NCBI GenBank assembly: GCA_021791715.1
Contig: JAJYWB010000031.1
Span: 1 to 64,000, forward strand
Reading direction: 5' to 3'
DNA: 64,000 bases
Source of the DNA: Planctomycetota bacterium
GTDB lineage: Bacteria; Planctomycetota; Planctomycetia; Isosphaerales; Isosphaeraceae
The notes under the pieces are model-generated. The model was not told the DNA's origin. It did not search any database and saw only the letters and a list, made by a program, of their open reading frames with translations. Made by a program: the position numbers and the translations under genes. Below are positions 1-64,000 of the stretch, piece by piece. Positions within the stretch are counted from its first letter, which is position 1, and each line of letters begins with the position of its first letter.

Positions 1-520
1 TCACCGGGAGGTTCGCCCTCCCAAATTCGGATTCGCCCACAAATCACGACGAATTGTGTCTATTTGGGAGGGCGAACCTCCTGGTGAGCCATTTTTCTTA
101 AATTCAGTCGAAGAGACCGTTTATTCGATCAATGATCGCAAAAAATCATAATCCGGCTCACCGGGAGGTTCGCCCTCCCAAATTCGGATTCGCCCACAAA
201 TCACGACGAATTGTGTCTATTTGGGAGGGCGAACCTCCTGGTGAGCCATTTTTCTTAAATTCAGTCGAAGAGACCGTTTATTCGGTCAATTATCGCAAAA
301 AATCATAATCCGGCTCACCGGGAGGTTCGCCCTACAAATTCGGATTCGCCCACAAATCACGCCGAATTGTGTCTATTTGGGAGGGCGAACCTCCTGGTGA
401 GCCATTTTTCTTAAATTCAGTCGAAGAGACCATATATTCGGTCAATTATCGAAAATAATTCATAATCCGGCTCACCGGGAGGTTCGCCCTCCCAATTTCG
501 GATTCGCCCTCAAATCACGC
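1..520. repeat. 157-bp tandem repeat, each unit a long hairpin (3.5 copies)
   Basis: The same unit begins at 1, 158, 315 and 472, an exact 157-bp period. Each complete unit carries a long inverted repeat: the left arm starts GGCTCACCGGGAGGTTCGCC and the right arm, about 36 bp later, ends GGCGAACCTCCTGGTGAGCC. The hairpins span about 1-87, 155-247 and 312-403. The fourth unit has only the left arm and diverges after about 520. Copies differ by a few substitutions and compensating one-base indels. The first copy is cut by the window edge, so the array probably extends to the left. The same arms recur at 4683 and 60291. Confidence 0.9.
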
Positions 521-823
521 CGAAAATGCGGTTTTCTTTCCGTTTCGTCTCTTAAAAGTTCACGTATCGCTTCATCCGTTATCACAATCGTTGAATATCG
601 AGGCGCGGAGCGAAACTCCCCGCGATCGAGAGCGTTGAGAAGGCCGACGAATCCTTTCATCAACCTTCTCAACGATTCTCCCGATCGCTTGATCAAACGA
701 CCGAATTGTCAAAGATCATCCCGGTACGATCTCACGGTCGCCCGGGTCCGGGGTGTTTCACCGATTCGACACGAGATTTCGGCCGTGATCGGATCGTGAA
801 CGTTACTTCATTTTAGAATTCGT
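521..823. other. intergenic, no gene recognised
   Basis: This stretch lies between the broken fourth repeat unit and the end of the hypothetical gene on the minus strand. A 74-codon minus-strand frame ending in the repeat at 472 runs through it, but its C-terminal part is simply translated repeat. I see no recognisable RNA, terminator or gene. Confidence 0.5.
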
Positions 824-2032
824 TTACTCCTTTTGGTGAAGGTGAGTTTCGAGCGCGATCGGATCGGATCGAACGACGACGACCGGAGAGTCAAAAGATC
901 GGTTGTCCGCCATCCTTTCATGGGGTCGACGCGGAGTCGATCGAGCCGAACCTTCAGGAGCGTTCAAAGCTCCGATACCGCGGTTCAAGGTTGAATCAAA
1001 GGACTCGGAATCTGGAACTTCCTCAATACACGACGAAGCGTGCACGAACGATCGAACCGGCGTTTTGGATTGGAAATCGGGAGGGGGAGGCGTCGATCGA
1101 GCCGAAGCTTCGGGAGCGTTCAAAGCGCTCATACCGCGGTTCGACGTTACACAAAAGGATTCGGAAGCTGGAACGTCTTGATCGCATGGCGAAGCGTGTA
1201 CGAACGATCGAACCGGGGTTTTGGATTGGAAATCGGGAGGGGGAGGAGTCGATCGAGCCGGAGATTCAGGATCGTTCAGAACGGTCGCGCAACGGTTTGA
1301 CGACGAATCGACCGGATCGGACTTCGGCGTCTCTTCAACGGAAGCGCAGGGCGTCGAATGAGCCCGAGGTTGAGTTCTTTCCTCGATCAATCGCAATCCT
1401 TGCCGTCGCTCTTTTTGCAACCGACGCAATTCGGCGAGTGTCCGCACGAGGCAACGTTCGAGATGCGCCTCATACTTGATGATTGTTTTGAGCGTCGCGT
1501 CGTCGGGAATAATGCGACGCTCGCGAATCCGTTTCGCCTCGTTTCGAATTTTCGTTAAACCGTCTTTTTGATCGGGGTTCTTCCTGGCTTCCGCTCCCCA
1601 TTTTGCGAATTCGTCCAAAAAATCGACGAGGGGCTTTCGCACCTTCTCGAGCGTGATCATCTCGGAACGGTCTCGAAGGAGTTCGGCGTCGTCGAGCGAG
1701 ACGATGAAATCTTGGATCACGTCTTCAAGGCTCGCTCGTGCGGCGGTGTTCTCGTAGCGGATCACGCGATCGAGCCGCCACATAAAGAGCGCGGCCCGCC
1801 TCGCGTAAGCGATTTCAAGCGATCCGACGGGATTCAATTGATCGACGACGGTATCTCGATGCGAAATCCAAGCTTCAAGCGTTTCATGACCGTCGACGAC
1901 GGGATCGGTCGAGTGAATCGCGATATCAATCGCGATTCGATCGGAGGTCGACCCGGTCGTATCGGCTTGGGGATCGGTCGCGGGTTTGTAATCGTGCGAT
2001 TCTTCCAAACGAATAGCTTGTGCGGAGCGCAT
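824..2032 (-). CDS. hypothetical protein with C-terminal 52-residue tandem repeats
   Basis: No function is recognised. The N-terminal half (about residues 30-230 from the start used here) is charged and helical, with a YARRAALFMWRLDRVIRYE segment and, further on, KYEAHLERCLVRTLAELRRL. I recall such segments from uncharacterised planctomycete proteins; this is memory, not a search. The C-terminal part is low-complexity and holds nearly identical 52-residue repeats containing RSTPPPPDFQSKTPVRSFVH. The start at 2032 is chosen because a GAGGA sequence lies about 10 nt before that ATG; the same frame stays open to 2176, but those 48 residues look like translated noncoding DNA. It stands alone, with hairpin repeats downstream. 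It could be a mobile-associated or regulatory protein; nothing in the sequence decides this. Confidence 0.6.
   Translation of the reverse strand: MRSAQAIRLEESHDYKPATDPQADTTGSTSDRIAIDIAIHSTDPVVDGHETLEAWISHRDTVVDQLNPVGSLEIAYARRAALFMWRLDRVIRYENTAARASLEDVIQDFIVSLDDAELLRDRSEMITLEKVRKPLVDFLDEFAKWGAEARKNPDQKDGLTKIRNEAKRIRERRIIPDDATLKTIIKYEAHLERCLVRTLAELRRLQKERRQGLRLIEERTQPRAHSTPCASVEETPKSDPVDSSSNRCATVLNDPESPARSTPPPPDFQSKTPVRSFVHASPCDQDVPASESFCVTSNRGMSALNAPEASARSTPPPPDFQSKTPVRSFVHASSCIEEVPDSESFDSTLNRGIGALNAPEGSARSTPRRPHERMADNRSFDSPVVVVRSDPIALETHLHQKE
921..1300. repeat. 156-bp in-frame repeats inside the hypothetical gene
   Basis: The motif GTCGATCGAGCCG recurs at 936, 1092 and 1248, an exact 156-bp spacing. 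Similar flanking sequence such as TTTTGGATTGGAAATCGGGA also recurs. The period is a multiple of three, so the repeats add 52-residue units to the encoded protein without changing frame. High DNA identity suggests recent duplication. Confidence 0.8.
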
Positions 2033-2797
2033 GATGTTTGTTTCCTCGTTGTTTGGCGGCTGATCGATCGGTATTGTTCGCAAGCCGGTTCGGTTTTGCT
2101 GCGTAACGACAACAATTGTGAACAACCGACGGCTTCGACGCGGAACATAACGCCTTTCCGTGCGAGATTCGCTCACTGAATGCGTTACTTAACACCAAAT
2201 CTACTAAATCGAAAATCAAATGTCAATAGCGATGCCACTAAATTGCGTTATTAAAAGATTCGCTTCGTAACGAACACCACGGAGCCGCCGTTAATCCAAC
2301 CCCGCGTTCCGGCGAAGGGTTTCCGATAATCGCACGAACATTCTCAATTGATCATTCGATCGGTCACCTCGCCTACGCGTCGGGCCGGCTCGATTCATAC
2401 ACTTGTTGAACAAAAGATATTTTCACGGCGTGTGGAAGATCCGGACGAAGTCGCCGACGATTCGAGGCGAATCGTCAAGATAACAATTATTAATTGTTTT
2501 TTCAGAAATCGGTACTTTCTATTTGCGAAGGCCGACCCGCCGATATCGGGTTTCATTCTCAAAGGCCGGGGTTTATCGGGATTCGTTCCGGGTGGGACTC
2601 GCAAACCGTGAATAATGATTTCACTCCGAATCTTTATGATACAATTTATTATTAATATAAACATAATTTATTAATTATAATTTTATATAATTATTGTCGC
2701 AATCTCAACCGGGGCTTCGCTCGTCGGGTTTGACTCGAACCGCGGCCTCGGGCACAATTTGAACGCGAGCCCGAAACCACCGAGAGCGAACAGTCGC
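2033..2797. other. intergenic region with AT-rich block upstream of the C1 cluster
   Basis: This gap lies between two divergent genes. No convincing gene is present. A strongly AT-rich block at about 2620-2700 (TATGAT at 2635-2640, then repeated TTATTAATTATAA-like sequence) stands out against GC-rich surroundings. It is a plausible promoter or operator zone for the fhc genes. I could not identify a clear -35 box. Confidence 0.4.
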
Positions 2798-4201
2798 ATG
2801 CCGAATTCGATTCCCGAACCGCTTTCCGCCGCGAACGATCACGCCGCGTCGACGACCGCTCAGGCCGTCGTCGCCGACGTCGTCTGCCTGGGGTGCGGTT
2901 GCCTGTGCGACGACATCGAGGTCGTCGTCGATCGCGACCGCGAGAAACGGGCGATCGTCGCGACCAAAAACACGTGCGATCTCGGCGTTAAGTGGTTTGA
3001 GCGGGAAATCGTACAAACTTATGATTACCCGGCCATGATCGACGGCTCGCCCGCGACGATCGAAGCCGCGATCGAAAGATCGGCGAACATATTATCAACG
3101 GCGCGTCGGCCGCTCGTCCTCGGACTCGAAGGGTTGACGATCGAGGCGCAGCGGTCCGCGGTCGATCTCGTCGACGCGATCCGAGGGTTCCTCGTCACGC
3201 GGTCGCGTCCTGGAACCGATATCGCGCACCGCGCCGTCCAGCGGGTCGGGATCGTCGGCTGCACGCTCGGCGAGGTTCGACATCGCGCCGATCTGATCGT
3301 TCACTGGCGATCCGATCCCGTCGTCACTCATCCTCGCCACGGCGAACGCTACGGCGCGAACTCGATCGGTCGGTTCATTCCTCGAGGAAGAGCCGATCGC
3401 CGCGTGATCTCGGTCGACCTGGAACCGACCGCGACCGCGGCGCAAGCCGATGAATTTATCAAAATTTCTTCCGGAAACGAGTACGAAACGCTCGTCGTTT
3501 TGCGAGCGCTCGTGCGAGGCGCGCCGATCGATCGCGGTCGAGCCGAACGTCGAACGGGGATCGATTTTGATATTCTCAAACGGCTCTCCGAAACGCTCAA
3601 ATCGGCGCGTTACGGCGCATGGATTTGGGACGAGTCGAAGTATAATAATGAGAGCGATATTTTAACGATCGAATCGATCCTCGCGCTCGTCGGCGATTTG
3701 AACGAAACCTCTCGCTTCGTCGCGGTGGAACTGGGCGGATCGGCGAATCGAGCGGGGGCGACCGCGGTTTCAACGTGGCGGTCGGGATATCCTGGATCGG
3801 TCGATTTCGCTTCGGGGGCGCCTCGGTATTTACCGGAGATCGCCGATCCCGCGGCTCTGATCGAATCACGCGAGGTCGACGCGATTCTGACGTTCCAGAA
3901 CCTCGACTGGATCGCCGACCTTAACGCGATCAAACACGCCGCTCGGGTTCTGCCGACGATCGTCGTCTCTCACATGAACGAGCCTTCGGGATTCGTCCCG
4001 AGCGTTTCCATCGCGACGGCGTCTTTGGGGCTCAACGAAGAGGGAACGATCATTCGGGTCGACGGAGCGGCGCTTTCGCTCAATCCGCCTCTCGAATCGG
4101 ATCGACCGAGCGCCGCGATCATCATCAAGGAAATTCACAAGCAATTCGCCGCCGAACGGGCGCAAAAAAAAGACGATCGGATCGGAAATCGAACCTATTG
4201 A
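2798..4201 (+). CDS. fhcB: formyltransferase/hydrolase complex subunit B (formylmethanofuran dehydrogenase subunit B homologue)
   Basis: This is a homologue of the FwdB/FmdB subunit. In bacteria it is part of the cytoplasmic Fhc complex, which handles formyl-methylofuran in the H4MPT-linked C1 pathway. The N-terminus has Cys30, Cys33, Cys37 and Cys60 (VCLGCGCLCDDIE), the C-x2-C-x3-C-x22-C spacing of a [4Fe-4S] site. The family segment GCTLGEVRHRADLIVHW follows at about 154-170. The archaeal tungsten/molybdenum-ligating Cys or Sec, in a motif like SVCHGP just before that segment, is not present: the aligned stretch reads RSRPGTDIA. This fits a bacterial formyl-hydrolase role rather than CO2 reduction (inference). 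Start: ATG at 2798; a TTG at 2759 in frame is the alternative. It is separated from fhcA by an 800-bp gap, unlike the tight spacing of the later genes. Confidence 0.9.
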   Translation: MPNSIPEPLSAANDHAASTTAQAVVADVVCLGCGCLCDDIEVVVDRDREKRAIVATKNTCDLGVKWFEREIVQTYDYPAMIDGSPATIEAAIERSANILSTARRPLVLGLEGLTIEAQRSAVDLVDAIRGFLVTRSRPGTDIAHRAVQRVGIVGCTLGEVRHRADLIVHWRSDPVVTHPRHGERYGANSIGRFIPRGRADRRVISVDLEPTATAAQADEFIKISSGNEYETLVVLRALVRGAPIDRGRAERRTGIDFDILKRLSETLKSARYGAWIWDESKYNNESDILTIESILALVGDLNETSRFVAVELGGSANRAGATAVSTWRSGYPGSVDFASGAPRYLPEIADPAALIESREVDAILTFQNLDWIADLNAIKHAARVLPTIVVSHMNEPSGFVPSVSIATASLGLNEEGTIIRVDGAALSLNPPLESDRPSAAIIIKEIHKQFAAERAQKKDDRIGNRTY

Positions 4202-5003
4202 AATGATCATTACGCCATGAATCGACCGGTGAAAAGAACGTCCTCACGCGATTCGCATGATTCGACGCCGACGCTCGGCCGAAGAATCGCTCCGCGCCGC
4301 GGCTTCGTCGTGCGGAATCATGCCGAGAGATGCGAAGTGAATCCAACGGTCGCATTCGGAACGACGTCCGACGATTCATTAGCCCCTCGATCAGGCTTTC
4401 ACGCGCGTTTGTCGATCGCTCCCGCGGGATTCGCGTTTCGATCCGAGCTTGAAACCGATCGAATCGAGACGACGAGAAAAGCCTCGGCGCCCACGACGCG
4501 CGTCGTCTTGATGAGCACGTCGTGTTTCTTGATCGAAAAAGTACGATCATTTACAGAAATCTCACGATCTTTCCGCTCGAATGATGTTAGCACGAACAAG
4601 GAAGAGAAAATTCGGTTGGAATCTTAACGGATATGCGGTAAGCAATTCGTATCTTCAGAGAGAATTGAGATCGAACACGAAATGGGAGGGCGAACCTCCC
4701 GGTGAGCCGCATTATTATGTTCATTATTCTTGATTGTGAAACAAGTTTAACCCCTGGGTCTATGAAAAGAGGCTCACCGGGAGGTTCGCCCTCCCAAAGA
4801 ACTTCGACCTCACAAAGAGAAATAGCCGCTCTTCTATGCATGTGTTATGTTGTAACATGTACGATGAACCGGCGCAGAAAACCGGAAAATCGCGCCGATA
4901 TCGCGACGACAGGTTGTCCGGACAGTTTATCAACCGAAACGATTCTGACTGAAACCCATGAATAAGCACAATAAAATATTACTAAACAACAGGAATAAAT
5001 GAA
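4202..5003. other. 800-bp gap between fhcB and fhcA with a hairpin element
   Basis: Open frames here (for example 4217-4627) are Arg/Ser-rich and show no recognisable family or ribosome binding site, so I do not call a gene. The gap contains the perfect inverted repeat at 4683-4796. A short AT-rich stretch with AGGA precedes the fhcA start. The size of the gap means fhcA may have its own promoter. Confidence 0.5.
4683..4796. repeat. dispersed hairpin element with perfect 26-bp inverted repeats
   Basis: The arm at 4683-4708 (starting TGGGAGGGCGAACCTCCCGG) and the arm at 4771-4796 are exact reverse complements over 26 bp, separated by 62 bp of AT-richer sequence. The arms match those of the array at 1-520 and the element at 60291-60403. 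No transposase is present. It resembles a miniature non-autonomous repeat of REP/MITE type. Confidence 0.88.
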
Positions 5004-6662
5004 ATGTCTTTATTAAAGATTCAAGGCGGACGTGTGATCGATCCCGCGGAGGGGGTCGACGAGGTTCGCGACGTTTGGATTGCGAACGGCGTGATCGTCG
5101 CCGCTCCGGGCGATCCCGCGATTCGGCCGTCGCGGACGATCGACGCGCGCGGGTTCGTCGTGATGCCGGGCGGGGTCGATATGCATTGTCATCTCGCGGG
5201 ACCGAAGGTGAACGCGGGTCGAATGCTCGTCCCCGAGCTCAATCGTCGCGGTCGACCGATCGAACGAACCGAGCTGTTTCCCTCGGGATCTCTCGGACCC
5301 GTACCGACCGCCGCGGTCGCGGGAGCGCGGTACGCGGGGCTCGGCTACACGACCGCGATCGACGCCGCGGTCGCGCCTATGGGGGCGATTTCCGCGCGCA
5401 TGGAGCTCGCCGACGTTCCGTGTATCGATAAAGGCTTTCTTGTCCTTTTAGGGAATCATCATTATGTGATGGATGCGATTCGAAGGGGCGAAAAAGAGCG
5501 CCTTCGCGCCGCGGTCGCGTACATTCTCGAAAGCACGCGGGGGCTCGGAATCAAAATCGTCGATCCCGGCGGCGTCGAACGGTGGAAACAAGGGAAAGGA
5601 GCGGTCACCTCGCTCGACGATCAAGTTGAAGGGTTCGACGTCACTCCGCGAGCGATCCTTCAGGCTCTCGCCGAAGTCGCGGACGAACTCGCGCTGCCTC
5701 ATCCCGTTCATGTTCACTCGAATCATCTCGGCGTTCCCGGCAACCGACTGACGACGCTCGAAACGTTCAAGACGCTCGACGGACGACGCGCGCATTTCAC
5801 TCATGTTCAATTTCATAGTTATGGAGGCAAGCCCGACAACCCTGGATCGATCCGATCGGGCGTCGCCGAGCTCGCCGATTACGTGAACGCGCACGAGGGA
5901 ATCACCGTCGACGTCGGCCAGATCGTCTTCGGCGAAACGCTGTCGATGACGGCCGACGGACCCGCGGCGCACTATCTGAAAAAAATCACCGGCCGAAAGT
6001 GGCTTTCGCACGACGTCGAGCTCGAAACGGGATGCGGGGTTTCGCCGATCCGCTACGACGACAAAAGCCTGGTGCACGCGGTGCAGTGGGCGATCGGGCT
6101 CGAATGGTTCCTCGGCGTTTCGGACCCGTGGAAAATCGCGCTTTCGACCGATCATCCCAACGGAGGATCATTCTTATCGTATCCTCAAATCATAGCTCTT
6201 TTAATGGATCGAGGCTTACGGCGCGATTTTCTGCGGCGCTTGCCCGAGCGTGTTCGAAGCCGTTCGACGCTCGGCGATATGACTCGCGAGTACACGCTCG
6301 AGGAGATCGCGATCGTCACCCGCGCGGCGCCGGCGAGAATTTTGGGGCTTGGGAACAAGGGAAGGTTAAGCCCCGGCGCCGACGGCGACGCGGCGATCTA
6401 CGCTCCCGATTCCGATCGCGAAAGGATGTTCACATTACCAAAATACGTGATCGCTCGAGGCGAGATCGTGATCGAGAACGGCGAGTTTCGCGCGGCGCCC
6501 GCGGGAAGGTTGATTCGCGTCGAGCCGGCTTACGACCGCGACGCCGCGACCGAGTTCCGGCGAACGTTCGCGGAATCGTCGACGATCGCCGCTTCGCGTT
6601 TTCAACCGCAACCCGATCCAACGCACGAGGAGATCACGGCCCCTTGTCAAAAGAACATTTAG
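5004..6662 (+). CDS. fhcA: formyltransferase/hydrolase complex subunit A (formylmethanofuran dehydrogenase subunit A homologue)
   Basis: This amidohydrolase-fold subunit, homologous to FwdA/FmdA, hydrolyses the formyl group of formyl-methylofuran to formate in the bacterial Fhc complex. The 552-residue length is normal for the family. Visible landmarks are the metal-binding HxH in GGVDMHCHLAGPK (about residues 55-67), further histidines in HPVHVHSNHLG (about 232-242), and STDHPNGGSFLSYPQ near residue 390, with the family's catalytic Asp. Start: ATG at 5004 with AGGA 9 nt upstream. fhcD follows 15 bp later, so A, D, C and mch form one transcription unit. It acts in the cytoplasm. Confidence 0.95.
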   Translation: MSLLKIQGGRVIDPAEGVDEVRDVWIANGVIVAAPGDPAIRPSRTIDARGFVVMPGGVDMHCHLAGPKVNAGRMLVPELNRRGRPIERTELFPSGSLGPVPTAAVAGARYAGLGYTTAIDAAVAPMGAISARMELADVPCIDKGFLVLLGNHHYVMDAIRRGEKERLRAAVAYILESTRGLGIKIVDPGGVERWKQGKGAVTSLDDQVEGFDVTPRAILQALAEVADELALPHPVHVHSNHLGVPGNRLTTLETFKTLDGRRAHFTHVQFHSYGGKPDNPGSIRSGVAELADYVNAHEGITVDVGQIVFGETLSMTADGPAAHYLKKITGRKWLSHDVELETGCGVSPIRYDDKSLVHAVQWAIGLEWFLGVSDPWKIALSTDHPNGGSFLSYPQIIALLMDRGLRRDFLRRLPERVRSRSTLGDMTREYTLEEIAIVTRAAPARILGLGNKGRLSPGADGDAAIYAPDSDRERMFTLPKYVIARGEIVIENGEFRAAPAGRLIRVEPAYDRDAATEFRRTFAESSTIAASRFQPQPDPTHEEITAPCQKNI

Positions 6663-6677
6663 CGATCTGACCAAACC

Positions 6678-7604
6678 ATGAACATTCATAATGTCGAAAT
6701 CATTGATACGTTCGCCGAGGCGTTCCCGATGATCGCGGCGCGGGTTTTGGTGACCGCGGTTTCGGCCGAATGGGCTCGGATCGCCGCGACGACGGCGACG
6801 GGTTACGCCACGTCGGTGATCGGCTGCGACGCCGAGGCGGCGATCGAGCGCGATCTTTCGGTCGCCGAGACGCCCGACGGTCGTCCCGGAGTGAGTTTGC
6901 TTTTCTTCGCGTTCGGGCGCGACGCGCTCGAGAAGGCGGTCGTCAATCGCATCGGCCAGTGCGTGATGACTTGCCCGACGACCGCGTGTTACAACGGTCT
7001 TACCGTCGGCGAGAAGTCGATTCAGGTCGGCGGCAAGCTGCGGTTTTTCGGCGATGGATTTCAGATCTCGAAGAAGCTCGGCGATCGCCGGTTTTGGCGG
7101 ATCCCGGTGATGGATGGAGAATTCACGTGTGAAGATCTTTTTGGAACGGTGAAGGGAGTCGCGGGAGGGAACGTGTTGATCGTCGGGCGGAACTCGCGGT
7201 CGACGCTCGAAGCCGCGACGGCCGCGGTCGCGGCGATTCGGTCGATCCCCGGCGTGATCGCTCCGTTTCCAGGAGGTATCGTCCGCTCGGGATCGAAAGT
7301 CGGGAGCAAATACAAGGCGCTGCGCGGGTCGACGAACACCGCGTACTGCCCCACGTTGCGCGGAACGGCGGCGACCGAACTCCCAAACGGCGCATCGTGT
7401 GTTTATGAAATTGTTTTTGACGGTCTCGATCTCGAACGAGTCGAGCGTGCGACCGCGGCGGCGATCCGCGCCGCGAGTATCGCCGAGATCGCGGCGATCA
7501 CCGCGGGGAATTACGGCGGCAAGCTCGGGCCTTTTCATATCAAACTTCATGACGTTCTGAACCGATATCCGCGCGAGGAGGCCGAGCCTTGTCCTGGAAG
7601 CTGA
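6678..7604 (+). CDS. fhcD: formylmethanofuran:H4MPT formyltransferase (Fhc complex subunit D)
   Basis: This Ftr homologue moves the formyl group between methylofuran and tetrahydromethanopterin. Its 308 residues match the usual length of about 300. Recognisable segments include IDTFAEAFPMIAARVLVTA near the N-terminus, GQCVMTCPTTACYNGL near residue 96, and GGNVLIVGRNSRSTLEAA in the middle. It lies between fhcA (15 bp upstream) and fhcC, with which it overlaps by 16 bp, so translation is probably coupled. In the bacterial complex FhcD is a structural partner of FhcA, FhcB and FhcC (established for methylotrophs). Confidence 0.95.
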   Translation: MNIHNVEIIDTFAEAFPMIAARVLVTAVSAEWARIAATTATGYATSVIGCDAEAAIERDLSVAETPDGRPGVSLLFFAFGRDALEKAVVNRIGQCVMTCPTTACYNGLTVGEKSIQVGGKLRFFGDGFQISKKLGDRRFWRIPVMDGEFTCEDLFGTVKGVAGGNVLIVGRNSRSTLEAATAAVAAIRSIPGVIAPFPGGIVRSGSKVGSKYKALRGSTNTAYCPTLRGTAATELPNGASCVYEIVFDGLDLERVERATAAAIRAASIAEIAAITAGNYGGKLGPFHIKLHDVLNRYPREEAEPCPGS

Positions 7605-8431
7605 TCCCTCGACCGCTCGTCGATCGGTCGTCGCTCGATCTTTCGGCGATCCAACCCGATCGTTTCCGCGATCTCGACGTCGACGCGGTCGCCCGCGTTC
7701 GGCTCGGTCTGGGGAACGAACCGATCGAACTTGGAGAATGTTTTGATATCGAAGGAGCGGGAGGAGACGATTTCGTCGAGATCGCCGGATCGGTTAAAAC
7801 GTCGATCTATCTTGGAATAGGTATGAAATCGGGAATTTTGCGGGTCTCGGGCGATTGTGGACGATTGACGGGGGTCGAGGCCGAGGGGGGGACGATCGAC
7901 GTCGCGGGATCGGTCGGTTTCGGCGCGGGGTCGGCGATGCGCGGGGGGTTGTTGCGGGTTCAAGGAGACGCGGGCTCGGGGCTCGGCGGAGCTTATCCCG
8001 GGAGTTCGATCGGGATGCGCGACGGGACGATTCTGGTCGCGGGTTCGGCGGGAGACGACGTCGGTTTGGCGATGCGTCGCGGGTTGATCGCGATCGGCGG
8101 GTCGGCGGGCGCGGGGACGGGGCGATCGATGATCGCGGGGTCGATTTTTGTCGCGGGAACCGTCGCCAAAGGAACGGGGGCGGGAATGAAACGCGGAACA
8201 ATCGTTTTAATGGATGAAAACACGTTGATCGACGAGGCGGTTTCGCCGACGTTCGCCGCGACGGGTCGATTTCGGCCGCACTTCCTGGCGATTTACCTGC
8301 GCCGGCTCGACGAACTCGGGTTCGCGGTTGATCCGCGACTGTTCGGGTGCGAGTGCGAGCGGTACAATGGCGATCTGATCGAACGAGGAATCGGCGAGAT
8401 TCTGGTTTGCAATCCTTATTCAGTTACATGA
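7589..8431 (+). CDS. fhcC: formyltransferase/hydrolase complex subunit C
   Basis: This homologue of FwdC/FmdC is related to the C-terminal beta-helix domain of glutamate synthase. The protein is dominated by glycine-rich turns of a right-handed beta-helix (about residues 70-215: repeated G-x-I/L-x-V-x-G-x-x-G patterns such as GGTIDVAGSVGFGAGSAMRG). Start: TTG at 7589, supported by GAGGAGG a few bases upstream and by overlap with the end of fhcD. The stop at 8429-8431 lies 12 bp before the mch start. In the characterised bacterial complex this subunit carries the methylofuran as a prosthetic group (established for Methylorubrum); I infer the same here. Confidence 0.93.
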   Translation: MSWKLIPRPLVDRSSLDLSAIQPDRFRDLDVDAVARVRLGLGNEPIELGECFDIEGAGGDDFVEIAGSVKTSIYLGIGMKSGILRVSGDCGRLTGVEAEGGTIDVAGSVGFGAGSAMRGGLLRVQGDAGSGLGGAYPGSSIGMRDGTILVAGSAGDDVGLAMRRGLIAIGGSAGAGTGRSMIAGSIFVAGTVAKGTGAGMKRGTIVLMDENTLIDEAVSPTFAATGRFRPHFLAIYLRRLDELGFAVDPRLFGCECERYNGDLIERGIGEILVCNPYSVT

Positions 8432-8443
8432 TTGTTAATCAAT

Positions 8444-9388
8444 ATGAAATTAAATAAAAACACACAAATTTTGGTCGAGCGTCTTTTGGAATCCGCCGGG
8501 TCGCGGCGCGTGAGCTTTAACCCGATTGAAAGAGGAGGGCGTTTGATCGATTGCGGAGTCGAAGCGGCCGGCGGATTCGCCGCGGGGCTCGATCTCGCTC
8601 GTATTTGTATGGCGGGGCTCGGCGAGGTCGCGATCGTTCCTGCGCCGTTGGGAGATTCGGTTCTTCCCCACGTTCAGGTGACGACCGATTCTCCCGTCGC
8701 GGCGTGTTTGGCGAGCCAGTATGCGGGCTGGGCGCTCAAGCACGAAAAGTTTTTCGCGATGGGTTCGGGTCCGATGCGCGCCGCGGCGGGTCGCGAGCCG
8801 ATCTTCGAGCGGATCGGTTTGCGGGAAAGCGCGAGCTCGGTCGTCGGCGTTCTCGAGGGTCGAAAGCTTCCGGCCGCCGAGGTTTTCATCAAGATCGCCG
8901 AGGCGTGTGGAATTGAGCCGGCGAATGTCGATTTGTTGATCGCGCCGACGGCGAGCGTCGCGGGAGGGATTCAGATCGTCGCGCGGTCGGTTGAAACCGC
9001 GATGCATAAACTCGCCGAAATCGGCTTTGATCTGAATCTCATCGTCGCGGCGCACGGGATCGCTCCGATTCCTCCGGTCGCGAAGAACGACCTCGCGGCG
9101 ATCGGCAGGACGAACGACGCGATCCTTTACGGTGCGCGGGTTCGGCTTCTGGTTCGAGGCGACGACTCGGCGATCGAACGATTCGGCCCGCAAACTCCGT
9201 CGTGCTCGTCGCGCGATCACGGCGAGCCGTTCTCGGCGCTATTCGAACGCTACGACCGCGATTTTTACAAGGTCGATCCCTCGCTGTTCAGCCCCGCCGC
9301 GGTGACGTTTGAAAATATCGACACAGGGAATTTGTTCTCGTACGGCGCGGTCGAACCGACGATCGTCGCCCGATCTTTCAGCTCGTAA
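8444..9388 (+). CDS. mch: methenyltetrahydromethanopterin cyclohydrolase
   Basis: The enzyme interconverts 5,10-methenyl-H4MPT and 5-formyl-H4MPT, the step next to FhcD. The 314-residue length fits the family. Landmarks are MAGLGEVAIVPAPLGDSVLP (about residues 63-82), ASQYAGWALKHEKFFAMGSG, TASVAGGIQIVARSVETAMHK and GRTNDAILYGARVRL near residue 225, all typical of Mch. Start: ATG at 8444 is preferred over an in-frame TTG at 8432 that sits right against the fhcC stop. It is followed after 32 bp by the ATP-grasp gene. Confidence 0.95.
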   Translation: MKLNKNTQILVERLLESAGSRRVSFNPIERGGRLIDCGVEAAGGFAAGLDLARICMAGLGEVAIVPAPLGDSVLPHVQVTTDSPVAACLASQYAGWALKHEKFFAMGSGPMRAAAGREPIFERIGLRESASSVVGVLEGRKLPAAEVFIKIAEACGIEPANVDLLIAPTASVAGGIQIVARSVETAMHKLAEIGFDLNLIVAAHGIAPIPPVAKNDLAAIGRTNDAILYGARVRLLVRGDDSAIERFGPQTPSCSSRDHGEPFSALFERYDRDFYKVDPSLFSPAAVTFENIDTGNLFSYGAVEPTIVARSFSS

Positions 9389-9420
9389 TTATAAATATTA
9401 TTTATTGATTACTTATTAGA

Positions 9421-10311
9421 ATGCATAAGATCGTCATTTTGGCGAGCGGATTCGGCGGGCATGTCGACGATCTTCTTCGCGCCGCGGCGGCTCTTAACGT
9501 ATCGGCGCGGGCCGTTCGATTTCCGACGATCGCCGGGGAATTGAACGGTTCGGCGGGGTCGCGTTTGTTCTCGGCGGGTTCGCCGTTGACCGATTGCGAC
9601 GGCGTGATCGTGCGGATGATGCCTCCGGGAAGTCTCGAACAGGTCGTGTTCCGGATGGACGCGTTGCACGAGCTTGAGGCGATCGGGATTCCGACTCTCA
9701 ATCCGCCGCGCGCGATCGAGGTTTCGGTCGATAAATTCCTGGCCTCGGCGCGGATCGCGCGGAGCGGGCTTTCGGTTCCACCGACATGGGTGGGAGAATC
9801 GGCGGCCGAGGCGATCGACGCGTTCGATCGGTTGGGAGGCGACGTCGTCGTCAAACCGCTGTTCGGCTCGGAGGGACGAGGAATGACGCGGATCGACGAC
9901 CGCCAGATCGCGATCCGCGCGTTCACGACGCTCGAACGGTTAAACTCGATCCTATATTTACAGAAATACATTCATCATGAAGGGTTTGATTTGCGTTTGT
10001 TTGTATTGGGATCGGAGGTGATCGGAGCGATGCGTCGGTTCGTCGCGGCGGGGGATTGGCGGACGAACGTCGCCGCGGGGGGACGAGCCGAGGCGTGGAC
10101 TCCCCCCGTCGAGTTCGAGCGGATCGCGCTTCGAGCCGCGGAGGCGGTCGGAGCGATCATGGCGGGGGTCGATCTCGTCGTCGATCGAGCGACGGGAACG
10201 ATCCATGTTCTCGAGGTGAACGCCGCGCCGGGTTGGAGGGCGCTCGCGGCGACGACGGGAGTCGACGTCGCGGCCCGAATCGTCGAAAAGGTTAAGAATT
10301 TATGTCGTTAG
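9421..10311 (+). CDS. ATP-grasp ligase of the H4MPT cluster (RimK/MptN-like)
   Basis: This 296-residue protein has an ATP-grasp fold of the RimK type. The nucleotide-binding segment VVVKPLFGSEGRGMTRIDD lies at about 141-159, YLQKYIHHEGFDLRLFVLG near 178-196, and the metal-binding EVNAAPGWRAL at about 263-273. RimK-like enzymes attach glutamate or other amino acids to small molecules or proteins; the archaeal relative MptN adds glutamate to H4MPT. Position between mch and the CitG-like gene suggests a role in H4MPT or methylofuran (polyglutamate) synthesis. That assignment is inference. The last 10 bp overlap the next gene. Confidence 0.82.
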   Translation: MHKIVILASGFGGHVDDLLRAAAALNVSARAVRFPTIAGELNGSAGSRLFSAGSPLTDCDGVIVRMMPPGSLEQVVFRMDALHELEAIGIPTLNPPRAIEVSVDKFLASARIARSGLSVPPTWVGESAAEAIDAFDRLGGDVVVKPLFGSEGRGMTRIDDRQIAIRAFTTLERLNSILYLQKYIHHEGFDLRLFVLGSEVIGAMRRFVAAGDWRTNVAAGGRAEAWTPPVEFERIALRAAEAVGAIMAGVDLVVDRATGTIHVLEVNAAPGWRALAATTGVDVAARIVEKVKNLCR

Positions 10312-11222
10312 ATTTAAATATTAACGGTTATTCTCGCGGATCGATCGCCAGCCGGGCCTGCGTGATCGAGGCGAGCGCTCCCAAGCCGGGAAACGTCGGT
10401 CCCGAACGTCCGTTCGCCGACATGACGTTCAAAGATATGATAAAGAGCGCCGAGGCGATCGTCGATCCGTTCGATCGCGCGGTCGAACTCGGAGTCGGCG
10501 GAACGATTCTCGCGGCGGTCGAGCGGACGCGGTCGTCGGTGTGCAAGAACACGAATTTGGGGATGATTTTGGCGCTCGCTCCGCTCGCGTCGGTACCGAA
10601 CGGCGTAGCGATTCGCGATGGAATCGGCCGCGTGCTCGCCGAGCTCACCGTCGAGGACGCCCGGCTCGCTTACGAGGCGATACGGCTCGCCGAGCCCGGA
10701 GGCCTGGGAACTTCGGACGAACAGGACGTCGCACGGCCGCCGACGGTGAACTTGCTCGCCGCGATGACGATCGCGCGCGATCGAGATCTCATCGCGCGCC
10801 AATACGCGAATTCCTATGAGGATGTGTTTGATATGCTCGATCGCGTGTTCAAGCCGGCGATCCGCCGTGGGTTGTCGATTGATCGAGCCGTCGTACTCGC
10901 GTATTTGGATTCGTTGGCGCGGCATGCGGATTCGCTCGTGGCGCGGAAGCGCGGCGAGCGAGAGGCGAACGAGGTATCGCGGCGAGCGCGTTTGATTTTG
11001 GAGTCGAGCCCCGAAGCCGATCGTCCCGACGAGGCTCTCTTGAACGATTTTGACGCTTGGCTTCGCGAGGAAGGCGCGGGACGCAATCCGGGGGCGACGG
11101 CCGATCTGATCGCCGCGATGCTTTATACGGCGCTTGTCGAACGAACGATCGAGCCCTCGATCGAGTTTGATGCGGGGCGATCGAAAGCGATTCAGGTTTT
11201 CCCGACGCGCGAATTCGATTGA
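10302..11222 (+). CDS. CitG-like triphosphoribosyl-dephospho-CoA synthase family protein
   Basis: The protein resembles the CitG/MdcB family, which makes the prosthetic-group precursor 2'-(5''-triphosphoribosyl)-3'-dephospho-CoA. Two family motifs are visible: EASAPKPGNVGPERPFADM (about residues 24-42) and VCKNTNLGMILALAPLA (about 80-96). No citrate lyase or malonate decarboxylase genes lie nearby. Instead it overlaps the ATP-grasp gene and closes a C1 cluster, so the product is probably a C1-cofactor or prosthetic-group precursor (inference). Start: ATG at 10302 inside the end of the previous gene, indicating translational coupling. Confidence 0.75.
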   Translation: MSLDLNINGYSRGSIASRACVIEASAPKPGNVGPERPFADMTFKDMIKSAEAIVDPFDRAVELGVGGTILAAVERTRSSVCKNTNLGMILALAPLASVPNGVAIRDGIGRVLAELTVEDARLAYEAIRLAEPGGLGTSDEQDVARPPTVNLLAAMTIARDRDLIARQYANSYEDVFDMLDRVFKPAIRRGLSIDRAVVLAYLDSLARHADSLVARKRGEREANEVSRRARLILESSPEADRPDEALLNDFDAWLREEGAGRNPGATADLIAAMLYTALVERTIEPSIEFDAGRSKAIQVFPTREFD

Positions 11223-11519
11223 TTCGGCGGGTTTGAACACGTTCGTCATGTGATCAAAAACTCGGCGCTTTCGATCGAATCGGCGCGACTCGAAACTTCG
11301 TTGAAGAAATACGAAAACGGCTTCGCGACCGATAATCGAGACGGTCGAATGAGGGACGGGCGTGAGTGCGCGACCGAGGAACGTGTCGAAAGCGAACCGG
11401 TCGTGTCGCCGAAGAATTTCGGCCGGGTGACGGATTTTCTTGCGGACGGCGCGACGTGTTGTGTTACAATCTAATCGGTGGATTGGGTGAAAGCTAAAGG
11501 TACGGAATTGGAGGTTGCG
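11223..11519. other. intergenic, probable promoter region
   Basis: No gene is supported; a 74-codon frame at 11250-11474 has no ribosome binding site or recognisable family. The region ends with a promoter-like sequence at 11440-11470. Confidence 0.45.
11440..11470 (+). promoter_or_regulatory. possible sigma70-type promoter
   Basis: TTGCGG at 11440-11445 and TACAAT at 11465-11470 are separated by 19 bp, slightly long. The site lies 50 bp before the start of the secreted low-complexity protein. Confidence 0.35.
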
Positions 11520-12716
11520 ATGACTCGAAAACTCGTCGCGGTCGCTTTCGTGAGCGCGATCGTGCTTTTGGGGAACGGCGGATCGGCGCGTGCGCAATTC
11601 AACTTCGGCGATCCGTTCACTCCGTATAATTCGCAATACAATCAATTCACGTATCCGATGCTGCCGACCGACAACGCTTTTCCGGGATCGGGATATTTGG
11701 ACGGATACGGAATACCGCCGCGGAGATCGGGATCTCTCGACCGATTCGTCGACGATTTATCGAACGGTTCGGGACTCGACGGCGATTCGTCGATTCGCCC
11801 CAAGCGGGTGCCTCACGGGATGATCCGCAGTCGGCCGTCGCAATCGGCGACGCTATCTCCCGAGGCTCAGGCGGCCGAAAAACTGCAGGAAGCGCGGCGG
11901 AAAATCAACGACGATTACAACAAGGCGCTGAACGAGCGAGACCCTAAAAAGCGTAAACAGATGTTTCAGCAGTTGGAGCGTGAGAGGTTGAATTATCTTC
12001 GCGAGATTGACGAGGCTTCGAAGTCGGTCGAGCGACCGTTGCGACCGTTGGCTCGCGGCACGACTTCTCCGACCTCGCCGGCTCGACCCGGCGCCGCTTC
12101 GGCGAGACGACCGGGAAACGCCGCGGCGCCGAGCGCGGCTCGCGGAGGCGCTTCGACGGGTCGAAATCCGGCTCAGCCGGGGACGGCGAATTCGCCTCGG
12201 ACGCCTGGGACGACCGCGGCGCCCGCCCCCGTTCCGGGTCGCGGATCGGCGCGTCCCGCTCCCGCGACGGGATCGAACGCGCGCACGAACGCTCCGGCGG
12301 GATCGGGCGTGAACGGTCGCGCCGCGACGAACGTCGCTCCCGGTCGAACGACCGTTCCTCCAGCCTCGGCGTCTTCGCCGTTTAGAAATCCTTCGGCGTC
12401 GAGCGGATCGATAAACACGGGTTCACAATCTCGCGATTTGATGAGGACTCCCGGTTCGGTCGATCTCGACGATCGGACTCGCGATCTGCTCGCTCCTCCG
12501 CCGTTGCTCAGGCGTCCCGGGAGCGATTCGACCGCTCCCGCGGCGGGCGTTTCGAGCGAATCGGACTCCGAGGCTCCTTCGCGTTCGTCGGCCATTCCGA
12601 AAGCGTCGACCGGCGCGGCGGCGAATCCGAAGGGATCTTCCCCGAAAGCGAGAGACAAAGAGAAAGACACTCCGGCTCGCATCCTGGAGGAAAGTAAGAG
12701 TCTTAAGCCTGAGTGA
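11520..12716 (+). CDS. secreted Ala/Pro/Ser-rich low-complexity protein
   Basis: No family is recognised. A signal peptide is clear: MTRKLVAVAFVSAIVLLGNG followed by a polar cleavage region ending SARA-Q. A short conserved-looking part follows (residues 25-100). A charged helical segment at about 115-165 (AQAAEKLQEARRKINDDYNK) is possibly a coiled coil. The C-terminal 230 residues are Ala/Pro/Gly/Ser-rich and probably disordered. The start at 11520 is chosen because GGAGG precedes it and the signal peptide begins there; an in-frame GTG at 11478 is less likely. It sits between the C1 cluster and the nuo operon with no obvious link to either. The product is probably periplasmic. Confidence 0.75.
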   Translation: MTRKLVAVAFVSAIVLLGNGGSARAQFNFGDPFTPYNSQYNQFTYPMLPTDNAFPGSGYLDGYGIPPRRSGSLDRFVDDLSNGSGLDGDSSIRPKRVPHGMIRSRPSQSATLSPEAQAAEKLQEARRKINDDYNKALNERDPKKRKQMFQQLERERLNYLREIDEASKSVERPLRPLARGTTSPTSPARPGAASARRPGNAAAPSAARGGASTGRNPAQPGTANSPRTPGTTAAPAPVPGRGSARPAPATGSNARTNAPAGSGVNGRAATNVAPGRTTVPPASASSPFRNPSASSGSINTGSQSRDLMRTPGSVDLDDRTRDLLAPPPLLRRPGSDSTAPAAGVSSESDSEAPSRSSAIPKASTGAAANPKGSSPKARDKEKDTPARILEESKSLKPE

Positions 12717-12807
12717 TATAAGAAGTTAAGCGAACGCGGCGCGATGTTTACGGGGCGATCGAAAAGCCCGCTTCGCGTCGCGTTTTAAAGTCTCGGCCGC
12801 CGGCCTC

Positions 12808-12835
12808 TTGAGCCGTCGGGCGAATCGCGTATGAT
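12808..12835 (+). promoter_or_regulatory. probable promoter of the nuo operon
   Basis: TTGAGC at 12808-12813 and TATGAT at 12830-12835 are separated by 16 bp, close to the sigma70 consensus. The site lies about 90 bp upstream of nuoA, the first gene of a 14-gene co-directional block. Confidence 0.5.
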
Positions 12836-12926
12836 CTTCTCGTCGACACGATCCCGGCGTGACGCCGGAATTTTTTTGGGCCGACTTTGTGAAAGTGTTC
12901 ACGATCCGAGACGAAGCGGAAATTAC

Positions 12927-13388
12927 ATGATAGCATCTGGATCTGAATTCGAGCCCGTCTTTATTTTTGTCGTGATCGGTTTGCTGGTCGCGATCGGGAT
13001 GTTGACGGTGAGCGCGGTATTGGGTCCGCGGAAGACGACCGCGGTGAAGCAGATGCCGTACGAATCGGGCATGGATCCGATCGGCGACGCGCGGAACCGG
13101 TTCGACGTGCGGTATTACCTGGTGGCGATCGTCTTTCTGCTTTTCGACGTCGAACTGTTATATTTATATCCGTGGGCTGTATCACATTGGAGCGCGTCGA
13201 CGGCGACCGCGACGATCGATTCGGACGATTCGGCGGCGACGACTTCGGCCGCGGAGCCCGCCTTCCCCCCGCCGGGAATTCCGCCGACCTTGCGAAAAGT
13301 CGTCTTGTTCGACGTTCTCGTATTTATCGCGGTGTTGGCCGCGGCGTTCGCCTACGCGTGGCGTAAGGGGGTTTTCGAATGGCGGTAG
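12927..13388 (+). CDS. nuoA: NADH-quinone oxidoreductase subunit A
   Basis: This small membrane subunit of complex I has three expected transmembrane helices: about residues 10-32, 66-86 and 127-147. The family segment KQMPYESGMDPIGDARNRFDV is visible between helices 1 and 2. The loop between helices 2 and 3 carries an Ala/Ser/Thr/Pro-rich insertion of about 35 residues (around 90-122), making the protein 153 residues, longer than many homologues. Start: ATG at 12927; the frame is open further upstream but without family similarity. The end overlaps nuoB by 10 bp. Confidence 0.93.
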   Translation: MIASGSEFEPVFIFVVIGLLVAIGMLTVSAVLGPRKTTAVKQMPYESGMDPIGDARNRFDVRYYLVAIVFLLFDVELLYLYPWAVSHWSASTATATIDSDDSAATTSAAEPAFPPPGIPPTLRKVVLFDVLVFIAVLAAAFAYAWRKGVFEWR

Positions 13389-14092
13389 AAGCCGAGGGGA
13401 ATCATGCTCCGGAGATTCTGACGAATCTTCCGGGGGTCGGCGTCGGTTCCGGAGAGGCGCTTGAGCCCCCGCCGAACACGTTCATCACCCGCGCCGAGGA
13501 TGTGATCGATTATTGCGTCAATTATGGACGTAAATACAGTTTATGGCCGATGCCGTTCGCGACGGCGTGCTGCGGGATCGAATTGATGGCGGTCGGCGCG
13601 AGCCGGTTCGACATCGCGCGGTTCGGCGCCGAGGTGATGCGTTTCAGCCCTCGTCAATGCGATTTGTTGATCGTCGCGGGACGGGTCGTGATGAAAATGC
13701 TTCCCGTGCTCCAGCGGATCTGGCTTCAAATGCCCGAACCCAAATGGTGCATCAGCATGGGGGCTTGCGCGAGCACGGGTGGAATTTTTGATACGTACGC
13801 GGTCGTGCAAGGGGTCGACCGTTTCATCCCGGTCGACGCGTACATCCCCGGCTGCCCCCCCCGCCCCGAGCAAATACTTCGCTCGATTCTCGACCTTCAG
13901 GGCAAGATTCAACGGGGCGGATCGCTCAACGGCACGGCGCTTCCAGAGATGGTCGCTTACGAGAAAAGCCTCGAAGCGAAACGTCATGCGCTCGCCGCGG
14001 GGAAAACGACGCTCGAACGAGGCGACGAAGAACGCTACGGCTACCGTTTGCCGGGGGGCCAGGCCCAAATCGGCGGCGGAGAATCGCTTTAA
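13379..14092 (+). CDS. nuoB: NADH-quinone oxidoreductase subunit B
   Basis: This complex I subunit carries cluster N2, the last iron-sulfur cluster before quinone. The ligand cysteines are visible: the CC pair in FATACCGIEL (Cys64, Cys65), then GACAS and IPGCPPRPE further on. The 237 residues include an N-terminal extension of about 35 residues before the conserved core and a C-terminal tail of about 50. The start overlaps nuoA. It is followed by a 92-bp gap and nuoC. Confidence 0.95.
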   Translation: MAVEAEGNHAPEILTNLPGVGVGSGEALEPPPNTFITRAEDVIDYCVNYGRKYSLWPMPFATACCGIELMAVGASRFDIARFGAEVMRFSPRQCDLLIVAGRVVMKMLPVLQRIWLQMPEPKWCISMGACASTGGIFDTYAVVQGVDRFIPVDAYIPGCPPRPEQILRSILDLQGKIQRGGSLNGTALPEMVAYEKSLEAKRHALAAGKTTLERGDEERYGYRLPGGQAQIGGGESL

Positions 14093-14184
14093 TTGACGAA
14101 CGAAGAGGTTTACGCGTCGATTCGACGCGGGCGAGCGTTCGCCCGACCGATCGACGCCGGGGCGCCCGACCGCACGGAATCGAC

Positions 14185-14727
14185 ATGACCGCAACCGCGA
14201 ACCGATCGGACACGATCGACAAGCACGCCGCGACGCTCGCCGATCTGGAAAAACACTTCGGCTCGGGCGTGTTCACATGCTCGAATTTCCTCGATCAAAC
14301 GCGCATTCATGTTTCCGCCGATCGAGCCTTCGAGATCCTCGCCCGACTGAAGAATTCGCTGGGTTTTTCGATGCTCGTCGAACTCGGCGGGGTCGATTAT
14401 CTCGGTTATCCGCAACGATCGCGGCCGCGGTACGAGATCGTTTACATCGTTCTCAATCTCGATACGACCGAACGCTTGATCGTCCGAGCGACGCTCGCCG
14501 ATCATCCCTCGCCCGAGATCGCGTCGGTCGTTCCGCTTTGGCCGGGGGCGAACTGGATGGAACGAGAGGTTTACGATATGTACGGCATTCGCTTTATTGG
14601 ACATCCCGATTTGAGGCGAATTTTGATGCCGGAGGAATTCACCGCTTTTCCCCTGCGGAAAGATTATCCGTTGCGGGGACGGGGCGAGCGGCACAATTTC
14701 ACGCGGATCGCGCGGAGCGATTCATGA
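14185..14727 (+). CDS. nuoC: NADH-quinone oxidoreductase subunit C
   Basis: This 30-kDa-type peripheral-arm subunit of complex I has 180 residues. The diagnostic segment WPGANWMEREVYDMYGIRF is at about 114-132, followed by HPDLRRILMPEEF and PLRKDYPLRG. It is separate from nuoD, not fused as in enterobacteria. Start: ATG at 14185. A 150-bp gap with a short direct repeat (AAAAGCGACCGCGGC) precedes nuoD. Confidence 0.95.
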   Translation: MTATANRSDTIDKHAATLADLEKHFGSGVFTCSNFLDQTRIHVSADRAFEILARLKNSLGFSMLVELGGVDYLGYPQRSRPRYEIVYIVLNLDTTERLIVRATLADHPSPEIASVVPLWPGANWMEREVYDMYGIRFIGHPDLRRILMPEEFTAFPLRKDYPLRGRGERHNFTRIARSDS

Positions 14728-14877
14728 TCGCGGAGCGATTGGTTCGAAAAAGCGACCGCGGCGTCGACGCGTTGCGGAAAAGCGACCGCGGCTTCGACGG
14801 GATCGGATTGAAACGACGGCGACGATCGCACGCGGCCGAGCCGCGTCGGTTCGGTGAAAGCGAGACGGGGGGGATTC

Positions 14878-16098
14878 ATGCCGGTTAATTTAATCGACGA
14901 ACCCGAGATCGGGGTCGAAAGTAAAGAATATCTCTGGACGCTCAACTTCGGCCCGCAACACCCCGCGACGCACACGACCTTGCGGCTCGTGCTCGAACTC
15001 GACGGCGAACGGATCGTCCGCGCCACGCCCCACATCGGCTACCTTCATTCGGGATTCGAGAAGCTCGGCGAGCACTTGAATTTCAATCAATACGTCACCG
15101 TCGTCGATCGGATGAATTACATCAGTCCGCCGATGAACGAGGTCGCGTGGCATCACGCGGTCGAAAAACTGCTCGGCATCGAATTGACGCCGCGCTGCAA
15201 GTACATTCGCGTCATCATCGGCGAGCTCGCGAGGATCAGCGATCACCTCCTGTGCACGGGCGCCGCGGCGCTCGATCTGGGGGCGTTCACCGCGTTCTTG
15301 TACGCGTTTAATCAACGCGAGCAGATTTATGATGTTTATGAGCAAATGTCGGGATATCGATTTCATCCCGGTTATACGCGAGTCGGCGGAGTGCTTTACG
15401 ACTTCAACGATCGGGTGATCTCGTACGTGCGCCGGGTGCTCGATTCGCTTCCGAAAACGTTCGCCGACATGGAGAAGCTTTTGTTTCGCAACCGGATCTT
15501 CCTCGACCGGATGCGGGGCGTCGGGGTGCTTTCGAAAGAAGACGCGATCGGCTTGTCGTGCACGGGTCCGATCGCGCGAGCGTGCGGAATTCCTTATGAT
15601 CTCCGCAAGGACGAGCCTTATCTCGCCTATTCCGATTTTGATTTTCAGGTGCCGATCGCGTTCGAGGGGGATTGTTACGCGCGGTTCCAGGTGCGGATGG
15701 AGGAGATGACTCAGAGCGTGCGAATTATCAAGCAAGCACTTGAGAATCTTCCTTCGGGTCCAGCGAATACGCCGATCGCCGAGAAGTTCCCCCTCCCCGA
15801 TAAACCGACGACATACAACAGCATGGAGGGGCTGATACAGCATTTCGAGCTGATCATGCCCAATCGCGGATTCGAAAGCCCGCGCGGCGAGGCTTACGGA
15901 GCGGTCGAGGGCCCCAACGGCGAGCTCGGCTATTACGTCGTTTCGGACGGTACGCAGACCGCGTGGCGGGCGCGCACACGACCTCCGTCGTTCATCCATT
16001 TTCAAGTGTTTCCTCATATTATTAAGGATCACTTGATCGCCGACGTCGTCGCGGTTCTCGGCAGTCTCAACATCATCGCCGCCGAGCTCGATCGTTAA
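14878..16098 (+). CDS. nuoD: NADH-quinone oxidoreductase subunit D
   Basis: This 49-kDa-type subunit forms the quinone-binding pocket with NuoB. Landmarks are FGPQHPATHTTLRLVLELDG near residue 24, HIGYLHSGFEKLGE near 53, YHAV/RMNYISPPMNE near 78 and GDCYARFQVRMEEM near 265. The length of 406 residues is typical. The start at 14878 follows a run of seven G; an upstream GTG at 14854 is less likely. It ends 53 bp before nuoE. Confidence 0.95.
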   Translation: MPVNLIDEPEIGVESKEYLWTLNFGPQHPATHTTLRLVLELDGERIVRATPHIGYLHSGFEKLGEHLNFNQYVTVVDRMNYISPPMNEVAWHHAVEKLLGIELTPRCKYIRVIIGELARISDHLLCTGAAALDLGAFTAFLYAFNQREQIYDVYEQMSGYRFHPGYTRVGGVLYDFNDRVISYVRRVLDSLPKTFADMEKLLFRNRIFLDRMRGVGVLSKEDAIGLSCTGPIARACGIPYDLRKDEPYLAYSDFDFQVPIAFEGDCYARFQVRMEEMTQSVRIIKQALENLPSGPANTPIAEKFPLPDKPTTYNSMEGLIQHFELIMPNRGFESPRGEAYGAVEGPNGELGYYVVSDGTQTAWRARTRPPSFIHFQVFPHIIKDHLIADVVAVLGSLNIIAAELDR

Positions 16099-16151
16099 AC
16101 GCCGAATCGACTGCTTACAAGAAAGATTCACGACCTATTAGGAATCGGGAT

Positions 16152-16670
16152 ATGTCCGTTGAAACGTCGATCGAATCGAAGCCGACGCTTCTGAGCGAAT
16201 CGCTCCGCGAGCGAATTCTCGCGTATGTGCCGCGGTATCCGTCGAAGCGCGCCGTCGTGCTTCCGGCGCTTCATCTGGTTCAGGAACTGTTTCGTTGCGT
16301 GCCCTACAAGGCGATGGAGGAGATCGCCCAATTGCTCGACGTCGCTCCCGCCGAGGTGCACGATACGATGAGCTTTTACGGGTTTTTCACCCAGGCGCCG
16401 ACGGGTGAGAAACGCGTGTGGATGTGTCGATCGATCTCGTGCATGTTGCGCGGGGGGGACGAGCTGATCGATCGAGCGTGCTCGAAGCTGGGGATCGAAC
16501 CCGGAGGCGCCTCGGCCGACGGATCGATCTCGATCGTTCCCGCCGAATGCTTGGGGATCTGCGATTACGCTCCCGCGGCGCTGTGCGACGACGGCCGAAT
16601 TTTCGGCCCGCTCGACGACGCCTCGACCGACGCGATGCTCGCCGAAATTCGAGGCGGGAAATCGACCTGA
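16152..16670 (+). CDS. nuoE: NADH-quinone oxidoreductase subunit E
   Basis: This thioredoxin-like [2Fe-2S] subunit of the NADH-input module has ligands in CRSISC (C-x4-C) and, about 35 residues later, in ECLGICDYAP (C-x3-C), as expected for cluster N1a. Its 172 residues are typical. Its presence with nuoF and nuoG shows that this is the NADH-oxidising 14-subunit form, not the 11-subunit type. Confidence 0.95.
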   Translation: MSVETSIESKPTLLSESLRERILAYVPRYPSKRAVVLPALHLVQELFRCVPYKAMEEIAQLLDVAPAEVHDTMSFYGFFTQAPTGEKRVWMCRSISCMLRGGDELIDRACSKLGIEPGGASADGSISIVPAECLGICDYAPAALCDDGRIFGPLDDASTDAMLAEIRGGKST

Positions 16671-16902
16671 AACGAACGAATTTCGCTCGGCTTGGCGACG
16701 ACCCTTGTCCCCCTCGAAGCCGAACGAACCTTGAGGCGAACCGATATTGATACTTGATGATTGTGGATTGAAGGATCGCGATCACGGGATTCGCGAGTCA
16801 AGACGCATAAACGAATAAAGGCGACCGCAGGGACGATGAGAACGAATAAGACGAGCCGAATCGACGCCGCGAACCCGAGCGACCGACGAACGCCGCCCCC
16901 GA

Positions 16903-18330
16903 ATGGAGAACTCATCCGTGTCGAACTTTGAACCGGTACTGAGCCGCAACTGGAACGTCGCCGATTCGCACACGCTCAAGGTGTACGAATCGCGGGGGGG
17001 TTATCGCTCGGCCCGCAAGGCGCTGACCGAGCTCGACCCCGACAAGGTCGTGACGATCGTCAAAGATTCCGAACTTCGCGGTCGAGGGGGGGCGGGATTT
17101 CCCTGCGGCATGAAATGGGGCTTCCTTCCCAAAGATCGTAAACAAACGTTGATGTGCATCAACGCCGACGAGAGCGAGCCCGCGACGTTTAACAATCGGA
17201 TTCTTATGGAGAAGGATCCGCATCAGTTGATCGAGGGAATCGTTCTCGGGTGTTTCGCGACGCGGGCGACGACGGCTTATCTTTACATTCGGTTTGAATA
17301 TATTCACGCGTTCCGGGTTTTAGAGGCGGCGATCGCCGAGGCCCGCGCCGCGGGGCATCTGGGGAAAAACATTTACGGGTCGGGGTTCGATCTCGAAATC
17401 TGGGTGCATCGCGGCGCGGGGGCTTACATTTGCGGCGAGGAGACGGGACTGATCGAAAGCCTCGAGGGAAAACGGGGCTGGCCGAGGATCAAGCCCCCCT
17501 TCCCCGCGGTCGACGGAGCGTTCCATCACCCGACCGTCGTCAACAACGTGGAAACGCTTTGCTGCGTTCCGCATATCATCGAACGTGGCGCCGATTGGTT
17601 CAAATCGATCGGCACGCCGAAAAGCTACGGCCCCAAGCTTTATTGCGTATCGGGGCACGTGAACAAGCAAACGTGCGTCGAGCTGCCGCTCGGGGTCACG
17701 TGTCGCGAGCTGATCGACGTTCACGGCGGCGGCGTTTGGAAGGGTCGAAAGGCGAAGGCCGCGGTTCCCGGAGGGATCAGCATGGGGCTCCTCTCGGCCG
17801 CCGAACTCGACACCCCGCTCGATTTCGAGAGCCTCCGCAAACCGGGTTGCCTCGGCCTCGGCACCGCCGCGGTCACGGTGATCGACGATCACACGCCTAT
17901 TATTGATTATTTGTACAACACATCGCGATTTTTCGCCCACGAGAGCTGCGGCCAGTGCACTCCGTGTCGCGAGGGGACGGGATGGATGTATAAGATGATC
18001 AAGCGGATCAAGGCGGGAGGGGGACGGATCGAGGATCTCGACCAGATGGCGACTTTCGCGAACAATCTTGGCATCATGCCGGGGACGACGATCTGCGGGC
18101 TCGCCGACGGCGCGGCCTGGCCTGTTAAAAACGCGATCGCCAAGTTCCGCGGCGAGCTCGAAGAATACATCCGCGCGAATCAGAATCCCGCCCACGCGGT
18201 GAAACCGATTCAGACCGCGATCGCGCAGGGACGCGTCGTCGATCTCGCGGCGCTCGCGCTTTCGGCGGGAACGGTCCCCGCGCTCCCCTCCAACGATTTA
18301 CTGTCCGACGGTTCCTCACACGCGCGTTAA
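16903..18330 (+). CDS. nuoF: NADH-quinone oxidoreductase subunit F
   Basis: This subunit carries FMN, the NADH site and cluster N3. Visible are the nucleotide-binding GRGGAGFPCGMKWGF (about 61-75; the usual Thr after FP is Cys here), CGEETGLIESLEGKRG near 180, and the [4Fe-4S] motif SCGQCTPCREGTGW near 350 with a further Cys in TTICGLADGAAWP. Length 475 residues, with about 30 residues beyond the core at the C-terminus. It lies 11 bp before nuoG. Confidence 0.95.
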   Translation: MENSSVSNFEPVLSRNWNVADSHTLKVYESRGGYRSARKALTELDPDKVVTIVKDSELRGRGGAGFPCGMKWGFLPKDRKQTLMCINADESEPATFNNRILMEKDPHQLIEGIVLGCFATRATTAYLYIRFEYIHAFRVLEAAIAEARAAGHLGKNIYGSGFDLEIWVHRGAGAYICGEETGLIESLEGKRGWPRIKPPFPAVDGAFHHPTVVNNVETLCCVPHIIERGADWFKSIGTPKSYGPKLYCVSGHVNKQTCVELPLGVTCRELIDVHGGGVWKGRKAKAAVPGGISMGLLSAAELDTPLDFESLRKPGCLGLGTAAVTVIDDHTPIIDYLYNTSRFFAHESCGQCTPCREGTGWMYKMIKRIKAGGGRIEDLDQMATFANNLGIMPGTTICGLADGAAWPVKNAIAKFRGELEEYIRANQNPAHAVKPIQTAIAQGRVVDLAALALSAGTVPALPSNDLLSDGSSHAR

Positions 18331-18341
18331 GGTTTTAATCG

Positions 18342-20087
18342 ATGACGACGATTTACATCGACGGCGACGAGTTCACGTTGGAAAACGGTGAACATATCAA
18401 CGCGATTCAGGCCGCGGCGCGGTTCGGGATCGAGATTCCCTATTATTGCTGGCATCCCGCGCTTTCGGTCGTCGCCAATTGCCGGATGTGCGAGGTCGAG
18501 GTCGGTTCGCGCGATCCCAAGACGGGGGAGATCCGGATGCTCCCCAAACTTGTTCCCGCGTGCCAAACGCCCGCGAAGGATCAAACCGTTTTGGTGACGA
18601 AAAGCCCGAAGGTTCTCGAGCATCGGCGGATGATCATGGAGCTTTTGTTGCTCAATCACCCGCTCGACTGCCCCGTCTGCGACCAGGCTGGGGAATGCGG
18701 GCTGCAAGATTTCAGCTACGATCACGGCCGCGCCGAACATCGATTCGTCGAAACCCGCAACGTGAACCCGCGGAAAGACGTCTCCGATCAAATTCAATTG
18801 AATTCGGATCGGTGTATTATGTGCACGCGATGCGTGCGATTCACCCGCGAGATCACCCGAACCGGGGAGCTGCAGGTGATGCGTCGCGGCGAGCACGCCG
18901 AGATCGGCGTCTTCCCCGATCACGAGCTCGATAATCCGCTCGCGGGCAACGTCGTCGATATTTGCCCCGTGGGCGCGCTTCTCGATAAAGACTTTTTACA
19001 CAAACAACGCGTTTGGTTTTTAAGCAAGCATAATTCGATTTGCACGGGTTGTTCGACGGGTTGCAACATCACGGTCGAGGAGAACAAAGGCGCGGCGTGG
19101 CGCCACAAACCTCGGTACAACCCGCATGTGAACGATTATTGGATTTGCGACGAGGGACGCCGCGGCTACAAGGTCGCGAACGATCCCGAGTTGTTGGACG
19201 CGACGTACGTGCTTGAGGACGGCGATCACCGCGCGACTCCGATCGATCAGGCGATCGCCGCGGTTTCGCGCAATCTGGCGTTGATCGCCCGCGAAGGGGG
19301 GAAAATCGCCGCGATCGTCTCGCCGTTTTTGACCGTCGAAGAGGCGTATTTGCTTTGCAAATATATTAAGACGATCAGTCCTTCAAGCGTTTTGGCGCTC
19401 GGCCCCGTTCCCCGATCGGGCGAAGACGCGACGTGGCTTCCCGATAAATCGCAGGGGCGCACGGGCGACGTGAGCTTCGTCGTGTGTCGACCGTTCACGA
19501 TCCGCGCCGAGAAGTGTCCCAATAGGCGCGGCGTCGAGGAGATCGTTCGTCATTTCCAGGGCGAGGTGATCGATTACGCGTCGATCGCGGCGCGGATCGG
19601 CGGCGGCGAGTTCCAGGCGGCGTACGTCACCTCGAACGCTCCCGAACCCGCGTTCGACGAGTCGACGGCGGCGACGATTCGCCGCGGCGTTTCGTTCCTG
19701 GTCGTACAAGACACGAGGGTCACTCCGCTCGCGAATCAGGCCGACGTCGTGCTCGCGGGAGGGACTTACGCCGAGAAGGCGGGGTGTTATGTGAATCACG
19801 ACGGTCGGTTGCAGTTCGCCGAGGCGGCGTTGCCGCCGCGCGAGGGGGTGTTGCCCGACCTCGACCTCTTCGCGATTTTACTCGAACGGGGCGCGGGCCC
19901 GATTCGGTCGTCCGAGGTTCTCGCCGAACTCGCCGCCGAGATCGACGTTTTCGCGGTCGCGGCGGGGGGACGACTTCCCGAATTCGGGGCGACGATCGGC
20001 GGCGCCGAGCCGAACGGAACCGCGCCCAAGAACGGCTCGGTTTATGAACAACTTTATCAAGATCCGTGGGCGGGCGCGCGGCGTTGA
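18342..20087 (+). CDS. nuoG: NADH-quinone oxidoreductase subunit G
   Basis: This is the peripheral-arm subunit with several iron-sulfur clusters. In order: a [2Fe-2S] domain (YYCWHPALSVVANCRMCEVE), the His-Cys3 segment (CPVCDQAGECGLQDF), two [4Fe-4S] motif parts (CIMCTRCVRF and CPVGAL), then CTGCSTGCNI with a later Cys in WICDEGR, the pattern of the extra N7-type cluster found in some bacteria. The molybdopterin-like domain that follows is shortened, giving 581 residues against about 900 in Escherichia coli. That length is common in other phyla. Confidence 0.94.
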   Translation: MTTIYIDGDEFTLENGEHINAIQAAARFGIEIPYYCWHPALSVVANCRMCEVEVGSRDPKTGEIRMLPKLVPACQTPAKDQTVLVTKSPKVLEHRRMIMELLLLNHPLDCPVCDQAGECGLQDFSYDHGRAEHRFVETRNVNPRKDVSDQIQLNSDRCIMCTRCVRFTREITRTGELQVMRRGEHAEIGVFPDHELDNPLAGNVVDICPVGALLDKDFLHKQRVWFLSKHNSICTGCSTGCNITVEENKGAAWRHKPRYNPHVNDYWICDEGRRGYKVANDPELLDATYVLEDGDHRATPIDQAIAAVSRNLALIAREGGKIAAIVSPFLTVEEAYLLCKYIKTISPSSVLALGPVPRSGEDATWLPDKSQGRTGDVSFVVCRPFTIRAEKCPNRRGVEEIVRHFQGEVIDYASIAARIGGGEFQAAYVTSNAPEPAFDESTAATIRRGVSFLVVQDTRVTPLANQADVVLAGGTYAEKAGCYVNHDGRLQFAEAALPPREGVLPDLDLFAILLERGAGPIRSSEVLAELAAEIDVFAVAAGGRLPEFGATIGGAEPNGTAPKNGSVYEQLYQDPWAGARR

Positions 20088-20169
20088 TCGATTTTTTAGG
20101 AACGGCTCGCGTCGGCTTCGGCGCGGCGGTTGAAAGACGTGGATTCAGGGCGAGAGGGCGGGGTCGAAG

Positions 20170-21237
20170 ATGTTGACATTCCTCGGTTTGACGGCTCTTT
20201 TGATCAAAATCGGTCTGGTCGTGGGGATCAGCCAGGGGGCGGTCGCGTACCTGATCTACGTCGAGCGTAAAATCGCGGCGTACGCGCAGGATCGGATCGG
20301 CCCCAACCGCTGCGGACGCGAGTTCGGCGTTCCGCTCGGGCTCATTCAGCCCCTCGCCGACGGCGCCAAAATGATCCTCAAGGAAGACGTTATTCCCAAG
20401 TATGTTCATAAGCCAACGTTCATCTTGGCGCCGATGATCGCGATCGTGACGGCGACGATCGGGTTCGCGGTCGTTCCATTCGGCCCGGTCGGCGCGGGAG
20501 CGCCTCGGCTCGGCGCCGATTGGCCGGTGCAGTTTCAGATCGCGCCCGGCGTCGATATCGGGATCGTCTACATCCTGGCGATCGGCAGCCTCGCGGTTTA
20601 CGCGGTCGTGCTCGCGGGCTGGTCGTCGAACAACAAATACTCGTTTCTTGGCGGGTTACGTTCGAGCGCGCAATTGATCAGTTACGAGATTCCGATGGGG
20701 CTTTCGATCCTGGGGATCGTGCTGCTCGCCAAATCGCTCGATCTCAACACGATCATCGAATGGCAGGATCGCCACGGCTGGGGGATCTTCTGGCAGCCCG
20801 TCGGGTTCCTGATTTTTCTCGTGAGCGCGTTCGCCGAGACGAACCGCTTGCCGTTCGATCTTCCCGAGTCCGAACAGGAGCTCGTCGGCGGGTTTCACAC
20901 CGAATATTCGGCAATGAAATTCGGCATGTTTTTCCTTGGAGAATATTTGCATGTGATCACGGTTAGTTTTCTGACGGTGATTCTTTTCTTCGGCGGGTGG
21001 GATTTGCCGTTCGTGCTGAGCGCCGATCAGACGAGCTGGATCTCGGCGATCTTCAAGGTGATCGTCATGATGTCGAAGGTTTCGTTGATGATCGTCTTTA
21101 TTATGTGGATTCGTTGGACACTGCCGCGGTTTCGCTACGACACGCTGATGAATCTGGCCTGGAAGTCGTTGCTTCCGCTCGGGCTGTTGAATTTGACGAT
21201 CACCGCGGTGGCGGCGCAGATGATCCTCGGCGGTTGA
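20170..21237 (+). CDS. nuoH: NADH-quinone oxidoreductase subunit H
   Basis: This membrane subunit links the quinone site to the proton-pumping arm. It has about eight hydrophobic helices in 355 residues. Family segments are visible: ERKIAAYAQDRIGPNRCG (about 36-53), ADGAKMILKEDVIP, and FAETNRLPFDLPESEQELVG near 220, followed by GFHTEYSAMKFGMFFLGEY. It is followed by nuoI after 47 bp. Confidence 0.95.
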   Translation: MLTFLGLTALLIKIGLVVGISQGAVAYLIYVERKIAAYAQDRIGPNRCGREFGVPLGLIQPLADGAKMILKEDVIPKYVHKPTFILAPMIAIVTATIGFAVVPFGPVGAGAPRLGADWPVQFQIAPGVDIGIVYILAIGSLAVYAVVLAGWSSNNKYSFLGGLRSSAQLISYEIPMGLSILGIVLLAKSLDLNTIIEWQDRHGWGIFWQPVGFLIFLVSAFAETNRLPFDLPESEQELVGGFHTEYSAMKFGMFFLGEYLHVITVSFLTVILFFGGWDLPFVLSADQTSWISAIFKVIVMMSKVSLMIVFIMWIRWTLPRFRYDTLMNLAWKSLLPLGLLNLTITAVAAQMILGG

Positions 21238-21284
21238 AAAGAGGGCGAAGCGGAGCGGGCGGAAGTTCCTTTTGGGAGAGAACG

Positions 21285-21827
21285 ATGCGACTTGACGATC
21301 CGTGTATCAAAAAGCTCGAGCCCCCCAAGCTGAACGTGTTCGAGCGAACGTACTTACCGCAGATTCTCGACGGTTTGGCGGTGACGGGGAGGCATATTTT
21401 GGGGGTGTTACGGGGGGAATCGATCACGATCGAGTATCCCGAGCAACCGCATCGTCCCAGCCCGAATTATCGCGGCGTGCATCGGTTGAACAAGGACGAG
21501 CAGGGGCGAGTGAAGTGTGTCGCGTGCATGTTGTGCGCGACGGCGTGTCCCGTGCACTGCATCGACATCATCGGCGCGACCGCCCCCGAGAATTGGTCGG
21601 ATCGCGAGAAATATCCCGAGAGTTTCGTGATCGACGAACTCCGCTGCATTTTTTGCGGGATGTGCGAGGAGGCGTGTCCGGTCGACGCGGTCGAACTGAC
21701 TTCGTTCTACGACTTGACCGGGCTTTCGCGCGAGGAGATGATTTTCGACAAAACCAAACTTCTTTCGGTTTATGATCTGACGAAAGAAGCCGAGCCTTCG
21801 CGGATGGGAAATTTAACGACGTTTTGA
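21285..21827 (+). CDS. nuoI: NADH-quinone oxidoreductase subunit I
   Basis: This subunit carries two [4Fe-4S] clusters (N6a and N6b) joining the peripheral arm to NuoB. The motifs CVACMLCATACPVHCI and CIFCGMCEEACPVDAV are both complete. Start: ATG at 21285 preceded by GGGAGAG; an open frame extends upstream to 20997 inside nuoH but that part is a shadow. Length 180 residues. The stop overlaps an in-frame alternative TTG start of nuoJ. Confidence 0.95.
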   Translation: MRLDDPCIKKLEPPKLNVFERTYLPQILDGLAVTGRHILGVLRGESITIEYPEQPHRPSPNYRGVHRLNKDEQGRVKCVACMLCATACPVHCIDIIGATAPENWSDREKYPESFVIDELRCIFCGMCEEACPVDAVELTSFYDLTGLSREEMIFDKTKLLSVYDLTKEAEPSRMGNLTTF

Positions 21828-21877
21828 AGCGGCGAGATACGACGGGCGACCGAAGCGAGCACGAACGGGATAATAGC

Positions 21878-22768
21878 GTGAACATCAACGATTTTAAAGA
21901 TGTGATTTTAGCGGGAGCGGTCGTGGTCGCGGGAGCGATCGGGACGTATCTGCTTTTGCCGCACCGTCACGGCCTGACGAAGCCGACCGCGGCGCGGTGG
22001 ATCGGCGGGGTTTTGGGTGCGGTCGCGATCGCGCTCGCTTTGTTGTTCTTCACCCCCCCCGGAACGTTCCTGCGGACGGTTTTCTTCTACGCGTTCGCGA
22101 TTCTTTCGCTCGCGGGAGCGGGTTTGACGATCACGAGCCGCGATCCGGTGGCGAGCGCGCTCTGGTTCGCGTCGGTGATCCTGGCGACCTCGGGTTTGTT
22201 CCTGCTCGCGGGGGCGCAATTCCTCGCCGCGGGAACGGTGATCGTTTACGCGGGAGCGATCATCGTCACGTTCCTTTTCGTGATCATGTTGGCAAGTAAG
22301 CAAGGGTGTGCGCTTTACGATCGATCGGCGCGGTCTCCCGCGGGCGCGACGTTCACCTGCTTCCTCCTGTTTTTCGGGCTTATGTACACATTATTGATCG
22401 CCAAAGGAGACGTTTCGTTCGGCGGGCTTAAAACTCCGTTTCGTGGGGCGATCACGGCGCGCGACGTCACTCCGACGACGTTCGGACCGCCGAACAAGTT
22501 CGGCACGGCGATTCACGTGTTCGAGAAGGCGATTCCTCAAACGTCGCGGCTCGCCCCGTCGCAGGTCGTTCCCGAGGCCGGGGCGTCGGCTTCCGGAATT
22601 CCTCCCAAACACGTCGCGGGGTTGGGAGGCGCGCTTTACGCCGACAATTTGATCGCGGTCGAGGCGGTCGGCGTCCTCCTATTCGTCGCACTGGTGGGGG
22701 CGGTCGCGATCGCCGGCCCGAAACCCCAGCCTCGCCCTGGAGCGTCCGCGAGACGATCGACTAATTAA
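21878..22768 (+). CDS. nuoJ: NADH-quinone oxidoreductase subunit J
   Basis: This hydrophobic complex I subunit has five predicted helices. The typical segment SRDPVASALWFASVILATSG, followed by LLAGAQFLAAGTVIVYAGAI, is clear. The start is uncertain: GTG at 21878 begins the hydrophobic protein (296 residues); a TTG at 21824 overlapping nuoI would add 18 polar residues. A polar loop of about 60 residues before the last helix makes it longer than the usual 170-200 residues. Confidence 0.9.
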   Translation: MNINDFKDVILAGAVVVAGAIGTYLLLPHRHGLTKPTAARWIGGVLGAVAIALALLFFTPPGTFLRTVFFYAFAILSLAGAGLTITSRDPVASALWFASVILATSGLFLLAGAQFLAAGTVIVYAGAIIVTFLFVIMLASKQGCALYDRSARSPAGATFTCFLLFFGLMYTLLIAKGDVSFGGLKTPFRGAITARDVTPTTFGPPNKFGTAIHVFEKAIPQTSRLAPSQVVPEAGASASGIPPKHVAGLGGALYADNLIAVEAVGVLLFVALVGAVAIAGPKPQPRPGASARRSTN

Positions 22769-22855
22769 CATGTACGCACGTTATTATTCTAAGTGTTTCG
22801 TCGGCTCGACGCGGTTCGACCGACCCTGGAGCGTGGAACCGATCGGAAGGGGAAC

Positions 22856-23305
22856 ATGACCGAAGCATTCCTCATGAATTACCTGATCCTGGGCGCGGCG
22901 TTGTTCGCGCTGGGGATGCTTGGATTTTTATGTCGGCGGAACATGATCGTCATGTTTCTCTCGGCCGAGATGATGCTCCAGGGGACGGCGCTGACATTTG
23001 TCGGCTTCGGCTCGTATTACGGCAATTGGACGGGCCAGGTGTTCACGATCGTGATTCTCACGGTCGCGGCGTGCGAGGCTTCGATCGCGTTGGCGTTGAT
23101 TTTGATTCTGTTTAATCGCAAGTCGTCGCTCGACGTCACGTTGTGGCGCGACATTCGCGAGCCCGGGGTGTTTCCGGTCGAGGAGATCGAGGCCCGGGCC
23201 GAGCCGTTCGAGCCCGTTCCAGGCCCCGAAAGTTATCCGCATTTAACCCCCGCCGGGATCGAGCCTTCGCATCCGAGTCAACCGTGGGAGGATCGTCGTG
23301 CCTAA
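22856..23305 (+). CDS. nuoK: NADH-quinone oxidoreductase subunit K
   Basis: This subunit has three transmembrane helices (about residues 5-24, 29-50, 60-84). The conserved glutamates are seen in FLSAEMMLQG and AACEASIALALIL. A Pro/Glu-rich C-terminal tail of about 50 residues extends the protein to 149, beyond the usual 100. The start at 22856 has GGAAGGGGAAC upstream; an open frame to 22793 is ignored. The end overlaps nuoL by 8 bp. Confidence 0.93.
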   Translation: MTEAFLMNYLILGAALFALGMLGFLCRRNMIVMFLSAEMMLQGTALTFVGFGSYYGNWTGQVFTIVILTVAACEASIALALILILFNRKSSLDVTLWRDIREPGVFPVEEIEARAEPFEPVPGPESYPHLTPAGIEPSHPSQPWEDRRA

Positions 23306-25331
23306 GTCGTCCGCGTGGCTGATTCCGTTCTTCCCCCTGCTGGGCTGTTTGATCACCGCGTGCGCGGGCAAATGGCTCAAGAAGTTCTCGCATATCCCCG
23401 TCGTCGCGGGGATCGCGCTCGCGTTCGTCGTTTCGTTCTTCCTTTGGGGCGCGGCGAGTTCGCCCGGAACGACCGTCGTTTACAACTGGATTTCGCTCGA
23501 TTCGCTCGATATCCCGGTCGTATTCCGGATCGACGGACTGACGACGATGATGCTTACGATGGTGACGTTCGTCGCCACGCTCGTCGCGGTGTTCGCGATC
23601 GGTTACATGGCCGACGATCCCGCTTATCCCAGGTTTTTCGCGTGCGTCGGCCTTTTCGTTTTCTCGATGACGGGTCTCGTCTTATCGAGCAATCTCGCGC
23701 TCACGTACGCGTTTTGGGAAGGCGTCGGCGTATGTAGTTATTTGCTGATCGGTTTTTGGTACGCCAGGCCCGAGGCCGCCGCAGCGGCGAAAAAAGCTTT
23801 TATGCTCAATCGCTTCGGCGATTTCGGCTTTATGACGGCGCTCTTATTGATTTGGTCGTCGGTTCACACGCTCGATTACGATTCGGTGTTCAAAGCCGAG
23901 ACGATCGCTTCGATTCCCGAAACGACCCGCTTCTGGATCGCGCTTTTGATGTTTTGGGGAGCGACCGCCAAAAGCGCCCAGCTTCCGCTTTACGTGTGGC
24001 TTCCCGACGCGATGGAGGGTCCGACCCCCGTTTCGGCTCTGATCCACGCGGCGACGATGGTGACCGCGGGAGTTTATCTCATCGCGCGGTCGGCGCCGCT
24101 GATCGTCACCGTCCCGTCGGTCTCGGTGATCGTCGCGGTCGTCGGTTGCCTCACGGCGCTCCTCGCGGCTCTCATCGCTCTCACCCAAACCGACCTCAAA
24201 CGCGTCCTCGCGTATTCGACGATCAGCCAACTGGGTTATATGTTCATGGGCCTGGGAGCGGGGATCGGCTCGAACGCGCGGTTCGCGATCACCGCGGGGA
24301 TGTTTCATTTGTTCACGCACGCGTTCTTCAAGGCGTTGCTCTTCCTCTCGTCGGGGAGCGTGATGCACGCGATGGGGGGCGTGATCGATATGCGTCGGTT
24401 CGGCGGGCTGAGGAATCGGCTGCCGTACACGCATCTGACGTTTGGAATCGGCTCGCTCGCTCTCGCGGGGATCTTTCCGCTCGCGGGTTTTTGGAGCAAA
24501 GACGAGATTCTGGGCGCGCTTTCGGCGGCTTCGCACGCGGCGCACGAGCTCGAACGGGGCGATTGGGCGCTCGTTTATTCGCTCGTGTATTGGGGAGCGG
24601 TTTTCACCGCGTTCCTCACCGCGTTTTATACGGGGAGGGCGTATTTCATGACGTTCTGGGGCCCCGAGAAGCTCCCCAGCCCCGACGATCCCGAGGCGGT
24701 CGCGACCGATCAAGGTTCGCACGATTCTCACGGCCATGACGATCACGGACACGCGGCTCACGGACACGACGATCACGGACACGGCGGTCACGTCGGTCAT
24801 GAATCGCCCGACGTGATGCTTGTTCCGCTTTATATTTTGGCGGGTTGCGCGGTTTTGGTCGGGATTGTTTTCGGCCCGACGGGTTGGTTCGCGGGACATC
24901 TCGAAACGACCCCGACGCTTCATTTCGAGGGGATGAAGGAACACGCGTTCTCGTGGGGGATCGCGCTTTTCAGCACGGTCGTCGCGGTCGCGGGGGCTTA
25001 CGTGAGCTTCGTCTTCTACGCCGAGCCGAACGGTCGACCCGCCGAGATCGCCAAAGCGATCAAGCCGTTGTACAATTTATCGCTCAACAAGTTTTATGTT
25101 GATGAATTGTACACATGGCTGATCGTCAAGCCGACTCGCGTGTTTGCGATGATCGCGCAATTTCTTGATGATTATCTGGTGCACGGGGTGTTGGTGCGGG
25201 GGACGGCGTGGCTGCCGAGGCTTCTCGCTCGCGACGCTCTTTCGCCTTCTCAGAACGGGCTGCTGCAATTTTACGCGGCTTCGACGGCGCTTTGCGTCGC
25301 GGTGTTGTTTATCGTATTGATGCTGATGTAA
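23298..25331 (+). CDS. nuoL: NADH-quinone oxidoreductase subunit L
   Basis: This large antiporter-like pumping subunit has 677 residues. Landmarks are NRFGDFGF, the lysine-containing WGATAKSAQLPLYVWLPDAM (about 214-233), GPTPVSALIHAATMVTAGVY and the long lateral helix region at the C-terminus. At about residues 473-501 a His-rich hydrophilic loop (about a dozen His with Asp and Gly) interrupts the helices, a probable metal-binding stretch. Start: GTG at 23298, overlapping nuoK. Confidence 0.95.
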   Translation: MPKSSAWLIPFFPLLGCLITACAGKWLKKFSHIPVVAGIALAFVVSFFLWGAASSPGTTVVYNWISLDSLDIPVVFRIDGLTTMMLTMVTFVATLVAVFAIGYMADDPAYPRFFACVGLFVFSMTGLVLSSNLALTYAFWEGVGVCSYLLIGFWYARPEAAAAAKKAFMLNRFGDFGFMTALLLIWSSVHTLDYDSVFKAETIASIPETTRFWIALLMFWGATAKSAQLPLYVWLPDAMEGPTPVSALIHAATMVTAGVYLIARSAPLIVTVPSVSVIVAVVGCLTALLAALIALTQTDLKRVLAYSTISQLGYMFMGLGAGIGSNARFAITAGMFHLFTHAFFKALLFLSSGSVMHAMGGVIDMRRFGGLRNRLPYTHLTFGIGSLALAGIFPLAGFWSKDEILGALSAASHAAHELERGDWALVYSLVYWGAVFTAFLTAFYTGRAYFMTFWGPEKLPSPDDPEAVATDQGSHDSHGHDDHGHAAHGHDDHGHGGHVGHESPDVMLVPLYILAGCAVLVGIVFGPTGWFAGHLETTPTLHFEGMKEHAFSWGIALFSTVVAVAGAYVSFVFYAEPNGRPAEIAKAIKPLYNLSLNKFYVDELYTWLIVKPTRVFAMIAQFLDDYLVHGVLVRGTAWLPRLLARDALSPSQNGLLQFYAASTALCVAVLFIVLMLM

Positions 25332-25402
25332 GGATTTAGGTTGACGAGGATTTCTTCGATTCGTGCGCGGGGACGAATCGGGGTCGAATCGGGGTGCGAT
25401 CG

Positions 25403-27121
25403 ATGGCGACTTTGCTTTGTTTCACGGTGCTGATTCCCCTGGTCGCGGCGTGCGTTTTGGCGCTCGTTCCCGGGCTCGGGTATCGAGAGTCGCGCTCGAT
25501 CGCGCTCGCGACGGCGATTTTATCGACGCTTTGCTCGGGGGCGCTGGCCTTCGCGTTCGAGGCGGGGAGGGTCGATCCGCAATTCGCTTTCGGTTCCAGC
25601 GAGGCGGGCTACGGCGCCCCTTGGATGGGGTCGGGGAGCGTACGGATCGCGTTCGGGCTCGACGGTTTGAGCGTTTGGCTCTTCGCGCTCAGCGCGCTCC
25701 TCACGGTCACGGGGGTGTGCGCCTCGTGGGAATCGGTTAAGGAGAAGGCCGCGGCTCATTACGCGCTTTTGCTCACGCTCGAGACGGGCCTACTCGGGCT
25801 TTTCGCCAGCCTCGACATCATCCAGTTTTACGTCTTCTTTGAATTCATGCTGATTCCGATGTTCTTTTTGATCGGAATTTACGGCGGACGCGAGCGAAGG
25901 AGGGCGTCGATCACATTTTTCCTCTATACGCTCGTGGGAAGCTTGCTCGCCCTCGCGGGGTTGATCTCGCTGGTCGTGATCAATTATTATTATGGAGATA
26001 AGCACGTTCTTACGTTTTCGATCCCCGAGCTGACGGCGGGGCTCGCCGCGATCACTCGTCCCGAATGGACCGACGTTCATCCCTGGTACACGAACCCGCA
26101 GGTGTTGATATTTTTGCTCTTGTTCGCGGGTTTCGCGGTGAAGGTTCCGTTGTTTCCGTTCCACACGTGGTTGCCGCTGGCGCATGTCGAGGCGCCGACC
26201 GCGGGATCGGTGATTCTGGCGGGGGTGATGCTCAAGGTGGGAACTTACGGGTTCTTACGTTTTAACATGGCGATGACTCCCCTGGGAGCGCGGGTTTTGT
26301 TTCCCACGCTCGCGTTTCTTTCGGTCGTCGGGGTGATTTACGGCGCGTTGACGGCGCTCGCACAAAGCGACGTCAAGCGGCTCGTCGCTTACAGTTCGGT
26401 GAGCCACATGGGATTGATCGCGCTTGGGCTTTTCTCGGCGACCGCGGTCGGGATGGAGGGGAGCGTGATCCAGATGGTGAATCACGGCCTGACGACGGGG
26501 GCGCTGTTCGCGTGCGTCGGGATTATTTACGAGCGTTATCACACGCGCGAGATGAGCGCGATGCGGGGGCTTTGGAAGCGGCTGCCGTTGTTCGCTTTCT
26601 TTTTGATCCTCGCTTCGATGGGATCGATCGCGTTGCCCGGATTGAACGGATTCGTGGGAGAATTTCCGATTTTGATCGGCGCGTTCCGCCGCGATCCGAC
26701 GACCGCGGTGATCGCGGCTACGGGGATGATTTTAGGCGCATATTATCTTTTAAGCATGGTTCAAAGGGTGGCGTTCGGGCCGCTCGAAGAGCCTGCTCAC
26801 GACGATCACGACGCTTCGGCTCACGCCGATCCGCACGCGGCTTCGGACGATCGTCACGAGCAAAAAGTTCGGCCCGTGGGTTGGCACGAAATCGTCGGGC
26901 TCGCGCCGTTGATGGCTTTCATCGTGATCATCGGCGTTTATCCGAAACCGTTCCTCGACCGGATCGTACCGGCGGTTCGCCCGATCGCGGCGCGTTTCCC
27001 CGATTCGGGATATCGCACGCCGAGCGAAGGTTCGACGACGGCGCTTTCGGCGCGGCGCGCCGACGCGGTCGCTCAAAGACATCCATTGAATTCCCTTGTG
27101 ACAAAGGAAACCGGACTTTAA
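25403..27121 (+). CDS. nuoM: NADH-quinone oxidoreductase subunit M
   Basis: This antiporter-like pumping subunit has 572 residues. Family segments include FFEFMLIPMFFLIGIYGG, AVKVPLFPFHTWLPLAHVEA with the conserved Lys, and SDVKRLVAYSSVSHMG. A second His/Asp-rich loop lies at about 464-487, parallel to that of NuoL. The start at 25403 (ATG) is preferred over GTG at 25394. nuoN begins 3 bp after the stop. Confidence 0.95.
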   Translation: MATLLCFTVLIPLVAACVLALVPGLGYRESRSIALATAILSTLCSGALAFAFEAGRVDPQFAFGSSEAGYGAPWMGSGSVRIAFGLDGLSVWLFALSALLTVTGVCASWESVKEKAAAHYALLLTLETGLLGLFASLDIIQFYVFFEFMLIPMFFLIGIYGGRERRRASITFFLYTLVGSLLALAGLISLVVINYYYGDKHVLTFSIPELTAGLAAITRPEWTDVHPWYTNPQVLIFLLLFAGFAVKVPLFPFHTWLPLAHVEAPTAGSVILAGVMLKVGTYGFLRFNMAMTPLGARVLFPTLAFLSVVGVIYGALTALAQSDVKRLVAYSSVSHMGLIALGLFSATAVGMEGSVIQMVNHGLTTGALFACVGIIYERYHTREMSAMRGLWKRLPLFAFFLILASMGSIALPGLNGFVGEFPILIGAFRRDPTTAVIAATGMILGAYYLLSMVQRVAFGPLEEPAHDDHDASAHADPHAASDDRHEQKVRPVGWHEIVGLAPLMAFIVIIGVYPKPFLDRIVPAVRPIAARFPDSGYRTPSEGSTTALSARRADAVAQRHPLNSLVTKETGL

Positions 27122-27124
27122 CCC

Positions 27125-28696
27125 ATGGATCCGACCCTCGCCGTACTTTCGCGGGCCTTGTTGATCGTGCTTCCCGAAGCGCTGATGCTTTTGCTCGGGA
27201 CGGCGCTGCTGACCGCGGGCGCTTTCGTGAAGCTGAGCCGACGGACGTGGTGCGCGCTCGCGGTCGCGACCGTGGCGATCGCGGCGGCGACTCTCTTTTC
27301 GATTTGGAACGACCGAGCCGACGTTTACGCTTCGGTCGTCCTCAACGACACGCTTTCGCGCTACGCCAGGCTTGGATTCCTGTTCTTCACGCTCGTCATT
27401 TTGGCGACGGCGCACGATCAGGTCGAAGATTCTCGCGCCTCCGATCTATTTGGAACGATCTTGATTTTGAGCGCGGGGTCGATGCTCGTCGCCGCGGCGA
27501 ACGATCTTATTTTGATGTTTGTCGCGTTAGAACTTGTTAGTATTCCTACGTATTTGCTGCTTTATTTACCGAGGCGCGACGAGCGAACCCGCGAGGCGGC
27601 TACGAAGTACTTTTTCTTAAGCATTTTTTCATCCGGGCTTTTGCTTTTCGGCATGGCGTATTTATACGGTTTATCGGGGATGTCGAATCTCAAGGCGCTC
27701 GGATTCGCGGCGCGGTTCGTTCCCGAAGTGCCGAACATTCAGTTCGGTCTGATCGCGGTCGTTTTCGTCCTCGCGGGGCTCGCGTTTCGCGTCGCCGCGG
27801 TTCCTCTCCATTTTTACGCGCCCGACGTTTACGAGGGTTCGCCCGCGTTCATGGCGGCTTTGCTATCCTGGGTTCCCAAGGGAATCGGCATGATCGCGAT
27901 CATCCGGGTGTTGACGAGCACGGTGGGAGGGCTTAACAGCCCCGTCGCCGACAAGGGGTTTTTGCTCGCGTGGGTGATCGCCGCGGCTTCGATGACGCTC
28001 GGCAACACCGTCGCGTTGTTACAAAACAATCTGAAGCGTTTATTTGCTTATTCGTCGATCGCGCATGCGGGTTACATGATGACGGGGGTCGCCGCGGCGT
28101 TTCACAACACGCAGGGCTCGCTTCCCCTGGCGTTCGGCGCCGAGGGGATTCTGCTTTATTTACTCGCTTACGGTTTGATGACGTTAGGCGCGTTCGCGAT
28201 CATCGTGGCGCTCGGCGGCCCCGATCGCGAGATCGCGACCGTCGACGATCTGAACGGGCTGGCGAAATCGCATCCGCGAACGGCGGTCGCGATGACGGTC
28301 TTTTTATTCAGCCTCGCGGGAATTCCGCCGTTGGCGGGTTTTTGGGGCAAGTATCAGATCTTCGCGTCGGCGCTTTCATCAATTAACGACGATTACGCGC
28401 GTTCTTATCAGTATTTGGTGGTGATCGGGTTGCTCAACGCGGCGATCGGAGCGTATTATTATTTACGAATTATTGTGGCGATGTATTTTAAGACCGCCGA
28501 TCAGGCGCTTACCACGAAGATCGCCTGGCCGACCGGAGCCGCGATCGTCGCTTGCGCGCTTCTGACGATCGGCTTCGGGGTTTATCCTTCGCCGACCTGC
28601 AACGTGACGCGGCGTGCGGCGATCGAGGCGATCCGCTCCCCTGAAGTCACCGCGGCTCCGAGGACCGCGACGCGAGTCGTCGACCGATCGAACTGA
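27125..28696 (+). CDS. nuoN: NADH-quinone oxidoreductase subunit N
   Basis: This is the last of the three antiporter-like subunits, 523 residues. Visible are FVALELVSIPTYLLLYLPRRD, FRVAAVPLHFYAPDVYEGSP, LKRLFAYSSIAHAGYMMTG and SLAGIPPLAGFWGKYQIF, all typical of NuoN. It is the final gene of the operon and is followed by the 176-bp repeat array, with no clear intrinsic terminator before it. Confidence 0.95.
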   Translation: MDPTLAVLSRALLIVLPEALMLLLGTALLTAGAFVKLSRRTWCALAVATVAIAAATLFSIWNDRADVYASVVLNDTLSRYARLGFLFFTLVILATAHDQVEDSRASDLFGTILILSAGSMLVAAANDLILMFVALELVSIPTYLLLYLPRRDERTREAATKYFFLSIFSSGLLLFGMAYLYGLSGMSNLKALGFAARFVPEVPNIQFGLIAVVFVLAGLAFRVAAVPLHFYAPDVYEGSPAFMAALLSWVPKGIGMIAIIRVLTSTVGGLNSPVADKGFLLAWVIAAASMTLGNTVALLQNNLKRLFAYSSIAHAGYMMTGVAAAFHNTQGSLPLAFGAEGILLYLLAYGLMTLGAFAIIVALGGPDREIATVDDLNGLAKSHPRTAVAMTVFLFSLAGIPPLAGFWGKYQIFASALSSINDDYARSYQYLVVIGLLNAAIGAYYYLRIIVAMYFKTADQALTTKIAWPTGAAIVACALLTIGFGVYPSPTCNVTRRAAIEAIRSPEVTAAPRTATRVVDRSN

Positions 28697-28770
28697 GCGA
28701 CGACTTCAACGCATGCCAACTCGTGAGAGCGCACCGCCGCGTGAGGCGTTTTTCCGTTAATTATATAACT

Positions 28771-31390
28771 GGAACGCCTCGGTCGGTTTCTCGCCCTCGC
28801 GGAACCGTTCGCCGATCCGTTTCAATTATCGACGGTCGACGGTTCGTTCGGATCCTCGATATCACAAAAACATTCCGATATCGGTGATCTTAAGGGAGGG
28901 CGAACCTCCGTGTGAGCCCAATTTACATAATATTATTTCAATACGAATGCCGGCTCGGACGGCGCCTCGCCCTCCCGGAACCGTTCGACGAGGTCTTTCG
29001 ATTTACGACAAACGCCGGCTCGGACGGGCTCTCGATATCACAAAAACATTCCGATTTCGGTGATCTTAAGGGAGGGCGATCCTCCGTGTGAGCCCAATTT
29101 ACATAATATTATTTCAATACGAATGCCGGCTCGGTCGGCGCCTCGCCCTCCCGGAACCGTTCGACGAGGCCTTACGATTTACGACAAACGCCGGCTCGGT
29201 CGGGCTCTCGATATCACAAAAACATTCCGATTTCGGTGATCTTAAGGGAGGGCGAACCGTCGTGTGAGCCCAATTTACATAATATTATTTCAATATAAAT
29301 GCCGGCTCGGTCGGCGCCTCGCCCTCCCGGAACCGTTCGACGATGTGAACCAAAAAACGAAGTTAAGACGGGTCGATCAAGCTCTCGATATCACAAAACC
29401 ATTCCGATATCGGTGATCTTAAGGGAGGGCGAACCTCCGTGTGAGCCCAATTTACATAATATTATTTCAATATGAATGCCGGCTCGGACGGCGCCTCGCC
29501 CTCCCGGAACCGTTCGACGAGGCCTTTCGATTTACGACAAACGCCGGCTCGGTCGGATCCTCGATATCACAAAAACATTCCGATATCGGTGATCTTAAGG
29601 GAGGGCGAACCTCCGTGTAAGCCCAATTTACATAATATTATTTCAATACGAATGCCGGCTCGGTCGGCGCCTCGCCCTCCCGGAACCCTTCGCCGAGGCC
29701 TTTCGATTTACGACAAACGCCGGCTCGGACGGGCTCTCGATATCACAAAAACATTCCGATATCGGTGATCTTAAGCGAGGGCGAACCTCCGTGTGAGCCC
29801 AATTTACATAATATTATTTCAATACGAATGCCGGCTCGGTCGGCGCCTCGCCCTCCCGGAACCGTTCGACGAGGCCTTTCGATTTACGACAAACGCCGGC
29901 TCGGACGGATCCTCGATATCACAAAAACATTCCGATATCGGAAATCTTAAGGGAGGGCGAACCTCCGTGTGAGCCCAATTTACATAATATTATTTCAATA
30001 CGAATGCCGGCTCGGTCGGCGCCTCGCCCTCCCGGAACCCTTCGCCGAGGTCTTTCGATTTACGACAAACGCCGGCTCGGACGGGCTCTCGATATCACAA
30101 AAACATTCCGATATCGGAAATCTTAAGGGAGGGCGAACCTCCGTGTGAGCCCTTTTTTATATCATATAACCATAAAAATACAGGATCGGACGGCGCCTCG
30201 CCCTCCCGGAACCGTTCGACGAGGCCTTTCGATTTACGACAAACGCCGGCTCGGTCGGATCCTCGATATCACAAAAACATTCCGATATCGGTAATCTTAA
30301 GGGAGGGCGAACCTCCGTGTGAGCCCAATTTACATAATATTATTTCAATACGAATGCCGGCTCGGACGGCGCCTCGCCCTCGCGGAACCGTTCGACGAGG
30401 CCTTTCGATTTACGACAAACGCCGGCTCGGTCGGGCTCTCGATATCACAAAAACATTCCGATTTCGGTGATCTTAAGGGAGGGCGAACCTCCGTGTGAGC
30501 CCAATTTACATAATATTATTTCAATACGAATGCCGGCTCGGTCGGCGCCTCGCCCTCCCGGAACCGTTCGACGATGTGAAACAAAAAACGAAGTTAAGAC
30601 GGGTCGATCAAGCTCTCGATATCACAAAACCATTCCGATATCGGTGATCTTAAGGGAGGGCGAACCTCCGTGTGAGCCCTTTTTATATCATATAACCATA
30701 AAAATACAGGATCGGACGGCGCCTCGCCCTCGCGGAACCGTTCGCCGATCCGTTTCAATTATCGACGGTCGACGGTTCGGTCGGATCCTCGATATCACAA
30801 AAACATTCCGATATCGGTGATCTTAAAGGAGGGCGAACCTCCGTGTGAGCCCAATTTACATAATATTATTTCAATACGAATGCCGGCTCGGACGGCGCCT
30901 CGCCCTCCCGGAACCCTTCGCCGAGGCCTTTCGATTTACGACAAACGCCGGCTCGGACGGGCTCTCGATATCACAAAAACATTCCGATTTCGGTGATCTT
31001 AAGGGAGGGCGAACCGCCGTGTGAGCCCAATTTACATAATATAATTTCAATATAAACGCCGGCTCGGTCGGCGCCTCGCCCTCCCGGAACCGTTCGACGA
31101 GGCCTTACGATTTACGACAAACGCCGGCTCGGACGGGCTCTCGATATCACAAAAACATTCCGATATCGGTGATCTTAAGGGAGGGCGAACCGCCGTGTGA
31201 GCCCTTTTTATATCATATAACCATAAAAATAGAGGCTCGGACGGCGCCTCGCCTTCCCGGAACCGTTCGCTGATGTGATCAAAAATACGACTTTTCACCG
31301 GCTCGGACGGCGACTCGATATCCCCTAACCGTTCGCCGTTCTTCTTCGATTGACGACAACCGACCGCTCGCTCGGCGCTCTATCGCCTTG
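28771..31390. repeat. large mosaic tandem array, about 176-bp unit, 14 copies
   Basis: The marker TTAAGGGAGGGCGAAC (one or two mismatches in some copies) recurs with its TAAG at 28891, 29067, 29243, 29420, 29596, 29772, 29948, 30124, 30298, 30474, 30651, 30824, 31000 and 31176. Spacing is 173-177 bp, mostly 176. Both ends decay into degenerate units. Each unit holds GGGAGGGCGA and, about 75 bp later, its reverse complement TCGCCCTCCC, so every unit can form a hairpin. Linkers and middle segments occur in two or three interchangeable versions. The whole unit is conserved, so this is not a repeat-spacer CRISPR. Open frames inside are chance; 176 is not a multiple of three. Confidence 0.93.
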
Positions 31391-31432
31391 AACATAAACA
31401 TCAATTAGATTTTCGTACCTTTTGTTCGAAGC

Positions 31433-33382
31433 TCAGCCCAAAACGGGATTGAGCCCCATGTTTTTGCGCATCTCGGCGCGTTGTTTCTCGTATTGCATCA
31501 GCAATTTACGGTCGCGGAAGTGTTGCCGTTCTTTTTTGGCCTGGGCGCGGAGGATCAAGCTCCGCATCGGGCCGCTCGTCAGCTCTCCTCTACCTTTGTA
31601 GCGGGCGCGAATCCGTTTGGCGGGCTTTTCGCCGAACGCCTCGATGATTTCGTCTTCAAGCGAGACGAAAAACTGGCAGTGCCCGGGATCCCCCTGGCGG
31701 GCGCATCGACCCGCGAGCTGGCGGTCGATTCGCCGGCTTTCGTGTCGCTCGGTTCCGATCACGTGCAGCCCGCCGCGCTCGGAAACCCCCTCGAACAGCT
31801 TAATGTCGGTTCCACGACCCGCCATGTTCGTCGCGACCGTCACCTTCCCCTGCTGACCCGCCAACGAAACAATCTGCGCTTCAATCTCATGATTCTTCGC
31901 GTTCAACACCTGATGATCGATCCCCGCCTCGGTTAAAAGCGCGCTCAGCTTCTCGGATTTTTCGATCGACCGTGTACCGATCAAAATTGGTACCTGATGT
32001 TCATGCAATTCGATGATGCGGCGCGTGATCGCCTGGAATTTTTCGAGCTCGGTCGAAAAGACCCGATCCTTGATCCAAACGCGCTTTCCAGGCTTGTTGG
32101 TGGGAACGCGGAATACGCCGACCTTATAAATACGCTTCAATTCGCGAGCGTCGGACGTCGCGGTTCCGGTCATCCCGGCGAGCTTCTTGTACTTGAGGAA
32201 GAAATCTTGAACAGTCACCCGCGCCGCGGTGATCGTCTCGAGCGTGATCTTCAAACGTTCCTTCGCCTGAATCGCCTGATGAAGCCCGTCTTGCCATTGC
32301 CTGCCGGGCATCATTCGACCCGTGAATTCGTCGACGATCACCACCTCGTCTCCCGCGACGACATAATCGCGATCGCGCAGATACGCGATCTGGGCTCGCA
32401 AAGCGCGCTCTACATATTCATATAATCCGTCGACGGTAAGACTGACGAACGCCGAATGCCCCGCGACGGCTTGCGTTTTGCGCCTGCCGGTGATCGTCAA
32501 CTCGGCCTTGCGTTCGGCGGGATCGTATTTGAAATCCTTGGTTCGAATGAGCGTCGCCGCGAGTTCGTCGGCGCCGTAATACGCGGCGGCCTCCTCCTGG
32601 GTGGGTTGATTGTTCGCTCCGATGATCAAAGGCGTTCGCGCCTCGTCGATCAAAATGCTGTCGGCCTCGTCGACGATCGCGAACCGATGGCCGCGTTGCA
32701 CCGGGGTTTCCCCCTCGGAATGAATCCCGCGTCCGAGAAACGCTTGCTCAAATGATTTGCGGTGAGTGTCGCCTAAATGCAAGCGCTTCAGTTCGTCGCG
32801 AAGGAAATCGAAGCCGAATTCCTTGCTTGTTCCGTAGGTGATGTCGCACGCGTAAGCCGCTCGACGAACGCCGTCGCTTTGACCGGTGAGGATTCGGCCG
32901 ACCGACATTCCCAGCAGGCCGTAAACCGGAGTCATCCATTCGGCGTCGCGATTGGCCAGATAATCGTTAACGGTAACGACATGTACGCCTTTGCCCGGCA
33001 ACGCGTTTAAGAACGCGGGCAACGTGGCGACGAGCGTTTTTCCCTCGCCCGTTTCCATCTCGGCGATCATGCGATTGTGGATCGCCATGCCGCCGACGAG
33101 TTGAACGTCGAAGTGTCGTTGGCCGATCGTTCGCTTGGCGGCCTCGCGCGTGAGCGCGAACGCCTCGACGAGCAGATTGTTGAGATTCTCGCCGAGCTTG
33201 GCGCGATTGCGGAGCGCCCTGCTACGTTCTCGAAGCGTTTCGTCGGTTTCTTTGATCAGCGTCGGCTCGAGCGCGTTGATTCGATCGACGTCGAGCGCGA
33301 ACCGGCTCAGCCGGCCCGCGTGCGTCGTCACCGCCAAGCTCTGTACCTGATTCATCCAGTTCGGACCGAGACGATTCGCCAT
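31433..33382 (-). CDS. secA: short SecA-type preprotein translocase ATPase
   Basis: This SecA homologue has 649 residues. Present: the family segment HFDVQLVGGMAIH (90-102), Walker A TGEGKT (111-116), DEADSILIDEARTPLIIG, AGMTGTA, ATNMAGRGTDIKL and a helicase motif VI region reading RIDRQLAGRCARQGDPGHC. So NBD1, the preprotein cross-linking region and NBD2 are there. The protein stops soon after the segment equivalent to the start of the helical scaffold domain, so the helical wing, two-helix finger and zinc-binding tail of canonical SecA (about 900 residues) are missing. Start: ATG at 33382 with GGAG upstream. The end is a normal stop 43 bp from the repeat array. A second, full-length SecA would be expected elsewhere. 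Confidence 0.88.
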   Translation of the reverse strand: MANRLGPNWMNQVQSLAVTTHAGRLSRFALDVDRINALEPTLIKETDETLRERSRALRNRAKLGENLNNLLVEAFALTREAAKRTIGQRHFDVQLVGGMAIHNRMIAEMETGEGKTLVATLPAFLNALPGKGVHVVTVNDYLANRDAEWMTPVYGLLGMSVGRILTGQSDGVRRAAYACDITYGTSKEFGFDFLRDELKRLHLGDTHRKSFEQAFLGRGIHSEGETPVQRGHRFAIVDEADSILIDEARTPLIIGANNQPTQEEAAAYYGADELAATLIRTKDFKYDPAERKAELTITGRRKTQAVAGHSAFVSLTVDGLYEYVERALRAQIAYLRDRDYVVAGDEVVIVDEFTGRMMPGRQWQDGLHQAIQAKERLKITLETITAARVTVQDFFLKYKKLAGMTGTATSDARELKRIYKVGVFRVPTNKPGKRVWIKDRVFSTELEKFQAITRRIIELHEHQVPILIGTRSIEKSEKLSALLTEAGIDHQVLNAKNHEIEAQIVSLAGQQGKVTVATNMAGRGTDIKLFEGVSERGGLHVIGTERHESRRIDRQLAGRCARQGDPGHCQFFVSLEDEIIEAFGEKPAKRIRARYKGRGELTSGPMRSLILRAQAKKERQHFRDRKLLMQYEKQRAEMRKNMGLNPVLG

Positions 33383-33495
33383 CTTCCCGTTCTCCACCGC
33401 GTTTCGGCTGTTTGAAAGTCGCGTCTGGTCGCCGTGCCGCGCCTTAAAACAACAGGACGGCGGATCGACCGATTGTCCCGATCGATCGGGCGATT

Positions 33496-33520
33496 CGGAT
33501 CGGATCGGATCGGATCGGAT
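33496..33520. repeat. (CGGAT)5 microsatellite
   Basis: Five perfect tandem copies of CGGAT lie in the 166-bp gap between the ftsQ-like stop and the secA start on the minus strand. Slippage here could alter spacing upstream of secA. Confidence 0.85.
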
Positions 33521-33548
33521 TGATGCGATTCGATCGACTTCCTCGCTC

Positions 33549-34790
33549 TTAGTGTTTTGGGGTTTTGGGGTGCACCAAAATGCTTTGCGCCGAGAATTCC
33601 ACGTAATCGCCGGGTCGAAGTGTGTCGGAGCCGTCGTGCTCGATCCAATCGCGGAGGATCGCCCATTTCTTTTCGCCCGAGGGAGTTCCAGGACGTTCGG
33701 AACCGGGAGCGTCGCCCCAAAGAACCATGATTTTCCCGGTCAGTTGCACGAACAGCCCGGCGGGATATTGAGCGTGAATGAACTCGACCCTGCGCGGCTT
33801 GCGACCGCTTCCCAACGGCGGATTTTGGCGATCCTTAAGAAACTTGGCGAGCCGAGCCGCGGCGACGGCGCGCGGGTTCGGCCTGGCGTAATCGTCTCGT
33901 TCGGTACGCTTCGACCAAACGACCCCGGGGGCGGTCGATGAAGGCGATTCAAGCCCGTAGATCGGCGGCAAAACGCCGCTCGCTCCCAAATTGAGTTCGT
34001 CGGTCGGCAGAATCACTCCGTTGGAATCAAGATAAATCGGTATGTTTCCTTTGATGGATGCGACCGCGGCGGGCTCGCGATATTTGGGCCTTACGATCAC
34101 GCGTTTCGGGTATTTCAGCTCGACGCGTTCGACCTCTTCGATCCAGGGAGAATGGAGCTGAAAATCGCGCCTCAAGCCCTCGGGATCGGTCGTCAGAATC
34201 GACGCGGTTTTGGGACGTTTCGACGCGACACGAACGTGTTCGAGCAACCCCTCTTTGCCGAGCTTGATCCAATTCGGCGGAGCGGGATCGAGCTCGATAT
34301 CGGCGAACGCGAATTGATATTCGGGACGGTCGTTCACCGACGCTTCGAGCGACTTGCGCAGCCTTGCTCCGCCCAAAGAAATCAACGCGATGATCGCGGT
34401 TCCAAGCGTGACGAACGCGGCGACCCGCGCCCATAAGAACCAGTTCGGCGGCGCGGTGGAAGTCGGATCGGCGGGATTGGCCTCGATCGTTTTACGCTTG
34501 CGGGAAGCCGGTTTTTCCGGGTTTTGGCGCGATTGATCGGCTTGCGTCGGGTCGCTTCGTTGTGGATCGTCGCGATTCGGTTCACGAGGCGATCGCTCGA
34601 CGTTTTCAACGGGAGCGAGCGATGAGCGATCGACGGGGTCGGATCGATTCGCGTAAGGTTGGGGAACGGGTTCCGTGGGCATCGTTCCCTCGATCTCGCG
34701 ATCCGCCGCGACCTCGACCGTTCGATCCCGATCCGTTTGCTCAAACGAGCGTTTACGTTTTGATCCGGATGAACCGGTCTTTCGCGTCAT
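33549..34790 (-). CDS. ftsQ: FtsQ-like POTRA/cell-division membrane protein
   Basis: The protein has a long charged, Pro-rich cytoplasmic N-terminus (about 115 residues), one transmembrane helix (about 117-139, WFLWARVAAFVTLGTAIIAL) and an extracytoplasmic region. In that region, SPWIEEVERVELKYPKRVIV, then REPAAVASIKGN and IYLDSNGVILP, matches the FtsQ pattern of a POTRA end plus beta domain. It lies directly downstream of murB (13 bp), the order found in the dcw cluster. Overall similarity is loose and the C-terminal 130 residues are not recognised. FtsQ normally bridges divisome parts; in FtsZ-lacking planctomycetes its job is unclear. Start: ATG at 34790; a TTG six bases upstream is possible. 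Confidence 0.7.
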   Translation of the reverse strand: MTRKTGSSGSKRKRSFEQTDRDRTVEVAADREIEGTMPTEPVPQPYANRSDPVDRSSLAPVENVERSPREPNRDDPQRSDPTQADQSRQNPEKPASRKRKTIEANPADPTSTAPPNWFLWARVAAFVTLGTAIIALISLGGARLRKSLEASVNDRPEYQFAFADIELDPAPPNWIKLGKEGLLEHVRVASKRPKTASILTTDPEGLRRDFQLHSPWIEEVERVELKYPKRVIVRPKYREPAAVASIKGNIPIYLDSNGVILPTDELNLGASGVLPPIYGLESPSSTAPGVVWSKRTERDDYARPNPRAVAAARLAKFLKDRQNPPLGSGRKPRRVEFIHAQYPAGLFVQLTGKIMVLWGDAPGSERPGTPSGEKKWAILRDWIEHDGSDTLRPGDYVEFSAQSILVHPKTPKH

Positions 34791-34803
34791 CGACAAAGCC
34801 GGA

Positions 34804-35685
34804 TCACCAGATCGGTATTTGTACTTCCAATTGATATCCCGTTCGGCTCGTCACCTCGCCTCGAACGTGATCGATCAACTGGATGACGTCGGCCGAGGTC
34901 GCCCCCGGATGCGCCACGATGAAGTTGGGATGCCGATCGGAGACCTCGGCGCCGCCGATCCGCACCCCTTGCATTCCGGCCTGATCGATCAGATACGCCG
35001 CCGAGATTTCGGGGGTCGGGTTCCTGAAAATACATCCACACGATTGATAACCGTAAGGTTGTCGTTCTTTTTTGACGATCCAGATTTTTCGCATGCGTCT
35101 TACGACCGAATCGGGATCTTCCTCTTCGAGTTCGAACTCGACGGAAACGATCACGGGTTCGTCGAGATTCGACGAGCGGTAGGAGAAGCTGAGTTCGTCG
35201 TGCTCGCGCGCCTGGATCTCGGCGGTTGAATCGACGACGACGACGCGCCTGGCGAGCGGTCCGATCACGCCTTGGCGTCCTCCCGCGTTGCCGCGCACCG
35301 CGCCGCCGACGGTTCCCGGTATTCCCGTCAGGATTTCGAGCCCGGCGAGCCCGGCGCGCGCCGCCCGCGAGATCAAGGCGGTGAGCGGAACCGCGGCGCC
35401 CGCTTCGATTCTACGCCCATTTATTTGAACATCCGAAAGCGCCGGGCTTTCGAGGTGGATCACCAAACCGTCGACGCCTTCATCGCGGACGAGAACATTC
35501 GATCCGCCGCCGAGAATGCGGATCGGCATTGATTCTTGTTTGGCCCAGCGCACCAGAGCCGGTAGTTGTTCAATCGTACGGGGTCGAGCCAAAAATCGCG
35601 CCGCGCCTCCCAGGCGAAACCATGTGTGAGGAGCGAGCGGTTCGTCGATCCGAACGATTGGCGCCAGTGCGTCGGGAACCTCCAT
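34804..35685 (-). CDS. murB: UDP-N-acetylenolpyruvoylglucosamine reductase
   Basis: This FAD enzyme reduces UDP-GlcNAc-enolpyruvate to UDP-MurNAc in peptidoglycan synthesis. The FAD-binding GGGSNVLV is at 59-66, GIPGTVGGAVRGNAGG at 121-136, and FSYRSSN near 167. The proton-donor position of the family (Ser in SxGSxFxNP) is Cys218 here (SCGCIFRNP), a variation known in type-2-like MurB. Length 293 residues. It starts the murB-ftsQ pair. Its presence argues for a peptidoglycan wall, as now accepted for planctomycetes. Confidence 0.95.
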   Translation of the reverse strand: MEVPDALAPIVRIDEPLAPHTWFRLGGAARFLARPRTIEQLPALVRWAKQESMPIRILGGGSNVLVRDEGVDGLVIHLESPALSDVQINGRRIEAGAAVPLTALISRAARAGLAGLEILTGIPGTVGGAVRGNAGGRQGVIGPLARRVVVVDSTAEIQAREHDELSFSYRSSNLDEPVIVSVEFELEEEDPDSVVRRMRKIWIVKKERQPYGYQSCGCIFRNPTPEISAAYLIDQAGMQGVRIGGAEVSDRHPNFIVAHPGATSADVIQLIDHVRGEVTSRTGYQLEVQIPIW

Positions 35686-36002
35686 CGATCAACCTCGAAT
35701 TGGGCGTATCGCCCCGAACGGCGTAATCGCCGCGGAATTGGTGATGCGTTCGCCGACCCCGTTCCTATTAAAAAGAGCGACTTCGGCGATCGGCGCCGCC
35801 TTTAATGAACCACGCGCGATCGTTCCTCGGCCGGCGATCGTCTCGTCGCGATTCGGTCGTATCCTAGCCGCGTTGTTCAAGAGCGTCAAGGAAGGAGGGC
35901 CGGCTCGGTCCGGAGCGAGAATCGAAAGATGTGCGATCCGTGATTGATTACAGGCTGGATGGAAAACAGCGAACGCGATCGAGCCGAATAAATCTTTTTA
36001 AC
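35686..36002. other. intergenic between DUF4276 gene and murB
   Basis: No gene, repeat or terminator is recognised. The short open frames on both strands are Arg-rich shadows. The murB promoter should lie here. Confidence 0.45.
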
Positions 36003-36596
36003 TTATGAAAGGATTCTTCGTATCGCCGAAACGAAAACACGGAAACTCCGCGAGAAGTTTCGATCGGGATCGAGATGCCGACCGATCGCCTCGGCGTCGG
36101 CCAATTTTCGAAATCCCTTTGCATATCCTGAATCCTTCAACAAACGGTCGAGAGCCTTCCAGGTACCTCCTGGAATCGCATCGGGATCCCTGTATTTCTT
36201 TCGATTTAATAAGTTTCTAAATATATCTGGAAAAACCGACCGGATGGCGTTGACGTCGCCGAAGTACCAGGCTTCAAGTTCTTCAACGACGATTCGAGCC
36301 GTCACTCTCTCGGAGATTCCGGCGGCTTCGGCGGCGTCGACGATTCTTCGCTTCAGTGGGCGACAGTCGGCGCCGTTGGAATTGATCATTACAATAATAC
36401 GCCAATCTTTTGTTTTGTTATCATGTTTGAATCGGGCGGCGTAACCTTTTAAACGCATTGGTAAATTCTTGAATAAATCGCTTTTGCCATGAAAGGCGTG
36501 TGTGACAAATGTATGAGGCGGTTCAATCAACTTGGGTAAAAAGCTGTCGAGCGCGGCTTGAGCCGAAGGATCCTCAAGAAGGAATTCGATATTCAT
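36003..36596 (-). CDS. DUF4276 family protein paired with AAA ATPase
   Basis: The protein shows DUF4276 features: IEFLLEDPSAQAAL at the N-terminus (residues 3-16), IVMINSNGADCRPLKRR (68-84) and RIVVEELEAWYFGD (101-114). Family members are thought to be TOPRIM-like nucleases partnered with an ATPase. In my recollection the middle motif usually reads D-x-D before the DC; here it is N-S-N (72-74), which could weaken metal binding. Start: ATG at 36596 shares one base with the stop of the upstream ATPase gene, so the two are translationally coupled. A longer frame to 36632 is inside the ATPase gene. Probable role: effector of a two-gene defence or toxin-like module (inference). Confidence 0.78.
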   Translation of the reverse strand: MNIEFLLEDPSAQAALDSFLPKLIEPPHTFVTHAFHGKSDLFKNLPMRLKGYAARFKHDNKTKDWRIIVMINSNGADCRPLKRRIVDAAEAAGISERVTARIVVEELEAWYFGDVNAIRSVFPDIFRNLLNRKKYRDPDAIPGGTWKALDRLLKDSGYAKGFRKLADAEAIGRHLDPDRNFSRSFRVFVSAIRRILS

Positions 36597-37789
36597 CACG
36601 GATTTCCCCGGCGGAATTGATCCTCGGTCCAAAGGTCGCCGAGCGCGGCGCCTTCACGAACGAATTCGAGAATCCCTTGGATTTTATCGGCGCGTTCGAT
36701 CGTCGCGTATCCCGTGTCGGGATCGCGATCCATGATCCAAAGTTCTTCGGGGCGGAGCGAATTCACGAGCCTGGGCGAGTACGTTGAAACGAACACCTGG
36801 GATTTCACCGAATGCGAGCGAAATTCTTCGACGAGGATGTCCAAAAGCCGCGGATGAAGTCCGTTTTCGGGTTCCTCGACGCATAGTAGAGGCGGCGGAT
36901 CGGGATCCATTAAAAGTGCAAAATAAGCCAGTATTTTGATCGTTCCGTCCGAAACGAATTTGGCCAGGAAGGGATCGTTGAAAGGAGCGTCTTTAAACCG
37001 CAGCAAGAGGCGACCGTCCTCGGTTCGTTTGGAATGGACGCTTTCGAGTCCTGGAATTTTTTGGGTCGCTCGTTGGAGAATCGCTTCGAAGATTGTGGTT
37101 TTGTCCTCGGCCAAATATTGAATCACGTTGGGGAGATTCTCGCCGCCGCGCGAAAGGCGCCGCTTGGCGCCGGCCTCGGGAATTCGCCGCGCCTCTTCGG
37201 GGTCGAAATACGATAAAAACCAGCCTTCGATAAACCGACGGAGACTCGCGATTCGCGGGTTCTCGGCGAATTGCCCCAAAGCCTTGACCGCGAGAATGTC
37301 CGAGCCGTCAAGATCGACGTCGATTGTCTCGTCATAGTTTTCCGGATCTTTTCCCGTAATCACTTGACCGACGCCGTTTTTCATATCAAGAAATCGAAAC
37401 GGCTGGCCGGATAGCTTTTTTTGTTTCCACATTAAAATCTCTTGTGTGATTTCCGGCTTTTCTTTGACGGAATCAATCGATAAAATATAAGTTATAAGAG
37501 GAGAAAGTGCTCGTTTATTGAACAAGAAATCGCTTTCTCGGTATTGCATTTCGAATTCAATCGGCCCCGAGGCGCCGCGCGATCGCAATTCGCGAAACCG
37601 TCCGCGCGGCTCGAGAGCCTTGCGGACGTTCGTTTGGAGCGAATCGGAAAGAAAGCCGAAAACGTCGAAAAGCGTCGACTTGCCGCACCCGTTGGGACCG
37701 AGCACCACGTTTAACGGCTGCAAATCGTCGAGCTCCAGATCCTTCAAAACGCGATAATTCTTAACTCGCAACTTCTTGATATAAGGCAT
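36596..37789 (-). CDS. AAA/ABC-type ATPase (AAA_21, RecF/OLD-like)
   Basis: This is a 397-residue ATPase. KLRVKNYRVLKDLELDDL opens an SMC/RecF-like N-lobe, with Walker A GPNGCGKST at 31-39, a signature-like LSRGGENLPN near 215, and Walker B LLCVEEPENGLHP at about 301-313. After Walker B the switch residue, normally His in T-H-S-P, is Tyr337 (STYSP). It precedes and touches the DUF4276 gene, the arrangement of ATPase-nuclease pairs such as OLD or RloA/RloB-type systems. It probably senses a trigger or licenses the partner. Upstream, 24 bp separate it from the xylA stop on the same strand, so read-through from xylA is possible. Confidence 0.85.
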   Translation of the reverse strand: MPYIKKLRVKNYRVLKDLELDDLQPLNVVLGPNGCGKSTLFDVFGFLSDSLQTNVRKALEPRGRFRELRSRGASGPIEFEMQYRESDFLFNKRALSPLITYILSIDSVKEKPEITQEILMWKQKKLSGQPFRFLDMKNGVGQVITGKDPENYDETIDVDLDGSDILAVKALGQFAENPRIASLRRFIEGWFLSYFDPEEARRIPEAGAKRRLSRGGENLPNVIQYLAEDKTTIFEAILQRATQKIPGLESVHSKRTEDGRLLLRFKDAPFNDPFLAKFVSDGTIKILAYFALLMDPDPPPLLCVEEPENGLHPRLLDILVEEFRSHSVKSQVFVSTYSPRLVNSLRPEELWIMDRDPDTGYATIERADKIQGILEFVREGAALGDLWTEDQFRRGNP

Positions 37790-37813
37790 GCGGCGACGTC
37801 TCGGCTTTCCGAA

Positions 37814-39127
37814 TTAGATGAATTCATTGATCAAGTTTTCAAGCATCTCTTGCCTGCCGCTGGGATTGGCCGCGGCCTCGCCTTTGGGAGCGATGTAAGC
37901 TTCCAGATCGGCGAGAGTCGCCTTGCCCGATTCGACCTTGCGCGCCAGATCGCCGTTCCAGCTCGAATAACGCTCGGCGACGAAAGCCGCGAGCCTGCCG
38001 TCCTCGCGAATCGCATGCGCGATCTTGAGCCCGCGCGCGAACGCGTCCATCCCGCCGATGTGCGCGTGGAAAAGGTCGATCGGCTCAAAGCTTTCGCGGC
38101 GAACCTTGGCGTCGAAATTGATCCCCCCCGTCGAAAATCCACCCATTTTAAGAATCACCAGCATGCACTGCGCGGTCAAGTAAATATTGGTGGGGAATTG
38201 ATCGGTATCCCAACCCAACATCGGATCGCCGGTGTTGGCGTCGATCGATCCGAGAGCGTCGGCCGCGACCGCGACTTCGAGCTCGTGCATCATCTCGTGA
38301 CCCGCGAGGGTCGCGTGATTCGCCTCGATGTTGAGCTTGAAATGCGAAGTGAGATCGTAAGACCTGAGGAAATTGAGGCACGCCGCGGCGTCCGAATCAT
38401 ACTGATGTTTGGTGGGCTCTTTGGGTTTGGGCTCGATGTAAAACGTCCCCTGAAAGCCGATTTGCTTTTTGTAATCGACCGCCATGTGGAGGAATCGGCC
38501 CAGATGGTCGATCTCGCGTTTGATATCGGTGTTGTAGAGCGTGGAATAGCCCTCGCGTCCGCCCCAAAAGGTGTAGCCGGCGCCTCCGAGTTCATGAGTG
38601 ACCTCGAGCGCCTTTTTCACCTGAGCTCCGGCGAAGGCGAAGGCGTCGAAATTGGGGCTCGTCGCGGCGCCGTGCATGTAACGCGGGTTCGAGAAGAGAT
38701 TCGCCGTTCCCCACAGCAGCTTGATCCCGGTACGCGCCTGCTCTTCTTTCAGCACTTTGGCGATGGCGTCGAGATTGGCGTGGCTTTCTTTGAGCGTTTT
38801 GCCCTCGGGGGCGACGTCGCGGTCGTGGAACGCGTAAAAGGGGACTCCAAGCTTCTCCATAAACTCGAAAGCGCCGCGGACGCGGTTGATCGCCCCCGCG
38901 ACACCTGTCGTACCGTCGTCCCAAGGTCGTTTCGCGGTGCCGACTCCGAACGGATCCGAGAGAGGATTGGTGAACGTATGCCAATACGCCACGGAGAACC
39001 GAAGGTGATCGCGCATCGTTTTGCCGGCGACGACCTCGTCGGCGTTGTAATGTTTGAATTCGAGAGGATTCTTCGATTTCGGTCCGCCGAACTCGATTTT
39101 CGACACGCCCGGAAAATACTCGGCCAT
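37814..39127 (-). CDS. xylA: xylose isomerase
   Basis: This class II xylose (glucose) isomerase interconverts D-xylose and D-xylulose. Its 437 residues are full length. Catalytic and metal-site segments are visible: [13 protein letters not shown] with the catalytic His, [47 protein letters not shown] and [20 protein letters not shown]. No xylulokinase or xylose transporter is adjacent; downstream on the same strand is the AAA/DUF4276 pair, which looks unrelated. Confidence 0.97.
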
Positions 39128-39465
39128 CGCCCCGCCTCGCTTGTAATTTCAATCGACCTCGATCGTTCATTGGAGACGACATCTTAAACGAACCGCGAGC
39201 GCGCTCAAGCCCCTCGAATTCGAGATGTACGTGCAATCGAGGAGGCTTGGAAGCCGCGATCGGGCGATCCCGAAAAATAGTGATCGTGGGCTGGAAGATC
39301 CGGCGAGCGAGGAGGAGGAGTCGCGTTGGAATTTTGTTGAACCGCGCGGGCTCCGTCGATATATTGATTTTATAACGATCGTCCTGATGATTGAGAGGCT
39401 CGATCGTTCCCCCCTAAGTTTTCGGTTCAAACCGGCCTTGTTCCTCGATTATTGAGGTTTCGCCG
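39128..39465. other. divergent intergenic region between xylA and the DUF1553 gene
   Basis: This should hold promoters for both directions. I see no recognisable operator. GAGG before the ATG at 39466 is the ribosome binding site of the plus-strand gene. Confidence 0.4.
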
Positions 39466-41799
39466 ATGAGCCCGACCGCTCGCGCCGGCGTTGGAATCTT
39501 AACCCGCATCGCTTGCGGCGCGTTCGTTTGCGCTTCAATCGCGGCGATCTCTCGGCGTGCCGACTCCGCCGAATCGGTTCCCGCGGTGAAAGAGCCCATT
39601 TGGACGAGCGAGCAGCGGTCGCATTGGTCGTTCATTCCTCCCGTTCGGCCCGAGGTTCCTCGCGTTCAAGATCGAGCGTGGGTGCGGAATCCGATCGACG
39701 CGTTCATATTGAGCGATCTGGAATCGGTTGATTTAACTCCGGCGGCTGAAGCCGATCGGCGCACGCTGATTCGCCGCGTGACGTTCGATTTAACGGGCTT
39801 ACCGCCGACTCCCGCCGAGGTCGATGCGTTTCTCGCCGACTGCCGCGTCGACGCTTACGAACGGCTCGTCGACCGTCTGCTCGCGAGCCCGCGCTACGGC
39901 GAACGCTGGGCGCGGTTTTGGCTCGATCTGGCTCGTTACGCCGAAAGCGACGGGTTCAAGAGCGATCTCCCCAGGCCGAACGCCTGGCGCTATCGCGACT
40001 GGGTGATCGAGGCTTTTAATCAAGATATGCCTTATGATCGCTTCGTTCAGCTCCAATTGGCGGGCGACGAGATCGCTCCCGGCGATCCCAAGGCGTTCAT
40101 CGCCACGGGGTTCAATCGCAATTGGCCGTATGAAGATAACAATAAGTTCCCCGGATTGAACCGGCAGCTCATCCTCGACGACATGACCGACACGACCGGG
40201 GCGGTGTTTCTCGGTTTGACGATCGCGTGTGCGCGGTGTCATGATCATAAGTTTGACGCGATCAGCCAGAAGGATTATTACCGCTTCGAGGCGATGTTCG
40301 CGGGCGCCGAGGCGAAGGACGATTATTCGATCGCGTCTCCCGAGGAGAAGGCGATGCACGCGTCGGTTTCGGCCGAGACCGAGGCGCGGCTTTCACTCGT
40401 TCGGAGGGCGGTCGATTCAATCGAACGAACATACAAGCTTAAGTTATTGAAAGACAAGCTCGCCAAGCTTCCCGCCGACGTGCGTAAGGCGCTCGAGACC
40501 GATCCCGAGGAACGATCGGCTTTTCAAGAAGATTTGCTCGCCAAGAACGCGAACATGATGACGATCGAGCCGAAGGCGATCGCCGCGGCGATGACCGATT
40601 CGGATCGCAAGTTATGGACCGAGCGTCGTAGAGAGATGGAATCGGTTCGGAAGGAAGCCCCGGCGCAATTGCCGACGGCGATCGGCATGACCGAACCCGG
40701 AGGCGAACCCGCCGCGGTTCATCTGCTGTTCAAAGGGAATTTGCTCAATCCGGGCGAGGCGGTCGCTCCCGGTTTCCTCTCGGTTCTGTGTTCGGGAAGT
40801 CCAGACCTGAACACCTGCGAATGCGATAAGAATAAGCAAGAGAAATCGGCGTCGGCGGAATCCGAGCGGAAGAGTTCGGGTCGAAGGCGGGCGCTCGCCG
40901 AGTGGCTTACGCGCGACGACAATCCGCTGACGGCGCGGGTGATCGTCAATCGGCTTTGGCAGAATCATTTCGGCAGGGGGATCGTGGCGACCGCGAGCGA
41001 TTTTGGAACGCAGGGCGCCGAGCCGACGAATCCCGAGCTGCTCGATTGGCTCGCGACCGAACTTGTCGCGCGCGGGTATCGGCTCAAGGCGATGCACCGG
41101 CTGATGGTAACAAGCTCGACATATCGGCAATCGTCGCTCGGTTCTCCGAAAACGATCAAAGAAGATCCCGACAACACGCTTTTCGGACGGATGAACCGGC
41201 GGAGGATCGAGGCCGAGGCGGTGCGCGACGCGATCCTGGCGGTTTCGGGCGAGATTGATTTGAGGATCGGCGGGCCGAGCGTTTATCCCGAACTGCCCGC
41301 GGGAATCAATCCCCGAGGGGGCTGGAAGGCGTCGCCGAGCGAGGCCGATCGGAATCGCAGAAGTATATATGTGTTTGTTAAACGCAATCTCAAATTGCCG
41401 CTTTTTGATGCGTTTGATTCGCCCGACACGAACGTGACTTGTCCCGAGCGGTTGACGAGCGTGAACGCGCCCCAGGCGCTGACGCTGCTCAATTCGGATT
41501 GGACGTTCGAGCGAGCGCGAGCGCTGGCGAATCGCGTTTTGAACGAGCGGGGAGCGTCGATTACGGATCAAGATTTTATCGAAACGGTTTACGAGTATAC
41601 GTTTAGCCGAAAGCCGAATTCGGTCGAACTCGAACGAGCGATCGCGTTTTTGAAGCGTGATCGCGAGCTTTATGAACGTGAATCGAAGAAGTCGGTCGAC
41701 GATCGCGTTCCGGCGGCGGTCGATCGATCGCGGGCCGCGGCTTTGGCCGATTTGTGCCACGCGATGATCAACTTGAATGAATTCGTTTTCGTCGATTGA
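39466..41799 (+). CDS. DUF1549/DUF1553 secreted protein
   Basis: This is a planctomycete-type protein of 777 residues. An N-terminal hydrophobic segment (ILTRIACGAFVCASIAAIS) looks like a signal peptide. DUF1549 follows (RVTFDLTGLPPTPAEVDAFL near 105, RYGERWARFWLDLARYAESD near 142, CARCHDHKFDAI near 255), then DUF1553 toward the C-terminus (LAEWLTRDDNPLTARVIVNR near 476; YPELPAGINPRGGWK). The CxxCH in DUF1549 could bind haem, but a separate N-terminal cytochrome domain, present in many relatives, is missing. It is followed by a DUF1501 gene, the standard pairing. The exact function is unknown; polysaccharide- or sulfatase-linked roles have been proposed for such pairs. Confidence 0.92.
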   Translation: MSPTARAGVGILTRIACGAFVCASIAAISRRADSAESVPAVKEPIWTSEQRSHWSFIPPVRPEVPRVQDRAWVRNPIDAFILSDLESVDLTPAAEADRRTLIRRVTFDLTGLPPTPAEVDAFLADCRVDAYERLVDRLLASPRYGERWARFWLDLARYAESDGFKSDLPRPNAWRYRDWVIEAFNQDMPYDRFVQLQLAGDEIAPGDPKAFIATGFNRNWPYEDNNKFPGLNRQLILDDMTDTTGAVFLGLTIACARCHDHKFDAISQKDYYRFEAMFAGAEAKDDYSIASPEEKAMHASVSAETEARLSLVRRAVDSIERTYKLKLLKDKLAKLPADVRKALETDPEERSAFQEDLLAKNANMMTIEPKAIAAAMTDSDRKLWTERRREMESVRKEAPAQLPTAIGMTEPGGEPAAVHLLFKGNLLNPGEAVAPGFLSVLCSGSPDLNTCECDKNKQEKSASAESERKSSGRRRALAEWLTRDDNPLTARVIVNRLWQNHFGRGIVATASDFGTQGAEPTNPELLDWLATELVARGYRLKAMHRLMVTSSTYRQSSLGSPKTIKEDPDNTLFGRMNRRRIEAEAVRDAILAVSGEIDLRIGGPSVYPELPAGINPRGGWKASPSEADRNRRSIYVFVKRNLKLPLFDAFDSPDTNVTCPERLTSVNAPQALTLLNSDWTFERARALANRVLNERGASITDQDFIETVYEYTFSRKPNSVELERAIAFLKRDRELYERESKKSVDDRVPAAVDRSRAAALADLCHAMINLNEFVFVD

Positions 41800-41896
41800 C
41801 GATTCGCGGTCGACCGCGCCGAATCGCGTTGATACATGCTGGTGTTGATTCGTTGTTTTGATCAGGGCGGGTCGGCGGCTTCGAGGGGGATCGGGC

Positions 41897-43342
41897 ATGA
41901 AGATACCGCACGTCGATTGGGTTTCGAGCCGGCGCGAGTTTTTGGAGCGATGCGGGCTCGGATTCGGCGGGCTCGCGTTCGCGGCTCTTCTGGCCGAAGA
42001 CGGCGTGATTCCCGCGGCCCGGGGCGAAGTTCCCGCGATCGACCCGCTTCGTCCGCTCGCGCCCCGTCCCTCGCACTTCGCTCCCAAAGCGAAAAGCTGT
42101 ATATTCTTGTTTATGGAAGGCGGGCCGAGCCATATCGATCTTTTCGACCCCAAGCCCGAGCTCACAAGGAACGCCGGCAAGCCGCTGCCGCCGAGTTTCG
42201 GCAAGGTGTTCACGCCGATGGGGGTGGGAGGAAACACGCTCCTCGCCAGCAAACGAACGTTCAAACAATACGGCGAAAGCGGAACATGGGTTTCCGATTG
42301 GTATCCAAACATCGCCGAGATCGTTGATGAAATCGCGGTCGTCCGGTCGTGCACCGCGGACGGGCTCAATCATGTGGGCAGCGTGTGCCAGATGAACACG
42401 GGGAGCATTTTGGCGGGTCGGCCGAGCCTTGGATCGTGGGTCACATACGGCCTGGGGACCGAGAATCAAAATCTTCCCGCGTTCGTGGTGATGAACGACG
42501 CCGCCGAGCCCGTTGGAGGGCCGAGGAATTGGGGAAACGGCTGGCTTCCGGCGACGTTTCAGGGAACTCCGTTCCGTCGCGACGGCGCGCCGATTTTGCA
42601 CCTCGAGCCGCCCCGGGGAGTGACCGACGCGCGGCAGCGCGCCAAGCTCGATCTCGTCACCGATCTCGATCGATCGCACGCGCAAGCGCGGCGCGACGAT
42701 ACCAGGCTCGCGGCGCGGATCGCGGCTTACGAATTGGCGTATCGGATGCAGGCCGAGGCGCCCGAGGCGGTCGATCTCGCGGGCGAATCGGCCGAAACGA
42801 AGCGGCTTTACGGCCTCGACGACCCGCGCTGTAAAGACTTCGCGGCGATGTGTCTGCGGGCACGCAGGCTCGTCGAACGGGGCGTTCGGTTCGTTCAGTT
42901 ATACTGCGGGTCGGGAAGCCAATGGGACGCGCACCGCGATATCGAGGGGAATCACTCCAAGCTGTGCGCGCGGAGCGATCGCCCCGTCGCCGGCTTGATC
43001 AAAGACCTCAAACGCCGCGGCCTGCTCGATTCGACGCTCGTCGTTTGGGGAGGCGAATTCGGCCGCACGCCGATGAGCGAAAAGAGCGACGGTCGCGATC
43101 ACAACCCGTACGGATTCACCGTTTGGTTCGCGGGGGGCGGCGTTAAAGGTGGGCTGACGTTCGGCTCGACCGACGAATTCGGCCTGCGCGCCGTCGAAAA
43201 TAAAGTGCATGTTCACGATTTGCACGCGACGATGCTCCACACGATGGGGCTCGATCATCTCAAATTGACGTTCCCGCGCGACGGTCGCGACGAACGCGTG
43301 ACGATCAACGGCGGCCGCGTAATCCACGATATCCTCGCGTAA
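41897..43342 (+). CDS. DUF1501 family Tat-exported protein
   Basis: This alkaline-phosphatase/sulfatase-superfamily protein of DUF1501 has 481 residues. A twin-arginine signal is clear (SRREFLERCGLGFGGLAFAA, from residue 12). Core segments: FLFMEGGPSHIDLFDPKPEL near 74, CTADGLNHVGSVCQMNTGS near 154, GSQWDAHRDIEGNH near 340 and VVWGGEFGRTPMSEKSDGRD near 385. Start: ATG at 41897 with GAGGGGGATC upstream. It is the downstream partner of the DUF1553 gene (97-bp gap). Confidence 0.93.
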   Translation: MKIPHVDWVSSRREFLERCGLGFGGLAFAALLAEDGVIPAARGEVPAIDPLRPLAPRPSHFAPKAKSCIFLFMEGGPSHIDLFDPKPELTRNAGKPLPPSFGKVFTPMGVGGNTLLASKRTFKQYGESGTWVSDWYPNIAEIVDEIAVVRSCTADGLNHVGSVCQMNTGSILAGRPSLGSWVTYGLGTENQNLPAFVVMNDAAEPVGGPRNWGNGWLPATFQGTPFRRDGAPILHLEPPRGVTDARQRAKLDLVTDLDRSHAQARRDDTRLAARIAAYELAYRMQAEAPEAVDLAGESAETKRLYGLDDPRCKDFAAMCLRARRLVERGVRFVQLYCGSGSQWDAHRDIEGNHSKLCARSDRPVAGLIKDLKRRGLLDSTLVVWGGEFGRTPMSEKSDGRDHNPYGFTVWFAGGGVKGGLTFGSTDEFGLRAVENKVHVHDLHATMLHTMGLDHLKLTFPRDGRDERVTINGGRVIHDILA

Positions 43343-43410
43343 CCCGCGGCGCGAAACGCCGATCGTCGTCTTTGATCATCGCGCAAGAACAATTCGATAA
43401 ACTTGATTGA

Positions 43411-44022
43411 TCAGCGGTTGATCGATTTGGCGCCGTCGGCCTTGGCGGCGAGCGAGGGAGCGGTGAGATAGCACGTCAGCCGTTTCACCGGGACGGGCTC
43501 GTCGTCCGCGGCCGGGGTGAGCCTGACGCTTCGGTGCGCCGTTTTGGCGGGCTGATCTTTTTCACGGATCGTGATGTCGAACGAGCAGTTGCGGTCGGCG
43601 CTCGAGGTTTCGACGACGAGCGGAGGAAGAGTGATCGATTCTTTATGTATTTTAGTACGGTAGGTGATCGGCTGGAATCGGCACGCGGGATGTCCTGGTT
43701 TGATTTCGATTTGGCAGCCGTTATCGCTCATCCCGCTGACTCGCAATTCGAGCCGAACGTGATTGACGATCTTGGACGGTTTGGCCGCGGGTTTATTGGC
43801 TTTGGACGAATTCTCGTCGGGATTGGCCGAGTCGTCGGCTTTGGGTTTGGCTTTGGCGTCGGGATCGGCGGATTTGGGAGCGACGTCCGCGGGCTCGGTT
43901 GCGGGTTTTTCGATCGGCGGGGGTTCGTCGTCGGTCGCCGCGGCGATTCCGATCCAGGTCGCCCCGGTGAACGCCGAGACGATCGTCGCCGCGATCGCGA
44001 GCTTCCAAAATCGGCTTGGCAT
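43411..44022 (-). CDS. hypothetical secreted protein
   Basis: No family is recognised. An N-terminal membrane or signal segment (FWKLAIAATIVSAFTGATWI) is followed by an acidic Pro/Ala/Lys/Asp-rich linker (about residues 35-85) and a C-terminal domain of about 110 residues with four cysteines that could be a small beta-sandwich. Start: ATG at 44022 with AAGGAG upstream; the frame runs on to 44073 without support. It converges with the DUF1501 gene. Confidence 0.7.
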   Translation of the reverse strand: MPSRFWKLAIAATIVSAFTGATWIGIAAATDDEPPPIEKPATEPADVAPKSADPDAKAKPKADDSANPDENSSKANKPAAKPSKIVNHVRLELRVSGMSDNGCQIEIKPGHPACRFQPITYRTKIHKESITLPPLVVETSSADRNCSFDITIREKDQPAKTAHRSVRLTPAADDEPVPVKRLTCYLTAPSLAAKADGAKSINR

Positions 44023-44913
44023 GGCTTCCCACTCCTTGGGATTGGATCGAGACCCGAGCCTTGGGTCCCTCAAATCGAATCGATTCGATCGAATCGCAAA
44101 CTCGACGAGCGACGAACGCTCGCCCTCGAGTTTTGAAACCTGGAAACATCAAACGACGACGCTTCAAAAACGTCGGCGGGCGAAAGCTAACCCGAACCCG
44201 CCGAATCGACAAGGGCAAACGTCGAGCCGAAAAACCTCCAAACCGAAAAGGCGAAGAATCCGCCGGAATGCGAAGTTCTTCCGACCAAATGAACATGAGA
44301 TATTGTAATATCAATATTGCAGAGTCCGTTTAAGAATTGTTTTGAAACGGATCTCTCATTCATGACCGGTGGATTTTCCTGATTGTTTGAACGAATCGGT
44401 GTCGCTTCGATCGGGTCGATCTCGAATGAGCAAGTAGCGGCCGATTCGAGGCGATCGAGGAATCCAACGTGATCGCGGTCGCGATTCGGGGTCGGTCGAG
44501 CGGCGGGAGGCGAGTTGATCGCGCGTTTTGGTAGGAATCGAACGAGCGAAATCGAACGTGCGATCGTCCGCCGATTCTGAACTGTCGAGTTCCGGCAACA
44601 GGGGGTGGATTTTTTTGGGTCCACCTCGTTACGATGCGTAGAGCACACGCGGTACAGGGATGTCGTCATGAAGGTTGGCGGGGCGAACGGCGTCGCCCGG
44701 CACGTGCTCGCAAGTCCTTCCTTTCAAGACGGCGTCTATTCACCGCGGATCGGTTCCAAACCGATCGACGACCGTGATTTTCACCCGTTCACCTGGAGGG
44801 TGTTCCAGCGTCATGTTAGGTCGATTCGTCGCGGTTTCGCCTGGATGGCGAGCGTCGGCGATCGCCGCACGGCTTAACGTGGCTTCGGCCCCGAGCGCAA
44901 GGAGAATAGCCCG
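44023..44913. other. 890-bp region without a supported gene
   Basis: Several open frames of 60-180 codons overlap on both strands, none with a ribosome binding site plus recognisable family. A small inverted repeat GGTGGA/TCCACC lies at 44604-44625 around a T-rich loop. The region is the common upstream zone of two divergent genes and probably holds promoters or an unrecognised RNA. Confidence 0.4.
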
Positions 44914-47900
44914 ATGACCGTCCGATGGAAGCCCTTGCTGATCCTTTCCGGTCTGTTCGTGATGATCGGCGTTTTGGGGTTGATGGCGATGGCGTTCGCG
45001 CTCGCCCCGAGCAAAACCGAAGATATGCTCGCGAAGGCGCGCAACGATCGCGATTCCAAAAAATATGAAGAAGCCAAGATTCATTTCCTGCGCGCTTTGC
45101 AGCGGGAACGGACGAGCGGCAAGATTCACAACGAACTCGCGGCGATGTACGCCGATTGGGCGAAGACCGCCGACCCCGACCGGCGCGACGAGCTTGTCAC
45201 ATTGAGCCTGGCCTCGTACGCCGAGGCGGCGAAGCACGATAAAACGCTCGTCGAACCGCGCAAGGTGCTCCTGGGCGAGGCGCTGCGGCAAGGGCAGGAT
45301 CTTGAGGCCGATCGCTGGGCCAAAGAGTTGATCGCGATCGAACCCGAAAATCCCGACGCGAATTTCGTTTTGGCCACAAAAGCGCTTGAGGAAAAATCTC
45401 CCAACGAAAGCAGGATCGAAAAGCATCTGGCGATCCTCGAGGCCGACGTTTCTCGTCCCGTCCGCTCGGCGCTCGTGCGGGCGCTTTTGGCTCAGGCTCG
45501 CGGCGAACGCGATCGGCTCGACGCGATTCTTAAAGAAGCGCGCGGGATCAAGCTTTCAGACACTTCGGATCTCACCGATCAGATGGCGTTGCTCAAGCTT
45601 CATGTGCTCGACGCCGAGGTTCCCGCCGACCTTCAAGCCGATCGCGTTCGCGCCGTCGCGACGACCGCGGCTTCAATCGTCGAGCGGAATCGGCTTTCGC
45701 CCGTGCTGATCAGCCAATTCAGCGGCGTGCTGCAATCGCTACGTAAACGCGTGATCGAAGCGGGGGCGAAGTCCAAACGCCCCGAGGAGGTCGCCAAGCT
45801 CGGCGAGGAACTCGATTCGGTGATCGATCGCCTGTTCAATCAAACGACGAAAGATAACAAATCCAATGATCCTCGATTGAGCGAACGTTACGCCGATTAT
45901 TTGTTGGCTCGGGGCGAGTATCAACGCTGTTTTCAGGTCGTCGAGGGGGCTCTCAAGGCTTCGACGGTGAACGCTCCGGGATTTCAATCGGCGGTGTTGG
46001 GTTTGCACGGAACCGCGGTTCGCGCCGTGCTGAGCGACGCTTCCGACCCCGATCGATTCCAGAAAGCCGAGCCTCATATTCAGGCGTTGCTCGCGAGCAA
46101 GGTCGCGTATTCGGTCGCGATCGGCCACCTGTTCCAGGGGGCGATCGACCTCGAACGGATGGGGGTCGTCGAGGCCTCGGGTGTGAAAGACGGCAAGGGC
46201 GATCCGTCGCGTCACCGCGCAAGCGCGCTTTCACATCTTAGCTTCGCCGCCGAGAATCTGAAAGAGCTCGCGACGGCGCAGGCGCTTTACGGCATCGCTC
46301 TTGTTCTTGCGGGCGAGCCGAGCATGGGTCGGCAATATTTGATGCGGGCTTCGAAGCTCGGCGATCTTGAGCCGAGGTATCAAATTTGGCCGGCGTGGTC
46401 GCTGTTGCAGGCGGGTTATCCCGAGGAGGCCGAGCCGATCGCGCGGCGGTTGCTCGACGGATACGTGAAATCGGGCGCCGGCGGGGGCCAGATGGAGGCG
46501 GCTTTGCACTTGCTTTTGGCCGAGATTCATCAGGCTCGGCGGGTCGACGCCGAACTCGTGAAGGCTCGAGCCGAATACGATAAGGCGATCGAACTGGGAC
46601 AAAAACGTACGCCCTCGATCGTGATCCGCCTCGCCGAACTCGACGCTCTTCAAAAACGCCCCGAAGACGCGCTCAAGCGCCTCGCCGAACTCAAGAAGAC
46701 CGCGGGCGATTCTCCCCCGCTTGAACTGATGAAGGCGCGTATTCTTCATGATGTGAACAAGAACGATCAGGCCCTGTCGGCGCTCGACGAGGCGATCAAA
46801 GCATATCCCGATCATTTTGAGTTGGTCGCTTTCCGCGCGATGCTTCTTTCTCAGGCGGGAGAGGCCGAGAAGGCCGAGCGCGAGGTCGCCGCTTACGTGA
46901 CGCGACATCCCTCGGACATGGGAGCGATTCAATTGCGCGTGCAATTGCTCGCCGATCCGCTCAAAAAGCCCGCCGAGGCGCGAGAGATCTTGCGAGCGAT
47001 CGTCGACAAGGTCGATTCGTCGGCGCCCCTCATTCAACTCGCTCTGTTGGATCTTCAATCACGCGATTATAAATCGATGGAGATGACGATCGCCAAGCTC
47101 CGCAAACGGTTCAAGGATCTGGCGGCGACCGATCTGCTTGAAGGGCAACTGGCGCTTTCAAGAGGTAATTTACGAGCCTCGGCGCGTGGATTTGAAGAGG
47201 CTCTCAAGAAAGATCCCGGCAACAAGATCGCGCGATTTTGGCTCGCTCAGTTGAAGAGCCGAACGGGTTCCTCGGCCGAGGCGGCGAAATCGCTCGAAGA
47301 GATTTTACGGTCAAGAACCTCGAAAGAATTGGAATCGGGCATTCCGCTTTCGGCCGCGGCCGAATCGGCGCTCGCGGCGATTCAGCTTGAAACGGGTGAT
47401 CACGCGTCGGCGGTGCGTCGGATCAAATCGCTCATTAATGATCAAGATTTAGGAGAACGCGCCCGGCCGTTGCGTTGGCAGTTGGTCGCGGCGTATGTCG
47501 CGCGGAAGAACTGGCGGCTCGCCAAGCCCGAATTGGAGAAGTTGGTCGGCGATCCCAAGGCGCCGATCGCCGCCGACGAGCGCGTTCGCGCCGCGGCGTT
47601 TTATCAGATGAACGACGAACTCGACGCGGCGCAGGCTCAGCTCGATCTGGCTCGCAAACAAGACCCGACCCTTCCCGCGCTCGTCACAACCCAGGCTCGC
47701 CTGTTCGTCAAACGCGAGAAGTTCGATCAGGCGGTCGACGGGCTCGAAAAGGCGATCGCCGCGGTGAAAGAAGCCCCCCCCGAGTATTATCTCCTGCTCG
47801 CCGCGGTCCAAAATTTGCGCGATAAATCCGAGAAGGGAGCGGCCCTGGCGCTCGCGACGCTCGATCGCGGACTGAAGGCGATTCCCGATTCGATTCCGAT

Positions 47901-49515
47901 CATTGAAGCGAAATATCAATATATTCGTGAGCATGACGGCGTCGACAAGGCGATCGCGGTCGTCGAGAACGCGGTTTCGGGGAAGACCGATCCGGGTTTG
48001 AAGATGCTTTTGGCGCGAGTGCTCCGCGATGAGAAGCGGTTCGACGCCTCCGAGAAGATCGCTCGCGAGATCGTGAAAGCCGATCCCGCCGACGCTCGCC
48101 CGGCGACGTTTTTGGTTCGAGTCGTCGCCGATCAAGCGGTCGACGCGATGAATCGGGGCGACGCGCGGCGCGCTCGTTCGTGCGACGACGAGGCTGCGCG
48201 GCTGATTCGCGGCTATCGCAAGCAATTCCCCAACGATCTATCATTTGTCGAAGCCGAATGCGAACTCGCCGCCCGGCGCGGCGATATGACGAAGGCTCTC
48301 GAGATCACCCGCGAGGTCGATACGAAAGACGCGTCGTCTCCCGCCGGCCCGTTGATGCGAGCGACGATTTACTCGGCGCTCGGCCGCGATTCGGAGACGG
48401 TCGAGGCGTATCGCGAGGCGATCACCCGCGATCCCAGACGCGACGACGCTCGGCTCGCGATGGGTCAGGTTGAGATCAAACTTGGCGAATACGACGACGC
48501 GGTGCGGCAGGCCGAATACGTGCTCCAGCGCGATCCCGAGGTCGACGGAGCGATCCTGCTCAAGGCTCGCGCGTTGGCCGCTCCCCGCGGCTCGGCGACC
48601 GAGACCGCGACGAACCGAGCCGCCGCGGTTCGCTTGCTGAAGGATTACATCGCGCGGAATCCCGGCCTGGGCGAGGCTTATCGCAGGCTCGCCGAGATCC
48701 AGATGACCCAAAAACGCCGCGCCGAGGCGATTCAAACGCTTTCGACGGGGCTCGCCAAGAATCCCTCGGATCCGGCGCTGATTGAGTTGTTGATTCGTTC
48801 GCTTGTTGATCCAAGTGGATCGGGCAAGCCCGCGACTCCCGCCGAGATCGACGCCGCGGTGCGGAACGCCGAGGGGATCGCCAAAGCCGATTCGGGCGGC
48901 GGCGTTCGGCTGGCGCTTTCGCTCGGCTTTCAGCGCGGCGGCAGGCCCGACCTCGCGCTCAAATGGGCCGAGGAGGCCGCGGCCAAACTCGGCACTCCGA
49001 TCGCCGATCTCAATTATGCGAATTTGTTGTTAACGGTCGGCGAGGCGACCGCCGATCGCGCCGCGGCCGAGCCTCTTTTCCGTCGCGCGGTGACGTATTT
49101 CGATCGCGTTCTCAAGGTTCAGGCGAACTCGGTCGAGGCTGTGAACAACAAGGCTTGGATTTTGCACCGGTATTTGGGCGACGACGCCGCGGCGCTCGAG
49201 CTTGCGAAGGGATTGGCGGATCGGCTGAGCCCCACGCTTTTGCCCGCCGAATTTTTCGACACGTTGGGTTCGATTCAGCAGGCGCTCAACAAGAACGACC
49301 TGGCTGTCGAATCGTTCACCGAGGGTTTGAAGCGTCAGCCGAAGAACGCGATGTTGAATTATCATTTAGGCAAGCTTTTGGCATCGAGTCCTTCGACGTC
49401 GATCGAATCCGAGCGTTATTTGAAGGCGGCGTGGGCGGATCAGGCGAAGCTTCCCAAGCCGATTTCGGACGAGGTGAAGTCGCTGCTCGAGCGATCGGCG
49501 AAGGCGAATCGGTGA
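44914..49515 (+). CDS. large membrane-anchored TPR-repeat protein
   Basis: This 1533-residue protein has one N-terminal transmembrane helix (about 7-29, PLLILSGLFVMIGVLGLMAM), followed by TPR-like helix pairs through nearly its whole length. Examples are residues around 44-60 (KKYEEAKIHFLRALQRE), 1170-1200 and 1450-1500 (NKNDLAVESFTEGLKRQPKN). The architecture resembles TPR proteins of exopolysaccharide or outer-membrane export systems such as PrsT-like proteins, but no EPS genes flank it. It is probably a periplasmic scaffold. Start: ATG with AAGGAGAATAGCCCG upstream. The base composition matches its neighbours. Confidence 0.88.
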   Translation: MTVRWKPLLILSGLFVMIGVLGLMAMAFALAPSKTEDMLAKARNDRDSKKYEEAKIHFLRALQRERTSGKIHNELAAMYADWAKTADPDRRDELVTLSLASYAEAAKHDKTLVEPRKVLLGEALRQGQDLEADRWAKELIAIEPENPDANFVLATKALEEKSPNESRIEKHLAILEADVSRPVRSALVRALLAQARGERDRLDAILKEARGIKLSDTSDLTDQMALLKLHVLDAEVPADLQADRVRAVATTAASIVERNRLSPVLISQFSGVLQSLRKRVIEAGAKSKRPEEVAKLGEELDSVIDRLFNQTTKDNKSNDPRLSERYADYLLARGEYQRCFQVVEGALKASTVNAPGFQSAVLGLHGTAVRAVLSDASDPDRFQKAEPHIQALLASKVAYSVAIGHLFQGAIDLERMGVVEASGVKDGKGDPSRHRASALSHLSFAAENLKELATAQALYGIALVLAGEPSMGRQYLMRASKLGDLEPRYQIWPAWSLLQAGYPEEAEPIARRLLDGYVKSGAGGGQMEAALHLLLAEIHQARRVDAELVKARAEYDKAIELGQKRTPSIVIRLAELDALQKRPEDALKRLAELKKTAGDSPPLELMKARILHDVNKNDQALSALDEAIKAYPDHFELVAFRAMLLSQAGEAEKAEREVAAYVTRHPSDMGAIQLRVQLLADPLKKPAEAREILRAIVDKVDSSAPLIQLALLDLQSRDYKSMEMTIAKLRKRFKDLAATDLLEGQLALSRGNLRASARGFEEALKKDPGNKIARFWLAQLKSRTGSSAEAAKSLEEILRSRTSKELESGIPLSAAAESALAAIQLETGDHASAVRRIKSLINDQDLGERARPLRWQLVAAYVARKNWRLAKPELEKLVGDPKAPIAADERVRAAAFYQMNDELDAAQAQLDLARKQDPTLPALVTTQARLFVKREKFDQAVDGLEKAIAAVKEAPPEYYLLLAAVQNLRDKSEKGAALALATLDRGLKAIPDSIPIIEAKYQYIREHDGVDKAIAVVENAVSGKTDPGLKMLLARVLRDEKRFDASEKIAREIVKADPADARPATFLVRVVADQAVDAMNRGDARRARSCDDEAARLIRGYRKQFPNDLSFVEAECELAARRGDMTKALEITREVDTKDASSPAGPLMRATIYSALGRDSETVEAYREAITRDPRRDDARLAMGQVEIKLGEYDDAVRQAEYVLQRDPEVDGAILLKARALAAPRGSATETATNRAAAVRLLKDYIARNPGLGEAYRRLAEIQMTQKRRAEAIQTLSTGLAKNPSDPALIELLIRSLVDPSGSGKPATPAEIDAAVRNAEGIAKADSGGGVRLALSLGFQRGGRPDLALKWAEEAAAKLGTPIADLNYANLLLTVGEATADRAAAEPLFRRAVTYFDRVLKVQANSVEAVNNKAWILHRYLGDDAAALELAKGLADRLSPTLLPAEFFDTLGSIQQALNKNDLAVESFTEGLKRQPKNAMLNYHLGKLLASSPSTSIESERYLKAAWADQAKLPKPISDEVKSLLERSAKANR

Positions 49516-49776
49516 GAGGTTCCGGTGATTCGTCGCCGATCTGAAGACGAGTGATAATACGAAGCTCGATCGGGGGGATTACGATCCCTCCGTTTGTTGC
49601 TTAGGACGTTCCGAAAGCCTTGATCCTCTGGACAATGCGCTCCAGGTTCCGTATTGTTCAAGGCGTCGGGCGGATCGCCGATCGGCGCGCGTGCGACGAT
49701 TCGGCTTCGCCTTCGCGAGGAACCGCTTCGCCCTCGTTCGGGGCGAGCCTCGAATTCTCCAACGAGACGACGCACG

Positions 49777-50355
49777 ATGATTCGATCATTCTTGCTGCTC
49801 GCATTCACGGGGGCGTTCGCATCACTTATGTTCACACCAGCTCAGGCCGCGGACGATCACCCCGTCGTGATTATGGAAACCTCGATGGGGACGATCACGA
49901 TCGAACTCGATCGCGCCAAGGCGCCGATCACCGTCGATAACTTTCTCAAATACGTGGATTCCGGTTTTTACGACGACCTGGTTTTTCACCGCGTGATCCC
50001 CAATTTCATGATTCAAGGGGGCGGGCTCGATAAGAACCTGCGCGAGAAGACCAAAGGCGTCGGCAAGGGGATCAAGAACGAATCGGACAACGGCGTGAGC
50101 AATAAGCGCGGCACGATCGCGATGGCTCGGACGTCGGATCCCGATTCGGCGACGTGTCAGTTTTTCATCAATCACACCGACAATCGGAATCTCGACGCGG
50201 CGCCGGGGCGTCCCGGTTACGCGGTGTTCGGCCATGTCACCGAGGGGATGGACGTCGTCGATAAAATCGCCCAGGTTCGTACCAAACGAGTCGGCCCGCA
50301 CGAGGCCGTGCCGGTCGAGACGATCGTGATCAAGAGCGTAAAGCTCAAGAAATAA
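49777..50355 (+). CDS. exported cyclophilin-type peptidyl-prolyl isomerase
   Basis: This enzyme accelerates cis-trans isomerisation at prolines during folding. It has 192 residues. A signal peptide (MIRSFLLLAFTGAFASLMFT, cleavage near AQA-ADD) targets it to the periplasm. The cyclophilin core shows VVIMETSMGTITIELD, FYDDLVFHRVIPNFMIQGGG with the catalytic Arg, and SATCQFFINHTDN. The frame is open up to 49654, but the signal peptide and an ATG at 49777 fix the likely start. It follows the TPR gene in the same direction after 261 bp. Confidence 0.93.
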   Translation: MIRSFLLLAFTGAFASLMFTPAQAADDHPVVIMETSMGTITIELDRAKAPITVDNFLKYVDSGFYDDLVFHRVIPNFMIQGGGLDKNLREKTKGVGKGIKNESDNGVSNKRGTIAMARTSDPDSATCQFFINHTDNRNLDAAPGRPGYAVFGHVTEGMDVVDKIAQVRTKRVGPHEAVPVETIVIKSVKLKK

Positions 50356-50533
50356 CGGTCGTAACGACGATTCCAAGAGATCGCGGGATCGACCGCGGCG
50401 GGGACGAGCGTTTCTTGATTCCCGCGCGGTCGGTCCTTAAGATAATGCATCCGTCGGGCTTCACCCCCTCGAGCCCCTTCGTTACCTCGACCGTTTTTAT
50501 TTCGCACGCCGATTGTTGAAAGGAGATTCGCGA

Positions 50534-50833
50534 ATGGCTCATATCGTCGCCGAGCCTTGCTTCGATTGCAAATACACGGATTGCGTCGTGGTTTGCCCTG
50601 TCGATTGCTTCTATGAAGGCGCGCAGATGTTATTTATCCATCCCGAGGAATGCATCGATTGCGAGGCGTGCGTCCCCGAATGCCCCGTCGAGGCGATCTT
50701 CCATCAGGATAACCTTCCCGAGGAGTGGAAAGATTTCGTCGAGCTCAACGCCGAAGAGGCGCTTAAGTGCCCCGTGATCACCGAGAAGAAAGACGCGCTC
50801 GAGGGAGAGTCGTGCACGCCCGCCAAGAAGTGA
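50534..50833 (+). CDS. fdxA: FdxA-type seven-iron ferredoxin
   Basis: This small soluble electron carrier has 99 residues. Cysteines at 9, 12, 17, 21 and 25 (with CPVDCF) form the N-terminal [3Fe-4S]/[4Fe-4S] pattern. Cysteines at 40, 43, 46 and 50 ([16 protein letters not shown]) form the second cluster motif. The C-terminal extension [14 protein letters not shown] is typical of FdxA. Start: ATG at 50534 with AAAGGAG 9 nt upstream. A strong terminator follows at 50923, so it is probably a single-gene unit. Confidence 0.93.
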
Positions 50834-50922
50834 TCGAGACGATCGCGCGCCGACGCTTAGTCGCGTCGATCAGCCGCGACGAAGATCGTTTCCCGAGCTT
50901 CTCGAATCGAACCACGATGAAT

Positions 50923-50953
50923 CTCCCGGTCGAAATCGGCCGGGAGTTTTTTT
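50923..50953 (+). terminator. rho-independent terminator after fdxA
   Basis: CTCCCGG at 50923-50929 pairs with CCGGGAG at 50940-50946 around a short loop and is followed directly by seven T. It is the clearest intrinsic terminator in the window. Confidence 0.85.
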
Positions 50954-51024
50954 AGCTCCGTCGCGGTCGAATCATCATCAAAAATTCGCGCGGACCGATT
51001 TACTTACAAACAATTAGTGATTCA

Positions 51025-51753
51025 TTAATTGCGAACATATGGAACGGGATCGGCCAAGCCGAGGCGTTCGAAGGCGGATCGGCGAATTCGGCACGAATCG
51101 CAGCGTCCGCACGCCTCTCCGACGGGCGAGGGATCGTAACAACTGTGCGTGAGCGAATAATCGACGCCGAGTTCGATTCCGCGACGGATGATCTCGTCTT
51201 TCGTCATCCGAATCAGCGGTGCGTGGACGCGGAACGTTCCCGTGCGTTCGACCCCCGCTTTGGTCGCGAGATTCGCCAGCGATTCAAAGGCCCTTAAAAA
51301 CTCGGGCCGGCAATCGGGATACCCCGAATAATCAACACAATTTACGCCCATAAATATATCAAAAGATCCGAGCGTTTCGGCCCACGCGAGCGCGAGCGAA
51401 AGCATCACGGTGTTGCGCGCGGGGACGTATGTGACGGGGATTCCCGTCGCGATCGCGGAATCGTCGCGATCTTTGGGGACTTCGATTAAATCGGTGAGCG
51501 CGCTGCCGCCGAAGCCTCTGAGATCGACTTCGAGTTCGAGGTGGCGCTCGACTCCGATCGCCGCGGCGACCCTTCGCGCCGCGAGCTTTTCGACCGCGTG
51601 CCGCTGGCCGTAGCCGATCGTCAGAGCGAAGAGCGAGAAACCCGCGCGCCCGGCCTCGGCGAGCGCCGTAGCCGAATCGAGCCCTCCGCTCAAAAGTACG
51701 ACCGCCTTTTCACCTCGGCCTTCGGCCGGAATCTTAGACTCGAATTCGCTCAC
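51025..51753 (-). CDS. queC: 7-cyano-7-deazaguanine synthase
   Basis: The enzyme converts 7-carboxy-7-deazaguanine to preQ0 using ATP and ammonia, in queuosine tRNA modification. The PP-loop SGGLDS is at 22-27; [18 protein letters not shown] follows near 110. The zinc site [17 protein letters not shown] lies near the C-terminus. Start: GTG at 51753, because AGGAAAGG lies just upstream and the family similarity begins there; the open frame to 51882 is unlikely to be translated. No other que genes are adjacent. Confidence 0.94.
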
Positions 51754-52100
51754 AAAAAACCTTTCCTGAATCGGTTCAAAACGATCGATTTCGAACAAGA
51801 TCCCCGAGCCGCGCGAACGATTCAATCGTATCAAAATGCGCCGGGGCGAACAAGCGCGCCTCGGTTGAACGCCGCCGATCAAACGGACCGAGATTCCCGT
51901 CCAAAGAGGCGCCGTCGTCCACAGAATGAGACAATAATATAATACATTTTTATAGTTAATATATTTATATTAACACATGATAACTGGAACAATTTAGATG
52001 AAATCGTCGTTCGGGCGTCTGGACCCGCGTTTGTGATCGGCTTAGGATGTTCAAACTCAATCGACGGTCGACCCTGATTCCCGCCTGAAACAAAAGCCCC
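51754..52100. other. divergent intergenic region with AT-rich block
   Basis: This lies between queC (minus) and the Nramp-like gene (plus). A conspicuous AT-rich stretch at 51928-51985 contains a perfect palindrome listed separately. I do not recognise a preQ1 riboswitch. Confidence 0.4.
51956..51973. promoter_or_regulatory. AT-rich palindrome, possible operator
   Basis: TTAATATATTTATATTAA reads as two perfect 8-bp half sites around TT, about 130 bp before the transporter start and 200 bp before queC. The location and symmetry suit a dimeric regulator, but AT-rich palindromes can also arise by chance or be promoter elements. Confidence 0.35.
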
Positions 52101-53534
52101 ATGAGCGATCCCTCGAACTCCGAACCCGATTCTTACGCGTTGCGTCCCGAGGACGTTCAGGAGCCGCCGACGCGGCTTTTGGACGCGCTTCGGCAGGTCG
52201 GTCCGGGGCTCATTTTGGCGGCTTCGATCGTCGGCACCGGCGAACTGATCAATACGACGGGAATGGGGGCGCAGCAGGGTTATACGCTTCTTTGGTTGAT
52301 CGTTTTGAGCTGCGTGATCAAGGTTTTCGTGCAGATCGAGCTCGGCCGATACGCAATCTCGCACGGCAAAACGACGCTCGCGGCGCTCGACACGCTTCCG
52401 GGACCTCGGCTGGGGACCTCGTGGTTGAGCTGGTTGTGGCTGTTCATGATGCTCACGACGCAGGCTCAGATCGCGGCGATGGAGGGGCTTGTCGGTCAGG
52501 CCGCGGATATGGCGTTTCCCGGTTTCATGCCGCGGTTGGGAAGGCTCGTCGCGAACGTTTCGCCCGCGTTCGGGGGTTATCTCGCGGATCACCCCGATTA
52601 TTTTTGGGCGAGCCTCACTTGCTTCGCGGCGATACTGCTCTTGATTTCGGGAGGATACCGGAGGCTCGAACGCGTGACGACGCTGCTCGTCGCGATGGTT
52701 ACTCTTTTAACCGTCGCGTGCGTCGCGTGTTTGCCGTGGACCCCTTATCCGATTGATATGCACAAGTTATTAAAAGGATTTTCGTTCGAGACGCCGACCT
52801 CTGGAATCGCGCTCGCGTTTTCGACGTTCGGCATTACGGGGGTGGGGGCGAGCGAGCTGTTCGCATATCCGTATTGGTGCATTGAAAAAGGATATGCGCG
52901 ATACGCGGGGGCTCGTTCGGCCGACGATTCGTGGGCTCGGAGAGCGCGGGGCTGGATGTGGGTGATGCAGGTCGACGCGTGGTTCAGCACGATCGTTTTC
53001 ACGACCGCGACGATCGCGTTTTACATCATGGGCGCCGCGGTGCTTCATCCCCAGGGTCTTCATCCCGAGGGGGTCGGGATGATCAAAACATTGGCACAAA
53101 TGTATGTAAAACCGATCGGCGCCTGGACGAAGATCGTGTTTTTGATCGGCGCGTGGGCCGTGCTGTTTAAAACGCTTTACGTGGCGACGGCGGGGAACGC
53201 GCGATTGACCGCGGATTTCCTCGATCTGGCCAAGATTCGCAAGCAGCCGACGACGGTCGAGCGCGAGCGAGAGATTCGCCGCTGGCTTATTTTGTATCCG
53301 CTTTTATCGCTGGCGCTTTATTTTCTGTTCCGCGAACCGAAACGTTTGATCATCGCGGGAGGTTACGCGCAGGCGATTATGATTCCGTTGATCGCCGGAG
53401 CGACGTTGTATTTGCGATATCGCGACCGCGATCCGCGCGTCGAACCGAGCAAGTTGACCGACGTTCTGGCGTGGGTCGCGTTCGTGATCATCACGCTCGT
53501 CGCGGGCTTCAGCCTGATCAGCGCGTTTCGATGA
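52101..53534 (+). CDS. divergent Nramp-family membrane transporter
   Basis: This membrane protein of 477 residues has about 11 hydrophobic helices and the Nramp fold signature in its first helix region (QVGPGLILAASIVGTGELIN, then GAQQGYTLLWLIVLS). Canonical Nramp proteins have DPGN in helix 1 and MPH in helix 6 to bind Mn/Fe. Here the aligned stretches read VGTGEL and GVGASELFAYPYW, so the usual ligands are absent. The substrate is therefore uncertain: another cation, or a non-metal solute. Start: ATG at 52101. It is transcribed away from queC. Confidence 0.85.
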   Translation: MSDPSNSEPDSYALRPEDVQEPPTRLLDALRQVGPGLILAASIVGTGELINTTGMGAQQGYTLLWLIVLSCVIKVFVQIELGRYAISHGKTTLAALDTLPGPRLGTSWLSWLWLFMMLTTQAQIAAMEGLVGQAADMAFPGFMPRLGRLVANVSPAFGGYLADHPDYFWASLTCFAAILLLISGGYRRLERVTTLLVAMVTLLTVACVACLPWTPYPIDMHKLLKGFSFETPTSGIALAFSTFGITGVGASELFAYPYWCIEKGYARYAGARSADDSWARRARGWMWVMQVDAWFSTIVFTTATIAFYIMGAAVLHPQGLHPEGVGMIKTLAQMYVKPIGAWTKIVFLIGAWAVLFKTLYVATAGNARLTADFLDLAKIRKQPTTVEREREIRRWLILYPLLSLALYFLFREPKRLIIAGGYAQAIMIPLIAGATLYLRYRDRDPRVEPSKLTDVLAWVAFVIITLVAGFSLISAFR

Positions 53535-53818
53535 TTCGTTAAGTCTTCGTCGATAACTTTAAGCGCGGCTCGCATCTTTTGATTGAACGAATGGAGAGAT
53601 TATATCAAGCATACGATCAAGCGAGCGTCCGATCGAATGATCATTTGAAAGTGTTCACGATATTATCAGAAGACCCTCGCTCGCGCGTCGGGTTGGTAAG
53701 ATCGCGTCTCGGCCGCGTTAAGCGTTAAGATCGCGTCTTAGCCGCGATCTTGAATTACGGAACGCGAGCGAACCAATAAACGATAACTCGTTCACAGAGA
53801 TGAACAATAGCGGATCGA
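53535..53818. other. convergent intergenic, no gene
   Basis: This gap lies between the transporter and ferredoxin genes, which converge. A short direct repeat (AAGATCGCGTCTYRGCCGCG at about 53698 and 53727) is present. I see no clear terminator hairpin with a T-tract. Confidence 0.4.
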
Positions 53819-54061
53819 TCATCGATTTCGATCGCCGTCCTCGCCGATCGCCTCGACGGGGCATTCCTCGACCGCGGCGAGGCACGCCTCGATATCGACG
53901 TCCGTCGTCGGTTGTCGATAAACGAAGCTGTACCCCGATCGATCTTGACGTTTGAAAAACGAGGGGGCGATCTCGCGGCAGAGTTCGCAATCGATGCACG
54001 TCGAATCGACGTAAAATCGACCCGCAACGTTTTCCGCGACTTTCACCGCGCGATCGGCCAT
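53819..54061 (-). CDS. small single-cluster ferredoxin
   Basis: This 80-residue protein has Cys22, Cys25, Cys28 and Cys67 (CIDCELCREIAP and ECPVEAI), the pattern of a single [4Fe-4S] ferredoxin of the Fer4_13/Fer4_15 kind, plus an extra Cys60. It lies 11 bp downstream of ilvC on the same strand, so it is probably co-transcribed. A link to branched-chain amino-acid synthesis is possible because dihydroxyacid dehydratase needs an iron-sulfur cluster, but that is speculation. Start: ATG at 54061. Confidence 0.88.
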   Translation of the reverse strand: MADRAVKVAENVAGRFYVDSTCIDCELCREIAPSFFKRQDRSGYSFVYRQPTTDVDIEACLAAVEECPVEAIGEDGDRNR

Positions 54062-54072
54062 CGTTAGCCCCG

Positions 54073-55077
54073 TTAGACGACCTTGGAATCGATCCAGGTC
54101 ATGAGCGCGCGGAGCCGCTTGCCGACCTGCTCGACGGGATGATCGCGATCTTGCCGTCTCAAGGCGTTGAAGACGGGTCGATTCGCCTTGTTTTCAAGGA
54201 TCCATTCGCGGGCGAACTGACCCGAGCGAATCTCGTGCAAGATCTTTTTCATCTCGACGCGAGTTTGCTCGGTGATGATTCGAGGACCCCGGGTGTAATC
54301 GCCGAATTCGGCGGTGTTCGAGATGCTATAGCGCATGTAATTGAGCCCGCCTTGATACATCAGGTCGACGATCAACTTAAGCTCGTGCATGCACTCGAAA
54401 TAGGCGCTTTCAGGTTGATATCCGGCTTCGAGGAGCGTTTCAAACGCCATTTTGACGAGCGCGCTCACTCCGCCGCAAAGGACGACCTGCTCGCCGAAGA
54501 GATCGGTCTCGGTTTCCTCGGCGAACGTCGTTTGCAACACGCCGCCGCGCGTTCCGCCGATTCCCTTGGCGTAAGCGAGAGCGAGCGCCTTGCCCTGCGC
54601 CGTGCACCCGTCGCCGACGGCGATCAGGCACGGAACGCCCCCCCCTTTGACGAACTCGCTCCGCACAAGATGGCCCGGTCCTTTGGGCGCGACGAGCGCG
54701 CTATCGACCCCCTCGGGAGGCACGACCTGGCCGAAATGGATGTTGAACCCGTGCGAGCACAGGAGGAGATTCCCGGGTTTGAGGTGGGGTTTGACGTCGC
54801 GCGTGTAAACGTCGGCTTGAACCTCGTCGGGCAAAAGGATGTTCACAAGATCGCCGGCCTCGGCGGCCTCGGCGGCCGAGACGGGCTTGAAGCCGTCTTT
54901 GATCGCGAGGTCGTAATTCGCCGATCCCGGCCGCTGGCCGACGACGACGCGGCACCCCGAATCGCGCAGATTCTGGGCCTGCGCGTGCCCCTGGCTGCCG
55001 TAGCCGATGATCGCGATCGTCTTGTTCTTAAGCAAACTCAGGTCGGCGTCCTGGTCGTAATATATCGTCGCCGGCAT
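54073..55077 (-). CDS. ilvC: ketol-acid reductoisomerase
   Basis: This class I KARI (334 residues) converts acetolactate or acetohydroxybutyrate to the dihydroxy acids with NADPH and Mg2+. Visible are the Rossmann motif [17 protein letters not shown] (about 22-38), [36 protein letters not shown] with metal-binding acids, and [15 protein letters not shown]. It is preceded by ilvN (132-bp gap) and followed by a ferredoxin gene. The catalytic large subunit ilvB is not in the window. Confidence 0.97.
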
Positions 55078-55209
55078 CCAAAAACCCTTTTCGATAAAAC
55101 TTGTTCAAATCAAGAAAGCAGTCAATCATGCAAAACTGGAAATCAGCGACGCCGAAGTGCGGCGCGGGTTCGCGCGAGCCGCGTTCGATCGTCGCCGACT
55201 CGTATGTGA

Positions 55210-55791
55210 TTAAAGATTCGAGTGGCCGACGATCGCGGCCTCGGCTTCGTCGGGCTCGTCGGGCGCCGCGTCGCGAAAGAGACTGTCGCGCACGAGCGCG
55301 ATTCGTCCCGTGCGGGCCAATTGGCGAATTCCGTAGGGGCGAACGAGTTCGATGAACGCCTCGATCTTTTTTTCGGGACCCGAAACTTCGATCATCATTT
55401 GTTCGGGGCCGACGTCGACGATGCGACCTCGAAAATCTTGCGCCAGGCCGCGGATTTCGCCGCGACGCTCGGCGGGAGCGTCGACCTGAATCAGCATCAG
55501 ATCGCGCTCGACGAAATCCTCTCGCGAGATGTCGATCACCTTCACCACGGTGACGATCTTCTCGAGCTGCTTGCGAATCTGATCGAGAACGCGATCGTCT
55601 CCCATCACCACGAAGGTGATTCGCGAGAGGTGCGGATCCTCGGTTTCACCGACCGCGAGGCTATCGATATTGAAGCCGCGAGACGCGAACATTCCCGATA
55701 CATGCGCCAGAACGCCCGGTTGATTTTGAACCAGCGCCGACAAAACGTGTCGCATCCTTCCCGAAGTTTTCCGCGGCTCTTCACTCGACAT
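55210..55791 (-). CDS. ilvN: acetolactate synthase small (regulatory) subunit
   Basis: The protein has 193 residues with an N-terminal ACT domain (HVLSALVQNQPGVLAHVSGM, then FASRGFNIDSLAVGETEDP) that binds valine for feedback control. A C-terminal ALS_ss domain follows (MLIQVDAPAERRGEI near 98, VEVSGPEKKIEAFIELVRPYGI). The gene is also called ilvH. It works with IlvB, which is encoded elsewhere, and heads the ilvN-ilvC-ferredoxin unit on the minus strand. Confidence 0.95.
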   Translation of the reverse strand: MSSEEPRKTSGRMRHVLSALVQNQPGVLAHVSGMFASRGFNIDSLAVGETEDPHLSRITFVVMGDDRVLDQIRKQLEKIVTVVKVIDISREDFVERDLMLIQVDAPAERRGEIRGLAQDFRGRIVDVGPEQMMIEVSGPEKKIEAFIELVRPYGIRQLARTGRIALVRDSLFRDAAPDEPDEAEAAIVGHSNL

Positions 55792-56219
55792 CTAACAAAA
55801 CCTCGCACGGCGAGACGATCGATCGCTCGCGTTATTCGTTTCATCCCGTCAGGCGCGACGCCCGCGCGCCGACAAAAGGTCGCCTCACACAGTAACGCCC
55901 TGGGAAGCGGATCGCAAGCGACGAACAGGCCGACACGTTCGGCGTTCGTCAAAGTTCGCGTCGATATCCCTCCGGACGTGAGACGTCGATTCGTCGTCGG
56001 TTTCAAATTCCGTCGATCCGATCACGGACGAAGGATCGCCGAATCGATAACGGCACAAGAACTCCATATGATTAATTTAATATAAATATAATTTTTTGAA
56101 GATCTTGTCGGTCGTTTCGTTACGAAAGGCGCTTGACGGACGATCGCGAGCCGTCGATCATCGGGCGGCGCGTCTTGCGTTCTTCCCGATCGACCCGCGA
56201 ACGAAAGAAACGGGCGAAA
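55792..56219. other. divergent intergenic between ilvN and the Hpt gene
   Basis: No gene is supported. An AT-rich patch at about 56068-56098 (TTAATTTAATATAAATATAA) may be part of a promoter. Confidence 0.4.
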
Positions 56220-56570
56220 ATGGACGAATCGAAGGATTACGATCCAAAATGGATGCTGGAGTTGTGTCGGGGGGAACCTAAAATGATCGCCGAGGTGCGA
56301 TCGGCGTTTCGCGTCGACGCGTCGAAGCGGATCGCCGAGATCCTCGAGGCGATCGATCGCGCCGATATCGCCTTGCTCGTCCGCTCGGCGCACACGCTCA
56401 GGGGGATTTGCCTGACGATCGGCGCCGAACCGCTCGCTTCGACCGCGCTCGCGATCGAACAGGCGGCGCTCGCGGGAGACGTTGAAAAGGCGCACGATTT
56501 CATCGATCCGTTGATCGAACGATCGGTTCGGCTATTCGAAGCGCTCGATCGTCCGGAGGGAAAATCGTAG
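56220..56570 (+). CDS. stand-alone Hpt (histidine phosphotransfer) domain protein
   Basis: A 116-residue four-helix protein. The phosphorylation motif is visible as RSAHTLRGICLTIGAEPLAS with His58 as the likely phospho-acceptor. It would pass phosphate between hybrid sensor kinases and response regulators. No kinase or regulator gene is adjacent, so it is an orphan. Start: ATG at 56220; an upstream open frame to 56133 is unlikely. The ribosome binding site is weak. Confidence 0.8.
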   Translation: MDESKDYDPKWMLELCRGEPKMIAEVRSAFRVDASKRIAEILEAIDRADIALLVRSAHTLRGICLTIGAEPLASTALAIEQAALAGDVEKAHDFIDPLIERSVRLFEALDRPEGKS

Positions 56571-57210
56571 CGCGAGGCGCCCGCGATCGATCCCGGAGCG
56601 AAGCTGAATCAACCACATATTTATATCACAAGAAAATCAATCGTTGAATTATCCGGATAAGCGTTCGCTCGCTCCTCGTACGCGAGAATCGGATCACTGC
56701 GACGATGAACGAGGCCCGCGGCCGCGTATCCGAAGGCTTTCCGCGAAAAGATCGACCTTTGCGACGGGATACGAGGGAGAACATTTTAGTAAGACGCGTT
56801 ATTATATTTCGTATTCTTAACGCGGTAATCGACGTCGTCGCAGGTTTTATTTCGCTCAATAACCGCGAACATCACGGCGCGGCCGCGTTAAGTTCGCCGT
56901 TCCAGACGAGATTCCCCTCGAAGGTTCGGGGTCGCCGATCGAATCCCGCCGAGATCCGCGGTTTTCATTCCGAAATGATGACACATGCATAATTGAATAT
57001 GATATTCGGTATAATCGTCGATTCGAGGCGCGAGGAGCGGCTCTAACGCCTCGACTCGTCGCTTGATCTTCTCGCCGAATGACGGCGTTTCGCGATCGAC
57101 CGATCGGCCGATCGAAGTAACGACACGCGTCGGTTGACTTCCCGCCGCCGGCGCGAGATAATAACCTCGACGATGAGATCCTTTCACGAACGTCTTTGGG
57201 AACACCGCAC
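56571..57210. other. 640-bp region without a supported gene
   Basis: Open frames on both strands are short and Arg/Ser-rich, with no family resemblance. AT-rich patches lie at about 56616-56640 and 56785-56820. The promoter of the following cytochrome gene should be here. Confidence 0.4.
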
Positions 57211-60126
57211 ATGAGAACCGCCGTTCTGGGATTGGTTCTGATCGTTTCGGCGGGCTCGGTTCGAGGAGACGACGCCTTGGCCGACGCGAAGCGTGATTCG
57301 GCGAGGCGCGTCGGCGAGATCTTTCGAGCCAAATGTCATCGGTGTCATGGCCAGGACGGAGCGGTCGAGGGGGGGCTTAATTACATCCTCGACTTCAAGA
57401 AGCTCGTCGGCAGGCGCAAGGTCGTTCCCGGTCGACCCGATGAATCCAGGTTATTGCAGCGGCTCATTAGCGCCGACAATCCGATGCCGCCGGCTTCGGA
57501 AGCGGTTCGGCCGAGCGCCGACGAAATTGAACTCGTTAAAAAATGGATCGCCGACGGAGCGCCGACCGATCGCGAACACGCCGCCGATCGTCGCTTTATC
57601 ACCGAACTCGAAGTCGTCGATGCGATCCGCTCCGACCTCGACAAGGCGGCCCCGGTCGATCGCGGCTCATACCGATATTTTACGATCACGCATTTGTATA
57701 ACGCCGGAGCTCTTGACGACGAACTGGGGACGTATCGTGTCGCGCTATCCAAACTTGTCAATTCGCTTTCGTGGTCGCGAGCGATCAAAAAGCCGACTCC
57801 GATCGACGCCGAGGGGACGATTTTGAGGATCGATCTCCGCGATTACCGCTGGACCGCGCGGACCTGGGAGCGGATCCTCGCGAGCGACCCGTATGGATTG
57901 ATACCAAATCATGAAGCGATGCGATCGATCGTTCGATCGACGGGGACGGCTTTGCCGTGGGTTCGGGGCGATTGGTTCGTTCGCGCAGCGAGCCGACCGC
58001 CGCTTTATCACGACGTGTTGCAACTCCCGCGCACCGAGCGCGAGCTCGAACGGCTGGTCGGGGTCGACGTCGCGGCCGATCTGGCGCGGCGCAAGGCGGC
58101 GCGGGCGGGTTTCAACGGATCGGGGATCGCGCGGAACAATCGAATCGTCGAGCGGCATCAATCCCCTTTCGGCGCTTACTGGAAAACGTATGATTTCGCG
58201 ACCGGGCTTGATCGGCAAAACGTTTTCGCCAATCCGCTCGGACCGGGGCGGGAGGGACGATCGTTCCGCTACGACGCGGGGGAGATCATCTTCGACCTTC
58301 CCAACGGAATGCACGGCTATTATCTGGCGAATTCGGCGGGAGTGCGGATCGACGAAGGCCCCGTGACGATCGTCAGCGTGAAGAACCGACCCGACCCGCG
58401 CGTGATCACGGGCGTATCGTGCATGTCGTGCCACGCGCGCGGGCTGATCCCCAAATCCGACCAGGTTCGTTCGCTCCTCGACGACGACCCTCGCTCGTTC
58501 CTCCCGGCCGACGCTCGCACGATTAAAGACTTATATCCCCCCGACGACGACATGCAGAAGTTGTTTCGTAATGATACAAGCCGTTATATCGCGTCTTTAG
58601 AGCAAACGGGAGTGAATCCCAAAGGGGCGACCGAGCCCGTCGAGGCGCTCGCGTTGCGGTTTGATCTCGACGTCGACCTCGAAACCGCGGCGGTCGAATC
58701 GGGTCTTCCTCCCGCCGAGTTTCTGAAGGGAATCGAACGTTCGCCGGCGCTCGCGCGCGATCTCGGTCCGTTGCGAATCGCGGGAGGGACGGTATCGCGA
58801 CAAGTCTTTCTGGAGGTGTTTCCAAGGATCGTTCGCGAGCTGAGGTTGGGATCGATCCAGCCCCGCGGTCGCGACGATCGCGCCGTCCCGGTCGCGAGGA
58901 ACGCGGGTCGAAACGCTCAGGCGTTTTCGTTCGGCCCGGCGAACGGAAACAACAACGGGTACTTTTTCTATTATAGTTTTGGAGACGGCGCCAATTTCTT
59001 CAACCTGGGAACTCCGGGGGTGAGGAATAACCGCGCGATCAACAATCGCGCGGCGAACAATCGCGTGGATCGCGTCGTCGACGATCCCGCACGTCGCTCG
59101 GTCGATATCGAACCCGCGATCGTGGTCGATCTCGACGCGGCGATCGCCGATCAGGCGCTCGATCGGGCGAGGCGCAAACTCATCATACTCGATCAAACGC
59201 GCGGCGTTTTACATCGTTTCAATATCGTCACGCGTAAGCTCGACGACGTTCAGGTGAACCTCGGCGCGAACTCGGGATTGATCAAAATTCTCCTCGGCGA
59301 CGATTCGACGGCGTATGTCGTGGGCAAGCGGCGAATTTTCGCGGTCGACGTCGATCGGTTCCGCACGACCGACGAGATCGAGCCTGGGATCGAGGCGTTC
59401 GACGCCGACCGCGACGCGCGCGGCAGGCTTTTTCTGACGAGCGCCGAGCGTCCCCGCGCCGGGTTTTTCGGCGCGATGTCGTTCCTTCCCAATTATTCGT
59501 TCTTTTTCTCGACGGGTGCGCCGGGAGACGATCAAAACGATAAAAGATCGGCGACTGTTGATGTAATTGATCCCGTCGCGCATACGACTTTGGCGCGATT
59601 CGATCGCGTTCCCGCGGGAACGTTCGCGCGGGTCCATCCGACACGGAATCGGCTGTATCTGGGGATTTCGCGTGATCGCGACGACGCGAACGTCGCGTGC
59701 ATCGCTTTCGATTCGCGAACGCGTTACGCTTCGTCCGCGAACCGGCGCGCCGCGCTCGGCGGCAAGTTCGAGATCTCCCCCGACGGTCGTTATCTGATCG
59801 ACTCGACGGGCTCGGTGCTTGAACTCGACGAACGGCGGAACGACGATCTCGCATTATATAAACGCATCACGGCGCATCTTGATTCGGCGATCGATCCGCC
59901 GACGAATCGTTTGTTCGTTTCGACGAAAGACGGCACGATATCCATCTATTCTTATCCTCAATTCGCGTTTAAGCGGACGATTCGAATCGGCGGACGAGCC
60001 GACCGGATCTTGGTCGATCCCGCGACTCGGTCGTTCTTCGCCGCGGTTTTACCCGCCGACGGGGATCGAAACGCCGCGCCGAAGGCCGAGTTGAGGGTTT
60101 ACGACCTCGACGCGTTTCCGCGCTGA
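57211..60126 (+). CDS. large exported protein with planctomycete cytochrome c domain, second CxxCH and propeller-like C-terminus
   Basis: This 971-residue protein has a signal peptide (MRTAVLGLVLIVSAGSVRGD). The N-terminal cytochrome domain has CHRCH at 42-46 and ends PSADEIELVKKWIADGAP. A central domain of unknown family (about 120-560) contains a second haem motif, CMSCHARGL, near 404. An Asn/Gly-rich linker at about 570-620 leads to a C-terminal part (about 640-965) made of short beta-like repeats that suggest a propeller. It is probably a periplasmic redox enzyme or electron acceptor. It does not carry DUF1549/DUF1553, unlike most proteins with this cytochrome domain. Start: ATG at 57211, where the signal peptide begins. 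Confidence 0.85.
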   Translation: MRTAVLGLVLIVSAGSVRGDDALADAKRDSARRVGEIFRAKCHRCHGQDGAVEGGLNYILDFKKLVGRRKVVPGRPDESRLLQRLISADNPMPPASEAVRPSADEIELVKKWIADGAPTDREHAADRRFITELEVVDAIRSDLDKAAPVDRGSYRYFTITHLYNAGALDDELGTYRVALSKLVNSLSWSRAIKKPTPIDAEGTILRIDLRDYRWTARTWERILASDPYGLIPNHEAMRSIVRSTGTALPWVRGDWFVRAASRPPLYHDVLQLPRTERELERLVGVDVAADLARRKAARAGFNGSGIARNNRIVERHQSPFGAYWKTYDFATGLDRQNVFANPLGPGREGRSFRYDAGEIIFDLPNGMHGYYLANSAGVRIDEGPVTIVSVKNRPDPRVITGVSCMSCHARGLIPKSDQVRSLLDDDPRSFLPADARTIKDLYPPDDDMQKLFRNDTSRYIASLEQTGVNPKGATEPVEALALRFDLDVDLETAAVESGLPPAEFLKGIERSPALARDLGPLRIAGGTVSRQVFLEVFPRIVRELRLGSIQPRGRDDRAVPVARNAGRNAQAFSFGPANGNNNGYFFYYSFGDGANFFNLGTPGVRNNRAINNRAANNRVDRVVDDPARRSVDIEPAIVVDLDAAIADQALDRARRKLIILDQTRGVLHRFNIVTRKLDDVQVNLGANSGLIKILLGDDSTAYVVGKRRIFAVDVDRFRTTDEIEPGIEAFDADRDARGRLFLTSAERPRAGFFGAMSFLPNYSFFFSTGAPGDDQNDKRSATVDVIDPVAHTTLARFDRVPAGTFARVHPTRNRLYLGISRDRDDANVACIAFDSRTRYASSANRRAALGGKFEISPDGRYLIDSTGSVLELDERRNDDLALYKRITAHLDSAIDPPTNRLFVSTKDGTISIYSYPQFAFKRTIRIGGRADRILVDPATRSFFAAVLPADGDRNAAPKAELRVYDLDAFPR

Positions 60127-60290
60127 ACCCGATGATTTTACAAACGTGCATGACGATCGACTCGCCGCGACGAGACACGGATCGTCACGGAGTGCATATA
60201 CATGATGCATAAGAGAATTTAAGGTTAGATGAACGCCGATTCCGCCGACATCGAGGACGAGACGGCGATCGGGAGGGCGAATCCGTAACG

Positions 60291-60403
60291 GGGAGGGCGC
60301 GCCTACTGGTGAGCCGCATTAGGCTCTTTTCAATTATTCACTAAAAAAACAGCCTGTTCGCCGATGTTTGCGAAAAGCGGCTCACCGGGAGGTTCGCCCT
60401 CCC
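60291..60403. repeat. degenerate copy of the dispersed hairpin element
   Basis: The arm at 60291-60315 (GGGAGGGCGCGCCTACTGGT onwards) and the arm at 60379-60403 are imperfect reverse complements of the same family as 4683-4796, again separated by about 63 bp of AT-richer sequence. Confidence 0.82.
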
Positions 60404-60623
60404 AATTAAAAACAACCGATATCTAGATTTTCAGCATGTCGTTTTTTTTGTCGGTCGGCGCCGAAACCGGTAAAAGCGAGCCGATTTGGCCGAGATCGCT
60501 TTTCGGATAACCTCCCAATTAAAAACAACCGATATCTAGATTTTCAGCATGTCGTTTTTTTTGTCGGTCGGCGCCGAAACCGGTAAAAGCGAGCCGATTT
60601 GGCCGAGCTCGCTTTTCGGATAA
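60398..60623. repeat. 113-bp direct tandem duplication
   Basis: 60398-60510 and 60511-60623 are identical except for one base (GAGATCGC versus GAGCTCGC). The duplication begins inside the arm of the hairpin element and contains an eight-T run. Confidence 0.92.
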
Positions 60624-60632
60624 GCTCAAAGA

Positions 60633-60659
60633 GGGCGATCGCTTTTTACACGATCGCCC
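60633..60659. terminator. possible bidirectional terminator hairpin
   Basis: GGGCGATCG at 60633-60641 and CGATCGCCC at 60651-60659 form a perfect 9-bp stem between two convergent genes. The T-tracts beside it are short, so the terminator call is tentative. Confidence 0.35.
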
Positions 60660-60742
60660 GATCGCTTTTCGATTGAATGTACGCGATCGCTCATCGGATC
60701 AAGACGTGAGATCTTCCGCGTAATCGAGCGTTCGCGATACGT

Positions 60743-62071
60743 TCAAACGTACTTCGTTTCGCCGGGTTTGGGGATTCCGCGTCGCGGGGCGTCTCCCCAC
60801 GCGAACTTTTCGGGGACGAGGTTCTCTTTGGAATTGAGCGCCATCTCCCACGTGATCGCCGAGCCGGTATACGCCGCCATCCGCCCCATGATCGCCAGCA
60901 ACGTGCTGCGAGCCGCGTAAATCCCGTTGTTGATCGGCTTTCCCGAACGCAACGACGCGAACATCTCGTCGTGCTCGGTTTGATACATGTTGTTGTTGGG
61001 GCCGCGATACCGCCATTTGTTCGGCCCCGTCAGCTTGTGGCCGAAGACGTCGCACATCCCTTTGGCGCCGAGGATAAAATCCTTCACCTGCGTGTCGGTT
61101 CCCTTCCAGTGGCGGCAATTGTGATACCCGCGGACGTCGTTCGGGTATTCGTAAACAATTGAGAAGTGATCATAAATATTACCATACTTGGGATCGGTGC
61201 GAACCTGTCTGCCTCCCGAGCCGAAGCAGCGGATCGGCGGTTCGTCTCCCATCGCCCACGCCATCGTGTCGATCGCGTGCACGGCCTGCTCGACGATGTG
61301 ATCGCCGCACAGCCAATCATAATAGTACCAGTTACGGAGTTGATACTCCATTTCGGAGCCGACCTGTTCACGAGTAACGGGAGGATCCCAGACTCCGCCC
61401 GAATCGTAAGTCGTCTCGATCGCGACGATCGGCCCGATCTCGCCGTCTTTCACGCGTTTCATCGTTTCGCGGCGGGGGTTGTGATACCGCCAGCAAAGCC
61501 CCGAGACGAGCGCCAGGTTCTTTTTCCGCGCCTCCTCGACCGTCGCGAGGAACGAGCGAACCCCGGGAGCGTCGGTCGCGATCGGCTTTTCAACAAACGA
61601 ATGAATCCCCTTCGATACCGCGTACGCCGCGTGAATCGGCCTGAAACCGGGAGGCGTCGCCAAAACGACAAGATCCACTTGATCGATCACGTGTTGATAT
61701 GCGTCGAAGCCGACGAAACGACGATCGGCGGGAACGTCGACTCGCGCCGTCACGGGAGACGATTTGAGCGTTTCAAGGCTCGAATTGAGGCGGTCGGCGA
61801 AAACATCCCCCATCGCGACGAGCTTGGAGTTCGAATCGGCGGTGAGAGCTTGCTCGGCGGCGCCCGTGCCCCTGCCGCCGCAACCGACAAGGCCGACCTT
61901 GATCTGGTCGCTCGCTCCGGCGTATGCGTTGCGGCCGATCTCGAGGCTCGCCGCGGCGACGGTCGCCGCGGTCGCGGTGTGCATCAGAAACGTGCGTCGA
62001 TTCGACGCGGTCGGGGCGGGATTCACGGGGGCTCTCCCATTATCGGGTTCGTCGAACGCGGGTCGGAACAC
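60743..62071 (-). CDS. Tat-exported Gfo/Idh/MocA family oxidoreductase
   Basis: This NAD(P)-dependent sugar-type oxidoreductase has 442 residues. A twin-arginine signal (SNRRTFLMHTATAATVAAAS) starts near residue 23. The Rossmann motif IKVGLVGCGGRGTGAAEQAL follows, and HSFVEKPIATDAPG contains the family EKP motif. The C-terminal domain includes DWLCGDHIVEQAVHAIDTMA. Exported members are numerous in planctomycetes and their substrates are mostly unknown. It is downstream of the DUF1501 gene on the same strand (135-bp gap). Confidence 0.94.
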   Translation of the reverse strand: MFRPAFDEPDNGRAPVNPAPTASNRRTFLMHTATAATVAAASLEIGRNAYAGASDQIKVGLVGCGGRGTGAAEQALTADSNSKLVAMGDVFADRLNSSLETLKSSPVTARVDVPADRRFVGFDAYQHVIDQVDLVVLATPPGFRPIHAAYAVSKGIHSFVEKPIATDAPGVRSFLATVEEARKKNLALVSGLCWRYHNPRRETMKRVKDGEIGPIVAIETTYDSGGVWDPPVTREQVGSEMEYQLRNWYYYDWLCGDHIVEQAVHAIDTMAWAMGDEPPIRCFGSGGRQVRTDPKYGNIYDHFSIVYEYPNDVRGYHNCRHWKGTDTQVKDFILGAKGMCDVFGHKLTGPNKWRYRGPNNNMYQTEHDEMFASLRSGKPINNGIYAARSTLLAIMGRMAAYTGSAITWEMALNSKENLVPEKFAWGDAPRRGIPKPGETKYV

Positions 62072-62206
62072 ACGCCGCCCGTCGGGTCGTCTGCGCCATA
62101 TTCGCGATTCGCCGCGGCGATCGCAATCGAATTCCGAATCGAGATTTCATACGCGATCGTGAATTCCAAACGTCTTGGGATTTTTGATCTCGGATATCTC
62201 GACTTG

Positions 62207-63616
62207 TCAACTTAAAGACGAGTCGAACAGGGGAGCGATCTCCTCGCCGCCGGCGAGCTTGAGCGGCCTGCCGAGCCGGTCGCGAATCTCGGTTTCGGGA
62301 TCGACGCCGAACGATCGGTAAATCGTCGCTCCCAGATCGCCCGGAGTGTAAGGCCGGCTCGCGGGATACGCTCCGATCGCGTCCGACTGGCCGATCACCC
62401 GGCCTCCTCGAACACCCCCGCCGGCGAACACCGCCGAAAACACCTTCGACCAGTGATCGCGCCCGGGCTTTTCGTTCGCGTTCTGCTTGCTCAACTTGGG
62501 CGTGCGGCCGAATTCGCCCGAAATCACGACGAGCGTCTCGTCGAGCAGCCCGTGCAGCTCGAGATCGTCGAGTAAAGCCGATACGCCCCGGTCGGTCGGC
62601 GGCAACAGATCGTTCTTCAAGCGATCAAATATATTACCGTGCGAATCCCATGTTTGAACACGACCCATGTTCACTTGAACGACTGAGACCCCCGCCTGAA
62701 CGAGTTTCCGCGCCAGCAAGAGCGATTGTCCGAACATGTGCCTGCCGTAACGATCGCGAAGCTTGGGGTCTTCGCGGGTGAGATCGAACGCGTCGGCGAC
62801 TTTTCCCGATAACAAAAGTGAAAACGCGAGTTCGCGTTGGGTTGAGAGCGAGTCTTTCTCGCCGCCGGCGTTTCCCCAGGCCGCGATCGTATCGCGATCG
62901 GCGGCGAAATCGTTGAGCAGGTCGCGCCGGCCTTTCAATCGTTCGACGGTGAAACCGTCGGGGAGAGACAGGCTCTCGACCTTGAAATTGGGTCGATTGG
63001 GATCTTGTTTGATTTGCCAGGGATCATATTTTGGTCCCAGGAATCCCGCGTGCTGACCCGGCCAGGTGAGCGGGCCTTCGATGAGAAAAGTGGGCAGCAT
63101 CACGCCGCGCGGCAGGCCCTCGCTATTGGGACGAAGGTATTCAAGCCCCGACGCGTAGCACGGGTAATCGTCGCGTGAGGCGATTTTGTCGAAGAACGCG
63201 CCCGGTTGCGAGTGTCCCGTGAGGATCTCGTGCGTACCGTTCAAGTGGTTGCGGTATTCGTGCGACATCGACCGGACGACCGCGAGTTTATCGGAACGCT
63301 CGGCGAGCATCGGCAGGTGCTCGCCGAAATAGACGCCCGGGATTTTGGTGGCGATCGGTTTGAAATCGCCGCGGATCGCGTCGGCGGCATCGGGCTTGGG
63401 GTCGAACGTTTCGTGATGGCTCGGCCCCCCCGTCAAAAAGACGAGGATCATCGACTTGATGCGCGGCTTAAGGGGCGTTTTACCCCCGCTCGCTCCCTTC
63501 GCCGACGCTTTGCTCGCGAGCAGACCGGGCGTTCCCAATCCCAGAAATGCCGAGAAACCCACTTGAAGGAATTCGCGGCGGACAAGTCCCGTTCGATGGA
63601 TGTGAGGAACGGTCAT
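62207..63616 (-). CDS. DUF1501 family Tat-exported protein
   Basis: The protein has 469 residues. A twin-arginine signal VRREFLQVGFSAFLGLG begins near residue 12. The DUF1501 core shows VFLTGGPSHHETFDPKPDAA, MSHEYRNHLNGTHEILTGH, VNMGRVQTWDSHGN and VVISGEFGRTPKLSKQ. Unlike the copy at 41897, no DUF1553 gene precedes it within the window; it might lie beyond the repeat array to the right. Start: ATG at 63616. Confidence 0.93.
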   Translation of the reverse strand: MTVPHIHRTGLVRREFLQVGFSAFLGLGTPGLLASKASAKGASGGKTPLKPRIKSMILVFLTGGPSHHETFDPKPDAADAIRGDFKPIATKIPGVYFGEHLPMLAERSDKLAVVRSMSHEYRNHLNGTHEILTGHSQPGAFFDKIASRDDYPCYASGLEYLRPNSEGLPRGVMLPTFLIEGPLTWPGQHAGFLGPKYDPWQIKQDPNRPNFKVESLSLPDGFTVERLKGRRDLLNDFAADRDTIAAWGNAGGEKDSLSTQRELAFSLLLSGKVADAFDLTREDPKLRDRYGRHMFGQSLLLARKLVQAGVSVVQVNMGRVQTWDSHGNIFDRLKNDLLPPTDRGVSALLDDLELHGLLDETLVVISGEFGRTPKLSKQNANEKPGRDHWSKVFSAVFAGGGVRGGRVIGQSDAIGAYPASRPYTPGDLGATIYRSFGVDPETEIRDRLGRPLKLAGGEEIAPLFDSSLS

Positions 63617-63878
63617 CGTCGGCTCCTTTCGATCGTCTTAACGAATTTCATGGGGTGGGATAACGGCTCGGGGCGGGTAACCGGGGATTGTTTAACAACA
63701 GTCTAATATATCGACCGTGAGCGCCGCGGGCAAGAGCGCCGCGACGGCGATCGGTTCGGCGGGGTGACATTACGCATCGGTGACGTCGCGATCGTACGCG
63801 ACGCCTCACCGGGCCGGAGATCTTGAAGAGAGGGCGAATCACTGAGTAAGATATATTAATATCATTATTTAATAATAT
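63617..63878. other. intergenic upstream of the DUF1501 gene
   Basis: This should hold the promoter of the minus-strand DUF1501 gene. No gene is seen. The right end grades into degenerate repeat sequence (GAGAGGGCGAATCACTGAG near 63828). Confidence 0.4.
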
Positions 63879-64000
63879 CGGCTCGGTCGGGCTCTCGATA
63901 TCACAAAAACATTCCGATTTCGGTGATCTTAAGGGAGGGCGAACAGCCGTGTGAGCCCAATTTACATAATATAATTTCAATATAAATGCCGGCTCGGACG
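63879..64000. repeat. start of a second 176-bp repeat array
   Basis: The sequence matches the unit of the 28771-31390 array: CGGCTCGGTCGGGCTCTCGA, then the TTAAGGGAGGGCGAAC marker (TAAG at 63930), the AT-rich linker and ATGCCGGCTCGGACG at the window edge. Orientation is the same as in the first array. The window ends inside the unit. Confidence 0.9.

Follow-up and report, generated by a model that had tools for sequence, protein, structure and literature searches.

The CitG-like partner in a planctomycete version of the methylotroph orf5-orf7 gene pair is a candidate for a missing step of H4MPT synthesis

Methanogens, methane-oxidising archaea and many methylotrophs use H4MPT (tetrahydromethanopterin) as their central one-carbon carrier. 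The molecule contains two ribose-derived units, and its deoxyribitol bears on the 5-hydroxyl an alpha-ribofuranosyl 5-phosphate in phosphodiester linkage with hydroxyglutarate. We know of no gene that has been assigned to the step adding the second sugar. In the synthesis of the citrate lyase prosthetic group, CitG links the ribose of ATP, through C1, to the 2'-hydroxyl of dephospho-CoA and releases adenine. The new bond is alpha and the product bears a 5-triphosphate, from which CitX forms a phosphodiester. The first ribose-derived unit of H4MPT is made from PRPP by RFAP synthase (MptG) (PMC6787355), and the bacterial form, dephospho-H4MPT, differs only in having no phosphate and no hydroxyglutarate (PMC8141765). 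Most non-pterin steps of the pathway were without genes in 2011, with about seven biosynthetic proteins unidentified (PMC3087415).

The gene order mch-orf5-orf7-fae (fae1 in Methylosinus trichosporium) is a named gene island of methylotrophs (PMC3615186). In Methylorubrum extorquens the orf5 product, MyfB, is the methylofuran polyglutamate ligase: when orf5 is deleted methylofuran does not grow beyond two glutamates, overexpression gives chains of as many as 40, and polyglutamate is produced by the protein in purified form (PMC8141765). Orf7 is not mentioned in that study, and the literature searched, outside which lie two J. Bacteriol. papers of 2005 that deal with these genes, gave neither a published function for Orf7 nor any paper connecting CitG or COG1767 with methanopterin. 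Databases annotate Orf7-type relatives as triphosphoribosyl-dephospho-CoA synthase of the citrate lyase type.

The window analysed here is a stretch of 64,000 nucleotides from a bacterium of the Planctomycetota, in which fhcB, fhcA, fhcD, fhcC, mch, a RimK-type ATP-grasp gene and a CitG-family gene form an operon-like run on the + strand (Table 1). The last two open reading frames overlap by 10 bp, and the gene that follows them starts at 11478. Both frames and their Pfam matches bear out the original prediction of an ATP-grasp and CitG-like pair at the end of an H4MPT cluster. Its placing of the pair beside mch and fhcC is correct for mch, which lies directly upstream, but not for fhcC, which adjoins mch. 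A long run resembling the nuo (complex I) operon, judged from translations, occupies positions 12831-28696 and begins about 1.6 kb past the CitG gene. CitG, MptG and MfnB are each present once in the source genome (6.5 Mb, 92.5% complete), which at this completeness holds no PF06857 acyl carrier protein of the citrate lyase (CitD) or malonate decarboxylase (MdcC) type.

Table 1. Genes of the fhc-mch run in the window, with profile scores
Gene	Position	Strand	Profile match
fhcB	2759..4201	+	TIGR03129 305 bits, slightly below cut-off 328
fhcA	5004..6662	+	TIGR03121 652 bits, cut-off 393
fhcD (Ftr)	6678..7604	+	TIGR03119 429 bits, cut-off 293
fhcC	7589..8431	+	TIGR03122 183 bits, cut-off 131
mch, methenyl-H4MPT cyclohydrolase	8432..9388	+	TIGR03120 388 bits, cut-off 229
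RimK-type ATP-grasp ligase (Orf5/MyfB type), 296 aa	9421..10311	+	PF08443 E 1.3e-29
CitG-family gene (Orf7 type), 306 aa	10302..11222	+	PF01874 E 3.8e-63

The pair is not new but is the planctomycete version of the methylotroph orf5-orf7. The order mch-orf5-orf7 in the window equals that of the named island (PMC3615186) and of proteobacterial records, and MptG and Mch accompany the CitG-family gene in the source genome. Plasmid records of alpha-, beta- and gammaproteobacteria have mch followed by a RimK ligase, a 'triphosphoribosyl-dephospho-CoA synthase' and fae, with MptG and mtdB upstream, and instances of the pair's order occur in Paraburkholderia, Phyllobacterium, Azospirillum, Thiodictyon and Azoarcus. 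The Azoarcus ligase is labelled hypothetical and is 39% identical to the window ATP-grasp protein, while in Azospirillum ramasamyi CitG follows mch with no ligase in between. The general proteobacterial arrangement is CitG after mch, usually ahead of fae, with MptG and mtdB nearby. Proteobacterial proteins in the Orf7 position belong to the same CitG subfamily as the window protein, at about 36-44% identity. Because the order mch-RimK-CitG recurs in other planctomycete families as well as in alpha-, beta- and gammaproteobacteria, the position of the pair is not a matter of chance.

By sequence and gene position, the ATP-grasp gene probably encodes a methylofuran polyglutamate ligase that would elongate the glutamate chain as in M. 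extorquens. Like MyfB, with which it was compared on these two grounds, the window protein is of the RimK ATP-grasp family and is encoded after mch, here between mch and orf7; it is 35-39% identical to the RimK proteins found between mch and CitG in proteobacteria. Its score against TIGR00768 (rimK_fam) is 194 bits, above the cut-off of 143. MptN (NF040720), the H4MPT:alpha-L-glutamate ligase, is its best-scoring named NCBIfam family at 229.7 bits, but this lies well below the equivalog cut-off of 350 and identity with MptN was rejected; a best match to MptN that stays below the cut-off is what is expected of a MyfB. Bacterial dephospho-H4MPT also lacks the hydroxyglutarate acceptor of an MptN (PMC8141765).

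The CitG-like protein matches PF01874 at 214 bits against a cut-off of 27, and scores 19-26 bits against four equivalog models (TIGR03125, TIGR03132, NF002315 and NF007503) whose cut-offs of 272-477 it does not reach. Of the marks of CitG/MdcB it has the Pfam family, and lacks the equivalog score, the carrier in the genome, the clade and the motifs. A maximum-likelihood tree splits H4MPT-type and archaeal proteins from CitG/MdcB with 100/100 support, and all H4MPT-type sequences lie on one side. The bacterial H4MPT group, including the proteobacterial Orf7-position proteins, has moderate support (79/87), and two archaeal rows on long branches are placed less surely within their side. Proteins of the H4MPT/archaeal side have in common an insert of about 25-30 residues and the motif NPGT..AD. 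The type to which the window protein belongs has NPGT[TS]AD where CitG/MdcB have PGGSAD, and its bacterial members differ further in N-x-N-x-G for N-x-H-x-G and KPGN or KxGN for KPGL. A frame of conserved residues is kept in both groups, which suggests that they have their ATP-ribosyl chemistry in common and differ at the acceptor site. The AlphaFold model of the window protein (pLDDT 88.5) has one PDB match below E 0.001, the 'putative triphosphoribosyl-dephospho-CoA synthase' 3h9p of Archaeoglobus fulgidus (TM 0.82-0.84 by target length). This protein shares the insert and the NPGT-AD motif and lies on the H4MPT/archaeal side of the tree; its identity to the window protein is about 30%, and the 3h9p chain is without the N-terminal part.

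A profile survey covered 214 Planctomycetota genomes and 14 control genomes, with archaea represented by control genomes and one plasmid record. CitG scored over the cut-off in 25 of the 214 planctomycetes, and 24 of these coincide exactly with the set that has both Mch and a strong match to MptG (RFAP synthase, which commits cells to H4MPT synthesis), counting as strong several MptG matches of 77-112 bits that lie below the TIGR00144 cut-off of 113.5 yet cover most of the model. CitG hits of 20 bits in four f17-family genomes and MptG hits of 22-26 bits in G014 and G144, all below cut-off, were discounted as noise. A Fisher test of the co-occurrence gives 3e-32, but since the 24 genomes come from only eight families and are not independent of one another, they represent far fewer effective events than 24. 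None of the 24, the source genome included, has a PF06857 carrier. The survey that the original prediction had called for, of CitG together with fhc genes where citrate lyase and malonate decarboxylase are lacking, is thus clean. The 25th genome, G205, carries PF06857 about 4 kb from its CitG, an apparent CitX-CitG fusion (L057 / G205:C66, L028) that groups with true CitG/MdcB; its citrate-lyase-type CitG and CitD-like carrier make it a useful contrast to the H4MPT type. FTR is present in all 24 CitG/MptG planctomycetes and in two further MAGs (G069 and G139) without Mch, MptG or CitG, where contamination, a remnant of the pathway or missing contigs could be the cause. In G077, G092, G134 and G186 there is a second FTR (FhcD) copy, which is divergent.

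Among the controls, CitG, MptG and DUF447 all match in M. jannaschii, M. acetivorans, H. volcanii and S. acidocaldarius. The one further control of the 14 with CitG is E. coli, which possesses citrate lyase and is the sole control with PF06857. The methanofuran markers FTR and MfnB are confined to the two methanogens, and CitG therefore tracks H4MPT rather than methylofuran. DUF447, a Pfam domain of unknown function, shows the same pattern across the control archaea as CitG and MptG. Sulfolobales have a folate analogue of methanopterin character (PMC3261824). Haloarchaea are regarded as folate users with an MptG homologue of different function (PMC8305020), so that haloarchaeal CitG may also have another role; this view does not account for the joint presence of CitG, MptG, DUF447 and Mch in Haloferax. 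CitG-like, DUF447 and MptG genes are carried by haloarchaea, as is Mch in Haloferax, and in the haloarchaeon Natrinema CitG overlaps DUF447 (L148:14920-16364). This gene set suggests that haloarchaea either have a carrier resembling H4MPT or have put one arm of the pathway to a new use.

The usual neighbour of CitG in planctomycetes is a pterin synthase of the PTPS family, which follows within about 110 bp or is fused to it in 18 of the 23 other H4MPT planctomycetes and also in 40 of another 77 loci that leave room for it. One fusion of CitG with PF01242 was confirmed by Pfam (L048 8517-9938, 473 aa), and a family search that identified the following gene as PTPS ruled out fae in this position. 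At some CitG loci further genes follow, for an SDR, a pterin carbinolamine dehydratase, a dihydropteroate-synthase-like protein and PabB. A MyfB-type gene adjoins CitG in 6 of the 23 and lies apart in 17, which rules out a dedicated two-gene module of CitG and ATP-grasp ligase. Elsewhere in the source genome, a DUF6513/pterin-binding protein, DUF447 and MptG are encoded with overlapping ends (G000:C38:25330-28825, L004:5331-8826) in what is likely to be its H4MPT core operon. Another of its contigs has a methylofuran run (G000:C11:42192-46445, L158:6193-10446) of PTPS, a 271-aa protein without a Pfam or NCBIfam family match, an MfnD-like ATP-grasp, MfnF and MfnE. The PTPS of this run is of the type found beside CitG in other genomes and is 52% identical to a CitG-linked PTPS. 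Neighbourhood alone consequently does not separate H4MPT from methylofuran, as such clusters mix cofactors, and PTPS adjacency is weakened as proof of the H4MPT arm.

A role for the CitG-like protein in H4MPT synthesis is very probable. The reading as an ordinary CitG or MdcB, serving citrate lyase or malonate decarboxylase through a carrier elsewhere in the genome, agrees with the PF01874 match and the annotation of relatives, but is refuted in practice by the absence of PF06857 from the 24 genomes, the sub-equivalog scores and a position outside the CitG/MdcB clade. The original prediction was right that CitG occurs here without citrate lyase: no PF06857 carrier is present in the source genome at its 92.5% completeness, and both enzymes were rejected as an explanation for the gene. 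It is very improbable that the protein makes triphosphoribosyl-dephospho-CoA or a similar compound for an undiscovered carrier, or serves an unrelated cofactor that happens to share the distribution of H4MPT. The residue frame in common with CitG would suit such a role, as would CitG in haloarchaea, which are thought to be without H4MPT, whereas the co-occurrence with RFAP synthase, exceptionless across 214 planctomycetes (G205 apart) and four control archaea, and the repeated operons with H4MPT genes speak against it. That the protein joins the ATP-grasp ligase in making or attaching methylofuran is improbable despite the overlap or adjacency with a MyfB-type gene in the window, in six of the 23 planctomycetes and in proteobacteria, the FTR of all 24 CitG/MptG genomes, and the CitG-type PTPS beside MfnF and MfnE in the source genome. 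H. volcanii and S. acidocaldarius have CitG with neither FTR nor MfnB, two FTR-bearing planctomycete MAGs have no CitG, 17 of 23 planctomycetes keep CitG away from MyfB, and neither a ribosyl nor a phosphoribosyl group belongs to the known structure of methylofuran (PMC8141765). The original prediction of a step for methylofuran or H4MPT thus stands as cofactor biosynthesis within this pathway, but a role of CitG in methylofuran is not supported, given Haloferax and Sulfolobus without methanofuran genes. Its coupling of CitG and ATP-grasp ligase into one step is not supported either, in view of the methylofuran role of MyfB and the pterin synthase next to most planctomycete CitG genes. Nor does the binding of methylofuran to Fhc, described as electrostatic contacts of the glutamate chain (PMC8141765), give reason to expect a covalent attachment of CitG/CitX type, as in its prosthetic attachment step. 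The best reading is that orf5 and orf7 serve two different cofactors of the same pathway, methylofuran in the case of MyfB and H4MPT in that of the CitG-like protein.

Within H4MPT synthesis, we consider with moderate confidence that the CitG-like protein is an H4MPT alpha-ribosyl(5-phosphate) transferase acting at the specific alpha-ribosyl step, with donor, acceptor and stereochemistry inferred. This bond is the best candidate step because the chemistry of CitG and CitX parallels the H4MPT tail. The enzyme would bind ATP and join C1 of its ribose, with loss of adenine, to a sugar hydroxyl, namely the 5-hydroxyl of 1-deoxyribitol in an H4MPT precursor (aminophenyl-deoxyribitol or a pterin adduct) rather than the 2'-hydroxyl of dephospho-CoA. 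The product would be an alpha-linked ribose bearing a 5-(tri)phosphate. Methanogens would then attach 2-hydroxyglutarate to that phosphate, formally by the phosphodiester chemistry of CitX, and bacteria, whose form of the cofactor is dephospho-H4MPT, would remove it. White's published pathway reportedly has PRPP as the donor for the second sugar, and the step could belong to another enzyme. Action at some other H4MPT or pterin step, such as (phospho)ribosylation of a pterin or arylamine intermediate before assembly, is unlikely, although any step of the pathway would agree with the PTPS fusion and adjacency and with nearby genes for carbinolamine dehydratase, a dihydropteroate-synthase-like protein and PabB. 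Of the two ribose units, RFAP synthase makes the first from PRPP (PMC6787355), which leaves the alpha-ribosyl bond as the obvious remaining transfer. A more tentative extension, which we hold at somewhat below even odds, is that archaeal and H4MPT-type CitG proteins together are the alpha-ribosyl enzyme of all H4MPT organisms, using ATP and not PRPP, and that haloarchaea with CitG, DUF447, MptG and Mch make an H4MPT-like carrier.

The CitG-like member of the pair is a strong candidate for a missing H4MPT step. If the assignment is true, a widespread family whose annotated reaction is wrong would gain a pathway and a concrete reaction. For annotation, orf7-type genes should not be taken as evidence for citrate lyase or malonate decarboxylase. 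Compared with the methylotroph islands, in which fae comes after orf7, the window pair follows fhcBADC-mch and has no fae after it, and many planctomycetes have a PTPS gene after CitG in the place that fae takes in the islands. Compared with citrate lyase, the H4MPT tail would be built by the same ribosyl-then-phosphodiester chemistry as the prosthetic group of that enzyme.
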